Source: Symbiodinium sp. CCMP2592 (Eukaryota > Sar > Dinophyceae > Suessiales > Symbiodiniaceae). From it: 64,000 bases of DNA. A program made the position numbers and the translations under genes. Shown one piece after another: positions 1 to 64,000 of this stretch. Within the stretch, counting starts at the first letter, position 1, and the number at the start of each line of letters is the position of its first letter. The stretch is from NCBI GenBank assembly GCA_905221615.1, contig CAJNDT010001247.1, positions 503,827 through 567,826 of the forward strand. The letters are read 5' to 3'. A model generated the notes under the pieces. The model was given only the letters and a program-made list of their open reading frames with translations, did not search any database and was not told the DNA's origin.

Positions 1-1411
1 AGCAAACCTGATACCAAAGGCATCGGACCATGGACCCGGCAATCTCGGGCCTCTGCAACCGGACAACTACGTGGTTCTCATCGAGCAGCAATCGCTGCTT
101 GCTTTTGACCTTGGACGGCTCCTTCAAGCCTTGACCAGCAAAGGTCATCAGCATGTTGGCTAATGCCTTTTCCAGGTTGCGGGCTGCAGGGGAGAGCACA
201 AGCCCAGCTTGTCTGATGGCACGGGCTGCTCGAGCATTATCAGACTCTTTCGCTAGTTTGACCCCAGGCATAGGCCGCAAAACCACGTGCCGCCGCTCCC
301 ACTCCGCCAGCCGCGACTCCCTTGACCGTCCAAGAACTCCGGTGATGCTCGGAGCACAAGCAACATCTTGAGCAGCTTTGCTCATCCATGTGTGTTGCAC
401 AAAGTCAGAAGTGAAGCCTGTGTCAGGGACAGGATCAGAGCAGGCAGGTGGTCGTTGGATGCGCCAGCTGAAGATGTGGTCCTTCAAAGGATCTAGAGGC
501 CAAAGTTCACCCTTGCAGTCCACATGCGACAGAAAGTCCTCTCGGGCCTGCTTGTCCCCTGCTTGGGCCTGATTGTGCTGTCTGTCCATTTCCGAGCTGA
601 TTTGCTGCCACCTCATCCACAGTGGATCGGACCGATCTCTTTGGAGCTGTCGGCGTGCTTCCTTGGGATCAAAGCGACTTTGCAGCCGCCTGGCCGCCTT
701 GCGCTTCAGCCTCAAAGGCCAAGCCAAGGGATCTGCCCTGCGAACCTTCGAGCGTTTTCCTCCAGCGACACGACGCCTTTGGGTCATGGCATGGGCCAGG
801 TTCCCATACTTCTGCATCTCAGACTCGGAGAGCTGCCGGTACTTTTGCACATCCTCCCTGTTTGCCAGTCGGCCCCGGACATTGCTGGCCACATAAGCCT
901 GATATGCAGAGATGCTTCTTTGTTTCTTGGCAGTAGTCTTTTCCGGGTTTTGTCCTGGGCCCTTGCGTTTCTTTCCGTTCCCGGAAGAGTCCTCAGTCGG
1001 ACCCTTGTTGCCTGCCATGGACAGATCGGACCAGAGGTCTGCATGGAGAGCCGGCATCCCCTGCAACATCCTCATCATGCGCTGGGCACTCTGGTCCTGC
1101 AACTTCAGAGCTCTGCCGAGATCGCTCCGGCGCCTCGCCCATTTCTTGCCTGCAGCATGCCCTGCTTCTATCTCATTCGTGCTCTCACGTGTCAGCTTCG
1201 CCACAGTGAGCACTTCAGCCTGGCAACCTGCTCCAAGCAGATCCTCTTCCTCGGAAGATGCTGGGCAGTTGAGCAGGCCCCACCTTCCCCATGCCTCTGA
1301 CCAAAAACTTACACATTCAACAGACACCTCACGGGTGCAAGCATCCTGAATTCCCATATAGTGTTTCTTGACAATGCACACTTGCGAGAATCCCACTTTG
1401 CAAGCATGAAA
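1..1411 (-). CDS. Long open frame running off the left edge; basic, unrecognised protein (partial)
   Basis: Reading the minus strand, one frame is open from just after a TGA (1,414-1,412) to base 1, about 470 codons with no stop. This is far beyond chance for this composition. In-frame ATGs lie at 1,357 and 1,018; the second begins MAGNKGPTEDSSGNGKKRK. The middle part is rich in Lys and Arg (for example KKQRSISAYQAYVASNVRG), followed by helical Arg/Gln-rich sequence, so a nuclear or nucleic-acid-binding protein is possible, but I recognise no domain. The stretch around SAYQAYVASNVRGRL is only vaguely HMG-box-like. The upstream part may be a spliced exon, because the frame at 2,663-1,473 ends 61 bases before this one opens. 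The C-terminus is outside the window. I am confident that it codes, not of its function. Confidence 0.72.
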
Positions 1412-1472
1412 TCACATACAGGGGAAGGCTAAACCTGGGCCCAGGGGAAAGTTCACAGACATGACCTCACTT

Positions 1473-2663
1473 TCATTGCCGAAAAGCTCGTGGATATGCT
1501 GCAAGCATGAGCCTGCCGAAGGAGTCGAACAAATCCTTGCTGATGCTGGCATCTTCAGCAATCTCGCCTGCAGCTGCTTTGCTTGCCAGGATCTCAAAGA
1601 ATGCATATGGGTATACCCTCTGCTCGATGATGCCCAGGGAATAAAGGGAGCCTTGAAGCCGGGTGGTCATCCGGTAGAGCAGCAGTTCCAGGGGCATGCT
1701 CTTGCTTTCTGGGAATAACTCGGACAAAACTTCTGGACCCTGGCAGAAGTCCTCACTGCTAGACTGCAACAAACGATGCAAGTCCAAAGCTCGGAAGGCT
1801 GTCTGAGCTGGATAAACTGCATGCTCGGGCGTACTCTTGTCGTGCGGTCTAGGCAACTCCCTGCACATCTGCTGGTGCTCATAATCATTGCCACAGCGAT
1901 CCACTGCGGCTCTTTTCAGTTCATCCGTTCGGGTCAGGGTTAGAACTGCCACATAGAGGTTCTGCAGGGAATCGGACCGATGCAGGTACTCCTGCACGTC
2001 ACTTTCGAAGGGCACGTGCAACAACAAACCGTGACAGCAAAAGAGCTGGAGCATGTGTGCGCTCGAAGCATGCTGCCCTTGCCAGGATCTTCGTGGAAAG
2101 TTGATGGGAGGAGGACTGAACAAGGCCTCCAGTCCATAGGCCTGTCGAAGCTTGAAGCGGAGGCTCTCGGTTCCATTTGGGCAGCAATCGGGCCCAATGC
2201 AATAGTGTTGCAGCTCAGACCCAAGTCGGACATCTCCATTCAAAACATAGTCCCAAAGGAACTTTCTTCGGGCCTCGGCCTTGGTCTTGGGAGCATGAGG
2301 CCACAAGACACTGGCCATTTGGGCCCGCCAGCGCTTCACTTCAGCAGGTGGCTCTCCTGCATACACTCGGCACTTCTGGAGAGCAAACTTCATAACTCGG
2401 TCCCTTGCTAGTCTCGTGAACCCGGCTTTTTGCCGAAATGCCAATGTGGCATTGATCAAAAAGCTTTCTGTCGCTGGATCCACGGAAAGTGCATTCTGCT
2501 CAGATGTGCGATATCTGTGTAGGCAACACCGCAACAATGTCGATGGAACTCCAGTGTCGACCTCCAAGGAACGCTCTGCTGCTAAGGCAGATCGGTGCAA
2601 ATCCGTGTGTCGCAGCACCTCAGATGCCCACAGTCTGTTCCAGGCAGGAGAGGCTGGAACAAT
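1473..2663 (-). CDS. Exon-like frame, dinoflagellate multicopy family of unknown function (HYCxxxxCC motif)
   Basis: The frame opens after a stop at 2,666-2,664 and has no early ATG (codon 2,618-2,616 is GTG), so it is probably an internal exon; it ends at a stop at 1,475-1,473. Ordered features are LRHTDLHRSALAAERS near the N-terminus, a basic central part ending FLWDYVLNGDVRLGSELQHY, the Cys pattern HYCIGPDCC, then NFPRRSWQG and LFCCHGLLLHVPFE. From memory, the order 'D-x-H-R / NGD-R / HYC-CC / FPR-W-G / HGLL' recurs in many Symbiodiniaceae predicted proteins of unknown function, perhaps transposon-derived; I cannot verify this here. The frame at 3,368-2,715 is probably the 5' part of the same gene, separated by under 100 bases. 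I could not define an in-frame splice junction. Confidence 0.7.
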   Translation of the reverse strand: MVPASPAWNRLWASEVLRHTDLHRSALAAERSLEVDTGVPSTLLRCCLHRYRTSEQNALSVDPATESFLINATLAFRQKAGFTRLARDRVMKFALQKCRVYAGEPPAEVKRWRAQMASVLWPHAPKTKAEARRKFLWDYVLNGDVRLGSELQHYCIGPDCCPNGTESLRFKLRQAYGLEALFSPPPINFPRRSWQGQHASSAHMLQLFCCHGLLLHVPFESDVQEYLHRSDSLQNLYVAVLTLTRTDELKRAAVDRCGNDYEHQQMCRELPRPHDKSTPEHAVYPAQTAFRALDLHRLLQSSSEDFCQGPEVLSELFPESKSMPLELLLYRMTTRLQGSLYSLGIIEQRVYPYAFFEILASKAAAGEIAEDASISKDLFDSFGRLMLAAYPRAFRQ

Positions 2664-2714
2664 CTATGTCTGTAATATTTGAATGGGTTCATGCTGCCCC
2701 TGGTTGAAGCCCGG

Positions 2715-3368
2715 TTATAATGTCTGATGTTCTAACGGTCTGCTCATAAACAGGTGAGGATCAATCTGCATTTTGAAGACCTCGAGCATTCGGGCCTCCT
2801 CTGCACTCCAAGACATCGTGTCCATGATGGTTTTCCGCACAATGGGGCCCTGCTGATTTTCCATTGCCACCAATGGACTGGTCAGGGTGCCATGCACCAG
2901 GTGATACCGCGGAAGGTCCTCTCGGAACCCTGGCTTCAAGTACAGACACATGCCCCATCGCAGTTTGCTGGCCATAATCTTTCCGGTCTCGGGAATATAT
3001 ACAATCTCGCCAGTGTCCTCCTGCAGGTACCCTTGCGAGCAGTATGTGGGAGTCTCGTCGTAGAGTCGTTCCCAAACGAAAAGTCGAGCCTCTATGTTTT
3101 CTTCCTTCTGAATCTTTCCGAGCAGCTCCTTGAAGCTTTGTCGCTCTGCAGATTCTGCAAGAGAAGAACGCAAGATTGCATCTTTAGCATCCCAAGCTTT
3201 CGAAAGTCCTGCCTTTTTTAACGGTCTTGGTCTCGGGCCTGCCTGTGGAGCTTGTGCTGCAGCATTCACTCGTGCCTGAGGCTCTGAAGCTTGCTCTCTG
3301 TCCGGGCATTGGGCTGCCGGATGCCGGACAGTGTCTTGCTCATCTTCGGAGCTGGATGCAGGAAACAT
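2715..3368 (-). CDS. 5' exon-like frame of the same minus-strand gene; acidic/Pro-Ala N-terminus
   Basis: It starts at a true ATG (3,368) and encodes 217 residues ending at TAA (2,717-2,715). The N-terminus, MFPASSSEDEQD, is Ser/Asp/Glu-rich, followed by a Pro/Ala/Gln linker (residues 20-50). From about residue 55 the protein becomes mixed and folded-looking: FKELLGKIQKEENIEARLFV, then ERLYDETPTYCSQGYL and IPETGKIMASKLRWGMCLYL. The phrase 'YDETPT' followed by a region ending near KIMASK matches the N-terminal half of the family described for the next downstream frame, again from memory. The last residues before the stop may be intron read-through, as the next exon-like frame opens at 2,663. 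No signal peptide or membrane helix is visible. Confidence 0.68.
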   Translation of the reverse strand: MFPASSSEDEQDTVRHPAAQCPDREQASEPQARVNAAAQAPQAGPRPRPLKKAGLSKAWDAKDAILRSSLAESAERQSFKELLGKIQKEENIEARLFVWERLYDETPTYCSQGYLQEDTGEIVYIPETGKIMASKLRWGMCLYLKPGFREDLPRYHLVHGTLTSPLVAMENQQGPIVRKTIMDTMSWSAEEARMLEVFKMQIDPHLFMSRPLEHQTL

Positions 3369-3822
3369 GACCAGAAAGCACTGTCCCCGCTCTATCCTGG
3401 CTTCTGTCGTTACTGTTTGAAAGAACTAACAGTAACATGCTACCTCCTCTGTCACTGCTTTTCCTGTTAAAGACATACTTTTGAGGTGGGTTGTGCTGGC
3501 TTCGTGTCTCGATTCTACGAAGATCGATCTGGATACTGCAGCGGCCGGTTGGTGAGTGTAACATGTCTTAACTTGACTGGACTAAATCCTGGTTTACAGC
3601 AGTGCAGAACAATCACCAGAAGAGCGCCCACAACAGGCCTCCCAGGTTTGTCTTTGCAAAGACGCCTTCGACGAGAGACCTTAGAAAGCATGTGAGCACA
3701 TATCTTGAAGACTCTCTCTCCAGGCTATCAAGCAGTTCATACAGGGGTCGAAATAGTCTGCTTTCCTTGGTAGGGGTTCCAATTGCTGAACAAACTTTGC
3801 CCCCAGAACTGAGAAACTCCGT
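3369..3822. other. Upstream flank of the minus-strand gene, nothing recognised
   Basis: This stretch lies 5' of the ATG at 3,368. I see no coding frame longer than about 75 codons, no dinoflagellate spliced-leader acceptor I could name, and no repeat. It may hold the promoter or the start of a 5' UTR. Frames entering the N run are artefacts. Confidence 0.3.
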
Positions 3823-3922
3823 NNNNNNNNNNNNNNNNNNNNNNNNNNNNNNNNNNNNNNNNNNNNNNNNNNNNNNNNNNNNNNNNNNNNNNNNNNNNNN
3901 NNNNNNNNNNNNNNNNNNNNNN
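3823..3922. other. Assembly gap (100 N)
   Basis: Exactly 100 N characters between 'aaactccgt' and 'gacacaagg', the conventional placeholder for a gap of unknown length. Sequence on the two sides should not be assumed contiguous. Confidence 0.99.
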
Positions 3923-4012
3923 GACACAAGGCAATGGCTGGATGTTAAAAACTCCACACGCCTCTCAGGCTGTTAAGTATAAGATCGGGAAGGGCCACTG
4001 TCTCCATGTAAC

Positions 4013-4242
4013 AGCTCAGACATGCATGGCATAATTTTCAGGGAAGCTTAGAACTACTGGCAGGATCAACCATGTCGCATCTCCACAGAAGCTCAGACTA
4101 AGAACTCAGACTGTCCTGGTGTCTTGACTGCTGGACTCCCGGTGTGATAGCTCAGACATGCAAAGCTGCAGAGCTGAAATATCTTAATGGTTGAGGGAAG
4201 CATAGGACTGCTGGCAGGATCCATAGGTTGCATCTCTACAGA
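4013..4242. repeat. Diverged direct repeat, two copies
   Basis: The block starting AGCTCAGACATGCA at 4,013 recurs at 4,149. Both copies continue through AGGGAAGC-TAG-ACT-CTGGCAGGATC and CATCTC-ACAGAAG, with an insertion in the second. The copies are about 136 bases apart and no protein is implied. Confidence 0.7.
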
Positions 4243-4519
4243 AGGTAAGAAAGCACGTGTCTACGTGCCCTCGCTGCTGAACTCGGGCCATGCGTCAATG
4301 AGTCAAACAGTGCTCCCAACTCATGCAAACTTATGCAACGAAAGAGCAGGAACTGACTTGTGCTTCTGCCTGGATCATAACCTTCAGCTCCAACTGGGTG
4401 CTAACCAAATCCATTCTGACATGCAGACATTTTAAAGAACATGACGTCAACAACATCCATCACTGCACCTGACCCGCTGAGTTCAAGGCCAGTTCATGGT
4501 GGCGGCGAGAAAGACCACA

Positions 4520-4562
4520 TGTGTGCATGCGTGTGTGTGTGTCTGTGTGTGTGTGTGTGCGT
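4520..4562. repeat. GT microsatellite
   Basis: Interrupted GT dinucleotide run with CATGC and CT breaks. Confidence 0.9.
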
Positions 4563-4677
4563 GTCTGGGTGTCTGGAAGAATATCGACAAGGACCGAGGA
4601 CGACCACTGACCCTGTTGCTGGACACCCCCCCTCCACTCGACAAGTCTCTATATGTTCCTAACTAGGAACTGCTACT

Positions 4678-4727
4678 GCTAGTAGTAGTAGCAGTAGCAG
4701 TAGTAGTAGTACTAGTAGTAGTAGTAG

Positions 4728-4784
<57 letters not shown>
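4678..4784. repeat. Foldback trinucleotide microsatellite (TAG)n then (CTA)n
   Basis: TAG/CAG triplets on the left switch at about 4,729 to ACT/CTA triplets on the right, so the two halves are reverse complements. One strand could form a long hairpin. The encoded poly-Val/poly-Leu frames are artefacts. Confidence 0.92.
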
Positions 4785-4883
4785 ACCCCACATCCCAAAT
4801 GACCGAAACGGATCACACGAATGATGACTCCTAACAAGGGCCACCCTGGTCTAGGGTCACCCTTTGCACTTCCCGATATATGC

Positions 4884-4946
4884 TCATATGTATACATATA
4901 TGTATATATGTATATATATATATATACATATATATATACATATATA

Positions 4947-4998
<52 letters not shown>
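4884..4998. repeat. Compound microsatellite (TA)n-(TC)n
   Basis: Alternating TA with GTA/CA interruptions (4,884-4,948) passes directly into about 24 copies of TC (4,949-4,997). Confidence 0.93.
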
Positions 4999-4999
<1 letters not shown>

Positions 5000-5115
5000 G
5001 GCTGTATCGTTTTCGGATGGCAAGGCCTCGGCATCGATATAAAGCATACCACTACTGAGTATAGCATATATAATGTACTGAAATGCAGTGAAGTGACTAG
5101 TGACTTGACTAGTGA

Positions 5116-5319
5116 CTAGTGTGCAGCAGAAGCCTCAGATACAGAGAAATCACAACTCACACCTGCTGGCCTTGTGCTTCCGACGCGATCGGTCCTGTCT
5201 GCAAGCTTCTGCATCCAGTCATGATGCAACGGACAACTGACACATGTGTCGGACTCCATGATGGCCTTCTTCTTCTTCTTCTCCAACTCGGACCCTAAAG
5301 CAGCCTCGAAGTCGGACAT
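5116..5319 (-). CDS. Candidate small exon with acidic/Lys-rich start
   Basis: An ATG at 5,319 opens MSDFEAALGSELEKKKKKAI, then ESDTCVSCPLHHDWMQKLAD and further residues to a stop at 5,116. The DNA just upstream (about 5,410-5,430 on the minus strand) carries a related phrase, HDSMTIHISDLQGEEE, that resembles the HDSITIPMSDFE leading into this frame. This suggests duplicated exons. Composition is plausible for a gene, but the frame is short and no family is recognised. It lies on the same strand as its neighbours at 5,424-5,786 and 7,033-7,836. Confidence 0.35.
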   Translation of the reverse strand: MSDFEAALGSELEKKKKKAIMESDTCVSCPLHHDWMQKLADRTDRVGSTRPAGVSCDFSVSEASAAH

Positions 5320-5423
5320 GGGTATGGTAATGCTGTCATGCAGCCACGAAAAGAAAGACGTGCATCATGGCCTCTGTGCTCTCCTCCTCACCCTGCAAGT
5401 CGGAGATGTGTATGGTCATGCTG

Positions 5424-5786
5424 TCATGCACCCACGGAAGCACAAACATGCATATTGCGATGCAAGCTTTGCATGGCCTCCTGCGACACCAGTGAGATCG
5501 GCGACAGTCGGGCCGGCAGGGGTGCTGCTTTGGAAACTAAAACTGGTTTCCAAAGCGGCTGCTGTGGGGCAGCAGGCATTGGCTTCGGCCTTTGGGGTTT
5601 GGGTTGCCTGGCCTGTCCGGCCAGGCAACCCGAAGTCGGTCCCGCTGCTGGAGTCGGTCCGGAAAAAGTGTCGTGTGGAGGAGGGGTCTTCGGTGGAGGA
5701 GGGGGGGGTGGAACCGGGGGTGGGTATGGGACGTGGACGCCCAGCACTGGTGCAACCGGTGGCGGCCAGTTTGTCTCGGGATCCAT
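5424..5786 (-). CDS. Proline-rich exon-like frame with GPT motifs
   Basis: It starts at ATG 5,786 (MDPETNWPPPVAPVLGVHV). A poly-Pro tract follows at residues 20-38, then SGPTPAAGPTSG and QARQPKPQRPKPMPAAPQQP, with a stop after 120 residues. The GPT motifs are coded by the GGTCCGA/GGACCGA heptamer that is abundant throughout 1-16 kb. The frame is probably disordered and could be an exon of a larger low-complexity gene that includes 7,836-7,033. The opposite-strand frames over the same DNA look like shadows. No domain, signal peptide or membrane segment is visible. Confidence 0.35.
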   Translation of the reverse strand: MDPETNWPPPVAPVLGVHVPYPPPVPPPPPPPKTPPPHDTFSGPTPAAGPTSGCLAGQARQPKPQRPKPMPAAPQQPLWKPVLVSKAAPLPARLSPISLVSQEAMQSLHRNMHVCASVGA

Positions 5787-5830
5787 GGTTGCTACTCGGG
5801 CCCGGCTACACTGCTTGCTACTCGGGCCCG

Positions 5831-6180
5831 GCTACACTGCTGCTGCTACACTTCTACAGGATCTCTACTGACTAGAGCAAGGATCGGCCATGCTTGCTCG
5901 GGCCTCTTTTTTGTTGTGGAGATGCTGTGGCTACACTGCTGCTGCTACACTTCTACAGGATCTACTACTGACTAGAGCAAGGATCGGCCATGCTTGCTCG
6001 GGCCTCTTTTTTGTTGTGGAGATGCTGCGGCTACACTGCTGCTGCTACACTTCTACAGGATCTACTACTGACTACAGCAAGGATCGGCCATGCTTGCTCG
6101 GGCCTCTTTTTTGTTGTGGTGATGCTGCGGCTACACTGCTGCTGCTACACTTCTACAGTAGGATCTACTACTGACTAGAG
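5831..6180. repeat. 100-bp tandem repeat, about 3.5 copies
   Basis: The phrase GCTACACTGCTGCTGCTACA occurs at 5,831, 5,930, 6,030 and 6,130 (spacing 99, 100 and 100). The rest of each unit contains GCTCGGGCC and a T-rich CTTTTTTGTTGTGG block. Copies are nearly identical. Because 100 is not a multiple of three, the unit does not keep a reading frame. Confidence 0.95.
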
Positions 6181-6598
6181 CACCTGGAATTGGTTTTGGC
6201 ATTGGCCCAGAATACACAGACATGGAACTGTCAACTGCAGGAGCTGATGCTCTTAGGATCTTAGCAGTCTTAGCACCAGGAGAGCCAAATAGCACTGCAG
6301 AACTACATGCACAGGCAAACTCATGCCGAGTCAGAATGCAATGCACATGGAAGCTGTCAAGGCTCAAGACTCTGACTCTCACTGAGGACATGACGTTCTG
6401 AGGCAAGCGACGGCAGGAGATTCGGGCCCGGCCTTTTCAGAATCAATATTTGACGGCCCAAGGTCGGCCGTCAACTCACAATGCAATGCCGCTGGCAACT
6501 CTCAAGGCTCAAGACTCTGACTGTCACTGAGGACATGATGTCATGAGCTAAGGGATGAAACAAGCATTGGGCCAAGTCCTGGAACGAGTCTTACCATG

Positions 6599-6646
6599 AA
6601 TCAATCGATCAATCAATCCATCAATCTATCAATCAATCAATGAATC
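6599..6646. repeat. AATC tetranucleotide microsatellite
   Basis: A run of AATCAATC with G/C substitutions, ending at the ATGAATCATGG phrase. Nothing else is recognised between 6,180 and 7,030 apart from scattered TCGGNCC heptamers. Confidence 0.85.
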
Positions 6647-7032
6647 ATGGGCCATGGAGAGAAAATCTCTGCTAGTCGGTCCACGGTGCAATGCACAACC
6701 GAAGAAACACGCCAATGCTCAACCAGAGTCCCGGCCGGAGATGGTCCCAAGCATGCACAGAAGCAACATGCCGGATCACACTTCTCTTGGCGATCGCAGG
6801 CGCCACCAGCCGGAAACTGCTACATGATCGCTGGGAGACAGCCAGTCAGCGGCTTGCTGCTGTTGGGAAATCGGACCGAGAGCCGCACAGCGGCTGCTGT
6901 GCCCAAAGCGCCTGCCTCAGCCATGCAGTCCACCCCCCGAAAGCAGGAAAGACTATACCTATGCAGCAACATGTGAGGTCCTGCACATGCAAGTGCAACG
7001 ACGGCACTGTTTCCACATGCCAGGCGTCATGG

Positions 7033-7836
7033 TCACTGCATGTTAAGTTGCACCTGCTTTGGCGATGGCCGGTCTTCCAAAAGATGACCAAGGTTTGCAG
7101 GGGCCGCCTTAGCCTTGGCCTTGCCCTTCATTCGGCCCTTGCCCTTAGTCGCCTGAGTCGATCCCGCAGATGACGATGAGAAGTCGGGCTGATGCCAGAG
7201 ATGGTGCTGCAGCTGCCTGGGGGCCTTCTTTGGCCTAGCCTGGGGGGCTGCTGAAGTCGGTCCCGCAGACGGCGATGAGAAGTCGGGCCGACGATAAAGA
7301 CGGTGCTGCAGCTGCCTGGGGGCAGTCTTTGGCCTAGCCTTGGGTGCTGCTGAAGTCGGTGTCGAAGATGACGATGACTCATGTGTCTCCTCCTCTGACT
7401 CTGATGGCACGTGGCGTTGATGAAGATCATTCGGAGGATCTGCACGAAACGGCGATGGCTTTGCTCTGGGAGTCGATCCCGATGAAGGCTTGCCCTTCTG
7501 GTGTTGGCCTCTCTTGTGCTTGTTCTTTCTGTCTGCTGAAGTCGGACCGTTCTCTTCAGAAGGCAAAAAGATAGCCTCTCCTTTGCCGCTCTTGACCTTG
7601 TTCTTGCGGTCTGCTGAAGTCGGATGGTTCTCTCGAGGACGCAACATCTTTCGACCCCGAACCTTTCGAGTCTCGGTTACTCGTCTGCTTCGCCTGTTCT
7701 CTTCAGGTGGCAAAACGACAGCCTTTCCTTTGTCGCCCTTGCCCTTGTCCTCAGGGTCTGCTGAAGTCGGACCGTTCCTCCGAGGCAAAAAGATTGGCTT
7801 GCCAAAAGGGCACATGTGGCGGCCCGGCATTTGCAA
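7033..7836 (-). CDS. Lys/Pro-rich disordered protein with repeated GPTSA motifs
   Basis: The frame is open for 267 codons; the first ATG-like positions are at about 7,828. Upstream it is closed by a TAG, so it may be an exon. It contains repeated blocks: RNGPTSADPEDKGKG, ENHPTSADRKNKVKSGKG, ENGPTSADRKNKHKR, then two copies of a longer unit, TSAAPKARPKTAPRQLQHRL and TSAAPQARPKKAPRQLQHHL, and a basic tail (TKGKGRMKGKAKAKA). The repeats keep frame, which argues for coding. The protein is strongly basic and probably disordered, so nucleic-acid binding is a guess only. The GPTSA codons contain the TCGG(A/T)CC heptamer. No known domain is seen. Confidence 0.5.
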   Translation of the reverse strand: MQMPGRHMCPFGKPIFLPRRNGPTSADPEDKGKGDKGKAVVLPPEENRRSRRVTETRKVRGRKMLRPRENHPTSADRKNKVKSGKGEAIFLPSEENGPTSADRKNKHKRGQHQKGKPSSGSTPRAKPSPFRADPPNDLHQRHVPSESEEETHESSSSSTPTSAAPKARPKTAPRQLQHRLYRRPDFSSPSAGPTSAAPQARPKKAPRQLQHHLWHQPDFSSSSAGSTQATKGKGRMKGKAKAKAAPANLGHLLEDRPSPKQVQLNMQ

Positions 7837-7845
7837 GCGAGTGTG

Positions 7846-8780
7846 AATTACTCGTGTGCTTTGCTTCTACGGTCGTATATCCAGATTCGAGCCAATACTA
7901 CCAAGGCATGCAAAGACATCCAACAATCGACAACAGAGCAAATGCAGAGTAAAGAAGCCCGGGCCCAAGACAATCCGACCAGATCATGTGGCCCATGCAG
8001 TCACGGCCTGTTACGGATGAGGTTTTGACAGTCCGCCCTGACTCGGTCCGAGTGTTTTTAAACAGCCATGAGTCAGTGCCAATGAGTCGCTCGTCTCTCT
8101 CTGTCTCAGCTGCTGTGGTTGTGCACGAGCTGCAATCCGAACGCAAGACGCCATGCTCTGACTTCTCACCCTTGGACCATTGACTTTGGACCGAGTCGAA
8201 GCCTGCTGCAAAGCCTCTTCATTCTGCAACACTGGAACTAAGTTACACCGAAGCCTTGCCGTCAGTGTGGTGGGTAGTGCGAAAATGCGACCTGACGTGG
8301 CAAGGACTTGGATTCCCACCCATGCGACAGATCTGGGCTAGGATTCGATTCAATGAGTGTGGGACTGGAATCGAATTCGACCTGTAGTCGGTGATAGATA
8401 GGCTACCGGGATGCTGCCAGGCAAGGCACCCAAAAGAGATTGCCTGCAAAGAAGACACCAAACTCCTGGGACTCAAGCTGATCTGATCGATGTGGCCTCG
8501 AAAGTCAAAATCTCACTAGTCACACCGATGACATGAGCCTGCATTTTGCGAATCCAAGGCTTCGGCACTGCTTCTGTGAAGGAGTTTGGCCCTGCAACAG
8601 GGAACTGCAAAGAATAAGACGCAAGTCGAGGCAAGATGCAGTCTGTGGCAGCCTGCAATTACAACCTGTCCAAACTTTTTCAAGCTTGCACCAAGTCATG
8701 ACTTTGCAGCCAGCTGATCAAGGGCTGGGATTCCAATGAACTGCTCTTATGCGTCCCGCATGAACCGACCAACCGGAGTC
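7846..8780. other. Intergenic or intronic DNA, nothing recognised
   Basis: Short overlapping frames on both strands look like chance. TCGGNCC heptamers (for example CTCGGTCC near 8,042) continue. There are no RNA genes or long repeats. Confidence 0.3.
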
Positions 8781-8844
8781 CTAAGGCTTTTAAGCCTGAA
8801 GCCTTAAGCCTTAAGCCTTAAGCCTTAAGGCCTTAAGGCTTTAG
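8781..8844. repeat. Palindromic heptamer array (AAGCCTT)n
   Basis: Tandem AAGCCTT units switch to the complementary AAGGCTT reading around 8,830, giving a self-complementary stretch. A related run, (TTAAGGC)n, occurs at 17,132-17,160 inside telomere-like DNA. Confidence 0.85.
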
Positions 8845-8849
8845 GATCA

Positions 8850-9820
8850 AGGCACTAAGATAGCTCATGTCATTTAAAAAGCCCTATAGTTAGTTAGTCA
8901 CTCGGTCCATGCAGGAAAAAAAGGCCTACTTGCAGGGATCTCAACACCAAATGCTGCTACTCGGCTTCGCCGCATTCGGTCCCATCGGCTCCGCCGTCCT
9001 TGGCTGGACATGGAAAGTGTCACTGATGTCTCGAATGTCGTGATGATGCCATGGGAGGGTGACTGAAGTCCCATGTGAACAGGAAGTCACAGGCACGCTG
9101 ACTCATAATCAGATTGACTTGCTGGCCACGTGACGCCTTCGGTGACGATGCTGGCGGTGGGAACCTTGCATTCGGCCCGTACCTAGGCTGGCTGTTTCAA
9201 TTGAATGTGGTGTCACTGTGGATTGTGCCTGCTTGAGCGACCAAGCAACGCTTTCGGGATCACCGGCTTCTTGCTCACCGTCGACCTGAGGCTGCATACT
9301 CACTCCATTGCAAAATCAAGCTGCTCACATGTCAATTGGCATTCTGTCTGCTTGCTCCGAGCAACGGCGATGGGACCCTCGGCCGCTTCGGGTTCCTGGA
9401 TGTCTCGTGATAATTTGACATGTCACGACGAATACCTGCCGTGGCCTCGTCGAGCCACGACTTGGCACCGGAGCTCCCGGCGGCTGGAACCCCAGCCCCA
9501 GCCTTTAGAACTTGAGGATTGCAGTGGCCAAATGTGCAACCATTATATCAAAACAGCTGACCCTTTCCATGGCCTCTGGATGCACCTTTTGATCGTCCTC
9601 CTGGAAAGCCGGTGCCTGAGACGGTCGGACCCAAGCAATTTGGATCAATCAAGTCTTCAAGTAAAAAGTCTCCTGTTGCCAACTCCTATGTCTCTGTCTT
9701 CAGACCAAGGACGCTGCATCGGGCCCATCGCGACGATCTTCAGCAGCCGGGGATGCTGAATCGGGCCCCTCGGGCCGAGCTTGAGCAGATCGTGGTGCCT
9801 GTGCATCATGTGTGGAACAT
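8850..9820. other. Unassigned DNA with many TCGGNCC heptamers
   Basis: Heptamers such as CATTCGGTCC, CATTCGGCCC, GGTCGGACCC and ATCGGGCCC recur on both strands. A frame on the plus strand (9,205-9,759) is open for 184 codons but has no recognisable content and the opposite orientation to its neighbours. I do not call it. Confidence 0.3.
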
Positions 9821-9829
9821 TTCAGGAGC

Positions 9830-10660
9830 AGAGGCCCGCAAAGACAAGCCCGACCTTGTTGGCCTTTCCACGTGGTCCCGATGGCTCCTGCACAGTGAAA
9901 TTGTTTGAGGGCCCAAAGTTATCCAGCACCCTACGTGCATCCGAATAGAGGTATAGCGGCGTCCGCTTTTGTCTGCAACCCAACCACAACCCAATGTGTA
10001 TGGGAGTATAGGTATCGTGCCAGTCCTGGTCCGGGCTCCAATACAATGGTCCGTCGGGATCCTGCAATTGGAGCTTTGCTTCAGTGTCCGCAGTTATCTG
10101 CAACCCATAGAAGTGTACGACGTATGAAGTACAAAGGCAGGCGTTTGCGAGGGATCCTGCAAGCTGAACTTGGTTGAGGGTCCGCAGTCATCTGCAACAT
10201 AAAGTAGTCTTGAGTATACCGAGTATAGTGGCAGTCCTGAGGTGCAGAAGTACTACTCGGACCCGAGGTGGGATCCTGCAAGCTGAATTTGGTTCAGGGT
10301 TTGAAGTTATCCCCAACCCCAGGCTAGTCTTGAGTATACCGAGTATAGTGGCAGTCCTGAGGTGGAGAAGTAGTACTCGGACCTGCGGTGGGATCCTGCA
10401 AGCTGAATTTGGTTCTGGGTTTGAAATTATCCCCAACCCCAGTGGTGCATCCGAGTAGACCATCGAAGCAGTCCTGGGGCAGGACATCAGGCGGAGGGCC
10501 TGGCGGCGGACCAGGCGGCGGACCAAACGGCTGCGATCCAGCAGAAGTCGGGCCAGCCTGCGATTTTGGTTGATGCTCCGAAGTTACCCGTGACCCATCT
10601 AATAATGTAGTGGCAGTCCTCGTCCTCTGTGTCATCGTCGAAATCGGGCTCGACCGTGGT
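9830..10660 (-). repeat. Degenerate tandem repeat of about 120 bp, 5-6 units, with residual coding signal
   Basis: The clearest two units start near 10,205 and 10,325. They share AGTCTTGAGTATACCGAGTA, GTGGCAGTCCTGAGGTG, a CTCGGACC heptamer, GGGATCCTGCAAGCTGAA and TTATCCCCAACCCCAG. More diverged units extend left to about 9,830. On the minus strand each unit encodes a phrase like VGDNFKPRTKFSLQDP-GPS, or DNFGPSNNFTVQEPSGP, and PQDCHYTRYTQD. A unit of about 40 codons would keep frame, but several units are shifted relative to each other, so the array is a repeat protein in decay or exons separated by short introns. Confidence 0.7.
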
Positions 10661-10683
10661 GCGCTTGTAGCCACTGGCTTCAT
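10324..10683 (-). CDS. Exon-like frame entering the 120-bp repeat array; Pro/Gly-rich
   Basis: It starts at ATG 10,683 (MKPVATSAPRSSPISTMTQR) and holds QAGPTSAGSQPFG, a (GPPP)3 tract, VLPQDCFDGLLG and the best preserved copy of the repeat phrase (VGDNFKPRTKFSLQDPTAGP), stopping at a TAG or TGA in the next unit. The GPTSA phrase matches the one at 7,033-7,836, suggesting related genes or one large gene. In another frame the first 60 codons read DDDTEDEDCHYI, also repeat-like, so the true frame is uncertain. Confidence 0.35.
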   Translation of the reverse strand: MKPVATSAPRSSPISTMTQRTRTATTLLDGSRVTSEHQPKSQAGPTSAGSQPFGPPPGPPPGPPPDVLPQDCFDGLLGCTTGVGDNFKPRTKFSLQDPTAGPSTTSPPQDCHYTRYTQD

Positions 10684-10699
10684 CCCTCAGGTCTAGAGT

Positions 10700-12180
10700 C
10701 TAAGTCTAAGTCTAGAGTCCAGAGCTTGGGGCATAGAGGCGGGTTTAGGATTTGGCCGAGCCGCCTGGCGAATGCCATCTTCTCGTTGTAAAACGAAACC
10801 AGGTTGTGCACCGTTTTTCGAAGATGCTGATCGTACATTCGGTCCCACCCATGCCAGCCTGAGATTTTCGGCGGTCACACTCGGGCCATCCATGCAAGGC
10901 ACTTTGCTGGGACAGTCTGCTAGGCCGGCACTTTCAGTAACCAAGCTGCTCTTGGTCCATACGGCCGAGCACAACTTGTTGATGTGCTCGTTGACGTAAT
11001 CGGACCCTACTCCACTGTGCTCGTATAGACCGTATAAGTCCTGAGGTGGTGATGGGATGGAGATTGTAAAGAACTTTCTGTTGTGGTTTCCAACAAAGTC
11101 TGCATTGTAGATACAAACAAACGAATCCCAATCTCATCAAGCATCGGACCACGTGTGGGCATCGGTGATCTCGAGCTGGTCCAAACACCATGCAAGGTGC
11201 GGTGTCTCCTGCCACACCTCCGATGCCTCCACCTCCTCGCAATGGTCCTGAAGCATCGTGCTTTCTGTTGTGGCTGTTCCTGTTTCACTTCAACTGACCC
11301 GTCCTCGAACCACCTTGCACCGCGGTCGCCGCGTTGAGGCGGCCTTCTATGGTGCTCGGCCCGAAGGAAGACGAAGATCTTCTTGAAGCATTCGGACCAG
11401 AAAGCCCTGGCTTGCAGTTTGGGGGAATGCTTAATTATTGTGTTATAGACACTTGTCTAGGAACCATCAGGGAAAGTTGCTCCCATAAGTGCTGCCCGGT
11501 GGCGAGAACTCGCATCGGGCCCCTCTGCTCATCCTCTGCGCTTTGCGCAGCATTCGGTCCGCTACCTCTACAACCATGTCTCGGGCCCGAGGATGGCCAT
11601 GGCACAGCAGAGCGAGGCATTCCTGAGGTGAGAAAGCACGTGACTCGAGTGACTCAGAGTATACTTCAATTAAGACCACAATGCAAGTGGGACACACAGT
11701 TAAGTCAAGGCACGGTCCAGTTGATCATGTCGCCATTGGTGGCGTTCAGGACCCATGCCACGTAGTAGTGAATTGTTTTCACTCTTAATCGGACCTCGAC
11801 ACTCCATTAATGTCCATGTCATGTGCACATACATTACACACACCTACGTGCATTGGTGCATATTAATGCAATGCCACGCGGCCATCTGGTTGCGCCACGT
11901 CGGCGCCACATTCGGGCTGGGGGCCCCGGAAAAATCAATGGCTCCAAAGGAGCCCCGCCGTCTAGCGGCATTCGGACCTCACAGTAGGGCTTTGCATTCA
12001 GTGTCACCTTTGTGACTCGACACTTACATGTCGGGCCTGCCGCCAGCCCGCGGCTGATGAACTCCCCTGGGTAGCGGGAGAAATCCATCCTGCCAGTGTC
12101 AAGGAACCCTTATCAAACAAACAAATGTAAGTTTCACAGCAGCAGTCCACACCAGAATATAATGTGCAAGCCAAGACACG
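10700..12180. other. Unassigned DNA
   Basis: I see no convincing gene. Frames over 90 codons exist on both strands but overlap in conflicting ways. TCGGNCC heptamers are frequent (for example ATTCGGTCC near 10,840, ATTCGGACC near 11,392 and 11,970). The phrase GCATATTAATGCAATG near 11,860 is AT-rich but not a known signal. Confidence 0.3.
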
Positions 12181-12186
12181 CTGAGG

Positions 12187-12238
12187 AATTCGGGCCCAGG
12201 AAGTAATTCGGGCCCAGGAAGTAATTCGGGCCCAGGAG
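12187..12238. repeat. 18-bp tandem repeat x3 built around TCGGGCCC
   Basis: AATTCGGGCCCAGGAAGT is repeated at 12,187, 12,205 and 12,223 with period 18. On the minus strand this reads as SWARIT repeats within a 146-codon frame (12,444-12,004), which I leave uncalled because its other parts look random. Confidence 0.9.
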
Positions 12239-12594
12239 GAGGCAAGCACCTCAATGAAGCTGCCGACAATAAGAGATTTCAGAGCAAAATGCCTGTAGGA
12301 CCAGGAGAATGCCCAGGCACGTGGACCCTGACTGATGCGGGCCGCTTCGGACCCAGAAAGCACCTCAGTGAAGCTGCGAAAACGACCCTTGCCAGGAGCC
12401 AGTGCTCTTGAAACAAAATCAGAATTGTTCACTTCCAGCCGCATACCATCATCAACTCGGAAAGCCGAGATGCAGCCCAGACAAATGGCTCAAGGCTTCC
12501 CGCAGGCGGCAGCTATGGCTTCTGTCACCACCCGGCCTTTGAAGCCCTTGAAAATGTTCGTAGATAATGTCCTAGGAAGCCCAATAAGGGTAAA

Positions 12595-12825
12595 TCTCAA
12601 ATGTCGCAAAGGCGACCCGGTGATTACTTGGCTGCTACATGCCACGAGACGAAATATTTCAATTTAAAGTGTCGCAAAGGCGAGCTAGAAATTACATATT
12701 TAACATTACACCACTGCGACCTAGAAATTACTTCAGATACATGCCACGAGGGGATGAAATGTCCCTAAGGCTACCTAGGGACCTAGTGATTACTTACTTG
12801 GCTGCTGCTACATGCCAAGGTCGAT
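12595..12825. repeat. Degenerate tandem repeat of about 70-100 bp
   Basis: TGTCGCAAAGGCGA occurs at 12,602 and about 12,670. TAGAAATTAC or TAGTGATTAC and CTACATGCCACGAG recur at about 12,620-12,640, 12,720-12,750 and 12,785-12,815. The order of the three phrases is kept, so these are diverged tandem units. Confidence 0.7.
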
Positions 12826-13154
12826 GACATCTTAAGACAATGAGGCGCTCACGACCGGACAATCCAGGCAAGGCATATGGTTGGGAGTCTGATAAATGGT
12901 CTGGAGATGTTCATGCCTCCTGCAATGTCATGACATGTCCTCATAAGCTGGATTTCGGGCCGTGCAAGAATCAAGAAGTGCTGCAATCATGCAAACTTCC
13001 GCTGACCAAGGGCAACAGCAGGACATGTGCCTCGCTCGCAAGATGGAAGTCGACTTGGACCTGTTTGCATTACCGTCAAATTACATTACATATCCACAAT
13101 GTGGCTCGGCGGATAAGTTCAAGGCCGCCTGATGATGGCCACGTAGAGGATGAG

Positions 13155-13262
13155 TCTGTGTCTGTGTGTGTGTGTGTGTGCCTATACATGTGTGTGTGTG
13201 TGTCTGTGCATATGTGTGTGTGTGTGTATGTGTATGCATGTACGTGTGTGCATGCATGTGTG
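13155..13262. repeat. GT microsatellite
   Basis: Long interrupted GT run with CAT/CTA breaks. Confidence 0.9.
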
Positions 13263-13970
13263 CTTTTGTCTCTGGGACTGTGTGTGCATACCAGTACCAC
13301 AACATCAAGCCTTTGACTCTAGACTAAGCTAGACTCTAAAGCTAAAGCCACCGCTCATGATATTCGGGCTGTGTTAACACCACTACCACAAACTCCATCG
13401 CAAAAGCCATCGCTTCTTATATTCGGGCCGATATATGACATTACTGATACTGCCTACTGATACCGGAACAGTAGAGTTGCCCGTGGGTACCCACAAGCCT
13501 CGTGCGTTACTACCATGCACAAAGCACAACAGCATTGCCTCTGAAAACCAAGCAGCTCGCAACAGTCGATCAATGCACAACACAAGGCAGGCCAAAGCTC
13601 AACCAACCAGGGTCACTGACTCACAATGCACAACAGAAGAAGGCAGCCAATGCTCAGGAATCATTCAAGTTTAAACTGCACCATTTCCAGAACACAACAT
13701 GTCACAAGGCTCCGGCACAGCACAGCATGATGTGCATGATGCTGGAATGTGAATCTCAGGAGTCTGCGGCCATCTGCAGGCGGTCGCTCCTGCAGGCGGA
13801 CGTGTGCAGAGCATTTTCAAGCTGCAAACAGATACAGTGTTTGCTGTACTGTTCTGTACTTGGACAGCTGCTACTGAGCCTTAATGCTTAATGTTTTGAT
13901 ACCAACACGAACAGATAGCACACCAGCGGCCATCCAAATTTCCTTGTGCATAATGTAAACTGTAAAATTC

Positions 13971-14000
13971 CATTAATGATTAATGATTAATGATTAATGG
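13971..14000. repeat. TAATGAT heptamer run
   Basis: About four units of ATTAATG. A similar ATTAATC-based run occurs at about 14,983-15,035. Confidence 0.85.
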
Positions 14001-14687
14001 TTGGAAGGATCCAGAGCCCAAACACGGTAGTCCCGACAGGATAAATCAGTAAACAGGGATGCAGCCTTAGGCACTGAAGCTGGTCTAAACTTGACACTTG
14101 TGATCATCAACCTGAGTCTCAATGATTTGGGTTTACTAATGGAACGTACTATGGCAGTCGGCTTGTGCAAATTTCTCCATCGGATAAGACCATTTCAATG
14201 TTCTACTATTATACTGTTATTTCAATTGGTCAGAACCAGAATGGTCCATGATATCCGATGTCTCATCACGAAACCAAGCTGAAATCCAAAGGATGCAGGA
14301 GGAGAAAGCCAGGGAAGTAAAGTCCGATCAACCTGCTCAGGCCTGTGGCAGGCGATGGCGAGGGCAGCACCTGCAAAAGGGAAAGGCTGGCTGCACCTTA
14401 TCGCTATGGAGGAGGCAATGCTGTAAGTGTACGTATCTTCTGTAGTTCAATTGAAGGGGGCAACAATCAAAAAGTTGTTGCCACTCAGTGGAGTCCACCA
14501 TGTAAGTTAAGTAGAGACAATGGCAGTGGTATGGTATGTGCGAATGCATTTGCAGGCATGTTGGGTTTGGGGCTGGTCTAACCTAGTGTTGACTGATAGC
14601 ACTGGTGAAACCTTTTTCCTCGAGTTGGCTAGCATCGCCGCGGGAAGATCTCGGGCCAATGGCGAACTCGGGCCAAGATGATCGGAA

Positions 14688-14951
14688 TCATGTGCTGCCC
14701 TTGCCTTTGCCATTGTCCTTGCCTTTGTCCTTGCCCTTGTCCTTGCCCTTGTCCTTGCCCTGGTCCTTACCCTTACCCTTCGGGCCCACAGGCCTAGGTG
14801 TAAAGGGCTCCACCCTGCCTGCAGCCTTTGGAGCAGTCGGACCCACCACATTCGGATCCACCATATTCGGACGCACAGGCGCTGGTGAAGTCGGCGGCGG
14901 CAAAGGAGGACGAGTCGGGGGCCTTAGCACCTCAGGGAGTAGAAGGAGCAA
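14688..14951 (-). CDS. Exon-like frame: Pro-rich then KDKGK repeats
   Basis: The minus strand reads a Pro-rich part (VLRPPTRPPLPPPTSPAPV), NMVDPNVVGPTAP, a linker, and then a perfect charged repeat of the form GKDKGKDKGKDKGKD, ending GKGKGST at a stop. The DNA of the repeat is a 12-bp period (GTCCTTGCCCTT on plus). The first codons are Leu-rich and may be intron. Composition matches the other low-complexity exons on this strand. It may belong to the same gene as 15,735-15,436 and 16,250-15,954, both upstream on the same strand. Function unknown. Confidence 0.4.
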   Translation of the reverse strand: MLLLLPEVLRPPTRPPLPPPTSPAPVRPNMVDPNVVGPTAPKAAGRVEPFTPRPVGPKGKGKDQGKDKGKDKGKDKGKDNGKGKGST

Positions 14952-15435
14952 ACTCTGTCACAATGAAAACACTTGTGTTGTATCATTAATCATTCATTAA
15001 TCATTAATCATAACTGATTACTGATTACTGAGCACTGGTTACTGAGAACCGGAATTTGTTTCGTCAAGCACCCTGCCTGCTCCACGGGCATGTTGAAGTA
15101 GGAAGCCACCTGCTGCTGGTAGTAGTCCGGTGTGATGTTCCCATAGGCCTTAGTGTAGCAAATCGTAGATGGCATGGTTAAGCCTTTTATGCCTATGCTT
15201 CACTTACTAGACTATCTTACTATGCTCAGGGTTGGCCTATGGAGTATGTGTTCTGAAACAACCCAAGCTGCGAGCTGCTGAGCGAGGGAAAACAAGATCC
15301 GCGTGCAGCCGAGTTCGTCTCGCAATCGGGCCTCTTCCGCCGGACCCTGAGTTAGTTGCAAGGAAGCAACACAAAATTGCTATCATAGCATACACGACTA
15401 CTGATGAATCTACTCATCTAGTCCCTTCTTCGGTC

Positions 15436-15735
15436 CTAAGCAATATGACACAAACAGCTAACTAAAATCACAAGCCAGGCTGCCACACTCCACCCTGTCC
15501 GTGGAACGGCTTCCTCTGGATTCAACTCGGGCCCACGCGACCCCGACGAAGCAGCCGAGCCAGCCTTCGGACCCTTCGGGGTTGCAGGCTCGGGCAAAGC
15601 CTTCGGGCCCGGGGTAGCCCGACGCTCCTGCTGCACCCTCCGCTTCTGGGATCGCTTGGAATTCGGGTCCTCGAATTGTGCTTGGCTTGGCTTAGCAACT
15701 TTTTGCCATGGTGTGCTTTGAATACTTTTTTTACC
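15436..15735 (-). CDS. Exon-like frame with basic and Gly-Pro-rich segments
   Basis: The frame opens after a TGA at about 15,740 and reads KKSIQSTPWQKVAKPSQAQF, EDPNSKRSQKRRVQQERR, then TPGPKALPEPATPKGPKAG and SGSRGPELNPEEAVPRTGW before a hydrophobic tail and stop at 15,436. The tail (LVILVSCLCHIA) is probably intron. There is no ATG at the start, so it is likely an internal exon. The GP dipeptides again coincide with TCGGNCC heptamers. The basic patch KRSQKRRVQQERR could be a nuclear-localisation signal; no domain is recognised. Confidence 0.42.
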   Translation of the reverse strand, partial: GKKSIQSTPWQKVAKPSQAQFEDPNSKRSQKRRVQQERRATPGPKALPEPATPKGPKAGSAASSGSRGPELNPEEAVPRTGWSVAAWLVILVSCLCHIA

Positions 15736-15953
15736 TCAACTCAGGGAACCGACAAGAACCACAGAGGCAGATGAATCCAGACAAAGAGACCGGGGCCATG
15801 AAGTTGGAGCCCTTCTTGTTGCCCAATCGGACCTGCCGATAATGCATACATGGCATACATCTCACATTCTTTGTAATAAGTATAAGTAAGTACTAACTTA
15901 TCGACCTTCCTTTTCCTGATGTGGCATGAACGAAGCCCAAAGCAGAAATGAAA

Positions 15954-16250
15954 TCATATAGGCCCAGAAGCCGATGGATTCTCCTCCTTCTTCTTCTCCT
16001 CCTTCTGCTTGTCGTCCTTCTCCTTCTTCTCGGGCCCAGGGTCCTTCTTCTTCTCGCCCTCTTTGCGGCCGTCCTTCTTCTGGTCCGTTTTCTTGCCAAC
16101 CTTCTTCTTGTCATCGTCTTTCTTGTCGGACTTCTTCTTCTTCTTATTTTTTTCGTCCTTGTTCTTCTTCTTCTTCTTCTTTTTGTCCTCCTGCTGGGAC
16201 TCCTCCTCCTCCTCCGGGGGATCCTCATCGAACTTTGAAGAAGAGGCCAT
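15954..16250 (-). CDS. Highly charged Lys/Glu-rich N-terminal exon
   Basis: The ATG at 16,250 (context GCCATGG) starts MASSSKFDEDPPEEEEESQQ, followed by about 65 residues of almost pure Lys/Asp/Glu (KKKKKKKNKDEKNKKKKK and similar), then PGPEKKEKDDKQKEEKKKEE and a stop at 15,954. An acidic start followed by a polybasic region suggests a disordered nuclear or nucleolar protein, but low-complexity DNA (CTT/CTC triplets on plus) could give the same result. An in-frame extension to 16,301 lacks an ATG at its beginning. I consider it the best start of the minus-strand unit that continues through 15,735-15,436 and 14,951-14,688. Confidence 0.45.
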   Translation of the reverse strand: MASSSKFDEDPPEEEEESQQEDKKKKKKKNKDEKNKKKKKSDKKDDDKKKVGKKTDQKKDGRKEGEKKKDPGPEKKEKDDKQKEEKKKEENPSASGPI

Positions 16251-16299
16251 GGCAAAAGAATTTGAATCGGACCGAGGGCAACTAGTCGGACCAATACTC

Positions 16300-17131
16300 A
16301 CTTAGTCACTACTAAGTCACTACTAATCACTGACCATAGTCGATCAAAAGGGCAACTAGGGCCCAGGGGTTTTGAGTCGGATCACTCACTAGTCATAATC
16401 ACATAGTCATAGTCGATCAACCGATGATGTGGTCATTTACGGCTTCCTAGGTCCTATATGCAGCTTTTCAAAGCACTCCGAATTGCCCCTTGGCCTTCCC
16501 CAGGCTTCGTGGCTTGAAGCCCAATGCTGCACATGACATGAATCTTCCAGTGCCGTTTAGAGGTGAGGGTTGAATAAAGGGGTCGTGGCTTGTATTTGGG
16601 TCTTATGTTTTTTCGAAGGACCCATAAACTAGGACCTGAACCGTGAGGTGGTGCCATCCCAGAATCCCCTCTGACATTATGCCAATTAGATAGGGATATC
16701 CCACTCGGGAGTATGTGTTTGGGTGCTTCTGGGGCTGCTGATTTCCCTCCTACCAAGCCAGAAAGAAGCCCGCACAGGTTTTATTTTCGGGCTCAGGATT
16801 AGCATCATCATACAACTCACCCTTCCTATAATAAAAAAATGCCCGCAGAACCCCCTTGAAAAACACCTCAACCCCTTCACCCATGATCCGTGAAATGCCA
16901 GGGTGAAGACTCCTGATCCCTAATCCCGTCGCCGATCCCCTAATTATAGAGAACTACCCAGAACTCCGAATCCATTCAGGTCTGCCCAGCACCTCACCCG
17001 GCCCCGTTGACCCGAACCCAAACATCCCAAACCCGGGTGGCACCTTCTCCGGGCGACGGCGTGCTGCATGGCGGTCCGGGTCTCCACAATTCAGGGTTAA
17101 GGGTTTGGGATTAGGGTGGAGGGTGCAAAGG
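16300..17131. other. Gene-poor transition into telomere-like DNA
   Basis: ACTAGTCA/CACTAAGTCAC short repeats occupy 16,290-16,430. From about 16,900 the sequence becomes CCCTAA/TTTAGGG-like but degenerate. No supported gene; frames at 16,454-16,880 on minus have no recognisable content. Confidence 0.4.
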
Positions 17132-17640
17132 TTTAAGGCTTAAGGCTTAAGGCTTAAGGTTTGGGGTTATTTAAGGATAAACAAATGGGGCTGAGGGCCC
17201 TGGGAGCTAATCCTAGGGTTAAGGGATTAGGCACGAGGGTCGAGGGTTTAGGGTTTGGTTTAAGGCTAACAAGGAAATTGAGGATGAACAGACGGGGTTG
17301 AATAAAATGATATAATATAACAAATACCGACAGTGAAAACTAATGTCAAGGTTCAGGCTTAGATTAGGGTTGAGTGTCAAGGGTTTGTAGTTTACGGTTT
17401 GTGGTTTGAGAATTAAAGACTAAAAAGAAAGGTTCGGTTACTTAGTTAAAAGCCTTTAGGAGGGACTTTTATTTTATTATTAGGGCTTTTAGGGGCTACG
17501 GCTACGGCTAGGGCTAGGGCCAGGGTTTAGGGCAAGATGTTTGGGTGTTAAGTCCTAGTTGACACCCTGAACTCTGCCCCAAACCCTAAACTTGACCCTG
17601 AACCCTTGACCCTTAACTCCTGGACCCTAGCCCTAAGCCC
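17080..17640. repeat. Degenerate telomere-like DNA, TTTAGGG sense then CCTAAAC sense
   Basis: GGGTTTAGGG-like words run to about 17,540, then CCCTAAAC, ACCCTGAACCC and CCCTAGCCC words take over, a change of strand. Includes the (TTAAGGC)n run at 17,132-17,160. Confidence 0.75.
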
Positions 17641-17662
17641 TGAACCCTTAACCCCGAAACAA

Positions 17663-18239
17663 CAGCCTCGTCATGCAGAAGCCACAGCCCGAAAGCTGTG
17701 ACAGCCACAGCCCTCGGGCTGTGACGTGCAGTCCGAAGACTGCGCTAGCCACAGCCCAAGGGCTGTGACACCGCAGTCCGAGACTGCGGTAGCCACGACC
17801 CGAGGGTCGTGACAGCCACAGCCCGAGGGCTGTGACACCGCAGTCCGAAGACTGCGGTAGCCACGACCCGAAGGTCGTGACAGCCACAGCCCAAAGGCTG
17901 TGACAGCCACAGCCCGAGAGCTGTGACGCCGCAGTCCGAAGACTGCAGTAGCCACGACCCGAAGGTCGTGACAGCCACAGCCCGAAGGCTGTGACAGCCA
18001 CAGCCCAGGGCTGTGACGCCGCAGTCCGAAGACTGCGGTAGCCACAGCCCAAAGGCTGTGACAGCCACAGCCCGAAGGCTGTGACACCGCAGTCCAAAGA
18101 CTGCGGTAGCCACGACCCGAGGGTCGTGACAGCCACAGCCCGAAGGCTGTGACAGCCACAGCCCGAAGGCTGTGACGCCCCAGTCCGAAGACTGCGGCAG
18201 CCACGACCCGAAGGTCGTGACATTTGCATGACGAGGCTG
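17663..18239. repeat. Array of 24 short hairpins bracketed by a 15-bp inverted repeat
   Basis: CAGCCTCGTCATGCA (17,663-17,677) and its exact reverse complement TGCATGACGAGGCTG (18,225-18,239) enclose 24 consecutive hairpins (17,683-18,219). Three stem types occur: A, CACAGCC/GGCTGTG (12 copies); B, CCGCAGTC/GACTGCGG (7); C, CACGACC/GGTCGTG (5). Order on plus is AAB ABC ABC AABC AAB AABC AABC. The usual loop is CGAA (TTCG closed by C-G when read on minus), with CGAG, CAAA, CAAG, CTCG, CAG or CGA variants. Spacers depend on the neighbours: ACAGC before A after A or C, ACA/ACG between A and B, TAGC (once CAGC) after B. All three minus frames are open for over 180 codons, which the stop-poor repeat explains, so it is not evidence of a protein. 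Function unknown: a structured RNA, a foldback element or a protein-binding array are all possible. Confidence 0.95.
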
Positions 18240-18305
18240 AGAAACCCCACCAAAATCCCCAAATCCCCAAAACCCAAAACCCTGCCCCACCGAAAACAAA
18301 CCCGC

Positions 18306-18675
18306 AAAGTCCCGAAACCCTGCCCAAGCTAAACCCTAATCCAACCTAAACCCCCCAAAGTCCCGAAACCCTGCCCAAGCTAAACCCTAACCCAACCTAA
18401 ACCACACAAAGTCCCGAAACCCTGCCCAAGCTAAACCCTAACCGTTAACCGTAACCTAACCTAAACCACCCAAAGTCCCAAACCCTGCCCAAGCTAAACC
18501 CTAACCTAACCTAAACCACCCAAAGTCCCAAAACCCTGCCCGAGCTAAACCCTAACCTAGCCTAAATCACCCCAAGTCCCAAAACCCTGCCCGAGCTAAA
18601 CCCTGGCCCTAACCTAACCTAAACCACCCCAAGTCCCATAACCTAAACCACCCCAAGTCCCAAAACCCTGCCCGA
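18306..18675. repeat. Tandem repeat of about 50-60 bp, 7 copies, telomere-derived
   Basis: The words AAAGTCCC(G/A)AAACCCTG, CCCAAGCTAAACCCTAA and CCTAACCTAAACCACCC recur in order at roughly 18,306, 18,357, 18,410, 18,472, 18,524, 18,578 and 18,633-18,660. Units contain CCCTAAAC and start right after the hairpin array. Confidence 0.9.
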
Positions 18676-19226
18676 GTCGGGCCTGGGGGGGGATGACCGC
18701 GGCCAGCGCCAGGAACTTTAGGGTTAGGAGGGTTCAAGGCTTTGTTGAAAGTTTAAAGTTTAAAGGGTTTTCAGGACTTCGGGTTAGGGGGATTCGGTGG
18801 GAAGTTTGAGGTTTAGGACTAGGATAATCGGACCCTCGAGCCTGAAGTCTGCGAGGCTGTTCAAGACGAAGTAAACTACTGTATTGAATATAACTATATT
18901 AGTAAATTAATATCATCTAGGAATCTAGGATCTATACCTATAATCGGGCCTGGGGCATGATGATCAATCGGGCCTGGGGGGGGTGGGGGGGGATGATCAT
19001 GGGCATGATCATCCTCATGCCGGGGACATGCCTTAGGCTGCCGGTGTCAAGCCTTACCCTAATCCCTAAAGCCTCAACCCCTTCGACCCTGCGGACTTCC
19101 GTCGCGCGCCCATTTGGGCCTTCCGGAGCGGTGCTCTACGGGTAGTCGGGGTGAAACTGAAAACCTACGGGCACACCGGACGGGAGGAACTGCCCATCTC
19201 GGGTGCCAAAAGGGGAGTCTGGGGTC
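18676..19226. other. Mixed telomere-like and GC-rich DNA
   Basis: Contains three TCGGGCCTGGGG phrases (18,676, about 18,944 and 18,968), an AT-rich island (18,870-18,940) and G runs. No supported gene. Confidence 0.4.
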
Positions 19227-19514
19227 CACACAAAGTGAGAAGCTCACTCTGGGGACCGCCCGAGACTCGTGGGGAGAAACTCACCCACTCAAGGGAGAAA
19301 CTCACCTTGTTCTTACGGGTGCCTTGAGCACCGCCCTGAAGGAGAAGCTCACCTCAGGTGCGCTCGCAGGATGTGGAGAAGCTCGCCCATCCGTGAGACG
19401 GTATGTAGCAACAGCTGCATGTCTGTGTTTTGAGGGGAGAAACTCACCCTCATGGTGGGGACTGGCCATGCAGAGACTCCGAACCAGAGCTCTGTAAGGG
19501 GAGAAACTCACCCT
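19227..19514. repeat. Dispersed 15-16 bp motif GGGGAGAAACTCACCC, downstream of the gene
   Basis: Copies or near copies lie at about 19,227, 19,271, 19,292, 19,340, 19,374, 19,432 and 19,497. The middle varies (AAACTC, AAGCTC) while the GGAGAA-CTCACC frame is kept. Read on minus the motif is GGTGAGTTTCTCCCC. Similar copies occur inside the neighbouring coding frame at about 20,573, 20,648 and 20,711. Confidence 0.85.
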
Positions 19515-19562
19515 TAAGTACTTGCCTGTTGCGTCTCACTTTCTTTGCAATGGGAGGGCTCG

Positions 19563-20789
19563 TCACTGCTCAAAAATTGGTTGTCTGGAGAGTTTACCGT
19601 CAACCATTACACCCAACGCCTCAAGGCGGTCGTGATAGAACTGGCATTCACTTGCAAGAGTAGAGAAGGCCTTCTCTGCATCTTTGGAAATGCCTGAGCA
19701 GACAGTATGGATCCAGCGTGCATGCAAAGGGCATGCTTTTTGGGCAAGACTGTGGAAACCCTGCCATTTGTGGTCCGGGCAGGCTTGTCGTTTCCAGCTG
19801 AGTAGGTCGTAAAACTGCACTGCGGGGTAAGGATCAGCAGAAGTGTTGCAGGCAATGCCTAGGTTGCTCTCGCCTAAATCAAGGAGATGAAGCCCTTGCG
19901 ACCAGAGCCACACCAAAATGCAAGCTGTGTGGCACAAGAACTTAAAGGCGAATGTGGCTCCACGCGCCATCAACACTTCGAAAGCCTGTATGCACTGGGT
20001 TTGGCAAAGGACCGACATGCGAAGGGTCAGCACCTCGCCTTTTGCATCATGGAGGATTACCATGACATCCTCCATCCAGTGCACTTTTGCTGCAAGGCCT
20101 GGGAGAAGTCTCGCCAGGTTAAGCTCTTGGCGCTGAGAGTGCTCGGAGAGTTTTAGCACCAAGTCCCCGCACAAATACCCAGCCCGGTCTTGGCCTTTGC
20201 CTAGAAGGGACAGCAACGTGCCTGTTGGCTGCCCTTCGTGCCATTCAAAGCCAAGCAGGTCTGGTAGAGCTCGCAGGGGATTGCGAGGAACCGCAGATCC
20301 AACTCTTTTGCCGTGGAGCATCGGGAGCTCCCCTTCCGCCTGAGGCCTCGGGCGAACTCGCTCCTCCGGCTGTTTTGGTTCCTCTGCACGCTTTGAGCTC
20401 GACCCGGGCAGCCCTTGACTAGAGGATGCCTCCGGTCCTGCTTTCATCCGCACTCTTCGCGACCACGGATTGTCGGAACCTTCGGCCTCGGAGTCCAAAA
20501 GATCCCTGTCCCGATCTGTGAGTCGAGGCTTGTGCTTGGCAAAGATTTCATTCAACCTCTGCAACGAAGATTTAGGAGGGAGAATCTCACCTCCTGTCCT
20601 GCTTGTGGTCCCTTCTTGTACCGAGCTGGCATCAGAGGAAGACGATTGGGGGAGGAGCTCACCCCGCTCTGGTCCTTCCTGGAGCAGCTCAACATCCGAG
20701 GAAGACGGAAGGGGGAGATTCTCACCCCTTGTAGGAGCTTCACGGAGCTCTACGGTACCAGTGCCCCTCAACCCCCTCAACCCCTTCAC
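19563..20789 (-). CDS. Possible divergent protein-kinase-like protein with a disordered N-terminus
   Basis: The frame is open for 408 codons. It begins at a GTG codon after a TAG, so it is an exon or the true start is internal (Met115 or Met157). Residues 20-75 carry repeats TRGENLPLPSSSD, ERGELLPQSSSSD and TGGEILPPKSS, coded by the dispersed GGGGAGAAACTCACC motif. Residues 175-335 suggest a degenerate kinase fold: LGKGQDRAGY (196-205) as a Gly-rich loop, LVLKL with Lys213, Glu222 for helix C, a hydrophobic helix at 281-296, HLLDLGESNL (301-310) in the place of HRDxxxxN, and VQFYDLLSWK with Asp328 in the DFG position. Arg of HRD and Gly of DFG are missing, so activity is doubtful. The fold is inference; a dinoflagellate-specific family is the alternative. 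Confidence 0.7.
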   Translation of the reverse strand: MKGLRGLRGTGTVELREAPTRGENLPLPSSSDVELLQEGPERGELLPQSSSSDASSVQEGTTSRTGGEILPPKSSLQRLNEIFAKHKPRLTDRDRDLLDSEAEGSDNPWSRRVRMKAGPEASSSQGLPGSSSKRAEEPKQPEERVRPRPQAEGELPMLHGKRVGSAVPRNPLRALPDLLGFEWHEGQPTGTLLSLLGKGQDRAGYLCGDLVLKLSEHSQRQELNLARLLPGLAAKVHWMEDVMVILHDAKGEVLTLRMSVLCQTQCIQAFEVLMARGATFAFKFLCHTACILVWLWSQGLHLLDLGESNLGIACNTSADPYPAVQFYDLLSWKRQACPDHKWQGFHSLAQKACPLHARWIHTVCSGISKDAEKAFSTLASECQFYHDRLEALGVMVDGKLSRQPIFEQ

Positions 20790-20899
20790 ACCCCCCTTTG
20801 AAGGATCCTACAGTGCCCTCACCGAAGCTTTAGGTTGAAGCTTCGGCTTTGAGTTTCAGGTGCCCAAATAGTAGAGTTTTAGGAAAATGGTTTTTGGAC

Positions 20900-21032
20900 C
20901 TTGAAGCCCTACAGTAGAAGCCCAACAGTTGGAAACCCAATCGCCTCAAACGTTAAGCGCAATGTATAGGGAATCCCAGCTCTATTCGCGGCTTTTATCC
21001 GGTTACCAATTGGCTTTCGAAACTTACGACGC
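20900..21032. mobile_element. Foldback element, FB9-related (diverged)
   Basis: CAGTAGAAGCCCAACAGTTGGAAACCCA begins the left arm in pieces, and TATAGGGAATCCCAGC is the shared interior. A sister copy with the same interior is at 35,772-35,890. Confidence 0.5.
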
Positions 21033-21055
21033 CGAACTCACGGAGTTGAAGGCTT

Positions 21056-21330
21056 TGGGATTCAGGGGTTTAGGGTTTAGGGGTTTAAGGGGTTTAGAGT
21101 TTAAGGGTTTAGGGGTTGGGGCGTTTTGGGTGTAGCGTTTAGAGGTTTAGAAGTGTAGAGTTTTGGGTTCAGGATTTAGGGTTTGGGGGTTTGGGGTTTT
21201 GCGTTCAGGGTTTAGGGTTTCAGGGTTTAGGTGATTTAGGGCTTCCCGTTTCAAGTTTTAGGATTTGAGACTCACGGCTGAGTGTCCTGGCTTCAGGTTT
21301 CAGGGTTTAGAGATCCTATCATGCCGAACT
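21056..21330. repeat. Degenerate TTTAGGG tract
   Basis: Repeated GGGTTTAGGG, GGGGTTTAGG and TTCAGGGTTTAG words on the plus strand. Frames through it encode artificial Gly/Leu/Phe/Arg repeats. Confidence 0.8.
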
Positions 21331-21990
21331 CAAAGTGCGCCCTGCATACCTTGGGAGTTGGTTATTAAAACAAACCACCATGGCTCATCTTGCTTTGTAC
21401 GGTCTCGCTATGGTAGGACATGTCATTCCGGCACACGTAAAACTCTAAATCCACAACACTTGGCCCGAACACCTACAAAATAGTGCAGGCAACTGTTCAA
21501 GCCCATATATCCTCTCTTGTTCATTTACCGGTTCCAAACAAAGCTCAGACTTTCTAAGGTAAATCGGAATACAGTACCCAAAAAATGCAATTTCTCCCAT
21601 TGGCTGAGAAAGAATTAGGCTTCTCCGGTACAGCCCCAAACTGAGAGCTGCGCAGGAAGCAGATCGGATTCCTGGGGCCAAACAGCGGGAGTGAATGAGA
21701 CCCTGCGACCCATGGGCTCAGCGTATAATATGGGGCCTCAAAAAAACAGGGCGTTGTGGTGACTGCGAACATGAGCCTGGAGCGACGAAGCTTTCAGATG
21801 ACTTCTGCATCGCATGGATGCTGAGTTTAGAGCTTCGCCGGAAGGTAGAGTGAATTTATAATGACCCTAGCCCCTGAGGTATAAGATTGACAAACGTTCG
21901 GGCTCCCATATTACGGCCCAGGGCTCCACACGGTATAGGCTTCAGGGTCCAGACGGCTGGGCGAGCCGAGGTCGAAATAAGGACAAGACG
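21331..21990. other. Unassigned unique-looking DNA
   Basis: Few telomere words; frames up to 78 codons only. Nothing recognised. Confidence 0.3.
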
Positions 21991-21993
21991 GTT

Positions 21994-22117
21994 TACTTAA
22001 AGGGTCGTGGGACTTAGAAACTCGGATTATAATAACGGCAACTATACTTATAATTACTTATAACCCCACTTGAGGTACTTATAACCCTACTTACTAAGTC
22101 CCATGATCCGCCAAGTA
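21994..22117. mobile_element. Foldback element FB1 (TCATGGGACTTAG family)
   Basis: Left end TACTTAAAGGGTCGTGGGAC pairs with right end GTCCCATGATCCGCCAAGTA. The interior carries TTATAACCCCACTTGAGG and its imperfect complement. No coding capacity. Confidence 0.85.
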
Positions 22118-22119
22118 AA

Positions 22120-22904
22120 CGGCATCCAGCGGCCTTGGCAATTGGGGGTTTAGAAGTTTAGGGGTTTGGGGTGGGGTTTAGGACTCCTTTATGGTATAGT
22201 TATAATGAGGAACCCTAAGGAATGGTATTGGTAGTTTTGGGGGGCTTCTATCGTAGGGTCAAGGGTTTAGGGGTTAGCAAACAGCGTTGTAAACAGGCTT
22301 GTGGTTGGACTCGTAAGTACTTATAAACCCTAAAGCTTAGACCGTAAACCTGCAAGAGGTGATCCTCCGCCGTTTGGAGTTTCATGGATCGGGGTGATTA
22401 TTCAACAGCCTTACGAGTCTTCAAGGACGTCGAAATTGACTTGGTTCTTGCCGGGGGATTTAATTTAAGTTGCAGGTATCCCCTGAGTAGCCCATCAAGA
22501 ATCAGGGTGCCCTTTTTCCGTTGCGCTTTAAAAACTTGGAGGGTGGGGGGCTTAGTAAGACTGATACAGTAAACTTATACGTACCCTGCAAGGAGCCATC
22601 CCTGCCGTTACGATACATATGAATGAGTCTTCAATGTACTGCGTCCCCTCATCCTCAAAGCACCGAATCCTCACACAGACCAGCCGCAACATCTTGTACT
22701 AGGTTTATTAGGTCGGCCCATCAAAGTCTCTGAAAAAATCGTGTATAAAATCCTCTAAAGGCCCACTAAGGAAAGCCCTGCTGTTATGGTTATCTCCGTT
22801 CATCATATACTTCACCGGAAAGAAACGTTCACTGCTATCCCAAGCCAATTTGCCTCTTTATCAAATATTTATTAGTTTGAGCCAGCACATTCTTCAGACG
22901 GCAA
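22120..22904. other. Gene-poor DNA with scattered telomere words
   Basis: TTTAGGGGTTTGGGG phrases near 22,150-22,280, otherwise no repeat family or gene recognised. Confidence 0.3.
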
Positions 22905-22905
22905 C

Positions 22906-23003
22906 AAACCCTAAACCATAAAACCTAAACCCTAAACCCCTAAACCCTAAACCCCTCAACCCTGAACTGTAAACCCTAAACCCCTAAACCCTAAACCGCC
23001 GCT
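22906..23003. repeat. Interstitial telomeric tract (CCCTAAA sense)
   Basis: About ten CCCTAAAC or CCCCTAAAC units with substitutions. Confidence 0.88.
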
Positions 23004-23163
23004 GAACTCTGAACCCTGCAACCGGCAGCATTTCTGAGACTTCTAAGGCGTTGAAAGACCCCTAAACCCGTTAGCGTCGCTGAACCCCGAAAGCCAGAGC
23101 CCCAAACCCCCACATAAAGCTACACATGTCCATGTATAATATGTTCATGTAACTGTTTAAAAC

Positions 23164-23220
23164 ATATATATATATATATATATATATATGTAAATGTATA
23201 TGTATACTATATAGCATGCA

Positions 23221-23255
<35 letters not shown>

Positions 23256-23272
23256 TCGTCCCCCCCCCCCCC
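23164..23272. repeat. (TA)n pair and C homopolymer
   Basis: TA runs at 23,164-23,190 and 23,223-23,253 are followed by twelve C residues (23,261-23,272). Confidence 0.92.
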
Positions 23273-23287
23273 AAGATCTACGTCTGC

Positions 23288-23762
23288 AGGTTTCCGGGGA
23301 ATGGATTTCCTGATTTCCTGCTTTCTGCAGTACGCAGGTTTCCAGATTCCAGATTTGCAGGCACTATGTTTCCAGAGATTCCAGATTCCAGATTTCCAGA
23401 TTTGCTCACCCTAACGTTTCCAGATTTCCAGAAATCTGGAATCTGGAATCTGGAAACTTAGAGCCTGCAAATCTGGAAATCTGGAAACTTAGCAGATTTG
23501 CATGCACTATGTTTCCAGAGATTCCAGATTCCAGATTTCCAGATTTGCTCACCTCAAGGTTTCCAAATTTCCAGAAATCTGGAATCTGGAAACCCTAAGG
23601 TTTCCAGAAATCTGGAATCTGGAATCTGGAAACTTAGAGCCTGCAAATCTGGAAATCTGGAATCTGGAATCTTAGAGCCTGCAAATCTGTAAATCTGGAA
23701 TCTTAGAGCCTGCAAATCTGGAAATCTGGAAACTTACCCTGCAAATCTGGAATCTGGAACTC
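23288..23762. repeat. TTCCAGA / TCTGGAA short-repeat array with complementary halves
   Basis: The left part (23,288-23,440) is dominated by TTTCCAGATTCCAGA words, and much of the right part (23,440-23,760) by TCTGGAATCTGGAAA words. The order flips a second time at 23,500-23,580. TTAGAGCCTGCAAATCTGG recurs at about 23,458, 23,634, 23,673 and 23,704. The array can fold on itself extensively. Confidence 0.92.
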
Positions 23763-24227
23763 TAGGACGTGTAGAAACATGAGCATCAGCCGTAGCCTCA
23801 TGAACATCAGTCGGCTTCGGGGCTGGTCCTAAAACCAAAACCGCCTGGTCAGAAAGCGTCTTCGAGATTGATCATGGTCAAAAAGAAGTGAATTTGCTTA
23901 ATGCACCACTCAACAACGAGGTCATGGGGTAGCGGCTCCAGTTATTGCACTGCCATGCAACACCGCTGATGCTCATGATGCGCGTGTCTTGTCCGCCCCC
24001 AAACCTGCTGATGCTGGTCCTAAAACCAAAACCGCCTGGTCCGTCTCGTTCTCCCACAGCCGAAGTCTTGAGCCAGTGAGTGTTTATGAGAGGGTCTAGT
24101 GAAGGGGGACATACGATATGTGATGGGTGCGCAGCTGTGCACAATCAAGTGTGACTCCAAGCCTATTGAAATCTTGCCGCACACGAAGCTATGGAAATCC
24201 ACCCGGACGAGGTGCGGTTCAACCGCA

Positions 24228-24445
24228 CAAAACATTGTAATGCTCAATCAAAATCAGCTTTTCCAACCATTGAAACGCACGAAACACTGCTATGCTCAAA
24301 AAATTCCAAACTCTTAAGGAATCTGCCCCCGGCCTGGCCATAGATGCCAGAATTTTAGAATTTTTGGATTTTTGAGCATTACAGTGTTTCGTGAGTTCAG
24401 GGTTAGAAATTTTGGATTTTTTTGAGCATTACAGTGTTTTCTGAT
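24228..24445. repeat. Inverted-repeat cluster around TGAGCATTACAGTGTTT
   Basis: AAACATTGTAATGCTCAA (about 24,230) and AAACACTGCTATGCTCAAAAA (in part, about 24,283) are complementary to TTTTTGAGCATTACAGTGTTT-type words at about 24,366 and 24,418. The result is two left arms and two right arms. Confidence 0.75.
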
Positions 24446-26100
24446 GTCCAGGACAGGAGATATTGCATCACAAGATAAGTGTGTGCTTTCAACCGTTGTC
24501 AAGGACTGGAAGTAATGATTTATGTGTCTTCTGGAACAACAACGGTTTTCATTACTCTTGTTTGGTCAGTATAAAAAAGGCCTAGTCGTTGCATAGCTTA
24601 TTTCATGTATGTTTTTGGAGGTTGGTAGCTCTATGGCACCAGCAGCAGTGGCTCCAGTACCGGAGCTTTCTCGAAAATGGGTTTGGCCCTTCTTCGGCAA
24701 GCTGCACCGCCTACAGATCCAACACTGTAGCAGCGCAAGCCTTTCTAGAACTTAATTCATTTCATATTGGAGACTGCAGGAAACTGTTTGCCTCTTGCTA
24801 TCATCAGGAACAATGGAGACTTCCTATTCGGTTTCCTATGAGACATCCTCATACGTACCAAGCAAGAGACATGAAGATTCCTGCTAACCCAGAAGAAAAT
24901 TCTACGATGTCACCTGTAGTTTTCGAAGACTGAAGAGAGCTCCTTTTCATGTTGTGATACGAACTATGACATCGTTTAAACCACAGTCACAGACAGAAGG
25001 ACCGGTATCGCTTTGTCAGGATGTGAGGGAGGTGTAGAAACCGATACAAGTCTTACGCCTCTTGCCCGTTTAATAAAAGATACCAATAAGCAAGCTTTTC
25101 TTTGTTTGCTGATCACATCTGGGGAGTTTCGCTTGAAGATTGAATAGAGCTACTTTTTTCCGCTACGTTCTATGACAGCAATTAGAGAAACAGCCATGGA
25201 CATAGCGATCGGTATCTTCTCCGGGGCATAGGACAGCATCAATAAGATTTAACCGAATGAAAACTCATGGCCCAAATGAGTACCCGCAAAAAATAGATAG
25301 CGATTGCTATGCACATGGCTGCCTTTAGTATCGACTCACAACATAAAGAGGAGCTTTCTTCCATGAAGTGCCATCTTACTTTGTTTTACGAGGTTAAGGA
25401 GCCCCTGCCTTGTGATTGATACATATCAATGCAGCCAGTCGTAATTAGTCCTGCTTCATGTTTGGAAGGTTGCAACAAGCTCTCTTACTTCTTGCTGCAG
25501 ACGAGCCTTCTTGTGCGCCCGCATATGCACATGAACTTTCCAACTCCAGGGGAATTTTCCCATGTTTTATGAGGCTAAAGAACAACTATTGGAGTATTGC
25601 TTTAAAAACATACGCGCCCGTATATTCGACTTCCTTCATATATAACGGACAGGACATGAAAGGAACTCTTTGTGTTTCGTAACTCATAAATCAAATGCTA
25701 GAGCTATTAGGCCGCATCAGAATCGGACGCTTCACGAGCAGCGGTAAAGAGATGGCCCACGCACACAGACGTCTTCGTAAGAGAGACAATAGTATTTTTA
25801 TTATTAGAGGAATGTCGTCAAATAACACACCATAAAACGCAAAAAAACACGAGGTTTGTTGGTACTACCTGCACAAAAATAGCACGCCCTCCAGCATTTC
25901 AGCTTCTCCAACATATAAACTACCATAAATCTGCTGCCGAGATTCGGCGCCAGATTTTTACACATATCAAACCCGCGACTTGTAGCAGCACGGTTTGCAT
26001 GCACATGGAGTAAAGCACGATTGTATCGGAATTTACGGTGTTTTCGGCATATATGAGTAGTCGACCAATGTAGAGAAGCAACCTGTGGAATTGTGTGGAA
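24446..26100. other. Telomere-word-free block, weak internal repeats, no gene
   Basis: This is the longest part of 21-64 kb without telomere words or foldback elements. GAGCTCCTTTT-CTATGACA-CGGTATC phrases at 24,935-25,010 recur, diverged, at 25,143-25,225, and GGAGCTTTC follows near 25,351. Frames of about 60-115 codons have no recognisable content. It may be an inserted, decayed element. Confidence 0.4.
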
Positions 26101-26111
26101 GAGGCGGATGT

Positions 26112-26190
26112 AGGGGGGGGGGGTGACCATATATATATATATGTGTGTATATATGTATATATATTATATTATATATATATGTATACATGT
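26112..26190. repeat. G run followed by (TA)n
   Basis: Ten G residues, then TA/TGTA alternation to about 26,180. Confidence 0.9.
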
Positions 26191-26597
26191 TTAGATATAC
26201 GCACATGTACACATTAGTCTTTACATGTATTATGGACATGGATATATGTATGTACGTATATACGTGTATATGTGCATGCGGGTACCTATGTAACGTGATG
26301 TAGCATCATATAACTCTTTTGTAAGCTAGTGTAAGGTGAGGTATATGTATGTATGCATGAAACACCCTAAGCCCAAACTTAGCCACCCTTCGAACCAAAA
26401 TTCACACAACATTCTTATTAATCCCCTGGAGATGTGTTGTGGGAAAGAACAATTCCCAAAAGCAGTGAAGCTAAAACCCCAATCCCTAATATCCGCAACA
26501 CTCCGACGCCGAAACTCCCCCCAGCCTTAAGTCGCAAGAATCGGCCCAAGGTTCTCTCCGAAATCACTGTACTCTTCAACGCCGACTGTACACAAAG

Positions 26598-26665
26598 AGT
26601 TTCGGGTTTGGGGATCAGGGTTTAGTATATGAAGGGTTTAGGGTTTAGGGTTTAGGGCTTAGCAG
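26598..26665. repeat. Interstitial telomeric tract (TTTAGGG sense)
   Basis: Four to five TTTAGGG units after GGGTTTGGGGATC. Confidence 0.85.
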
Positions 26666-26885
26666 GGCTATGGACACCCTGAAGATTAGAAAAGGAGCGT
26701 TTAGGAAACCAGAAGCCCCGAAACCCTAACCTAACCCATTGAAACCTAGATCAGTAAAGCCTACCCTAAAGCCTAAAGCCTAAACCCTTTAAAGGCCCGA
26801 GGTTCTCTCCGAAGTCGGGATCTGCAAAGCTGAGGGTACGCAAGGAATCGAGCCGGGAAAGAGCGATCACCTGCTCAGCCAGACC

Positions 26886-26950
26886 AGGTTTAGGGGTTAA
26901 GGGTTTGGGGGTTTAGGGTTTGGGGGTTTAAGGGGGTTTAGGGTTTGAAG
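26886..26950. repeat. Degenerate TTTAGGG tract
   Basis: GGTTTAGGGGTTAAGGG and GGGGGTTTAGGG words. Confidence 0.8.
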
Positions 26951-27231
26951 CTTGGATGGTAGAAAGTAGGGTTTCTTTTGTAGGAAGTGACGCTATATAT
27001 TGGGTAAGTATCCCCCATACAGCCTTATTGAGGTTTAGGGGTCTAGGGTGTTTAGATATCTATGCCCAGACCACTTGGACGATCAACTGGGTAGATTCCA
27101 CAAAGATTTCAGAAAGCCTACACCCGAAATCCGACTGCACTCCTCTTATCCTAGTGGACAGGTTATATCCACAAGGGTTATATAGGGATTCTTGTACCCC
27201 AAGGGGTCATATGTTACCTGCTCTGCTACTG

Positions 27232-27347
27232 CAATAGAGGCCAGAAGGTTGGAACATCATAATCCTCATAACCTTAGGGTAGATAAAGTATACAGAATCC
27301 CCGCACCAATCATCCTAAATCCATATTCCAACTTTCTGGGGTTCACT
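27232..27347. mobile_element. Foldback element FB9
   Basis: Left AGGCCAGAAGGTTGGAACAT and right TTCCAACTTTCTGGGGTTCA are complementary around TAGGGTAGATAAAGTATACA. It directly abuts the next FB1 copy. Confidence 0.75.
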
Positions 27348-27348
27348 G

Positions 27349-27472
27349 ACTTAGAGGAACATGGAACTTAGTAAGTACGGTCATAAGTGCCCTAATTGGG
27401 GGTGAAAAGTAATTGTAAGTATGGCTACCTTGATTATAACCCTAGTTACTAAGTCCCATGACCCTTTAAGTA
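27349..27472. mobile_element. Foldback element FB1
   Basis: ACTTAGAGGAACATGGAACT pairs with AGTCCCATGACCCTTTAAGT. The interior has CCCTAATTGGGG and TTATAACCCTAG. Confidence 0.8.
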
Positions 27473-27929
27473 GGTCTGTAGTAGTGCATGTTCCTGACTT
27501 TTAACCCAAAGGGTCCTACGTACCTATATGGTAGAATGTAGGGCTTCTATATGGCTGGTTGTCCAAATTAGATTCCCTTTTGGGGTCCCTAATATAGTAC
27601 GGAAGTATCCCCCATAACAGTACAGGTTCGACTCCTAGGGCCTCGTAGGGTGCTATAAAGTGTCCCAGATTGCCGGAAGGACCCCAAAAAGTGGTTAGGA
27701 GTTCAGGGTTTAGGGTTTAGGAGTTTAGGGGTGAGGGGTTTAGGGTGTAGGGGTTTAGAGTTTGAATCCATTAAAGGGTTCCTGTACAGTACCCTTTAGT
27801 GGTTAGGGTTTTACAACTTTTAGATCCTTCCGGCAGTCTGGATTAGGATCGAAAGGATTTATGGACAATTGGGGCTTGAGATTTGGGGCTTCAAACCTTA
27901 AACCCATGAACCCCAAAAACCCTAGCCTA

Positions 27930-28026
27930 ACTAGGGCCCCCAAAAAGCACATAAGCACAAGTTAGGATAGGGATATCCCATATAAACCCCCTTATAAAAT
28001 GCTTGTGCTTATGTTCTTTTTGGTTC
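27930..28026. mobile_element. Single foldback element
   Basis: CCCAAAAAGCACATAAGCAC pairs with GTGCTTATGTTCTTTTTGG across about 55 bases. Confidence 0.8.
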
Positions 28027-28032
28027 CCTAAC

Positions 28033-28205
28033 TAACCCTCGTGAAGCTTCAGAAACTGCTCAATGGCCGCCTGCGGAGACGCCGCCCCGTAGCGTGAGTC
28101 TGCGCAAAGGCCGCGTGCAATACTTGGGCCTTCTGAATCTCTTCGTCGGGCATGTGACCGAAAGATCGCATGCGCATACCCGCTCGGAGACGAAGCACAA
28201 ACTAC
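28033..28205 (-). pseudogene. Frameshifted coding fragment between two foldback elements
   Basis: The minus strand reads LRLRAGMRMRSFGHMPDEEI then QKAQVLHAAFAQTHA in one frame, and directly afterwards YGAASPQAAIEQFLKLHEG in another. A one-base shift near 28,092 would join them. The mix of residues and codon use looks like real coding sequence rather than repeat. About 55 residues remain, and the family is not recognised. It is flanked on both sides by foldback elements, so it may be an exon stranded in repeat DNA. The annotated 65-codon frame over this site mixes the real and shifted readings. Confidence 0.5.
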
Positions 28206-28422
28206 GGTTGATGATCCCAAAGGCTCCATGTACCCTTATAGTAGATACTTAGGCCTTAAAGGGGTCCTTATATAGATACTTTAAGGCCTAAGTATCTACT
28301 ATATGGGTACATGGAGCCTTAGGGGATGTAAATCCTTGCATTACCTTCATGATCCTAAACTATGGGAATAATGGTATATTCCTGATTATGGGTGATGCAG
28401 GATTTTTATCTTCAACCGTATC
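28201..28422. mobile_element. Foldback element FB4 split by another foldback element
   Basis: The FB4 left end ACTACGGTTGATGAT (28,201-28,215) is separated from GTAAATCCTTGCATTACC (28,328 on) by the insertion at 28,219-28,322. The right end ATGCAGGATTTTTATC-TTCAACCGTA closes the element. Confidence 0.8.
28219..28322. mobile_element. Foldback element nested inside FB4
   Basis: AAGGCTCCATGTACCCTTAT and GGGTACATGGAGCCTT are complementary, and the inner arms TAGATACTTAGGCCTTAAAG and TTTAAGGCCTAAGTATCTA pair as well. Almost the whole element is a stem. Confidence 0.9.
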
Positions 28423-28540
28423 TCCGGGATCAGCTTCTGAAGGTTGGAATGTCTTGCTGGATTGAAGCGTTCCGCTGGTCCTGACAAAGTCAGGATGCGA
28501 CCCTCCCTCGGGTTGCGTCCCCGCACATGAGGGGGGGGGA

Positions 28541-28664
28541 TACTTAAAGGGACATGGGACATAGTAACTAGGGTTTTAACTAAGGTAACTAGACTTATAA
28601 TTACGTATAACCCCATTTAAGGTACTTATAACCTTACTTACTAAGTCCCATGATCCTCTAAGTA
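28541..28664. mobile_element. Foldback element FB1
   Basis: TACTTAAAGGGACATGGGAC pairs with GTCCCATGATCCTCTAAGTA. Confidence 0.88.
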
Positions 28665-28739
28665 CTTTCGCGATCTGCTGCCAAGCGCCTCCTCCTCTAC
28701 CGGAAAGTGCCCATGTTGTAGCTTGGGCTGGTGGCTTGA

Positions 28740-29080
28740 AAAACCCTAAACCCAAAACCCTGAAATTGCTTTAAGCTTTGTGGCTCAGCATGTTTGGGAG
28801 ATACTTCCAGACCCCATGCTGATAATCCCTAAAATCTCTGGACTGGTAGGTTTAGGGTTAGGGTTTGGGGGATTGTGGGATTCCACAGGCAGGGAAAGCC
28901 CAACGGCCGTGCAACCCTGAAAATAAATCCGACCTAGTCAAAGCTAAGTTGAACTCTATAACATCATCATAAACCCCCAAACCCTTCAAGCCTGAACCCT
29001 AAACCCTTCCAGAATTCTGAAAGGAACCCGAAGGCCTAAACCTCAGGCGAGACCTCAACCACAAGAATAGAAAACGAACA
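28740..29080. repeat. Mixed telomere words in both orientations
   Basis: CCCTAAACCC (28,740), TTTAGGGTTAGGG (28,850) and CCCCCAAACCC (28,975) alternate; no gene is seen. Confidence 0.6.
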
Positions 29081-29928
29081 CCACCAAACCATTAAGTTCG
29101 GGATGGGATATGCTGTTTTTGGCTTACGTAAAGCGGGCATAATGAGCCAACCTTGTGGGCTTCTGGTTTTTGCTTAGGCGCACGTTTGTTTCGGTCTTAT
29201 AAATTATAAATCTTATAAACCCCAAATCGTGCATCTCAAACCCTAAGCTAAACCCTAAACCTGAGCCGAAACCCTTAACCCTAAACTCTAAGCCTTAAAC
29301 CCCAAGCCCTACTCAAACAAGCTCGAGATCCCCGAGCCTCACGGTAGGAGCAAAGCCGGTTGTCAGCGAGATTCCTGGTTGGAGGGTCGGGGAACTTAGC
29401 AATTGGGTCCGTAAGTACCCTTATCGTCCTAATTGGGGTTGTGATAGAACACCCAAAGAACCCAAATAGTAGGGTTGCAGGACCCAAAATCCATACTGTG
29501 AAGGGTTTGGGGACCTTGAAAAAGGTTTGTGGTTTAAGGTTTAGGGAGTTTAGGGCTTTTTTCCCAAAGCCGCGTAGAATAGACTCTAAGGATTAACGAA
29601 ACGATGAGGAGACACTCTTACAAACGATGCCGACCTCTACTCCGCAACACCCGAAGGATCCCAGTCGTGGTTGATCAAAATTATGGGCCCCTTGTTGGTC
29701 CCCTAGACTATAATATACTATAATATAGACCCCAAAATCCGAGGGATCTAAGGACTCATGTAGTAAGGCTTTTGGGCCCAAAGACCATACTATATGAGGC
29801 TTTTGGGCTACTTTGATCCCCAGGCAAAGGGCCCATAGTTCTGATCAACCCCCAAGGGCCACAAACACTCGGTCCTAGGGTTCAGGCTATGTCTGGACAG
29901 GGCAGGTGTATCGACAGAAACTAGCTTA

Positions 29929-29978
29929 AGGGTTTAGGGTTTAAGGGTTTAGGGTTTAGGGTTTAGGGTTTAGGGATT
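29929..29978. repeat. Interstitial telomeric array (TTTAGGG sense)
   Basis: About seven TTTAGGG/TTTAAGGG units, the last four perfect. Confidence 0.93.
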
Positions 29979-29998
29979 CCTGAGTAATCAGCCCTTCC

Positions 29999-30074
29999 CA
30001 GAGGGTCCAAGTACCCAAATAGTAGAGTTTTCAAGCCCAAATTCCATAAGACTATTTGGGTACTTGGACCCTTA
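29999..30074. mobile_element. Foldback element FB12
   Basis: GAGGGTCCAAGTACCCAAAT pairs with ATTTGGGTACTTGGACCCTT with a loop of about 35 bases. Confidence 0.88.
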
Positions 30075-30719
30075 GGGCTTTATAGTAGGGGCACCCTTTT
30101 GCCTAATGCTCGGTTTCAATAATAAGGGAGCCCTAAACTCATCAGGGCAAGAGGGTGCTACTCAATAACCAAGGAAAAGAATCACAGAGAATTCAAAGGT
30201 ACTACCATCATTTATTTAGGCCCCCAAACCATTCTAATCATGGCTTTGGAGGACGTAATTCCATCATCGTAATGGAAATGGGCCCTCTTAGAAAGACAAG
30301 AGAGGGCGCCACTAACCAGGATGTTACAAATCGAGATCTTAGCAGAACCCTTTTAACCCGAAACCTAGAACAGCAGTCGAAGGGCCCCTACACCCTAAAC
30401 CCTAAAGCCCTTAACCCTACATAGACCCCAGAACTACCCCATGTTACTTACACCCAAAGCGGTCTATCGAGGTCCATAAGGGCCTTTTTAAAGGTTACTT
30501 GGGGTTCCCTGGTAAACCCCAAACACTAAACCCCCTAACCTAGTTCTGCAACGAATCCCAACACCCGAAACCCCAAAACCCTAAAACCCTGATACTCAGC
30601 CGTAAACCCTGAACCCCGGGCGCAGAAAGCCCCGAGACTAACCCGTGGTTCTTATAAGCCCTCAAACCCGCAAAACAGCATACGCTAGTCCATAGATATC
30701 TGTGGCCGAGCCGCAGCAA

Positions 30720-31158
30720 CTGCAGGCATGGCATGCCATCCACGGCGTGCTCGATGGAGGAGATGCGGTTGCTGGCCTTGCAGCCGTTGTGCCGAGGTAC
30801 TCAAAAGGCCCTTTGTGCGCAATATTCCTCGAAACTATCAAGAGGCTCTGAAACCATCGAACTCGAGCAGATTGCTGAGCTATGCCATTTCGGAGTCTTT
30901 TGGTTTAGGTCTTCGACGACTTGTTGTTGTTTCTACTCCGCTCAGGAGGCAAGAAACGAGCACGAAACCAGATTTCTGGAGACTCTTGTCAAAAAAACAG
31001 GACTGCCCTATGTAGAGCGGAGCTTATGGACAGCTATGGTCATATCGTTGAGGGGGAAGCCAAGATACCCCACAGGTGAGCGCAGTAGTAGTGGTCCTAA
31101 TGGCGGCGAGTGCCAACGGCTAGATTTCCAATGTCCAACAACGGACTTGCCGGCATAA
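30720..31158 (+). pseudogene. Possible coding fragment, unrecognised
   Basis: This stretch lacks telomere words and has balanced codons. The longest plus frame (from about 30,733) includes ETIELEQIAELCHFGVFWF and SAQEARNEHETRFLETLVKK then TGLPYVERSLWTAMV, which looks protein-like. A second plus frame is also open for 95 codons, so the frame is ambiguous. No start context or family is recognised. I list it as a possible gene remnant only. Confidence 0.3.
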
Positions 31159-31473
31159 CCCTGAAGAGGGCAGGTTTTCTCGGTGATACTCAATTAAAAC
31201 TCCCCTCAGCCCTAAACTCTCAACTCTCAAACCTCAACCTCCTCACGCCTCTTCCTTAATATGATTTCCTTATATAAGTCCTTAAACGGGTAGGTTCTTC
31301 CGGGTTAAGGTAAACCCTCAACCCAATACCCTTAAGCCTGTGAACCGAGTGACGCTCGGAAGGCCATCTCTCAGCTTAGGCCCAAACGACATTCAGCTCC
31401 GTGAGGTTCGGGGCATCGAGCCCTCGCCAGATGGAGAGTTTCGGGTTGAGGGCCAAAGTTAGAGCTTTGTTTA

Positions 31474-31584
31474 TAGTAGAAGCCTGAAAGTTGGAACATG
31501 GATTTGGGGGGAATAGAGCTAGGATCCCTTGCACTGTACCTTAAGGACATGAGGATAATGATGTTCCAACTTTCTGGCTTCTAC
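31474..31584. mobile_element. Foldback element FB9
   Basis: TAGAAGCCTGAAAGTTGGAA pairs with TTCCAACTTTCTGGCTTCTA; the interior has the shared CCTTGCACTGTACCTTAAGG block. Confidence 0.85.
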
Positions 31585-31636
31585 GATACATTACTATATC
31601 AGCCGTCTATGAAGGGTTCATAAGGGAAGCCCTCCC

Positions 31637-31738
31637 TCAGGGTCCGAAGTATCCGAATAGTAGGGTTTCAAGGCCCCGAAAACAGCGCATGTAATGTGGG
31701 ACCGAAATACCTACTTTTTGGGCACTCGGACCCTTTGG
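31637..31738. mobile_element. Foldback element FB12 (diverged)
   Basis: CAGGGTCCGAAGTATCCGAA and TTTGGGCACTCGGACCCTTT are imperfectly complementary. Confidence 0.6.
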
Positions 31739-31742
31739 AGAA

Positions 31743-31941
31743 GCTACGGCTGATGGACAAAATCCTGCATGACCCTAAGGACTCTAAGCTATGGGAACTA
31801 TGGTATATTCCTTATAATGGGTAATGCAGGATTTTCCTTAAGCCGGAATAACCTAGCTTTTTAAGGACTTATATAAGGAAATCAAAATAAGGAACCCTAC
31901 AAAGGTAGGCTATTCCGGCTTAAGGTTGTCCATCAGCAGTA
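31743..31941. mobile_element. Foldback element FB4, interrupted
   Basis: CGGCTGATGGACAAAATCCT pairs with the split right end GCAGGATTTT ... TTGTCCATCAGCAG; the break contains the element at 31,836-31,925. Confidence 0.88.
31836..31925. mobile_element. Foldback element nested in FB4
   Basis: CCTTAAGCCGGAATAACCTA pairs with AGGCTATTCCGGCTTAAGG. The interior TTTCCTTATATAAGTCC-type words also appear as partial copies near 31,265 and 44,790. Confidence 0.88.
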
Positions 31942-31958
31942 TGATTGCAAAGGTTTGG

Positions 31959-32084
31959 TACCCAGACCCCCGGGAGGATCCAAAAAGTAGATCCCTTAAT
32001 GGGGGTTCCTATAAAGTACCCTTAGTAGTAAAGGGCCGCCAAATTAGGGGATCTACTTTCTAGATCCTCCCCGGGGTCTGGGTA
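31959..32084. mobile_element. Foldback element FB7
   Basis: TACCCAGACCCCCGGGAGGA pairs with TCCTCCCCGGGGTCTGGGTA; GATCCCTTAAT and its complement lie inside. Confidence 0.9.
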
Positions 32085-32461
32085 GGGGATCCTAGTGCCT
32101 CAGCTCAAAAGCTAACGCAGCCCGAAAGCTGAGGGCTGAGGCTCTGCTACTTTCGGGCTTAGGTTTGTTTAGGTGCGTGTTGAGGATTTCGGATTTTGAG
32201 ATTCATTCTGAATGCTCGGGTTCCGGAGTGTTTATTCAGGGTTGAGGGTTTCGGAATTGCTGCTGTCTGGTGCTGTGGGTGAGGTTTGGGATTTAAGATT
32301 CGGGACTAGGAAGCCAGAGTGTTGTGCTTGAGCTGGTTTAACACCATACCTGTAGGTTTGGGATACTTAAAGCCTCATCATGGCTGTAGATATATGAAAG
32401 CTCAGTTGATCTCAATTGTGAGTCTGATTTGGTTACCTCGGTTACAACTGGGCCTGGTACT

Positions 32462-32562
32462 TTAGAATGGGCCTCCACCCTGTAATAGTGGTATAATAGG
32501 AATATAATAGGGCCCTAATATAATCCTTATAGTCTCTATTACAGGGTGGGGGCCCCTTCTAA
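32462..32562. mobile_element. Foldback element FB13
   Basis: TTAGAATGGGCCTCCACCCT and CAGGGTGGGGGCCCCTTCTA pair; the centre is TAATAGGGCCCTAATA. Confidence 0.85.
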
Positions 32563-32586
32563 CAAATACTGCTCAGCCATAATCAA

Positions 32587-32722
32587 TACTTGGAGGGTCG
32601 GGGGATTTAGTAAGTAGGTTATAAGTAGACTTATCAGTGCCTCAACAGGGACCCTAGTTGGGGTTATGGTACATATACGTCTCTAAAATAACTACTTACT
32701 AAGTCCCCCGATCCTCCAAGTA
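32587..32722. mobile_element. Foldback element FB2 (TCGGGGGACTTAG family)
   Basis: TACTTGGAGGGTCGGGGGAT pairs with GTCCCCCGATCCTCCAAGTA. FB2 shares the CTTAGTAAGTAG inner arm with FB1 but has GGGGG where FB1 has ATGGG. Confidence 0.9.
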
Positions 32723-33188
32723 ATCGCTCCCAAGCCCCAAACCTTTTCTCACGGAGACGTAGAATGAGAAGAACTGGAGCGCCGAAGTTCGGGGATCTTC
32801 TAAAACGTAATACCGTTTGGGGTTTAGGGTGAAGGGGCGTAGGGTTTTCGGCTTTATTGGGTTTAGAGGCTTTGGGGGGTTAGAGTGTAGGCCTTGGGGT
32901 TTAAAGTTTATTCCTGCGCAGAGTTTAGCGGATGAGTAATGCTTCTTCTACTGTGTACGAGAAGTCCTGCAAACAGCAAACTGATTTTCGATTTCCTGCC
33001 CAAAATGTACGGCAGACACAAAAAATTGCGTAGGTGCTTGGTAAAGCCCCTACATTATATACAGGATTTCAAGTCAAGGTTTAGGGCTCAGGGTCTAACC
33101 GACACTTCGGTCAAGGCTTTAGGCGTCGGGTTCTAAGCTCGGAGTAGTAGAACAAGGTCGCAAATGCAGGAATTATATATCATGATCC

Positions 33189-33189
<1 letters not shown>

Positions 33190-33285
<96 letters not shown>
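33190..33285. repeat. (TAG)32 microsatellite
   Basis: An uninterrupted run of 32 TAG triplets. Confidence 0.97.
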
Positions 33286-33889
33286 AGAGCAGGGTTGAAA
33301 TAGGAAGAAACAAAGAAGTACCTTTAGGGTGTTTACAAACATACCCCTCAAAGAAGACTTGGCTGAGGGTTGGGGCTTTGGGGGCTTAACGTTGCTCAAC
33401 TACTGGCAAACACCACAATGACTAAGTGCAAGTTGAAGAACGTGCAAGAAGATGTGTGTAGGGTAAGTTGAGAATATTTCCCGGTTTCCTTAACTCCTTG
33501 GAAGAACTTGGGCTCTCTAGGTGCCTTGTAGGCTCGTCAGCCGGTTCGCCGCTAGCCAGAGCACCTGTTTGTGCTTCAGGATAATTACCAGGGTTTAGGG
33601 CTTGAAGGCTCTAGGATCTCAGGGCCCTGGGATTTAGAGTTCAAGTTGGTTGGGTTGATGGTCACAATCAGGCTTCAATTGACCTTTACTGAGGTCCTGC
33701 CCAAGCTGCCGAGCAGCGTTTTCATAGCTAAAGCTATAACTGCCTCCGGAGTTCATGCCCCGCCTGGCTTTCCACATCCTTCCACCTTTCTTCTGCAACC
33801 TCCCTCGGCCCTGGCGACCCGGCAAAACAGCCTCACACAGCACACACAAAACCATCGCACCTAACCTTAACTTCGCTAAACCGGCCCCA

Positions 33890-34200
33890 AGCCCTGAAAT
33901 CTAACGACATGGTCATCTGCGCCGGATGCTTCAGCATCTGCATCACGTTCAGCACGGTCCGTCACGACCTCGGCGGACATAATAGTAACCAAAGGTTGGC
34001 TGTGCCCCCAAGAAACAACCCCAGGCCACTTGGCTCGCGGGCTCGTAATCAGCAGCCTGGAAGCGAAAAGCGCACGAGCCTGCACTTGTCGCCATCGCCC
34101 AGTCAAGACTCCCCGATCTGCAAGTTCAGGGTCAGCAGCCCGTCCGCACGCGCGACGGGGACGGGATGTCGTTCAGCCGCGAAGGTGGTCATGAGGCAAA
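33890..34200 (-). pseudogene. GC-rich coding fragment broken by frameshifts
   Basis: The minus strand carries three consecutive protein-like pieces in different frames: TTFAAERHPVPVARADGLLT-LNLQIGE, then LDWAMATSAGSCAFRFQAAD and EPASQVAWGCFLGAQPTFGY, then MSAEVVTDRAERDADAEASG and ADDHVVRFQG. Each frame change follows a stop or loss of content. The sequence is free of telomere words, unlike its surroundings. This pattern suggests a decayed gene or exons with short introns. No family is recognised. Confidence 0.4.
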
Positions 34201-34502
34201 CTTAGGGTAAGGGTTCGGGAACTAGAATCGAAGCAGGCATTTTAGATGCTTTGATGCATCGCGCTGCGATGCCTAACATACGGGTATTTGCAATTAGAAT
34301 AGGGTTTTGGGGTATTTATGTATAACGATACAGGACATGTGCATTCCGCCACACCACGAAAGCGAATTACGAACAAATCTGTCGAACTTCGCGGCATACT
34401 ATTGTATACGCACTAAACATTGAACAGTGTAACTATCCCGATGCCCCTTTTGGAAACGCTGTGTATCCTTGGTGGCACTGAACATTAAGATTCCAGCTGT
34501 AG

Positions 34503-34870
34503 TCCCCCCTAGACCCCAAAACTAAGGAATAGACCTTAGATCTTATCAGGGTTCCTGGTCCTATTATAGTTTCAGGTATGTTCCTCAATAAAGGGGTGTG
34601 GGAGTTTCTGACCTTCTTGAAAAAAGCCTACACCCTAATTCAGTCTCGGGATAGGGTTTAGGGTGTAGGCTCTTTACCCAAAGACTCCAAAACACCTTTA
34701 TTGAGCCACGTACCTGAAACTATAGTAGGAACCCTCACGCGGAGGATAATATAAACCCTGCATTACCTTAAGGTATTTAACGATGGAAATTATGGTATAT
34801 TCTTCATTATGGATAATGCAGGATTTATGTCATCAACCGTAGTTACCTAAGATCTGCGGTCTATTCCTTA
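34503..34870. mobile_element. Compound nested foldback structure
   Basis: The outer arms CTAAGGAATAGACC-TTAGATCTTA and AAGATCTGCGG-TCTATTCCTTAG pair over 350 bases. Within them, ACTATAATAGGACC-type and CCTGAAACTATAGTAGGA arms pair, with CCTCAATAAAGGGGTGTGGG against CAAAACACCTTTATTGAG. In the centre GCCTACACCCTAA pairs with TTAGGGTGTAGGC, and an FB4 copy sits near the right end. Confidence 0.8.
34741..34842. mobile_element. Foldback element FB4 nested in the compound structure
   Basis: AATATAAACCCTGCATTACC and GGATAATGCAGGATTTATGT are complementary around ATTATGGTATATTC. Confidence 0.82.
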
Positions 34871-35645
34871 GTCTTGGATTGAGCGGCTGGAGGTCCGAAA
34901 TTAGATTTAGGCCGAAACCAACAAACCAGAATTCTTAACCTCAAAAACGATACGTGAAACTTCTACCTAACCTTTTGAACCCTACCTTAAACTACAGCAG
35001 CCTAAACTTTAGAGTGTTCTAGGCCCAAAAATCGAACGTATAGGTTTCGATAGTTCAAAGTAAGCCCGAAACCCTCGAACCCTTCACACCGCCTTGAGCT
35101 CGACCAACCCAGCCAAGCTCGTACCGATCTCCTCGCCGCTTTTGCAGCTTCGGCGATGGTCTAACACTTATCATCAGAAGTGGGTGGGTGCCATTTTATA
35201 AGAGCTCTTGCACAGTACAGGGTCACGAAAAGGATTCTGTAATGGAGGGGCCATGATAAGTTGAGTGGGGCTGAGATTGGAGACATACCTCAGCCCTTTA
35301 TACACAAGTAAGGCTTGCAGTTAAAGTCTAGCGTTCAACATGGTTGAGTGCTTCAGGGTTTAGAGTCCCTGCGAGAGTGGAGGTGATGGCGACAAGGCCT
35401 GGGAGTTTATAGGAAGTGTTGGTATTTGGCATGTCCATGCTTCTACGGCTTGTGGAAAGCGTACCCACCTGAAAGGCCTTCCTGAATTGCCCTTACCCAA
35501 AGGGTGCTATGTACTGTTATGGGGGGGTACTTCCCTGGATCACAATAGTAGTTCCTCATATAAAACCCTACACTCTACCTTAGGACCCTGTGGGTTAGGG
35601 TTTAGGATCAGGGCTCCAAATCCTGAACCCAAAACCCTAGATTAT

Positions 35646-35757
35646 CTAGACCCAGGAGTAACCTGGTAATAAAAAGGGTGCCCTTTTTGGTTCAAAGGGG
35701 GTTTATAAGGGAACCTGAACCCCAAAAAAGGGAATAAGGGCTTACTCTGGGTCCTAG
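35646..35757. mobile_element. Foldback element FB6 variant
   Basis: CTAGACCCAGGAGTAACCTG pairs with GCTTACTCTGGGTCCTAG. The interior AATAAAAAGGGTGCCCTTTT is shared with 37,897-38,009. Confidence 0.88.
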
Positions 35758-35771
35758 TTATCGTGAACATT

Positions 35772-35890
35772 GCAGCACAAGCCCAACAAGTTGGAAACCC
35801 ACTAGCCTCAATCCGTAAGAGTAAGGTATAGGCAATCCCAGCACTAGTTGGCCTCATTCGGGTTTCCAAATTTATGGGGTTTACTGTACT
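35772..35890. mobile_element. Foldback element, FB9-related (diverged)
   Basis: AGCCCAACAAGTTGGAAACC and GGGTTTCCAAATTTATGGGG form imperfect arms; the interior GGTATAGGCAATCCCAGCAC matches 20,900-21,032. Confidence 0.6.
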
Positions 35891-35971
35891 CGTACCTTCA
35901 GACTGCGATTGATGCCCGTCCTGGATGCAGTTGAAAGGCAAATATAGCCTCGAAGGGACGGGAAAGCTCAT

Positions 35972-36086
35972 TCCCAGAGAGCCCAATACCCCCCAATTAA
36001 GGAATATATATAGCTTAAATCATAATATGAAGCCCTATATAATTTAAACCATATTCCTTAATTAAGGGGTATTGTGCTCTCTGGGT
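35972..36086. mobile_element. Foldback element, AT-rich centre
   Basis: CCCAGAGAGCCCAATACCCC pairs with GGGTATTGTGCTCTCTGGG, and CCAATTAAGGAATATA with TATTCCTTAATTAAGG. A related, diverged copy is at 57,324-57,433. Confidence 0.85.
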
Positions 36087-36985
36087 ACCCTTCGTAAAGG
36101 AAGATTCGGTAAATCTCAGCAAGATGCCCTGTGCTCTTCGCAATTAAACAGCTTAAGGCATGTTCCCAAATCTTGGTTCGGCAATGTGTACAGACATGCC
36201 TTCGGCGAGTTGTCAATCTTTGTACTTAGGCCTGAAGCTAGAGCAGGTCTTTCCGTGGGTTTGTGGCTTTGGGCTTTGAGGCAGGGTTTCGCGCTTTGTC
36301 GGACGTTGGGTTTCGGGCGTTACGGTGACATAGAGCCACAACGATCTTCAACTAGTCGAATGGTCCATGTACGTCATGTATATGTGTACGGATCTGCACG
36401 GCATTTGGGCTTTGAGGCCAACGTATGTATGCTATGTCGGCACATGGGCTCTGAACCTCGAGGAATGGAACGACTTATTATTCAGGCGCCTACATTGCTC
36501 CCAGTGCAACCCTACAAAGCCCCGTAGAGCCCTGTAAGCAAGAACAAACATATAAGCTAGAGTACAGGGCTTTGATAATGGTACAGTAAGGACCCCCCAA
36601 TAGTGTTGGTATTCATTTAGGTGCCTGTATAATGTAAGAAACTGATTGAGAAATCTCGGGCCTTTATTACTTAGGGGGAATAGGCCCAGGGTTTCTTAAT
36701 TAAGTTCCTACATTAGTAACACCCTAAACCCTAACCGCCCCCTCAACAGAAACGTGTTGGCAATTATTCTAGCACCTACATATTACTGAAACAGCTCTAG
36801 GATCGCTAGAGCCTAAACTAGGGCCTAAACCCTAAAACACGGCTCAAGTAATCCTACATCCTCAACCCTAATTGCCGGCGAAATCCGAACCCCATCCCCC
36901 GCATAATGCTTTTTAGAAGGTGTTTGTACCACAATTGCTGCGCGCAGGATTTCGGTGGCAAGCTCTACATGAGAACCATAAACTG

Positions 36986-37098
36986 CTGCTACTATTTGCT
37001 TAAGAAACCCACAAAAAATAAAAAAATAATAACCCCTATATTACTCCCATAAGGAATATATTATTTATTTTTTGGGGGGGTTCTTAAGCAAATAGTAG
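36986..37098. mobile_element. Foldback element FB8
   Basis: CTACTATTTGCTTAAGAAAC pairs with TTCTTAAGCAAATAGTAG. The A/T-rich CAAAAAATAAAAAAATAAT stretch pairs with TTATTTATTTTTTGGGG. Confidence 0.9.
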
Positions 37099-37114
37099 GC
37101 TGTCACTGCTGTCT

Positions 37115-37221
37115 ACCCTTAAACCCTAAACCCTAAACCCAAAACCCCAAACCCTAAACCCTAAACCCTAAACCCTAAACCCTCAACCCTAAACCCTAAA
37201 CCCTCAACCCTAAACCCTAAA
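37115..37221. repeat. Interstitial telomeric array (CCCTAAA sense)
   Basis: About fourteen CCCTAAA units with a few CCCTCAA and CCCAAAA variants. It begins only 17 bases after FB8. Confidence 0.95.
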
Positions 37222-37305
37222 CTGCTGTCTGGTAACTTTTGGAGTTTCCGGCAGTTCTGCAGGCCCTCGATTCTTTCGATGCTGTTCTCCTTGGCTTGTG
37301 GCGTT

Positions 37306-37511
37306 TACTTGGAGGATCATGGGACTTAGTAAGTAGGGCTCCTTAAAGGGCTCCTTAAGGGCTTCCTTAAAGGGATCTATAGGGGTTTAGGGTTTAGGGT
37401 CTACTTAGAGGATCATGGGACTAAGTAAGGTTATAAGTACCCTAATTGGGGTTAGAAGTATAGTTACCTTAAGTATAACCCTAGCTACTAAGTCCCATGA
37501 CCCTTTGAGTA
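37306..37511. mobile_element. Foldback element FB1 with a duplicated left arm
   Basis: TACTTGGAGGATCATGGGAC at 37,306 and a second left arm at 37,402 flank GGCTCCTTAAAGG repeats and TTTAGGGTTTAGGG. One right arm (GTCCCATGACCCTTTGAGTA) ends it. The same compound order occurs at 39,621. Confidence 0.85.
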
Positions 37512-37612
37512 GGGTCAAGGCTGAGTACTGGGCTTTGGGATTAGGGCTTCGTGTCTCGGGTCTTTGAGGCTTAGGGTTTGGCTGTTCTCCTCGGTTCGGC
37601 GTGGACAGGGTC

Positions 37613-37719
37613 TATATGGGGGTTTCGAAACAAGGGACCCTAATAGTACCCTAAATAGTGGGATCCATATTATAAGAACCCGAAATCAGGTATCCTCGAT
37701 TTTCGGAAACTCCCATATA
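37613..37719. mobile_element. Foldback element FB5
   Basis: TATATGGGGGTTTCGAAACA pairs with TTTTCGGAAACTCCCATATA; the interior has CCTAAATAGTGGGATCC. Confidence 0.85.
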
Positions 37720-37896
37720 AGGCTTTGGATGGTTTTGGGGTTTGGGGCTGCGGCCTTGGGCAAGCTGTTTTCCCTGGCAGAGCCGAGAAGAGTAGGGCCT
37801 TTATACTTGGAATGTCTAAAGGTTTGCCCTAAGGGTCCTGGTGGTCCTCATTTAGGGCTTTTGATACCCAAAAAGGCACCAAAGCCCTCTACTTAT

Positions 37897-38009
37897 AGCC
37901 AGACCCAAGAGTAACCTAGGAATAAAAAGGGTGCCCTTTTTGGCTTAAAGGGGGTTATAAGGGAACCTAAACCCTAAAAAGGGAATAAGGGCCTACTCTG
38001 GGTCCTAGA
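37897..38009. mobile_element. Foldback element FB6 variant
   Basis: TAGCCAGACCCAAGAGTAAC and CCTACTCTGGGTCCTAG pair; nearly identical interior to 35,646-35,757. Confidence 0.88.
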
Positions 38010-38487
38010 TAGGGAGACTTGGACCCTCTGGGCTGTGTGAGTATTCTGCAGGTAGGGATTTAGGACCCTTTGAATGCGTGTCGTGTAGACCACACTGCCG
38101 GTATCGGTCAGAGGCACACAGGGCTTGCACTTTTAGGGTTTAGGGTTACAGCTTCTAGCTTCTATAACTAAACCCTTGAACCCTCCAGACCCGCGAGGAC
38201 CTTGTCGCCAAATGATGGAGCCTTCCAGACCAAAATGACCAATACCCTAAGACTTCCACCCGAGGCCCTCAAGCCCTTGATGCTGAACCCTGAACCCCAA
38301 ACCCTCAAACTCCGATCGGGTTGTTGGGTCTCAAGTACTTTGCTGCGAATGGTGTTTGGTACCCAAAACTTTCTGTACGATTTGCAGCCCCAAAAAACCC
38401 TCCAGCCCCAAAGCGCTACCTGAATGCTTATAGAAGGAACTCATAGTGTTGTTTTGCTGGGGGAAGGTCAAGTCAATCCTTAAACCC

Positions 38488-38726
38488 TACTTGGAGGATC
38501 GGGGGATTTAGTAAGTAGTGATTTAGAAACTTATAAGTACCACAACCCCGATTAGGGTCCCTTTTGAGGCACTTATAAGTCTACTTGGGTAGTTGTCAAA
38601 ACTATGGCCCCTTTTGGGGTACCCTAAATAGTAGGTGCCGTACTATAATGGGGACCCAAAAAGGACCATAATTTTAACAACCACTCACTTGTAACCTACT
38701 TACTAAGTCCCCCGACCCTTCAAGTA
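38488..38726. mobile_element. Foldback element FB2 containing an FB3 insertion
   Basis: TACTTGGAGGATCGGGGGAT pairs with GTCCCCCGACCCTTCAAGTA. The interior is split by the FB3 copy at 38,584-38,690, which sits between TAAGTCTACTT and TGTAACCTACTTAC. Confidence 0.9.
38584..38690. mobile_element. Foldback element FB3 nested in FB2
   Basis: TGGGTAGTTGTCAAAACTAT pairs with CATAATTTTAACAACCACTCA. The centre GGTACCCTAAATAGTAGG is typical of the family. Confidence 0.88.
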
Positions 38727-38751
38727 ACCTTTATGGAGCCCGCAAAGGAAC

Positions 38752-38816
38752 CCTAAACCCTAAACCACACAGCCCCTTAACCCTAAACCCTAAACCCTAA
38801 ACCACACAGCCCCTTG
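38752..38816. repeat. Interstitial telomeric tract (CCCTAAA sense)
   Basis: CCCTAAAC units interrupted twice by ACACAGCCCCTT. Confidence 0.88.
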
Positions 38817-38870
38817 ACCCTGAGCCCTCTCATGCCTAAACTGTCATGTCAACCCTACCCCTGATGATTC

Positions 38871-39007
38871 TACTTGGAGAGTCGGGGGGCTTAGTAAGTA
38901 GTTATTTTAGGGACTTATAAGTATCGTAACCCCTACTTAGGGTCCCTATTAGGGTACTTATAAGTCTACTTACTACCTAGTTACTAAGTCCCCCGACCCT
39001 CCAAGTA
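38871..39007. mobile_element. Foldback element FB2
   Basis: TACTTGGAGAGTCGGGGGGC pairs with GTCCCCCGACCCTCCAAGTA. Confidence 0.92.
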
Positions 39008-39329
39008 GAAGTCTTGCAGTACGCCCTTATTGGGACCCGCTTTTAAGCAACACCTAAACCCTTCCCAGAAACTCCAACACACCTCAAAGAAGGAGTAAAG
39101 TACAATTGCCTTGAACGTCCTTAAACTATAATCGGGACCCTGACAAGATTTAAGATACATTCCTCAACTCAGGGGTTTGGGAACCTCAGGTCTTTTTGAT
39201 TTGTCTAGAAACCTCAGTCCAATTGCAGTGTCTCTTCATAAAAGGCACCCTTTCAAACTAAAGCCTATACCCTATTTACACCCTACCCGAAAACCTAGAA
39301 CCCTAGCGACCCTAGACCAAAAGCCCTTT

Positions 39330-39431
39330 CTAGGATACCCAGTAACCTAAGAATAAAAAGGCCTCTCTTTTTGGTATTGGGTAACTTTATAAGGAACCTA
39401 GGACTACAAAAAGGGAATAAGGGTACTACTG
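39330..39431. mobile_element. Foldback element FB6
   Basis: CTAGGATACCCAGTAACCTA pairs with TACTACTGGGCATCCTAG; the interior AAAAAGGCCTCTCTTTTTGG matches 45,190 and 51,841. Confidence 0.92.
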
Positions 39432-39433
39432 GG

Positions 39434-39535
39434 CATCCTAGCTTTTGAAACCCTAAACCCTAAACCCAGAACCTTAAACCCTAAACCCTAAACCCAGAAC
39501 CCTCAACCCTAAAGCCTAAACCCAGTACCCAGAAC
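39434..39535. repeat. Telomeric tract shared with 45,302-45,387
   Basis: CTTTTGAAACCCTAAACCC and following words are the same, in the same order, as at 45,302. FB6 plus this tract form one duplicated block of about 190 bases. Confidence 0.9.
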
Positions 39536-39620
39536 CTTGAGGCGGAGCACGTTCAGCAGAAGCCGCTCGAGCTCTATGCAACGGTCCAGACCCTGGATCC
39601 TCCGGATGTCCTGGCTTTCC

Positions 39621-39805
39621 TACTTGGAGGATCATGGGACTTAGTAACTTCAAGGGTTCCTTAAGGGGTTCCTCAAAGGTTCCTTACAGGGATCTATAGA
39701 GGTTTAGGGTTTAGGGTCTACTTGGAGGATCATGGGTCTTAGTAACTGGGGTTATAAGTACCTTAATTCGGGTTATAAGTAGGTAGAAGTAGTTATAAGT
39801 ATAGC
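39621..39805. mobile_element. FB1 with duplicated left arm, right arm missing
   Basis: Left arms at 39,621 and 39,719 enclose GGTTCCTTAAGGGGTTCC and TTTAGGG words, as in 37,306-37,511. The expected right arm is absent after TTATAAGTATAGC. Confidence 0.8.
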
Positions 39806-39835
39806 TCTTCTATCCCCCTTAAATCAACTTGTCCG

Positions 39836-39943
39836 GTACTGTTGATGGACAAAATCCTGCATGACCCTAAGGACTCTAAACTATGGGAACTATGGTATAT
39901 TCCTTATAATGGGTAATGCAGGAATTTGTCCATCAGCAGTATC
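39836..39943. mobile_element. Foldback element FB4
   Basis: TACTGTTGATGGACAAAATC pairs with GGAATTTGTCCATCAGCAGTA; interior nearly identical to 31,760-31,830. Confidence 0.92.
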
Positions 39944-40235
39944 ATCGGGAAGTAAAGGTTAACCTTTTTGGGTATATAGGGGTTATATACGGATCATACT
40001 ACCAACAAATGTCTGCTAAAGCAAGCCCATCCTCCTCATGTTCCTTTTAAAGGGATGTATAAGATACCATAAGGGATCCACTCTCTGGGGTGCCATAAGG
40101 GCTGCTTTGAAGGATTCTGAAAAGATCTCGATAGAAGGAACTTAGGGTCAAGGGTTTAGGGTTTCGAGTTAGGGATCCCTTAAACACGCCGTATGCCAAA
40201 ACACTGCACACTTCCGAGGGCTGGCGTTGAAACGA

Positions 40236-40290
40236 AGACCCCCGGGAGGATTCAGAAAGCAGATCCCCTGAAGAGTACGAGAAGGTTCTA
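40236..40290. mobile_element. Solo left arm of FB7
   Basis: GAAGACCCCCGGGAGGATTC and AGAAAGCAGATCCCC without a matching right end. Another decayed FB7 lies at about 41,064-41,163. Confidence 0.55.
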
Positions 40291-40609
40291 GAATAGTGTG
40301 CCCTTCGAAGGGTACTATAGGGATCCGTTAAGGGATCTAGAGGGGGCTCCTTTACGAGATCCTTTATTAAGGGGTTTCTTTTAAGGGGCTCCTTGAAGAG
40401 GATCTATATTGAGGGTTTGGGCTAATAGGGCCGGGCTATGGGAGTAGATTCCATGAGGCGGTTCCTCTGAAGTAGCCTTCAGTGAGGTCGGCAGGGCTTT
40501 CCGCTGTGCGCGGACTTGATTTCGATGTTTTACGGTCTGGGAGTTCCGGGACTGGGGCTTGAGGTCTCAGGTTCCGTCAGGTGCTATAAACCCGAACTGC
40601 AGCCTACCT

Positions 40610-40709
40610 TAGGTACGGCCCCCATACACTAAGAGTCTATAATAGGGCTACTATTAGGACCCTATATTAAGAATATTATTCAACTATTACTGAGTGGGGG
40701 CCGTACCCA
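40610..40709. mobile_element. Foldback element FB11
   Basis: TAGGTACGGCCCCCATACAC pairs with TGAGTGGGGGCCGTACCC; the centre is AGGGCTACTATTAGGACCC. Confidence 0.88.
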
Positions 40710-41209
40710 AAGCCTACCTGAAGTTTCCACCAGAAGCGGCTGTTGCAGGATCCCTTCTCGTCTTCATCAAGGCTGCAGTAACGACCCTGCACCCCAAAAA
40801 AAGACAACTGAAACCCGACATCCGAAAACCCCCGCCCAAAACCCCAACAATAAATACCCTGAGCCCTAAACTCTAGACCCAACTCTACCCAAAACCTCAA
40901 CTACGAAACACCCTTGACCAAACCACCAGAACAACAAAAACAAGCACAACAAAAACAAAAAGGTAACTCAAAACCCAAAACGCTGACACTTCGGAAGATC
41001 GGCATTGAAACGACCCCGGCCTGCTGTATGAGGCAGACCTAGGCTTTAGGGTTCAGGGAGAAAGTAGACCCCTTAACGGGTGTTTCTCAGAAAGAACCTT
41101 TAGAAGTAGAGGGTCTGAAATCAGGAGTTCTGCTTTCTGGATCCTTCCAAGGGTCTGGGTCCGGGGTTTTATCAACTTACGGTTTCGGGTCGAGTTTAGG
41201 GGCCAGGGT

Positions 41210-41305
41210 TTAGGCTTAAGGGCTCAGGGTTCCTTTAAGGGTGCAGGGTTTAGGGTGCCTTTAAGGGTTTAGGGATCAGAGTTTGGGGTTTGGTAGCCTC
41301 CTCCG
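41210..41305. repeat. Degenerate TTTAGGG tract
   Basis: GGGTTTAGG words separated by CCTTTAAGGG. Confidence 0.7.
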
Positions 41306-41928
41306 GGTCAAGGGTTTCTGGTTACCCAGTGCTTACTTTGGAGTCGACAGTTTCTAAACAATCATACCTATGCTGGGGAACTTGGAGTGTTATAAGGATA
41401 GGGTGTGTATCGCCTATAGCAGAATACTGGACTGCAAAAGTCTGTTCTAATTTCTAAGGCCCCTACATCATGACAACGACTCACATGCAGGGCTTTCAGG
41501 CCAAAAAGAAGACTATACAAGGCATTTGGGCTCTGTTGAGCATTAGGGTAGAGTTTCCAAAGAGGTCTATCAGGTTACAGGGCATTGTGGGCTCGGTTTC
41601 CAAAGGGGTCTATCAAGTTTTTTCAGCTGTCTGCTCTCCTGTATCTGCGCTTGCTTCTTGTTTTAGTATGGGTGCTCAATGGTTTTCACGGCGTGTATAT
41701 GAGATTCGAGAAGTGTTCCTTCATCGATCTAGGCTTCACTCGTTGAGCCTTATTCTCACTGATGTGCCCAACAGATTACACAAGGATTTTGAAAACTGAA
41801 AGCCTAAACCCTCAACCCCTAATAGTTGAAGCCCTAAACCTGCATCCCTAAACCCTTGAAGCCCTGAACCCTAAACCCAAAACCCCCTGAAGCCCTAAAC
41901 CCTACACCAGACTGCTGGACATAGGGGT

Positions 41929-42387
41929 CTAGGCCCTGGAGAGAGCTAATGCCAAGGGTGGCGCCACAGCCTGGGCCTTATGTAAAACCCTGTAAGGGTG
42001 CTCCTGTGGGCTTGGTTGCCTCCTTGGGCACAGGTGCCTCCACAGGGCAACATAATGGCGTTCCCAGACCCGGTTGTGCACAGGCACCTTGAGAAGAAGG
42101 GCCGCGCTGGTGTGCACATACCGAGACAGCGCAAGGGATCGGAGCAAGGCTCGACGCACAGACAGATCAAATTCATGGGAACCGAAAAGTTTCCTGCTGA
42201 GCGGTTGGACCACGCCGGAAGCCCTGGCATACCTGTGGTACAGGTCCGGAAACAGGGAGCCATTGGCCGTCACTATGCCGCCTAAATGTTTATAAGCCTC
42301 CACCACTGGCAGGTCATGAGTTCGACCATCAATGCCGTCTGTGACAAGAAGGGAACGCGTCCCGTCACAGAGAAACGGAAAATCATG
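41929..42387 (-). pseudogene. Non-LTR retrotransposon reverse-transcriptase fragment (3' part)
   Basis: After a TGA at 42,390-42,388 the minus strand reads DGTRSLLVTDGIDGRTHDLP, VVEAYKHLGGIVTANGSLFP, a helical stretch ending SGVVQPLSRKLFGSHEFDLS, then RRALLRSLALSRYVHTSAAL and a stop at about 41,929. The phrase YKHLGGIVT followed by repeated helices and 'LLRSLALSRYVHTSAALLL' is characteristic of the thumb and connector region after the catalytic palm in LINE-type reverse transcriptases (compare the family pattern YKYLGxxI). The catalytic FADD part is absent, so this is a 5'-truncated remnant. It lies within telomere-like DNA next to AACCCTAAACCC words. The opposite-strand frames are shadows. 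Confidence 0.78.
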
Positions 42388-42595
42388 TCACCAAGGGGCT
42401 GCCCTATACCCCCAGCCCTGAACCTAGACCCTAAACCCTGAACCCTAAACCCATGATGTGAACGCTTGCGTAAGACCTCGTGTGCCTTCAAGGACTCTCG
42501 CGGAAAGGGCTCCTTTTACAGGGATTTCACTGTAATTCTTCTATGAGATGTAAGCACCATAACCCCAATGAAGATCCACTACGTACTAAGTCCTT

Positions 42596-42694
42596 CAAGA
42601 GGGGTTGGCCCTTTGATAGCCTCGGCAAAAGGTGTAAACAAGATCCTCTTGAGCCCAAGAAGGGAAAATGTAAAATGTCCCAAAGGCCTAGGTA
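42596..42694. repeat. Dispersed non-palindromic repeat R1, copy 1
   Basis: AGATCCTCTTGAGCCCAAGA through AAATGTCCCAAAGGCCTAGGT. Copies 2 and 3 are at 52,325-52,417 and 58,440-58,535. The next bases (CTACTAAGTAACCGCTACTA) are a short palindrome not shared. Confidence 0.78.
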
Positions 42695-42749
42695 GCAACG
42701 GCTACTAAGTAACCGCTACTACCTAGGAGCTGCGATTATGATTTGCATG

Positions 42750-43440
42750 CGTAGCCCCCAACACAAATACAGAGGATCCTGTGGCAAGGAATGGGTCTTT
42801 CCCGCCAAGGTTTCCGCCAAACCATAAACATGCGAACCAAATCTACTCGCCAGAGCCTCGCCGCACCAACATTAAAGCTACTAAACCACGTACCCCAAAC
42901 CCCTAAGCCGTAGAACCTTCCCCAAACCCTCGACCCCCAACCACCCACAGCCGCTCTTTATTATGGCCAAAGTCACGGGTCTGCGTCATAAGTCTAGAGT
43001 TTGGCGGTCGAACTCTGATACCCATAACAAAGCTTCAGGCATGCAGCCCTTGAACCGATTTAAGCCATGAATCGCTGAGCCTCTGAAGGGAAGCCGCCTG
43101 TTTCCTTTCCTGCTCTTCCATGTGCTAAGGCAGCCGTGTGGATGGTATAGTCTTGGGCTTAGGGTCCTAAGGTAAGGTTCACATCACAGCCAAAAGGCTG
43201 AGTATTGCTTACTCTACCTAGGATCATACCCTACCCCTCGTTTAGGGTACCTACTTATTTCTATTAACAGGTGACATCTTTAAAAACATAGTCTAGCTAA
43301 GGGCCAGGGTATGACCCTACAGGCACGACAAAGCATTCGAGCTGCCGATTGAAGCTTCGGAAAGTGCTCCAGCGATTTCATGTCGCAGTAGTCATCCAAC
43401 ACCTCCGCTTTGAAACTTCCCGGACCCCTGGGAGTATCTA
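42750..43440. other. Unassigned DNA, one weak inverted repeat
   Basis: GGATCATACCCTA near 43,222 is complementary to CAGGGTATGACCCTA near 43,305. No gene is recognised. Confidence 0.35.
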
Positions 43441-44281
43441 AACGTAATACCCGGAATTTAAGACCATAATATACGGGTCTTAATGATTAGAATAGGGTTT
43501 TGGGGGCCACTATGTTCTAGTCATAATAAGGAACCTCAAAATAGTCTAGGTAATCATGGAGGCCCCTATACTATACCACTAAAGGGTACTATATAGAACC
43601 CCCCTTAAGGGATCTACTTTCGTCTTCAAAGGTGACGAAAACCAATGCCTACCGAAAACCGAAGCTTGGCAGGGGCCCCCGATCTGAAAACTCCGCTTCC
43701 TCAAGTCCCTAACGCTCTATGGACATGTGTGGTATGTTAGCATATACTTACGCCTTAATGTACCTATATAGGAACCCCATTAATGCCTATATGTGTATAC
43801 TGAATAGCTACATGTAGCCTTAGAGCGTGCAAAGGGCGGTGGGCGTTCGGGTATCAGAGTGTGCAAGGGATTGGGGTTTAGGGTTTCGCCAGTTGCATCG
43901 GGGCGGCGTTCTGTGTTTTAACTGCTGTTTTCAATTTTGTGACCAGTTTTCGCCAGCAGCGTGTTTGTATGTATGCATGCCTGTAAGAGTGTATGAGCAT
44001 GTACGTATGGCAGTGTGTATACATTACGGTGTACGTATAAAAACTATTTACATACACACATACCGTTTCAGCCCATGGACAGGTTTCAAGGCAGTTTCAC
44101 ATCTTGAGTTCTCGAACGCTGAGGATTTCAGATGATACAGACACCGAGCATGACAAATAGATTAACAGGTTTGGAATATGTAGGAACCGATTACAGTGAC
44201 CCATTCACGAATCCGATCTCGACATGATGACCACAACGATAGGACCATCAAGGATCCTTCTCGTGTTTCGTATTCATGGAT

Positions 44282-44392
44282 TGGGTACGGCCCCCACTCA
44301 GCAATAGTTGAGTAGTCTTCATAATACAGATATATTAGGACCTCAATCGCAGCCCAATTATAGACTCTTACTGTAAGGGAACAGTACCTAAT
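44282..44392. mobile_element. Foldback element FB11 (right arm diverged)
   Basis: TGGGTACGGCCCCCACTCAG on the left; TATAGACTCTTACTGTAAGG-AACAGTACCTA on the right. Confidence 0.75.
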
Positions 44393-44486
44393 TCATGGAC
44401 TTTAAAACCCCAAACTCTCCACGGGGCGCCCGACCATCTCCAAGTTTCGGATCCGATCAGGCTTCGCCAAGTCCTGACAAAGGTAC

Positions 44487-44622
44487 ACCCTATCATAGGG
44501 ATCCTTAGGGGTGTAGGGGGGAGGGGTGTAGGGGACTATACTTCCTTAAATAGGCCTTATTATGGGCCTTAAGGCCCCCTACCCCCCCTCCCCCTACACC
44601 CCTAAGGATCCCTATGACCCTA
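44487..44622. mobile_element. Single foldback element with G/C-rich stem
   Basis: CATAGGGATCCTTAGGGGTG pairs with CACCCCTAAGGATCCCTATG, continuing into TAGGGGGGAGGGG against CCCCTCCCCCTA. The centre is CCTTATTATGGGCCTTAAGG. Nearly 55 bp of stem. Confidence 0.92.
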
Positions 44623-45047
44623 CCCTGGGCCCTAAGGATCCTACATGTTTAGGGTTCTATTATTTTGCGTTTTTATTTGTTTTGTTGTGAGCTCCTTTTT
44701 CCGCCAAAGGTACCAGTCGTCGACGAATGGGTCAGGAGAATTTTAGGGTTTTAGGGTTTACGGTTTAGGGCTTAAGGCAACAATTCCTTATGATTTCCTT
44801 ATATAAGTCCGTAAAAAGGTATGGTTTTCGGGGTTAAGGTAGCCGCCAAAGTCGTGCCAAAAGTACTGAAATGGAACGTGGAATATCGAAATTTTGCCCG
44901 CAATTGACCGGGCAACTCCAAATCCTGCCAGTCTCACATAGTGGGCTTAAATAGTTAGAATAGGGTTTTGGGGTATATTCTACCATCATTCATCACAATA
45001 AGGAACACCCACAATAGTTTTGGTAATTATCTAGGCCCCTTTTTTTT

Positions 45048-45144
45048 TGAAGGGGCCCACCCTTTAATAGTGGCATAATAGGAATTTAATAGGGCCCCAG
45101 TATAATCCTTTTTGTCACTATTACAGGGTGGGGGCAGCTTCTAA
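45048..45144. mobile_element. Foldback element FB13
   Basis: GGGCCCACCCTTTAATAGTG and CACTATTACAGGGTGGGGGC pair; same interior as 32,462-32,562. Confidence 0.88.
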
Positions 45145-45189
45145 CCTTTTTTACTCCCACATGCTGCAGACCCAAAGTTTTCAACTAAG

Positions 45190-45301
45190 CTAGGATACCC
45201 AGTCACCTAAGAATAAAAAGGCCTCTCTTTTTGGTATTGGGTAACTCTATAAGGAACCTAGGACTACAAAAAGGGAATAAAGGTACTACTGAGCATCCTA
45301 G
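45190..45301. mobile_element. Foldback element FB6
   Basis: CTAGGATACCCAGTCACCTA pairs with TACTACTGAGCATCCTAG; part of the block duplicated from or to 39,330-39,535. Confidence 0.92.
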
Positions 45302-45387
45302 CTTTTGAAACCCTAAACCCTAAACCCAGAACCTTAAACCCTAAACCCTAAACCCAGAACCCTCAACCCTAAAGCCTAAACCCACTG
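45302..45387. repeat. Telomeric tract shared with 39,434-39,535
   Basis: Same word order as the other copy, including AACCCAGAACCTTAAACCC and CCTCAACCCTAAAGCC. Confidence 0.9.
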
Positions 45388-45570
45388 GGCATCCTAGACT
45401 AAGTTTATGTAACCCGGAAACCTTAAATCTGGGCGATTTGAAACCCTTCGGGAGCACGGTTGCAGGCTTGAGTTCATCGTGAAACCAGGAAAGTCACACT
45501 CATGTTTGTGGACGGCGCACCACATTCTAGAATCGGGTTGAGGAGTTTTGGCGTAACACTATACTATACT

Positions 45571-45667
45571 GAACTTAGAACCCTAGCAAAAATTAAAATT
45601 TCAGCTGTTTCTTGGGGAGAATAATAACCACAAATTTTATAAAACTATTTCTAAGTACCCCTAAGTA
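45571..45667. mobile_element. Element FB10
   Basis: ACTTAGAACCCTAGCAAAAA to TTTCTAAGTACCCCTAAGT. Ends are only partly complementary (ACTTAG against CTAAGT), while the interior TCAGCTGTTTCTT-GG is conserved in four copies. Confidence 0.8.
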
Positions 45668-45789
45668 TATTCAAAATCTCATGCAGAAAATGGCAAACCC
45701 ATCAAGCTTGTGGCTAGCATCTTTGAAGCTCTGACCCTCTAAGTCTGCAGTCGAAAGCCTCGACATTCCAAACCAACAACATCAAAGGC

Positions 45790-46320
45790 AGTTCCTGTAA
45801 CATCATGTATTTATTTATATGTAAAGAAAATCAAAAAACACTTGCACAACTATTAGGTATATAAACATTAAAATATCTACATTTCAATATATGTCTATAT
45901 TATATTAAAGCCGCTGCAAAGCCGTGGTATCATCCAACAAGTCCTAAGCTATCGGGGTCCAAAGTACACGGACAAGTAGATACTTCGGTTTGACATAATA
46001 GCCTTGTAGGCTCATATTCTGGAGGGTAGATGAACAATCTTGCATCAACTCGTATGTACTGCTGAGACTAGATATGATGTAACAACAGGAATCCAGAAAC
46101 AACAAACAATAACAAGTATACATCATGCCACTGAACAACCTGCACAAAAATGTATCATCGCCCGATGTCTTCTTAATTTCACATGGCCTCGTCACTGTAG
46201 CCATTTGCTGCGAGGAGGTGGCTCAGGGCATCCTTCTGCTGTCGATTTTGTGACAGGCTGGTTAAGGGTTTCAGAACCTCGATGCATGATTCTTAAATGC
46301 GAGAAGCATGGGGTAATGTA
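45790..46320. other. AT-rich, telomere-word-free DNA
   Basis: Short frames on both strands (up to 93 codons) without recognisable content. Confidence 0.3.
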
Positions 46321-46336
46321 GTGCTTGTAGGGTTTG

Positions 46337-46430
46337 TTATACCCAGAGGGTCCAAGTACCAAAATAGCAGGGTTTTAGGTCCCAGAATCGATACTCTGAA
46401 TGGTTTTGGGACCTTGAAACCCTACTTTCT
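46337..46430. mobile_element. Partial FB12
   Basis: CAGAGGGTCCAAGTACCAAA and GGGTTTTAGGTCCCAGAAT against TTTTGGGACCTTGAAACCC; outer right arm missing. Confidence 0.6.
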
Positions 46431-46574
46431 GCTCCTCAATCTGAACCGGAAGCCTATCCGCACTTTCGGGCCCGAGCTTCTGCAGCGATTGCTTTTTGAG
46501 TTTAAATCCCCGGCCCGTAACCCATATTGAAGTCAACCGTAAAGTCTCATGCTTGGCCTTATCGCCCCTTTGTG

Positions 46575-46612
46575 GGAGGATTTAGGGTTTAGGGTTTAGG
46601 GTTTAGGGTGGG
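46575..46612. repeat. Interstitial telomeric tract (TTTAGGG sense)
   Basis: Four perfect TTTAGGG units then GTGGGGC. Confidence 0.9.
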
Positions 46613-46689
46613 GCATTTGAGAAAAGAGTTGACTGATTAGGAGGCAACTTCGTAATAGTTGGTCCTTGAAGGGTTCTATAAAGGCTGTA

Positions 46690-46798
46690 TATGGGTGGTT
46701 GTCAAAATTAGGGTCCCTTTTTGGGTCCCTAATATAATACGGCACCTTTTATTTAGGGTACCCACAAAGGGCCCCAAATTTTGACCACTACCCATATG
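46690..46798. mobile_element. Foldback element FB3
   Basis: ATATGGGTGGTTGTCAAAAT pairs with AATTTTGACCACTACCCATAT (in part). Confidence 0.88.
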
Positions 46799-47147
46799 AT
46801 TCGTTTAAGGAGCGTTTCGGGATTCTAAAGGTGCTTCAAGGGTGGGAGAGGCATTCTACCTGGAGGTTCGGGGCATTTCTGCACGTGGAATAAACTACGC
46901 ACTTTTCCCTAAACCCTAAATCTCGACATGGTTCCTTTAAGAAACAGGTCCCCCAAGAAATCATTAAAGTTATTAAAGTATGGTACTCCATGCGCCAATT
47001 CAACGGGTATAAGGGGCCTTGAAAAGCGGTATACTTACAGTATCCTAAACCCTGATACCCCGAAACCCAAAATCCTTCACCCCCCAAACCCAAGGCCCGC
47101 GTAAACCCGAAGCCCCAAACCCTATGACGCTGCGATCCCGAAGGGTC

Positions 47148-47273
47148 CACTTGGAGGATCATGGATTTAGTAAATAGGGTTATAAGTACGCTAAGTGGGA
47201 TTATAAGTAATTTCAAGTACAGTTAACTTAATTATAACCCGCCGTTTTACTAAGTCCCATGACCCTTTAAGTA
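47148..47273. mobile_element. Foldback element FB1
   Basis: CACTTGGAGGATCATGGATT pairs with AGTCCCATGACCCTTTAAGTA. Confidence 0.85.
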
Positions 47274-47901
47274 ATGATGATATACTCTCCGAAAGACTAA
47301 CCTACAAAACAAGTCCGAAACCCAAACACGCAATGATCGGGTCCTCTGGACCCTTAAAGACCCTCAAAGTCCAGTACACTACAATACAATAGACCTACAA
47401 TCCCTTAGGAAGAACAGACCCTTATAGAGGAGCCTTACGGGATGCCAAACAAAACCCACACAGCCAGCGCTCCCTGGTAGCTTTGGGGCTGCTGTAGGAG
47501 ACATCATCGCCTGAGGCAAGTTGCGCAGCGTAGGTGCAGCTTTAGGGCTTATACCGTTCAGGTGAAGGACCGAAAACGCTGCAGACTACGGCATTGACTA
47601 CGTCACACTCGAATACAGTCCAATGGTGGGCACCCACGACCCCCTCCCTTCCGTTTCGTAGTTCGTCCGTAGCCCTGCCAAAAAAAAATTGCCGAAACGC
47701 TACGGCAAAGCTGAAAAAGGTGTCCAGAGGTCAATATAGGGAGCATGAAAACTTGATCTGGGGTTGTAGACATCTATCTAAGATGGTATGACGTACCGTA
47801 CTTATCCGCCAGTACCCAAAGTCCATGACTCCAAATCGCAGACTCGTAACCGATTCCCAAGGGACAAGCAGGGTAGCGAACAAGTCATGAAGGATGCAAG
47901 A

Positions 47902-48010
47902 CCCCAACCCTAAACCCTAAACCCTAAACCTTAAACCCTAAACCCTAAACCCTAAACCTTAAACCCTAAACCCTAAACCCTAAACCCTAAACACTTAAAC
48001 CCCAAGCCCT
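47902..48010. repeat. Interstitial telomeric array (CCCTAAA sense)
   Basis: About thirteen CCCTAAA units with regularly placed CCTTAAA variants, suggesting internal duplication of a three-to-four unit block. Confidence 0.95.
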
Positions 48011-48092
48011 ATCAACCCTACACCATGACTTGCAAAGCCCCAAAGCCTTCCAAAGTCAAGGAAACGGTTACATGAAAGCTACTGGGCAGTTA

Positions 48093-48191
48093 CTACTATT
48101 TGCTTAAGAACCCCCCCAAAAATAATAATCCCTATATTATCCCTATAAGGAATATATTTTTTATTTTTTGGGGCTTCTTAAGCAAATAGTA
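48093..48191. mobile_element. Foldback element FB8
   Basis: CTACTATTTGCTTAAGAACC pairs with GCTTCTTAAGCAAATAGTAG. Confidence 0.92.
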
Positions 48192-48289
48192 GGTTATCAC
48201 TTGTCAGTATAGCCACTAGACTCTGCCAGAAGTACCAGAACTGTGAATGGAACATAAGTTTGACTCTGGCTGCATAAGCTTTAACAGCA

Positions 48290-48405
48290 ACTCTACCCCA
48301 GACCCTTGGGAGGATCTAGAACCTCCAGTCTTGGACCCTATACTGCTAAGGTTTCTGAATAACAACCTCCATTAAGGGTTCTATTTTTTGGATCCTTGCT
48401 GAAAC
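48290..48405. mobile_element. Decayed FB7
   Basis: CCCAGACCCTTGGGAGGATC on the left; CTATTTTTTGGATCCTT on the right with CATTAAGGG inside. Confidence 0.6.
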
Positions 48406-48619
48406 CTGAACTCTCTGCTGCAGCCGGTCAGTTGCGCCTGCATAGGACATCTTGACAGGCAGGCTTGCAACCTAAAAAATACCACGCCGTCAGAAGCTAA
48501 TAGACGCCTCCATAGTAGGGATGAGGGGTTTTTAGAGCTTAGGTGAAAGCACCACCACCCAGTACGAGCAGATTGCCGTCAGGATCCAGTGGTTAACGAC
48601 TTATAAAGTCCCAGACTCC

Positions 48620-48743
48620 TACTTAAAGGATCATGGGACTTAGTAACTAGGGTTGTAACTAGGGTAACTATACTTATAATCATTTATAACCCCAATTAAG
48701 GTACTTATAACATTACTTACTAAGTGACATGATCCTCCAAGTA
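48620..48743. mobile_element. Foldback element FB1
   Basis: TACTTAAAGGATCATGGGAC pairs with GTGACATGATCCTCCAAGTA. Confidence 0.9.
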
Positions 48744-48796
48744 CACAGCTCGTGTTTCAAACTTGGATCACCAACGCTGAACCTAAACCGACGATG

Positions 48797-48913
48797 GTAT
48801 ATGGGAGTTTCCGAGAAAAAAATAGGGGACCCTACTATAGCAGCCTGAATAGTAGGATCCTTATTATAAGGTCCCCAAGATAAGGTACCCCAAAGTTTCG
48901 GAAACTCCCATAT
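48797..48913. mobile_element. Foldback element FB5
   Basis: ATATGGGAGTTTCCGAGAAA pairs with AGTTTCGGAAACTCCCATAT. Confidence 0.9.
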
Positions 48914-48934
48914 TGATGACTGTACCCACAGAGA

Positions 48935-49035
48935 CTCCAAAAGCCCGCAATTAAGGAATGCACCCTAAATCTTATTGGGGTTCGTGTAATAATTTAAGGT
49001 ATATTCCTGAAAGACGGGGTTTTGGAGTCTTTGGG
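48935..49035. mobile_element. Foldback element related to the 34.5-kb compound structure
   Basis: AGAGACTCCAAAAGCCCGCA and CGGGGTTTTGGAGTCTTTGG pair; CTTATTGGGGTTCGTG and GGTATATTCCT inside. Confidence 0.75.
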
Positions 49036-49139
49036 TGCCAATGGTACCTAAAGCCGACCCGACTAACCGCCGCGACCGCGTTGAGCCAGTCGAACCATGC
49101 AGAGAAGCACATGAATGAACGCTGAAGCCTTCTTGGAGC

Positions 49140-49205
49140 CTCCGGGTTTAGGGTGTAGGGTTTAGGGGTTTAGGGTTTATAGTTGAGGGTGTAGGTTTTC
49201 GGCTG
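49140..49205. repeat. Degenerate TTTAGGG tract
   Basis: GGGTTTAGGGTGTAGGG words. Confidence 0.75.
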
Positions 49206-49633
49206 GCTACAAGAAGCTCGGCTGGGGCTAGAGAAAACTGGAACGATGACTGGAACCATAGTGTCATTCCGTGTTTTCGACCCGAGTTATGCACCAGGGT
49301 GCTGATGCTCACAATGTTGAAGATTATTGCCAACATTGGAGCCATGGACACATGCCCCTATATCACTTTTTCGGGGAATCCGTTCTTGAGGCTTGAGATC
49401 CTTGATTGGAACGGTGGGGGCATCTACCTTCAAGCAACCCCTGAATGATCTTCAAGTACCCAGATCCTTCAATATCCTTTAAGCGCATCCTTTACGCGCG
49501 GAAGCTATCTTAACATGTAAACAAGTTGATCCCAATATGACTTCAGGTATATCCCCTAATTACGGGATTTTCGAAGCCTGGTAGCCATCTTCCCGGCCGG
49601 ATACTTTGAACCATTCCAGCCTAAACCCCAAAC

Positions 49634-49743
49634 CTTAGGTACTGCTCCCATACAGTAAGAGTCTATAATAGGGCTACTATTACGGTCTGAGATATCTATG
49701 TTATGAATATTATTCAACCATTACTGAGTGGGGGCCGTACCCA
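49634..49743. mobile_element. Foldback element FB11
   Basis: TTAGGTACTGCTCCCATACA and TGAGTGGGGGCCGTACCC; the interior is the same as 40,610-40,709. Confidence 0.85.
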
Positions 49744-49851
49744 ACCCAATCCCTAACTTCGCCGCTGAGTACCCTAGCCCAAAAAAGCTAACCTTTCCAA
49801 TTATGGTAGGACTACAAAAATACAAAAGGCTAAAGAATACCTACTCAGCTA

Positions 49852-50097
49852 CTACGGCTGATGATATAAATCCTGCATTACCTTAATGATCTTAGACTAT
49901 GAGAATTATGGTACGCTCCTTATTATGGGTACTTGGAGGATCGGGGGACTTAGTAAGTAGTTGTTTTAGAGACTTATAAGTACCATAACCCCAATCAAGC
50001 TCCCTCTTAAGGCACTTATAAGTCTACTTACAACCTAATTACTAAGTCCCCCGACCCTCCAAGTATGGATAGTGCAGAATTTGTATCATCAACCGTG
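49852..50097. mobile_element. Foldback element FB4 interrupted by FB2
   Basis: CTACGGCTGATGATATAAAT pairs with ATTTGTATCATCAACCGT. The break point is at TTATTATGG(G)TA, where FB2 is inserted. Confidence 0.9.
49930..50065. mobile_element. Foldback element FB2 nested in FB4
   Basis: TACTTGGAGGATCGGGGGAC and GTCCCCCGACCCTCCAAGTA are nearly perfect arms. TA at both ends is consistent with a TA target. Confidence 0.93.
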
Positions 50098-50149
50098 AGA
50101 AACTCTACTCGGGCCTCTGCGATCGAACTTCGGTTTCGGGTTTTGCGTT

Positions 50150-50245
50150 TAGGAGGTTGAGATTTGGGGTTTAGGGTTTAGGATTTTGCGTTTAGGGTTT
50201 GGGGTTCAGGGTTTAGACTTTTGCGTTTAGGAGTGGGATTTAGGG
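50150..50245. repeat. Degenerate TTTAGGG tract
   Basis: GGTTTAGGGTTTAGG and TTTTGCGTTTAGG words alternate. Confidence 0.8.
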
Positions 50246-50464
50246 TACATTCTACAGCCTACAGGCCTACAAGTGAGGATTACTTTGGGCTGTTTGGAGT
50301 GTGACGATCACACACTGCGCAGAAAGCCTCGTAAACCAGAGCAGTAAAAGATCCTTTTGTTCGTTTCAATGACGCGGGTGCGGGCGGGTGCCGCTGGTGA
50401 TCTCTGTCCTCACTAGCGGCGTTCGACCAAGCCGGATAGCGAAACGGATGTTGAAGACTTCTTC

Positions 50465-50530
50465 AGAACATATTTTAGGGTTTAGGGTTCAGGGATTAAG
50501 GGTGTAAGGGTTTAGGGTGTAGGGTTTGGA
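50465..50530. repeat. Degenerate TTTAGGG tract
   Basis: TTTTAGGGTTTAGGGTTCAGG then GGGTGTAAGGG-like words. Confidence 0.75.
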
Positions 50531-50699
50531 GTTTATGGATTCGGGGTTTGCAGTTTCTCTTCCGCCCCCTGCTTCCAGACTCACTGCAACCAAAAATACT
50601 CTATACTCTTCAACCTCACACCCCTTAATGCTCTTTATCCGTAAACCGTAAACCCTAAGCCAAAACCCCCAAAACCCCAGACCGTCACTACTTGCTGAC

Positions 50700-51840
50700 A
50701 AATAGTCCATCTGCTCACCCCCGGCCGTTCAAGCTTGGCACAAGCTCGGTGGTTGAGGGCTCTGCACCAAGCTAAACTTGCGTGCGCCCACGGGAATTCA
50801 TTCGACAGGATGGTTGTTCAGCGTACGTATCCTGACATACGGTCTGAGAGCGTGGGGTTGGGGGGAAGTGGATCTGCTGAAGGGTCTAGGGTTTTAAGTT
50901 TGGGGTTCTGGGTTCATAAGCACTTGTATGTTAGCTAGAGTTAGAGCTCTAGGCAATGCATCTCAAGACTCAAGATATAATATGGTATGTACAACCAGAA
51001 ATCTTGAGCATGTCTGTTAGCCAGCAACTTCACGGATTCTGACGTTTAGGAGTTGAGTTTAAGTTGTTTGGCGGTAAAGGGATACCTATGCAAGTACGGC
51101 AAGGCCATAGTCTATACTGTATATACATGGATGTGCTTTGTAGCCGTCTCTGTAATCTAGGGGCCTTAGTGATCAAAGAAAGGTCTGGAGGCCCATTATA
51201 CTATAATTATAGTATGGAACCCCAAAATAGTATAGGTAATTATGAAGACCACACTACATCCTTATAACCGCCCTTAAAATCAGTAGCCCTTATAGACCCC
51301 TTTAAAGGAAGCCTATTCCAATTATTAAGGCCGTCTCGGTATCTTTTCAATCATGGCGAATTCCACCAAGGCGCTCAGCAATGTTCCCTTGTCTCATAGG
51401 CATTTGCCCCCGACACCCAAATGGATCAGAAATGGATCCTCAATACTAATGTAGACCCGTGAATGAGGGATCCATCTTCAAATCCATTTCGGTAGAGGGG
51501 GGGAAGTGAAACGAGTGAGTGTGGCTAGCAGTGCGCACCAGGGAGCACCAAGTAAGGAAAGCAACCCTCTCAACCTCCGGCTATGTTTTTCGGTTTAGGG
51601 TTTAGGCTTGAGGTCACTTGTTGTGCTTTCAGTCTCTGCTTTTAGTGCCGGCTTTTGGGCTAATAGGTCCCTGTAAGCTTAACCGTAGGTAGGGATGGGT
51701 AGGGTATTTACCTATGGTTGCGGGCGGAATTAGTGCCTATTCTGACATGCGTAAGTTTTTCGTACGTTTATGGCTCGTTGGAACAGTACTGCAAGAATGG
51801 GTAAATACAGACAGTGTCAATACATTAGAGTATCCACACA
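50700..51840. other. Gene-poor DNA
   Basis: No supported gene or complete foldback element. ACTATAATTATAGT near 51,203 is a small perfect palindrome. Confidence 0.3.
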
Positions 51841-51952
51841 CTAGGATACCCAGTAACCTAAGAATAAAACGGCCTCTCTTTTTGGTGTTGGGTAACTTTG
51901 TAAGGAACCTAGGACTACAAAAAAGGAATAAGGGTACTACTGGGCATCCTAG
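51841..51952. mobile_element. Foldback element FB6
   Basis: CTAGGATACCCAGTAACCTA pairs with TACTACTGGGCATCCTAG; third near-identical copy, without the telomeric tail seen in the other two. Confidence 0.92.
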
Positions 51953-51984
51953 CACAAGTAATTGGAGTATGGATTAATGGTAGG

Positions 51985-52052
51985 ATCCCCTATAAATTAC
52001 CTGAAAGGGGTTACGACAATGATATTCCAACTTTCTGGCTTCTACTGCAAGT
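51985..52052. mobile_element. Right half of FB9
   Basis: GACAATGATATTCCAACTTT then CTGGCTTCTACTG; no left arm found. Confidence 0.6.
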
Positions 52053-52159
52053 GGCCGTACCCACGATGCGAATCCAAGTGACCAAGTGCATCCCTTAGGT
52101 TCGCACTGCCAGGCACCCGGACCCTCAAACGCAACCGTAAGAAATCTGAAACGAGACCC

Positions 52160-52271
52160 TAGCTTAACCTACCAAAACCTACAAAAAAGTAGGGTCCCTA
52201 TAAATTCCATATTAGGGTTTATAATAAGAACCTACAAAAAGGTAGGGTTTGGTAGGTTAAGGTAGCTTAAT
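52160..52271. mobile_element. Single foldback element
   Basis: TAGCTTAACCTACCAAAACC and GGTTTGGTAGGTTAAGGTAG pair, then TACAAAAAAGTAGGG against CCTACAAAAAGGTAGGG-type arms. Confidence 0.8.
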
Positions 52272-52324
52272 GTAACTAGTCCACAGACTGGCAGCATACC
52301 TTTATTGTGATCATTCTATCTTTT

Positions 52325-52417
52325 GGACTTTTCTAGGAGGGGCTCCATTGAAAAGTATTCGTAGGTAAGATCCTCTTAGGCCCAGGAAAGACAAAATGTC
52401 CCAAAGCCCTACCTAGT
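52325..52417. repeat. Dispersed repeat R1, copy 2
   Basis: AAGATCCTCTTAGGCCCAGG through AAATGTCCCAAAGCCCTACC. Confidence 0.8.
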
Positions 52418-52559
52418 TTTTAAGGGTCTGGGCAAGCAGAACTGCATTGAGACAGATTCGACTCTGCGCGGCATTCCTGTGCACAGCCGCCGCAACCACA
52501 GCGGCTGCCGTGCATCCGGAGCGCCGAGAAGCATTGGGACAAAGCAAGCTTCACGTTTT

Positions 52560-52735
52560 GAGGGTTTTCGGGGTTTAGTGGTTTAGGGTTTAGGAGTTTG
52601 GGGATTCCGGGTTTAGGAGTTTAGGGATTTAGGGTTTAGGAGTTTACGATTTAGGGCTTAGGGTCAAAGCGTGAAGTCTGAATGTTCGTGCTCAGGATCT
52701 TATGGGTTTAGGGTTTAGGGTTTAGGGTGCCCGCA
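52560..52735. repeat. Degenerate then perfect TTTAGGG words
   Basis: GGGGTTTAGTGGTTTAGG at the left; GGGTTTAGGGTTTAGGG at 52,705-52,730. Confidence 0.82.
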
Positions 52736-53155
52736 AGCTTTCATAGATCCTAGAACCATTGATCTAATCGTGATCTTAAACCCAGGGTGGGCTATGTTCA
52801 GCTCTTTCACCACAGCCTTGCATGAAAGGGAGCTAGCCACGCTCGATCAGAAGATGCTCAACACGCCTAGCAACACCTACCCATTTAGGGCATCTATACG
52901 AAACAATAAGCCGTGAACCAAGAAAAGCCAGATGCGGCCACCAAGAGAAAGCCAAACCGCCTGTTTAAAAACAGAGGGTCCATATGTACTACCATCAACG
53001 AATTAGGTCCCAAAATGACCATCTCTATTGTGGTTTCGGCGTCCTATTATAATATGGACCCTCTTGGATATTAACCCTACGTCTTATCTGAGGGCTAGGT
53101 ACTCGGACCCTTAGATTAGGGGTTGTACTGTAGCTACACAAAGGGACACGACAAA

Positions 53156-53265
53156 CATGTGGGTGGTTGTCAAAATAGTGGTTCCTTTTTGCGTCCTTAT
53201 TATAATACGGCACCTAATATTCAGGGTGCCCAAAACGGTACCATAATTTTGACAACCACCCATGT
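53156..53265. mobile_element. Foldback element FB3
   Basis: CATGTGGGTGGTTGTCAAAA pairs with TTTTGACAACCACCCATG; the cleanest FB3 copy. Confidence 0.93.
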
Positions 53266-53342
53266 AATTCCTACAAAATCCACCAATATGTTGCGAAGCT
53301 CTGATATGATTCAGGAAATCAGGCTGGAGAGGCAAACCTTGT

Positions 53343-53449
53343 CTACTATTTGCTTAAAGAAACACCCAAAAAATAAAAACAATAATCCCTATATTACACC
53401 CATAAGGAATATATTTTTTATTTTTTGGGGGTTCTTAAGCAAATAGTAG
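53343..53449. mobile_element. Foldback element FB8
   Basis: CTACTATTTGCTTAAAGAAA pairs with GGTTCTTAAGCAAATAGTAG. Confidence 0.92.
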
Positions 53450-54220
53450 CACACCTTGTCCCAAAACTGAGCAAAGGAGCAGAATCATGCCCGAGGCAAG
53501 ATCTAACAGGTGGCATCGACATCAGAAAGGGTCTACTTTACAGCCTACTTGTCAAGTAGCCTGGGGAACTAAAGGTAGGTACTACAATCACCCAAAAAAG
53601 GTTCACGGTTACCTAGTCTACTCATTACTAAGATATTGAGCCCGAAGTCGGGCAAAGGGAATTGGGAGGAGACTTCGCCCAAAATCCTCGCCACAATGAA
53701 CTAAACTGGGAGTTTAACTTGTACCCGCCGAACTAAGCCCAATATACCTTATCTAGGTTACAACTGGGGTATAGGCAGGGTTCCGGACAAAGGGTCAAAA
53801 GTACACCGAACCTTCAAGTGGCGATGTTGTGGAGTTCGGCGATAGAGGACACCAGAAAACCTAAGCACTAAACACCTCTGGACCGCAAAAAGCAACGAAC
53901 TCTAAACTCTGCAGGTTGGAAAATGCCAGTTCAAGACCATGTACTTCCCGAATCGGCGGTGGTTGCTTTTAGGTGCTGACCCTTAAAGCTCAGGGATGCG
54001 GAGGTTCAGCTTTTGAAATGTCTGACTTCGGCTACGAAGTACAACTTCACAGCTCAAGCACAAATCGTAGCTGAGGCAAATAGCATGAGATCTTTAACAT
54101 CTGTTTCCACAGCTGTGTAGGGCAATGGGTGTGAGGGATATAAACACATACATGCATGCATACATCCGTACATCCATGCATGCATACACACATACTTTTA
54201 AAAACGACTTATGTATTCGC
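53450..54220. other. Gene-poor DNA, few telomere words
   Basis: CATGCATGCATA-type words near 54,150-54,190. No coding feature is supported. Confidence 0.3.
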
Positions 54221-54227
54221 AAAAAAT

Positions 54228-54252
54228 ACATATATATATATATATATGTATA
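54228..54252. repeat. (TA)n
   Basis: About ten TA units then TGTATATG words. Confidence 0.88.
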
Positions 54253-54549
54253 TGTATATGTATACACACATATGAAAATGTTGCTATACAGATAAGGACT
54301 GTTCAGAAGCCTGGCCCCATACTATGTTGCCAGCCAAAGAATGCTTCCTGTCGAACCACATATTCTACTGCCATCCACAGTTTAGGGTCTGCGGTTTAGG
54401 GCTTTGAAAGGCTGCCTGTTGAAATCCTGTCGGATTGACCAGAAATCCTGCTCCTCATTCACTCGGGAATATTTCGCTCCTTCAGGAACGAGTGGCTGAG
54501 TGCCTCGCCGGCAAGAAACACGGCCGGGTGCGGGGTCGGGTTTCTATGA

Positions 54550-54550
54550 T

Positions 54551-54621
<71 letters not shown>

Positions 54622-54622
54622 T
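54550..54622. repeat. (TA)n, palindromic with GTG/CA interruption
   Basis: Two TA runs separated by GTGTATATATACA. Confidence 0.93.
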
Positions 54623-54807
54623 GGGCGCTTTCGATGAATAAGCTAGTGCATTCGGGAGGTTGTGGTATAAGTGGACTGAGGAACCTTCAAGAGCAGTATT
54701 TGTAGCTAGAACGGAACCCACTTTTAGGTTGAGGTTTTCGTGACTCGAAAGACTTACAGTAGTAAGGAAGCGAGAGTGAGGCGGAGTATCTATGGGCTAT
54801 GTGCCTA

Positions 54808-54931
54808 CACTTAAAAGGTCATGGGACTTAGTAACTGGGGTCATAATTAGGGTAACTATACTTATAATTACCTATAACCCCAATTAGGGTACTTATAACC
54901 CTACTTACTAAGTCCCATGATCCTCCAAGCA
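54808..54931. mobile_element. Foldback element FB1
   Basis: ACACTTAAAAGGTCATGGGA pairs with TCCCATGATCCTCCAAGCAC. Confidence 0.9.
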
Positions 54932-55232
54932 CAGTACAGCCTTTGGACTTGAAACTGGTTCCTATGTAGCTGGGGGTTGTTCTTTATTGCTGCTCCAGCC
55001 CGTAACTCGAAAATCCCCTTGCGCTTCGCCCTTGCCCGCTCTTGCGCACAAAAGGTTTTAACCACATTCCCACTTTGATGCCTTGATAAGCCAAGTGAGC
55101 GCTACTTATCGCCCTTGCTCTCGCACGAGCTTGTGCCGTGCGTGTTTTGGAGCAGGTCATAAACCTGCATCGAAATAGTAAAGTGCGGTGTTAGTCTACG
55201 GTCAGGAGCCGGTGGTTTAGAACAACTCTCAG

Positions 55233-55340
55233 CTAGGTTCCTGAGTGGCCCCTAAATCAGAAGGTTACCCTTTTTCCAACTATTGGGATTCAGTAAGGGA
55301 ACCCAAAAGAATTGCAGAAGGGTACAACTCAGGAACCTAG
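55233..55340. mobile_element. Foldback element, FB6-like ends
   Basis: CTAGGTTCCTGAGTGGCCCC pairs with TACAACTCAGGAACCTAG; the interior GGTTACCCTTTTTCC differs from FB6. Confidence 0.82.
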
Positions 55341-55768
55341 CACTATATCCTTCGGACTTGAAAATGGGCTCCTATGTTAGATACTTAACATAAGCCAATG
55401 CAGGTTCTATACAGATACATGGACCCGTATACAACGTTTTGCGAAACCTTGTACGAGACAATGTAGAAAACGTAAATATCCCTGACAGCAGTTTACACAA
55501 CAGCCCCTACAAAAGGACCTCCCAGAACACTGTAACAAAACAGCCCCCCGAGTCCTCCATGGACGTCGGGCGGCTTCCCTTATCAAAAGCCAGAAGGTGA
55601 CCTGCACTCAGCGAACAGTTAGGGGAGTTAAGGGTTTGTAAACGGCTTTGTACATGAGAGGCTTGTTAGAGGGGTCAGAGGATTGCAAAAAGTTTCAAGG
55701 GCCCGGGGAAGCTAGTCCCACAGCGGCACTCTGCATTCTGATTCTGGCACTCTGCCTTGCATTCGAGC

Positions 55769-55985
55769 CTCCTTGGCGGATCATGGGACTTAGTAAGTAG
55801 GTTTATAGGTTCCTTAGTCGGGGCTTTTAGAAAATATTAGTATAGAAATCTTGAATATAACCCTAGTTACTAAGTCCCATGACCCTTTAAGTACCCTAAC
55901 CCCCCCCCCTTGTGGAACCCTTATAGATCCCTTGAAAGGAACCCTTATAAAACCCTTAGTTACTAAGTCCCATGACCCTTTAAGT
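55769..55985. mobile_element. FB1 with duplicated right arm
   Basis: The left arm CTTGGCGGATCATGGGACTT pairs with AAGTCCCATGACCCTTTAAG at 55,871; the same right arm recurs at 55,962-55,985 after GGAACCCTTATAAAACCC. This is the mirror of the duplicated-left-arm copies. Confidence 0.85.
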
Positions 55986-56002
55986 CATACTAGCAATACT
56001 CT

Positions 56003-56098
56003 ACTGAACTTAGAACCCTAGCAACAATTACAAATTTTAGCTGTTTCTTAGGGATTATAATAACAAAAAATTTAAAAAAATCTAAGTACCCCTAAGTG
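56003..56098. mobile_element. Element FB10
   Basis: ACTTAGAACCCTAGCAACAA to ATCTAAGTACCCCTAAGTG. Confidence 0.82.
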
Positions 56099-56262
56099 AA
56101 GTTAGTCTCCCAACTCAAAGGGATCTATAGGGATTCCTAGTAAGGGTTACTTTAAAGGGATAAGAATACTCATGGAAGTGGCGGCCTTGGAACTCAGTCG
56201 TTTGGCACTCTGCCTGCACCCCATCGCCTCATCGACGAAGCTCCTAGAGCCCTGGAGCCTAG

Positions 56263-56369
56263 ATGGTGGTTTCCGAAAATAGGGGACCCTAATATAGTAC
56301 CCCAAATAGTAGGGTCCTTAGTATAAGGACCCAAAATGAGGTACCCCGAATTTTCGGAAACTCCCAAAT
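56263..56369. mobile_element. Foldback element FB5
   Basis: ATGGTGGTTTCCGAAAATAG pairs with AATTTTCGGAAACTCCCAAAT. Confidence 0.88.
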
Positions 56370-56995
56370 TCTTAGCTGTCACCACTAGCAGTCTGGGCTG
56401 CAAGGTCGGAACTTGGCAACCAGCTGGTATACTGCACTCTATCGGAGAACCTAGACCCTCCATCTACCCTCTATTAGGCCCTAAGTGCCCCTTATTTGGG
56501 ACCATATACCCCTATTTGAGGGTACAAGGAGGGTCCTGGAAATTTCATATTTAGAAAAGAGGGAGGATCCGAAAAGCAGAATCCACAACGCGGGACCCTC
56601 CTCTAAAGGGTGCTTTGCCAAAACGCCATTGAAGGCAGCTACTTTATAGATTACGAATTCTATCCTTCAACCCAACCCCTGCGGTCTGGACAGATTGCTT
56701 TGGAGTTTAGGACTTTCATGCTCATTTCGTTTTTAGAGTTTAGAGTGTTTTGCGTTCAGGGTGGCAAAAATTGGGTTAATCAAGCACAAATACAGCAAGG
56801 CACTATAACCCCAAAAAGATCCCAAGAGCCATCCTGGCCTTCCAAGCACGAAGGGTTCAAGTACGTACTCATCATGCTCTCACCTTATGACTGGCCTATT
56901 CGTACCATCCTAAACCCAAGGCGCGAATCATTACCCAGACTCCGTCAACAGCCCAAACACCTTCTTTTAAGGGTCATAGCAGCTTGAAGCAGCTA

Positions 56996-57020
56996 CTTAA
57001 GTCCCCCGACCCTCCAAGCA
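56996..57020. mobile_element. Solo right end of FB2
   Basis: TAAGTCCCCCGACCCTCCAAG with no left arm upstream. Confidence 0.65.
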
Positions 57021-57025
57021 GGCCC

Positions 57026-57148
57026 TACCCAGGCCCCCGGGAGGATCTAGAAAGTAAATCCCCTATTGGGGCCCTATACTACTAGAGGTACTTCGTAGGA
57101 ACCCCGCATTAAGGGATCTACATTTTGGATCCTCCCGGGGTCTGGGTA
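57026..57148. mobile_element. Foldback element FB7
   Basis: TACCCAGGCCCCCGGGAGGA pairs with TCCTCCCGGGGTCTGGGTA. Confidence 0.92.
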
Positions 57149-57323
57149 AAGAAAAGGAATCCTGAGAGCCCTGGAGTAAGTTGAAGAGGCCTGGCCTACG
57201 AAGGTCGCGAAGCTTTGGTGCTGCGGCGCTACCATCTGGTCCAGCGGCAACTGGCAGCCACGAGCTGCAGAAGCTTCATGGAATAGGGTTCGGGATTTAA
57301 GGGTTTAGGGTTTACATGATGGA

Positions 57324-57433
57324 ACCCAGAGGCTCAAATATCCCTTAATTAAGGAATATTCCTTAAATGACATTAGGGATCCGACTATCATTTAAGGTAG
57401 CTTCCTTAATTAAGTGATATTAAGAGTCTCCGG
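57324..57433. mobile_element. Foldback element related to 35,972-36,086
   Basis: ACCCAGAGGCTCAAATATCC and GATATTAAGAGTCTCCGGG pair; CCTTAATTAAGG occurs in both arms. Confidence 0.8.
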
Positions 57434-57530
57434 GAATAGTATGAAGGGCCTTTGGATGCGGGCTGAGGGTTGATTAAGTTAGGGTTCGGTTCCACTTAGT
57501 GTTTAGAGTTCATAGATTTAGGATGAGTAG

Positions 57531-57597
57531 TGCTGGGATTCCCTCTACCTTACCTTAAGGGCATGAGGGCAATGATGTTCCAACTTTCTGGCTTCTA
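57531..57597. mobile_element. Right half of FB9
   Basis: GTGCTGGGATTCCCTCTACC then AATGATGTTCCAACTTTCTGG. It abuts the pseudogene at 57,601. Confidence 0.65.
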
Positions 57598-57600
57598 GAA

Positions 57601-58030
57601 TCACACACTGCAATAACATGCGAACCTCTCTGAGTCTGCCCATGGGTCCTGCACCTTGGCCTTCCACTCGTTCGCGGAGCTCTTCCAGAACTCTCTGGAC
57701 GCTTTCGTATCCGACACTCCGCCTGCAGCTTTACCAGCTCTTTCAGGTGCTCGTCCTCCTGCGCTTTTGCTGCGCTCATCGAAGCTGGCCTCCAACCTGA
57801 CCCTCAGCTTGGTCAGCTGCACCTCCAAGTCCTTCTGGTAGATCGCTTGAAGGTTCTTAGTCGCCTAGCGACATACGAAGGTCGAATACATAAAAGTCGT
57901 GAAAGGACTGGCCTTCGTCCACGGGCCTTCTCTCGGTCGTAGACCTGCTCGCAGAATTATTCCGCAGGTCGTTGACGATGACGTCGGTGGTCTTCTTGAA
58001 AGTCTGCTGCAGGCGCTGCTTCTCTTGGCT
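57601..58030 (-). pseudogene. Frameshifted fragment of a coiled-coil-like protein
   Basis: Read on minus from 58,030: KQRLQQTFKKTTDVIVNDLR, NNSASRS (or, shifted, NSEQVYDREKA), a degraded stretch, then YQKDLEVQLTKLRVRLEASF, a part whose most protein-like frame is SAAKAQEDEHLKELVKLQAE, and finally TKASREFWKSSANEWKAKVQ followed by DPWADSERFACYC. At least two or three frame changes are needed to read it continuously. The heptad-like, charged composition suggests a coiled coil. The 5' end starts abruptly at a CCCTAAGCC telomere word and the 3' end abuts an FB9 right half, so it is a truncated insert or remnant. Family not recognised. Confidence 0.6.
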
Positions 58031-58268
58031 TAGGGTTTCGGGGTTTAGGGGTTTAGGCGTAGTTCGGCCTTGAAAGGAAGTTGGGTGCTTAAGCTTTAAC
58101 GGTCTCGTGATCGGGGCTGGTCAATTAACCAAGAAAGAGCAACTTCCTCAAATTGCATGGGGCTGCCGAGTATGAGGTAAGGAGTGCACCTTAAGGCATA
58201 TTGGGGTATTCAAAGCCAAGGCTGCCACTATTCATGCAGCCATCAGCAACCCCAACCGTTGACCCTGC

Positions 58269-58387
58269 ACCCTAAACCCTAAACCCCTAAACCCTAAACC
58301 CTAAACCCCTAAACCCTAAACCCTAAACCCAGAACCCAGAACCCAGAACCCAGAACCCTAAACCCCTAAACCCTAAACCCTAAACCT
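58269..58387. repeat. Interstitial telomeric array (CCCTAAA sense)
   Basis: About fifteen CCCTAAA/CCCCTAAA units with a central AACCCAGAACCCAGAACCC block. Confidence 0.95.
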
Positions 58388-58439
58388 GAAACCCCTCCGC
58401 AACCGAACTTCGGGACCGCTGCGAAGAGGGTTTACTAGC

Positions 58440-58535
58440 TGGGGCTTTTAAATAAAGCCTTTGAAAAATATTAGTAAGTAAGATCCTCTTAAGCCCAATA
58501 AGGGAAAATATAAAATGTCCCAAAGCCCTACCCAG
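58440..58535. repeat. Dispersed repeat R1, copy 3
   Basis: AAGATCCTCTTAAGCCCAAT through AAATGTCCCAAAGCCCTACC. Confidence 0.8.
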
Positions 58536-59269
58536 TTTAGGGTTTCAGGCTTGAGGGTGACAAACAGAGGCGCCAAACTCAGCACAACATCTGACGAATA
58601 CATAGTAGTAGGCAGACTGCTCTGAAGAACTTTTGGCTCCACGTACTCGAACAGCGAGCATTAATTCTGATAACCCTGAAAGCCCAAACCCTAAAAGCTG
58701 CCCCTGATTAATAAGCACAATAGTATTTGAGGGTTCATTACAATAAAGAAACAACAAGAAAGCCTACTAAGGAATAGTAATCGTACTTCTGCCGAGCCCT
58801 ATACTATTCCTAAGCAGAATCTCCTGAACCCTAAAACCACAACAACTAAACCCAGACTCTAGACCCGAAATCCCTACAAAACCTAAACAACTAAACCCAA
58901 GACCCTAAGCCCGCCCAAAAGCCGTACGCAGTATGGTCTTGCGGTCCAAGAACCCCAAATCTGAAAATAATCCGAAATCATATAAATTAAAAATTGTCTG
59001 AAATCATATAAGGGATCGATCTTACGATAATTTGAGGTATATTCCTGAAGGTATGCGGTATGCATTCTCGGTCATGGCTGGTGGCATTGACCAGGTCTAC
59101 TGCCTGCGCTGGCAGTCGCTGAATAGATACCTTGGTAAGTTTGGGTCTGAGCAGCATGAAAGTCTCACCTTTACACCGAATACAGTATGTATTATTAGAT
59201 CCCATCAAACCTTACAGCCCTAAACCCTACACTACACCAAACAACAGACTATCGAACCGTTTAGTTTAA

Positions 59270-59400
59270 AAAACCTGGAACCCCAAACCCCTAGAGCCCT
59301 AGAAAGAAACCCGAAACCTGTAGCGCCCTAGAAAGAAACCCGAACCCCTTAGAGCCTGGAAAGAAACCCGAATCCCTTACAGCCCTTGAAAGAAACCAAA
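59270..59400. repeat. Short tandem repeat, about 33 bp, three to four copies
   Basis: TAGAGCCCTAGAAAGAAACC recurs with small changes (GAAAGAAACCCGAA-CC) at about 59,290, 59,325, 59,350 and 59,380. Confidence 0.8.
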
Positions 59401-59520
59401 ACTCCTTGTCGCCCCTTGAGCCCGGGCAGAAGGCCTGGTTTCGAACGTGTCTCTCCGAGGATGGGGATTGGGCGCCCGTGGGCCTCGGATATGGCTTTAG
59501 CTCGCTTTGCTTTTTGGCCT
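59400..59520 (+). pseudogene. Possible short coding fragment
   Basis: One plus frame reads SPLEPGQKAWFRTCLSEDGD then WAPVGLGYGFSSLCFLAF in a stretch without telomere words, passing into TTTAGGGG repeats. It is protein-like but only about 38 codons long. Family not recognised. Confidence 0.28.
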
Positions 59521-59695
59521 TTAGGGGTTTTCAGTTTTTGGGGTCTAGGGGTTTCGGGGCTTAGGGGTTTGGGGCTTAGGGGTTCAGGGGTTCAGGCTTT
59601 AGGGGTTTCGGTGTTTTGAGGTTTAGGGTGTAGGAATTCAGGGGTTCGGGGTTCAGGGCTTTAGGGTTTAGGGTCATGTGTTCGGGTACCGGATT
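59518..59695. repeat. Degenerate TTTAGGGG tract
   Basis: Many GGGGTTTCGGGG and TTAGGGGTTCAGGG words. Confidence 0.85.
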
Positions 59696-59801
59696 TTGTG
59701 GTTTAGGATGATTTAAGGTTTGCGCGGGTATTGCCTACAGTTGAATGGTAGTAAGTGGGTTGTACTTGGGTTGACTTGACATGATGTGCTGGAATAACCA
59801 T

Positions 59802-59927
59802 TACCCAGACCCCCGGGAAGATCTAGAAAGTAGATACCACTTTGGGTCCCTATACTACTCAAGGGTACTTTAAAGGAAGCCCCAATAAGGGATCTACTTG
59901 TTGGATCCTCCAAAGGGGGTCTGGGTA
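59802..59927. mobile_element. Foldback element FB7
   Basis: TACCCAGACCCCCGGGAAGA pairs with TCCTCCAAAGGGGGTCTGGGTA (in part). Confidence 0.92.
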
Positions 59928-60019
59928 GGTCACCAGGGCCACTAGGGGTTTGTGCCACAGGACTTTTGCCTGGAGGTTTCAACGCTTAATTATGCCTTCA
60001 ACTGGGAAGTTCGAAGGGG

Positions 60020-60138
60020 AAAGGGAGGGACCCTTAATGGGGATCCCTGCCCTATAATGGGCTATATAATGGGTATATAATAGCTATATTAAGGGTATAT
60101 ACCTAGGGGTCCTTATTAAGGGTCCCTCCTTTTACCCT
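60020..60138. mobile_element. Single foldback element, TATA-rich centre
   Basis: AAAGGGAGGGACCCTTAAT pairs with TTAAGGGTCCCTCCTTTTA; the centre is repeated TATAATGGG/TATAT words. Confidence 0.88.
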
Positions 60139-60189
60139 TGGAGAAGTTCTCTAAACAGGGTTCCCAGGCTACGGGTATAATAGGCAGCC

Positions 60190-60300
60190 CACAAGGTAGG
60201 ATCCAAAAAGCAGATCCCTTAATGGGGCTTCCTATATGCCCTTTGTCGTGTAGGGCCCCAAATTAAGGGATCTACTTTCCAGATCCTCCCGGGAGCATGG
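60190..60300. mobile_element. FB7, outer arms diverged
   Basis: GTAGGATCCAAAAAGCAGAT and ATCTACTTTCCAGATCCTCC pair. Confidence 0.82.
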
Positions 60301-60367
60301 CTAATCTGCTAGCCTGCCACTGCTGACTCTGCAGGAATCGGGGCCTTCACATCGGCTGCCAGAGGTG

Positions 60368-60424
60368 CGGTTTAGTGTTTAGGGTTTAGGGACTTGGGTT
60401 TAGGGTTAACCCTAAACCCTAAAG
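60368..60424. repeat. Head-to-head telomere words
   Basis: GTTTAGGGTTTAGGG is followed by AACCCTAAACCCTAAAG, making a small palindrome of telomeric units. Confidence 0.88.
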
Positions 60425-60850
60425 AATGAGGCGATTGACGGCTCCGCTTCCACCCGTTTGTTGCCGGCTGGCCCTCTCCAGTTAAAAATTCGGGCTAAGT
60501 GAATCAGCCAGTGCGGTATGGAAGTGGAACGTTAGGATTGCCTTCTACGAAACCCCACCTGCGCTGCACTCCAGCCGAGAGCCTGCAGAGCACTTCCACC
60601 TCACTGCCGTGCACCCACATCCCGGCTCTGCTAGGTGAGCATTGGCCCACCATGCAGTCTGCACAGCTGAAGCACAGAAGGTCTCCTTTCCGCCTCAACC
60701 CCGCCCGAGCACGGACCCCAATTAAACCCTAAACCCTCGTCAGCAAGGGGCGGGCGACGCCGATTGAGAGGGCAATACCCCAGGAGCCCAGTCAGGAATT
60801 CATTGTTCAGACATTTTTTGTTTTCACTAGAGTAAACAACCCCCACAATA
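60425..60850. other. Telomere-word-poor segment, no supported gene
   Basis: The longest frames are 77 codons (plus) and 71 codons (minus); neither shows a recognisable motif. Confidence 0.3.
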
Positions 60851-60958
60851 ATGTGGGAGTTTCCGAAATAATTAGGGGACTAAAATATAATACCCTAAGT
60901 AGTAGGACCCTAAGAAGGACCAAAATAAGGAACCCCTAATTTGCGGAAACTCCCATAC
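60850..60958. mobile_element. Foldback element FB5
   Basis: ATGTGGGAGTTTCCGAAATA pairs with TAATTTGCGGAAACTCCCATA (in part). Confidence 0.9.
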
Positions 60959-60989
60959 GGGTATTGTTAAGGCCCCTATATCCTACACT

Positions 60990-61082
60990 GAACTTAGAAC
61001 CCTAGCAACAATTTTAAGTGTAGCTGCTTCTTAGGGTTTATAATAACAGAAAATTAAAATTATTTCTAAGTACCCCTAAGTA
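60990..61082. mobile_element. Element FB10
   Basis: AACTTAGAACCCTAGCAACA to TTTCTAAGTACCCCTAAGT. Confidence 0.85.
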
Positions 61083-61194
61083 TCAAGCGTCTGGAATGGC
61101 TGCTCCGGGGTCTACTTTTCGGACTGTGCGAGCTTCGTGTTGGTTTCGGCGGAGGCGTATATCTTTGGGTTAGGGAGGTATTCGTTTTGGGTTT

Positions 61195-61321
61195 TGCTTG
61201 GAGGGTCGGGGGACTTAGTAAGTAGTTATTTTTAGAAACATATACTTAAAAGTACCATAACCCCACTTAGTTTGCCTTATCGGGTACGTACCTGCTTACT
61301 AAGTCCCCCGACCCTGCAAGT
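61195..61321. mobile_element. Foldback element FB2
   Basis: TGCTTGGAGGGTCGGGGGAC pairs with GTCCCCCGACCCTGCAAG. Confidence 0.9.
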
Positions 61322-61431
61322 TCGTTTTGGGTTTTGGTGCGCAGTTCGGAGACTGTGGTTTGGGGATGTTTGGGGGGGTGGGGCATTTAGTTGTGGAGTC
61401 AAGGCTTCGGCATTTAGGCTCTTTCGGCTAG

Positions 61432-61541
61432 CCCTGAGGGTCCATGTGCCCAAATAGTGTATGCATGGGCCTTAAAGTACTCCCTATATAGGTACACTGG
61501 GGCCAAAGTATGTTCTATGTGGGCACATGGACCCTCAGGGC
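61432..61541. mobile_element. Foldback element FB12
   Basis: CCCTGAGGGTCCATGTGCCC pairs with GGGCACATGGACCCTCAGGG, a perfect 20-bp arm. Confidence 0.95.

Positions 61542-64000: not shown

What the first reader, a model, noticed from the sequence alone, without database searches (positions are those of the whole stretch)
17663..18239. 24-hairpin array with three stem types, TTCG loops and its own terminal inverted repeat
The sequence directly shows 24 consecutive perfect or near-perfect hairpins. The stems differ (A CACAGCC, B CCGCAGTC, C CACGACC) but pairing is kept, and most minus-strand loops read TTCG closed by C-G, the exceptionally stable cUUCGg RNA tetraloop (established RNA knowledge). 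A perfect 15-bp inverted repeat encloses the set. Telomere-like words lie outside on both sides and none inside. I know of no described element with this design. Possible roles (inference): a minus-strand structured RNA or RNA scaffold, a multi-hairpin mobile element, a site for hairpin-binding proteins, or a cruciform-prone chromosome landmark.
Basis: partly seen in the sequence, partly recalled or inferred. Interest (0 to 1): 0.93.

Follow-up and report, generated by a model that had tools for sequence, protein, structure and literature searches.

The report
Hairpin array inside giant mobile element
A string of 24 tiny DNA hairpins turns out to be a built-in part of a very large, recently active mobile element in an alga-like genome, and related hairpin strings elsewhere keep much of their pairing while their letters change, which hints at a working RNA structure rather than random repeat DNA.

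Summary
Observation confirmed: 24 hairpins of 21-23 bp (17681-18221), three stem types, inside a perfect 15-bp inverted repeat. Interpretation changed: the array is neither a local satellite nor a small element of its own. It is a fixed module 0.8 kb inside the right end of a giant mobile element. The genome (1.1 Gb; dinoflagellate-like, inferred) holds 17 copies of this region, at most 0.21% different by substitutions over 5.2 kb, in 15 distinct right flanks. The 21-bp end occurs as inverted pairs 28-77 kb apart on 11 contigs. In 9 of these the bases beside the two ends differ, which suggests tyrosine-recombinase integration; the left outer boundary was not read and no recombinase was found. 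A second transposon family and one solitary locus carry related arrays with different stems: 16 of 36 pairs change on both sides, 97% still pair. Minus-strand loops are UNCG in 44 of 60 units. Best reading: a structured minus-strand RNA module shared by mobile elements. Function is inferred; no transcript data were available.

The parts
1..19053 (+). Right part of a giant mobile element (paired ends on contig C1247 at 446311 and 522879, 76.6 kb apart; the window starts between them). Window 1-3822 was found in the long form (C1247, C5006) but not on the other nine contigs with paired ends
   Evidence: Repeats of 3923-19056 and of 1-3822; end pairs by pattern
3823..3922 (.). 100-N scaffold gap inside the element; in copy C5006 it corresponds to about 12.2 kb
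   Evidence: N run; C5006 115398 to 127603
17663..17677 (+). Left arm of the 15-bp inverted repeat enclosing the array
   Evidence: exact in all 16 other family-1 copies
17681..18221 (-). Array of 24 hairpins (9-bp stems, UUCG the commonest minus-strand loop), built from a 91-bp four-hairpin repeat
   Evidence: covariation
18225..18239 (-). Right arm of the 15-bp inverted repeat
18298..18617 (+). 51-bp tandem repeat with CCCTAA-like words between the array and the element end
18991..19014 (.). Single palindrome (10-bp stem) about 40 bp from the right end
19033..19053 (+). Right terminal inverted repeat TTAGGCTGCCGGTGTCAAGCC; inverted partner at C1247:446311
19054..19061 (+). Junction with target: YTANNNTA (here TTACCCTA); flanks differ between copies from here on
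   Evidence: 15 distinct flanks, TA at positions 2-3 and 7-8 in all 15

Best explanation
Shown: the array is a fixed module of a giant (28-77 kb between paired ends), recently mobile element with inverted terminal repeats, 0.8 kb inside its right end. Related arrays with different stems lie about 1.1-1.7 kb inside the right end of a second transposon family with different ends, and at one solitary locus. Inferred: the module acts as RNA. A transcript that starts near the right end and reads leftward into the element (window minus strand) would carry 20-24 short hairpins, most of them capped by UNCG tetraloops, folding locally as it is made. I think it most likely that this leader protects or marks the element's own RNA (blocking exonuclease or attracting a hairpin-binding protein, as tandem hairpin tags do) and so helps the element's expression or spread. 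Selection would act on pairing and loop type, not on stem letters.
For: Sixteen other copies keep all 24 units and differ from the window at two sites only, while right flanks differ (15 distinct kinds among the 16 copies with this right end, window included). Ten four-hairpin blocks from three array families: 97.2% of 358 cells paired, 16 of 36 pairs changed on both sides; 0 of 500 shuffles reach these values, and sliding the partner gives 22-55% paired and 0-3 such pairs. Within family 1 the stem types differ by compensated changes at several pairs. Loops change about five times as often per base as stems (14 of 96 against 12 of 432, p 2.6e-5). Minus-strand loops are UNCG in 44 of 60 units (family 1 UUCG 13 of 24, family 2 UCCG 17 of 20, family 3 UUCG 14 of 16); no plus-strand loop is UNCG or GNRA. 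Transition-type mismatches are G.U on the minus strand in 43 cells and on the plus strand in 6; over 27 distinct stems 17 against 6. Families 1 and 2 share the 91-bp four-hairpin plan.
Against: No transcript, promoter or protein evidence. Sixteen of 60 loops are not UNCG, 11 of them in the 24 units of this element, and the UUCG/UCCG difference between families is one change. One covariation measure (further pair types) does not exceed shuffles (497 of 500 as high, 500 of 500). Some blocks were aligned in a different register of unit types, so the 16 pairs are far fewer independent events. Units of families 2 and 3 were picked by a finder that asks for at least 6 of 9 pairs, which favours paired ones. 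The wobble excess comes partly from one inherited position (pair 2 of A and C units); as separate events I count roughly 9 against 6 by eye. Linkers are conserved too, so part of the stem conservation is recent homogenisation. Uncompensated changes exist (units 1, 3, 11, 12, 23; nine non-transition mismatch cells in family 3). CGNA on the plus strand is the complement of UNCG, so a DNA hairpin reading fits the same motif. A 0.65-kb pair of ends on C5237 has no family-1 array match, so the array may not be needed in cis. The global fold pairs units with each other.
Confidence: 0.5

Rival explanations
1. Passenger satellite: a palindromic minisatellite carried by the element. Arm-to-arm template switching (quasi-palindrome correction) turns a change in one arm into a matching change in the other, so covariation arises without any function; amplification of the 91-bp unit homogenises the rest.
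For: Array grows by 91-bp units; the loop of unit 2 (CTCG) is the exact inversion of CGAG, as expected from template switching at a hairpin; linkers are as invariant as stems; uncompensated changes exist; a short pair of ends without an array match exists.
Against: Gives no reason why loops should be UNCG on one strand in 44 of 60 units, though inheritance explains part of this. All 17 copies have 24 units, but they are very young. Related arrays recur in a second transposon family near its right end.
Confidence: 0.32
2. DNA-level site: subterminal dyad sites bound by the element's recombinase or transposase, or cruciform-forming DNA that brings the ends together.
For: Subterminal position in two families; subterminal arrays of transposase-binding motifs are known for En/Spm and Ac (recalled); plus-strand CGNA loops could form stable DNA hairpins (recalled).
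Against: A binding protein would conserve the half-site; here several different half-sites exist and mainly their complementarity is kept. One family-1 array per element was found, so only one end has it unless the other is diverged. The ends of families 1 and 2 differ, yet the arrays are related.
Confidence: 0.15
3. Protein-coding repeat read on the minus strand (three open frames across the array).
For: Three overlapping stop-free frames on the minus strand, 196, 224 and 226 codons.
Against: The 91-bp unit is not a multiple of three, so the frame rotates between repeats; all three frames are open because the minus-strand units lack stop triplets; units of 21 and 22 bp shift the frame.
Confidence: 0.02
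4. Nuclear copy of hairpin-rich dinoflagellate organelle DNA.
For: Closely spaced short G+C-rich inverted repeats are common in C. cohnii mitochondrial intergenic DNA (PMC2151934, passages).
Against: Flanks are the mobile element in all 17 copies, and diverged arrays lie in other contexts. The organelle genomes of this species were not examined.
Confidence: 0.01

Closest known systems
Repetitive hairpin-forming elements (RHE) of sponge and other mitochondrial genomes (PMC2800124, passages read)
   Same: Short hairpins, sometimes in tandem; stem types blue15 and yellow18 differ by complementary substitutions; loops vary more than stems
   Different: Mitochondrial and scattered; here 20-24 in strict tandem, mostly with UNCG loops on one strand, inside dispersed mobile elements of a 1.1-Gb genome
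Dinoflagellate mitochondrial inverted repeats (PMC2151934, passages read)
   Same: G+C-rich inverted repeats with stems over 6 nt and gaps of at most 5 nt
   Different: Organellar; not described there as a tandem array or tied to a mobile element in the passages I saw
Starship and Crypton elements (tyrosine recombinase; recalled, plus search listing)
   Same: Very large size (Starships); unequal flanks in 9 of 11 pairs with a short shared TA-NNN-TA core
   Different: No tyrosine recombinase domain found in the element (partial scoring); hairpin array; relatedness not tested
Phaeovirus endogenous elements in Ectocarpus (PMC13236599, passages read)
   Same: Inverted repeats flank the core of the circular attachment site; minimal homology with the target
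   Different: No viral gene recognised here; core is TACCCTA / YTANNNTA rather than CC
Subterminal repeats of En/Spm and Ac (recalled)
   Same: Arrays of short, partly palindromic motifs near a transposon end
   Different: There the motif sequence is kept; here pairing is kept while the motif changes, and an array was found at one end only

Membership tests
Repetitive hairpin-forming elements (RHE) | Short hairpins with conserved stems and variable loops | tested here: met
   Loops 14 of 96 changed, stems 12 of 432
Repetitive hairpin-forming elements (RHE) | Located in mitochondrial DNA | tested here: not met
   1.1-Gb assembly, contigs up to 2.4 Mb, dispersed copies inside a mobile element
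Cut-and-paste (DDE) TIR transposon | Terminal inverted repeats | tested here: met
   21-bp end (at most 1 mismatch) in inverted pairs on 11 array-bearing contigs
Cut-and-paste (DDE) TIR transposon | Target site duplication of fixed length | tested here: inconclusive
   7-mers next to the two ends differ in 9 of 11 pairs, left always TACCCTA; but that constancy means the left boundary may lie further out, where no letters were read
Tyrosine-recombinase element (Starship, Crypton, integrating virus) | Tyrosine recombinase gene inside the element | tested here: inconclusive
   66 PF00589 matches in the genome, none on the 11 contigs with paired ends; 145 of 267 candidates were scored and a diverged or split gene could be missed
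Tyrosine-recombinase element (Starship, Crypton, integrating virus) | Junctions without duplication, short core shared by element and target | tested here: inconclusive
   TA-NNN-TA beside all 35 ends with at most 1 mismatch, constant on one side, variable on the other; outer left sequence not read
Polinton / Maverick | Protein-primed DNA polymerase B, integrase, capsid genes; 6-bp target duplication | tested here: inconclusive
   No Pfam match over its cut-off in 30 open frames, 26 of them from the element; about 46 kb of the C5006 copy was not read
Described RNA family | Match to an Rfam model at its gathering score | tested here: not met
   0 matches in the window; only sub-threshold matches around the array
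Passive satellite DNA | Copy number varies freely between copies | tested here: inconclusive
   24 units in all 17 copies, but the copies are too young for this to weigh much

The most novel reading that the evidence does not exclude
Dinoflagellate-type genomes host giant integrating elements that carry, near one end, a selected RNA module: a string of about 20-24 mostly UNCG-capped hairpins transcribed from the right end inwards and exchanged between unrelated mobile elements. It would be a natural counterpart of engineered tandem hairpin tags, serving to protect, localise or package the element's RNA.
Probability: 0.33. Interest if true: 0.9.

Novelty: new variant of a known kind. Interest (0 to 1): 0.78.

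Why it matters
Mobile elements of 28-77 kb with short inverted ends, nearly identical copies and unequal flanks are unusual in eukaryotes (my judgement). Nine literature searches listed no description of such an element in a dinoflagellate; I saw capped listings, plus passages of six papers. The hairpin module gives a ready handle: it recurs in separate transposons, its pairing is largely kept while its letters change, and it predicts a strand, a start region and a structure that RNA data can test at once. If it is a selected RNA, it is a new kind of cis-acting part of eukaryotic mobile elements.

Tried and rejected
The single exact match of an A-unit pattern in genome contigs (L001, a Bacteroidetes MAG) has no array around it and is taken as chance. 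Seventy viral contigs matched a 16-base stem pattern once each; I did not follow them, single matches to so short a pattern are expected by chance. No viral match to a 20-base pattern, no plasmid match, no tRNA, no Rfam family. The spliced-leader motif of dinoflagellates is absent from the window, which does not support the organism guess. The 15-bp inverted repeat as a mobile-element end: rejected, flanks beyond it are shared. Window 1-3822 as outer flank: first thought so because L102 and L103 did not match it; wrong, it continues element sequence beyond a 12-kb gap in C5006, though nine contigs with paired ends show no match to it. The two ends 0.65 kb apart on C5237: first read as two adjacent insertions; they have the same outward orientation as full elements, so a short internally deleted copy is likelier. 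Tyrosine recombinase inside the element: not found. Rows dropped: 1 of 21 in L096 (edge), 4 of 20 in L099 (one an AT run, three weak), one L099 unit shifted by a base, and the 18 rows of L101 not counted. Of 11 blocks cut, 10 went into the alignment.

Full report
What is there. The finding's coordinates hold 24 head-to-tail hairpin units (17681-18221) of three stem types inside a perfect 15-bp inverted repeat. Nineteen have at least seven uninterrupted pairs, against 0.18 on average in 1000 shuffles. Tandem Repeats Finder describes the array, among other periods, as a 91-bp unit, which is four hairpins. The order A A B A B C A B C A A B C A A B A A B C A A B C suggests repeated growth by such blocks. 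Loops vary more than stems (14 of 96 against 12 of 432 positions, p 2.6e-5). One loop (unit 2, CTCG) is the exact inversion of another (CGAG).

Where it lies. The window is contig C1247:503827-567826 of an unnamed 1.098-Gb assembly of 5383 contigs. Degenerate TTTAGGG repeats in many places and a reverse-transcriptase-like fragment (41929-42387, my reading; no Pfam match) suggest a dinoflagellate; TTTAGGG is the dinoflagellate telomere repeat (PMC11453091, passages). The assignment is an inference; the spliced-leader motif was not in the window. Contig C5051 looks bacterial by its strong integrase matches.

The array is part of something large. A search with 601 bases around the array gave 23 matches: 17 covering 598-601 bases at about 100% identity on different contigs (own included) and 6 at 72-74%. 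I fetched 10 kb around each of the other 22. In all 16 near-identical copies the match runs leftward to the edge of what was compared (about 4.7 kb), far beyond the 15-bp inverted repeat. In 15 of 16 it stops together at window 19056-19080; the sixteenth, L089, diverges earlier. The common end is ...TTAGGCTGCCGGTGTCAAGCC, at window 19053. Whole-match identities are 97.1-99.7%, gaps included; substitutions alone, over 5.2 kb, differ by 0.00-0.21%, so the copies are very young. Right flanks are of 15 kinds among 16 sequences; L082 and L088 share theirs and count as one insertion.

Size and ends. The 21-bp right end as a pattern gives 28 exact and 7 one-mismatch matches in the genome; matches up to three mismatches number 64, against 9 for the reversed control. 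On 11 contigs it occurs as an inverted pair with the array at one end: C29, C37, C236, C757, C902, C913, C1247 (own), C1813, C3001, C4974, C5006. They are 28.2 to 77.2 kb apart, the own pair 76.6 kb. I did not read these intervals through, so nested insertions and gaps are included. A twelfth pair, 0.65 kb apart on C5237, has no family-1 array match and looks like a short deleted copy. Window 1-3822 lies between the ends too and is found full-length in 14 other places plus one of 3305 bases. It occurs in the two 77-kb pairs but was not found on the other nine contigs with paired ends (gaps there could hide it), so it marks a long form or a nested repeat. The 100-N gap at 3823-3922 stands for about 12.2 kb in copy C5006.

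How it inserts. A second pattern, which itself demands TA-NNN-TA, read the bases just outside the ends in 35 places, control 0; these are the same 35 ends as the exact and one-mismatch matches, so every such end has it. Eighteen are of the array-side kind (16 with the array, two on C5237) with YTANNNTA, the NNN varying. Seventeen are of the opposite kind, always [C/G]TAGGGTA reading outwards, that is TACCCTA in element orientation. In 9 of 11 array-bearing pairs the two sides differ; in C1247 and C3001 both read TACCCTA. The short pair on C5237 differs too. Because the left side is constant, the true left boundary may lie further out, and a target duplication there cannot be excluded. If the pattern ends are the real ends, inverted arms around a 7-9 bp core, with one junction keeping the element's core and the other the target's, is what a tyrosine recombinase acting on a circle would leave. 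Phaeovirus insertions are interpreted in a similar way (PMC13236599, passages). A search for the tyrosine recombinase domain PF00589 gave 66 matches in the genome, none on the 11 contigs (145 of 267 candidates scored). The mechanism is an inference from the ends alone. Thirty open frames, 26 of them from the element, gave no Pfam match over its cut-off.

Related arrays. Five of the six weaker matches (L096, L097, L098, L100, L101) belong to a second family. Its stems are ACCACGGTC/GACCGTGGT, GCCACGACC/GGTCGTGAC and GCCAAAGCC/GACTTTGGC, its commonest loop CGGA. L096-L098 are 99% identical up to a sharp right end. L101 is complete: inverted ends CGGGTTGGGATTT, 6.0 kb, 8-bp duplication CGACACGA on both sides (one copy). 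Family 2 thus looks like an ordinary TIR transposon whose ends differ from family 1 and which shares no other DNA with it in the blastn apart from one 76-base hit. Its array uses the same 91-bp four-hairpin plan and lies 1.1-1.7 kb from its right end. The sixth, L099, is a solitary locus with partly decayed units; a search with it found no other copy of its own kind, only the 17 family-1 arrays at 72%. Neither family 2 nor L099 shows the enclosing 15-bp inverted repeat (sequences, by eye).

Is pairing selected? The family-1 arrays differ from the window at two sites: an extra loop base in unit 5 (8 of 16 copies), and the loop-nearest base of the right arm of unit 11 (G in 7, deleted in 1, A as in the window in 8), where A gives C.A on the plus strand and U.G on the minus. 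Ten four-hairpin blocks (4 of family 1, 3 of family 2, 3 of family 3) were aligned on the minus strand. Of 358 cells 97.2% pair and 16 of 36 pairs have changes on both sides; 0 of 500 shuffles reach this, and slid controls give 22-55% paired with 0-3 such pairs. The measure 'further pair types' does not exceed shuffles (497 of 500 as high). Family-3 blocks and one family-1 block are in another register of unit types, so these counts hold far fewer independent events. Over 60 units (24 family 1, 20 family 2, 16 family 3; rows dropped are told under Tried and rejected) minus-strand loops are UNCG in 44, and plus-strand loops never UNCG or GNRA. The finder asked for at least 6 of 9 pairs in families 2 and 3, and a truncated unit in L096 was not counted. 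Mismatches that are G.U on the minus strand outnumber those that are G.U on the plus strand 43 to 6 by cells and 17 to 6 by distinct stems; as separate events I count roughly 9 to 6 by eye, so this is suggestive only. Template switching between arms can also copy a change across a hairpin, and the inverted loop of unit 2 suggests that something like it has happened.

Judgement. The position inside a young giant mobile element is shown. That the array recurs in different mobile DNA is shown for two families plus one solitary locus. That it works as a minus-strand RNA with UNCG hairpins, read from the right end into the element, is my preferred inference (0.50). Passive carriage with template-switch upkeep is the main rival (0.32), a DNA-binding or cruciform site the next (0.15).

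Literature. Nine searches listed nothing that describes such arrays in nuclear mobile elements or such giant elements in dinoflagellates; listings were capped. I read passages of PMC2151934, PMC11453091, PMC2800124, PMC11071213, PMC6431247 and PMC13236599. Statements on En/Spm, Ac, Starships, Cryptons, the UNCG tetraloop, template switching and stable DNA loops are recalled.

Noticed in passing
window 21995-22137, 28542-28684, 48621-48763, 54809-54951, 55771-55903 and others: A dispersed family of about 120-140-bp inverted-repeat elements with ends like TACTTGGAGGATCATGGGACTTAGTAA (MITE-like) occurs many times right of the giant element.
   Followed up: no
L101 848-6886: Complete 6.0-kb TIR transposon with 8-bp target duplication, a hairpin array and a long TAC microsatellite; related copies in L096-L098 and L100.
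   Followed up: partly
G000 contigs C5196, C4556, C3768, C479, C583, C152, C1980: Stretches mostly 67-74% identical to part of the giant element (L102), probably a related, older element family.
   Followed up: no
G000 contig C5051: Several long, strong phage-integrase matches on one contig; looks like a bacterial contaminant in the assembly.
   Followed up: no
G000 C5237 85623-86293: Both ends of the giant element only 0.65 kb apart in the usual inverted arrangement: perhaps a short internally deleted derivative.
   Followed up: no
window 19563-20807, minus strand: 414-codon open frame just outside the element with repeated G-E-x-L-P motifs; no Pfam match.
   Followed up: no
window 4680-4784 and 33189-33285: Long TAC/GTA microsatellites, one inside and one outside the element.
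   Followed up: no
G000 C4980 505866-508438 and C1698 9607-39980: Between window positions 6025 and 3822 C4980 has 2.6 kb where C5006 has about 14 kb; between 3923 and 3822 C1698 has about 30 kb where C5006 has 12.2 kb. Copies differ by large internal deletions or insertions.
   Followed up: no
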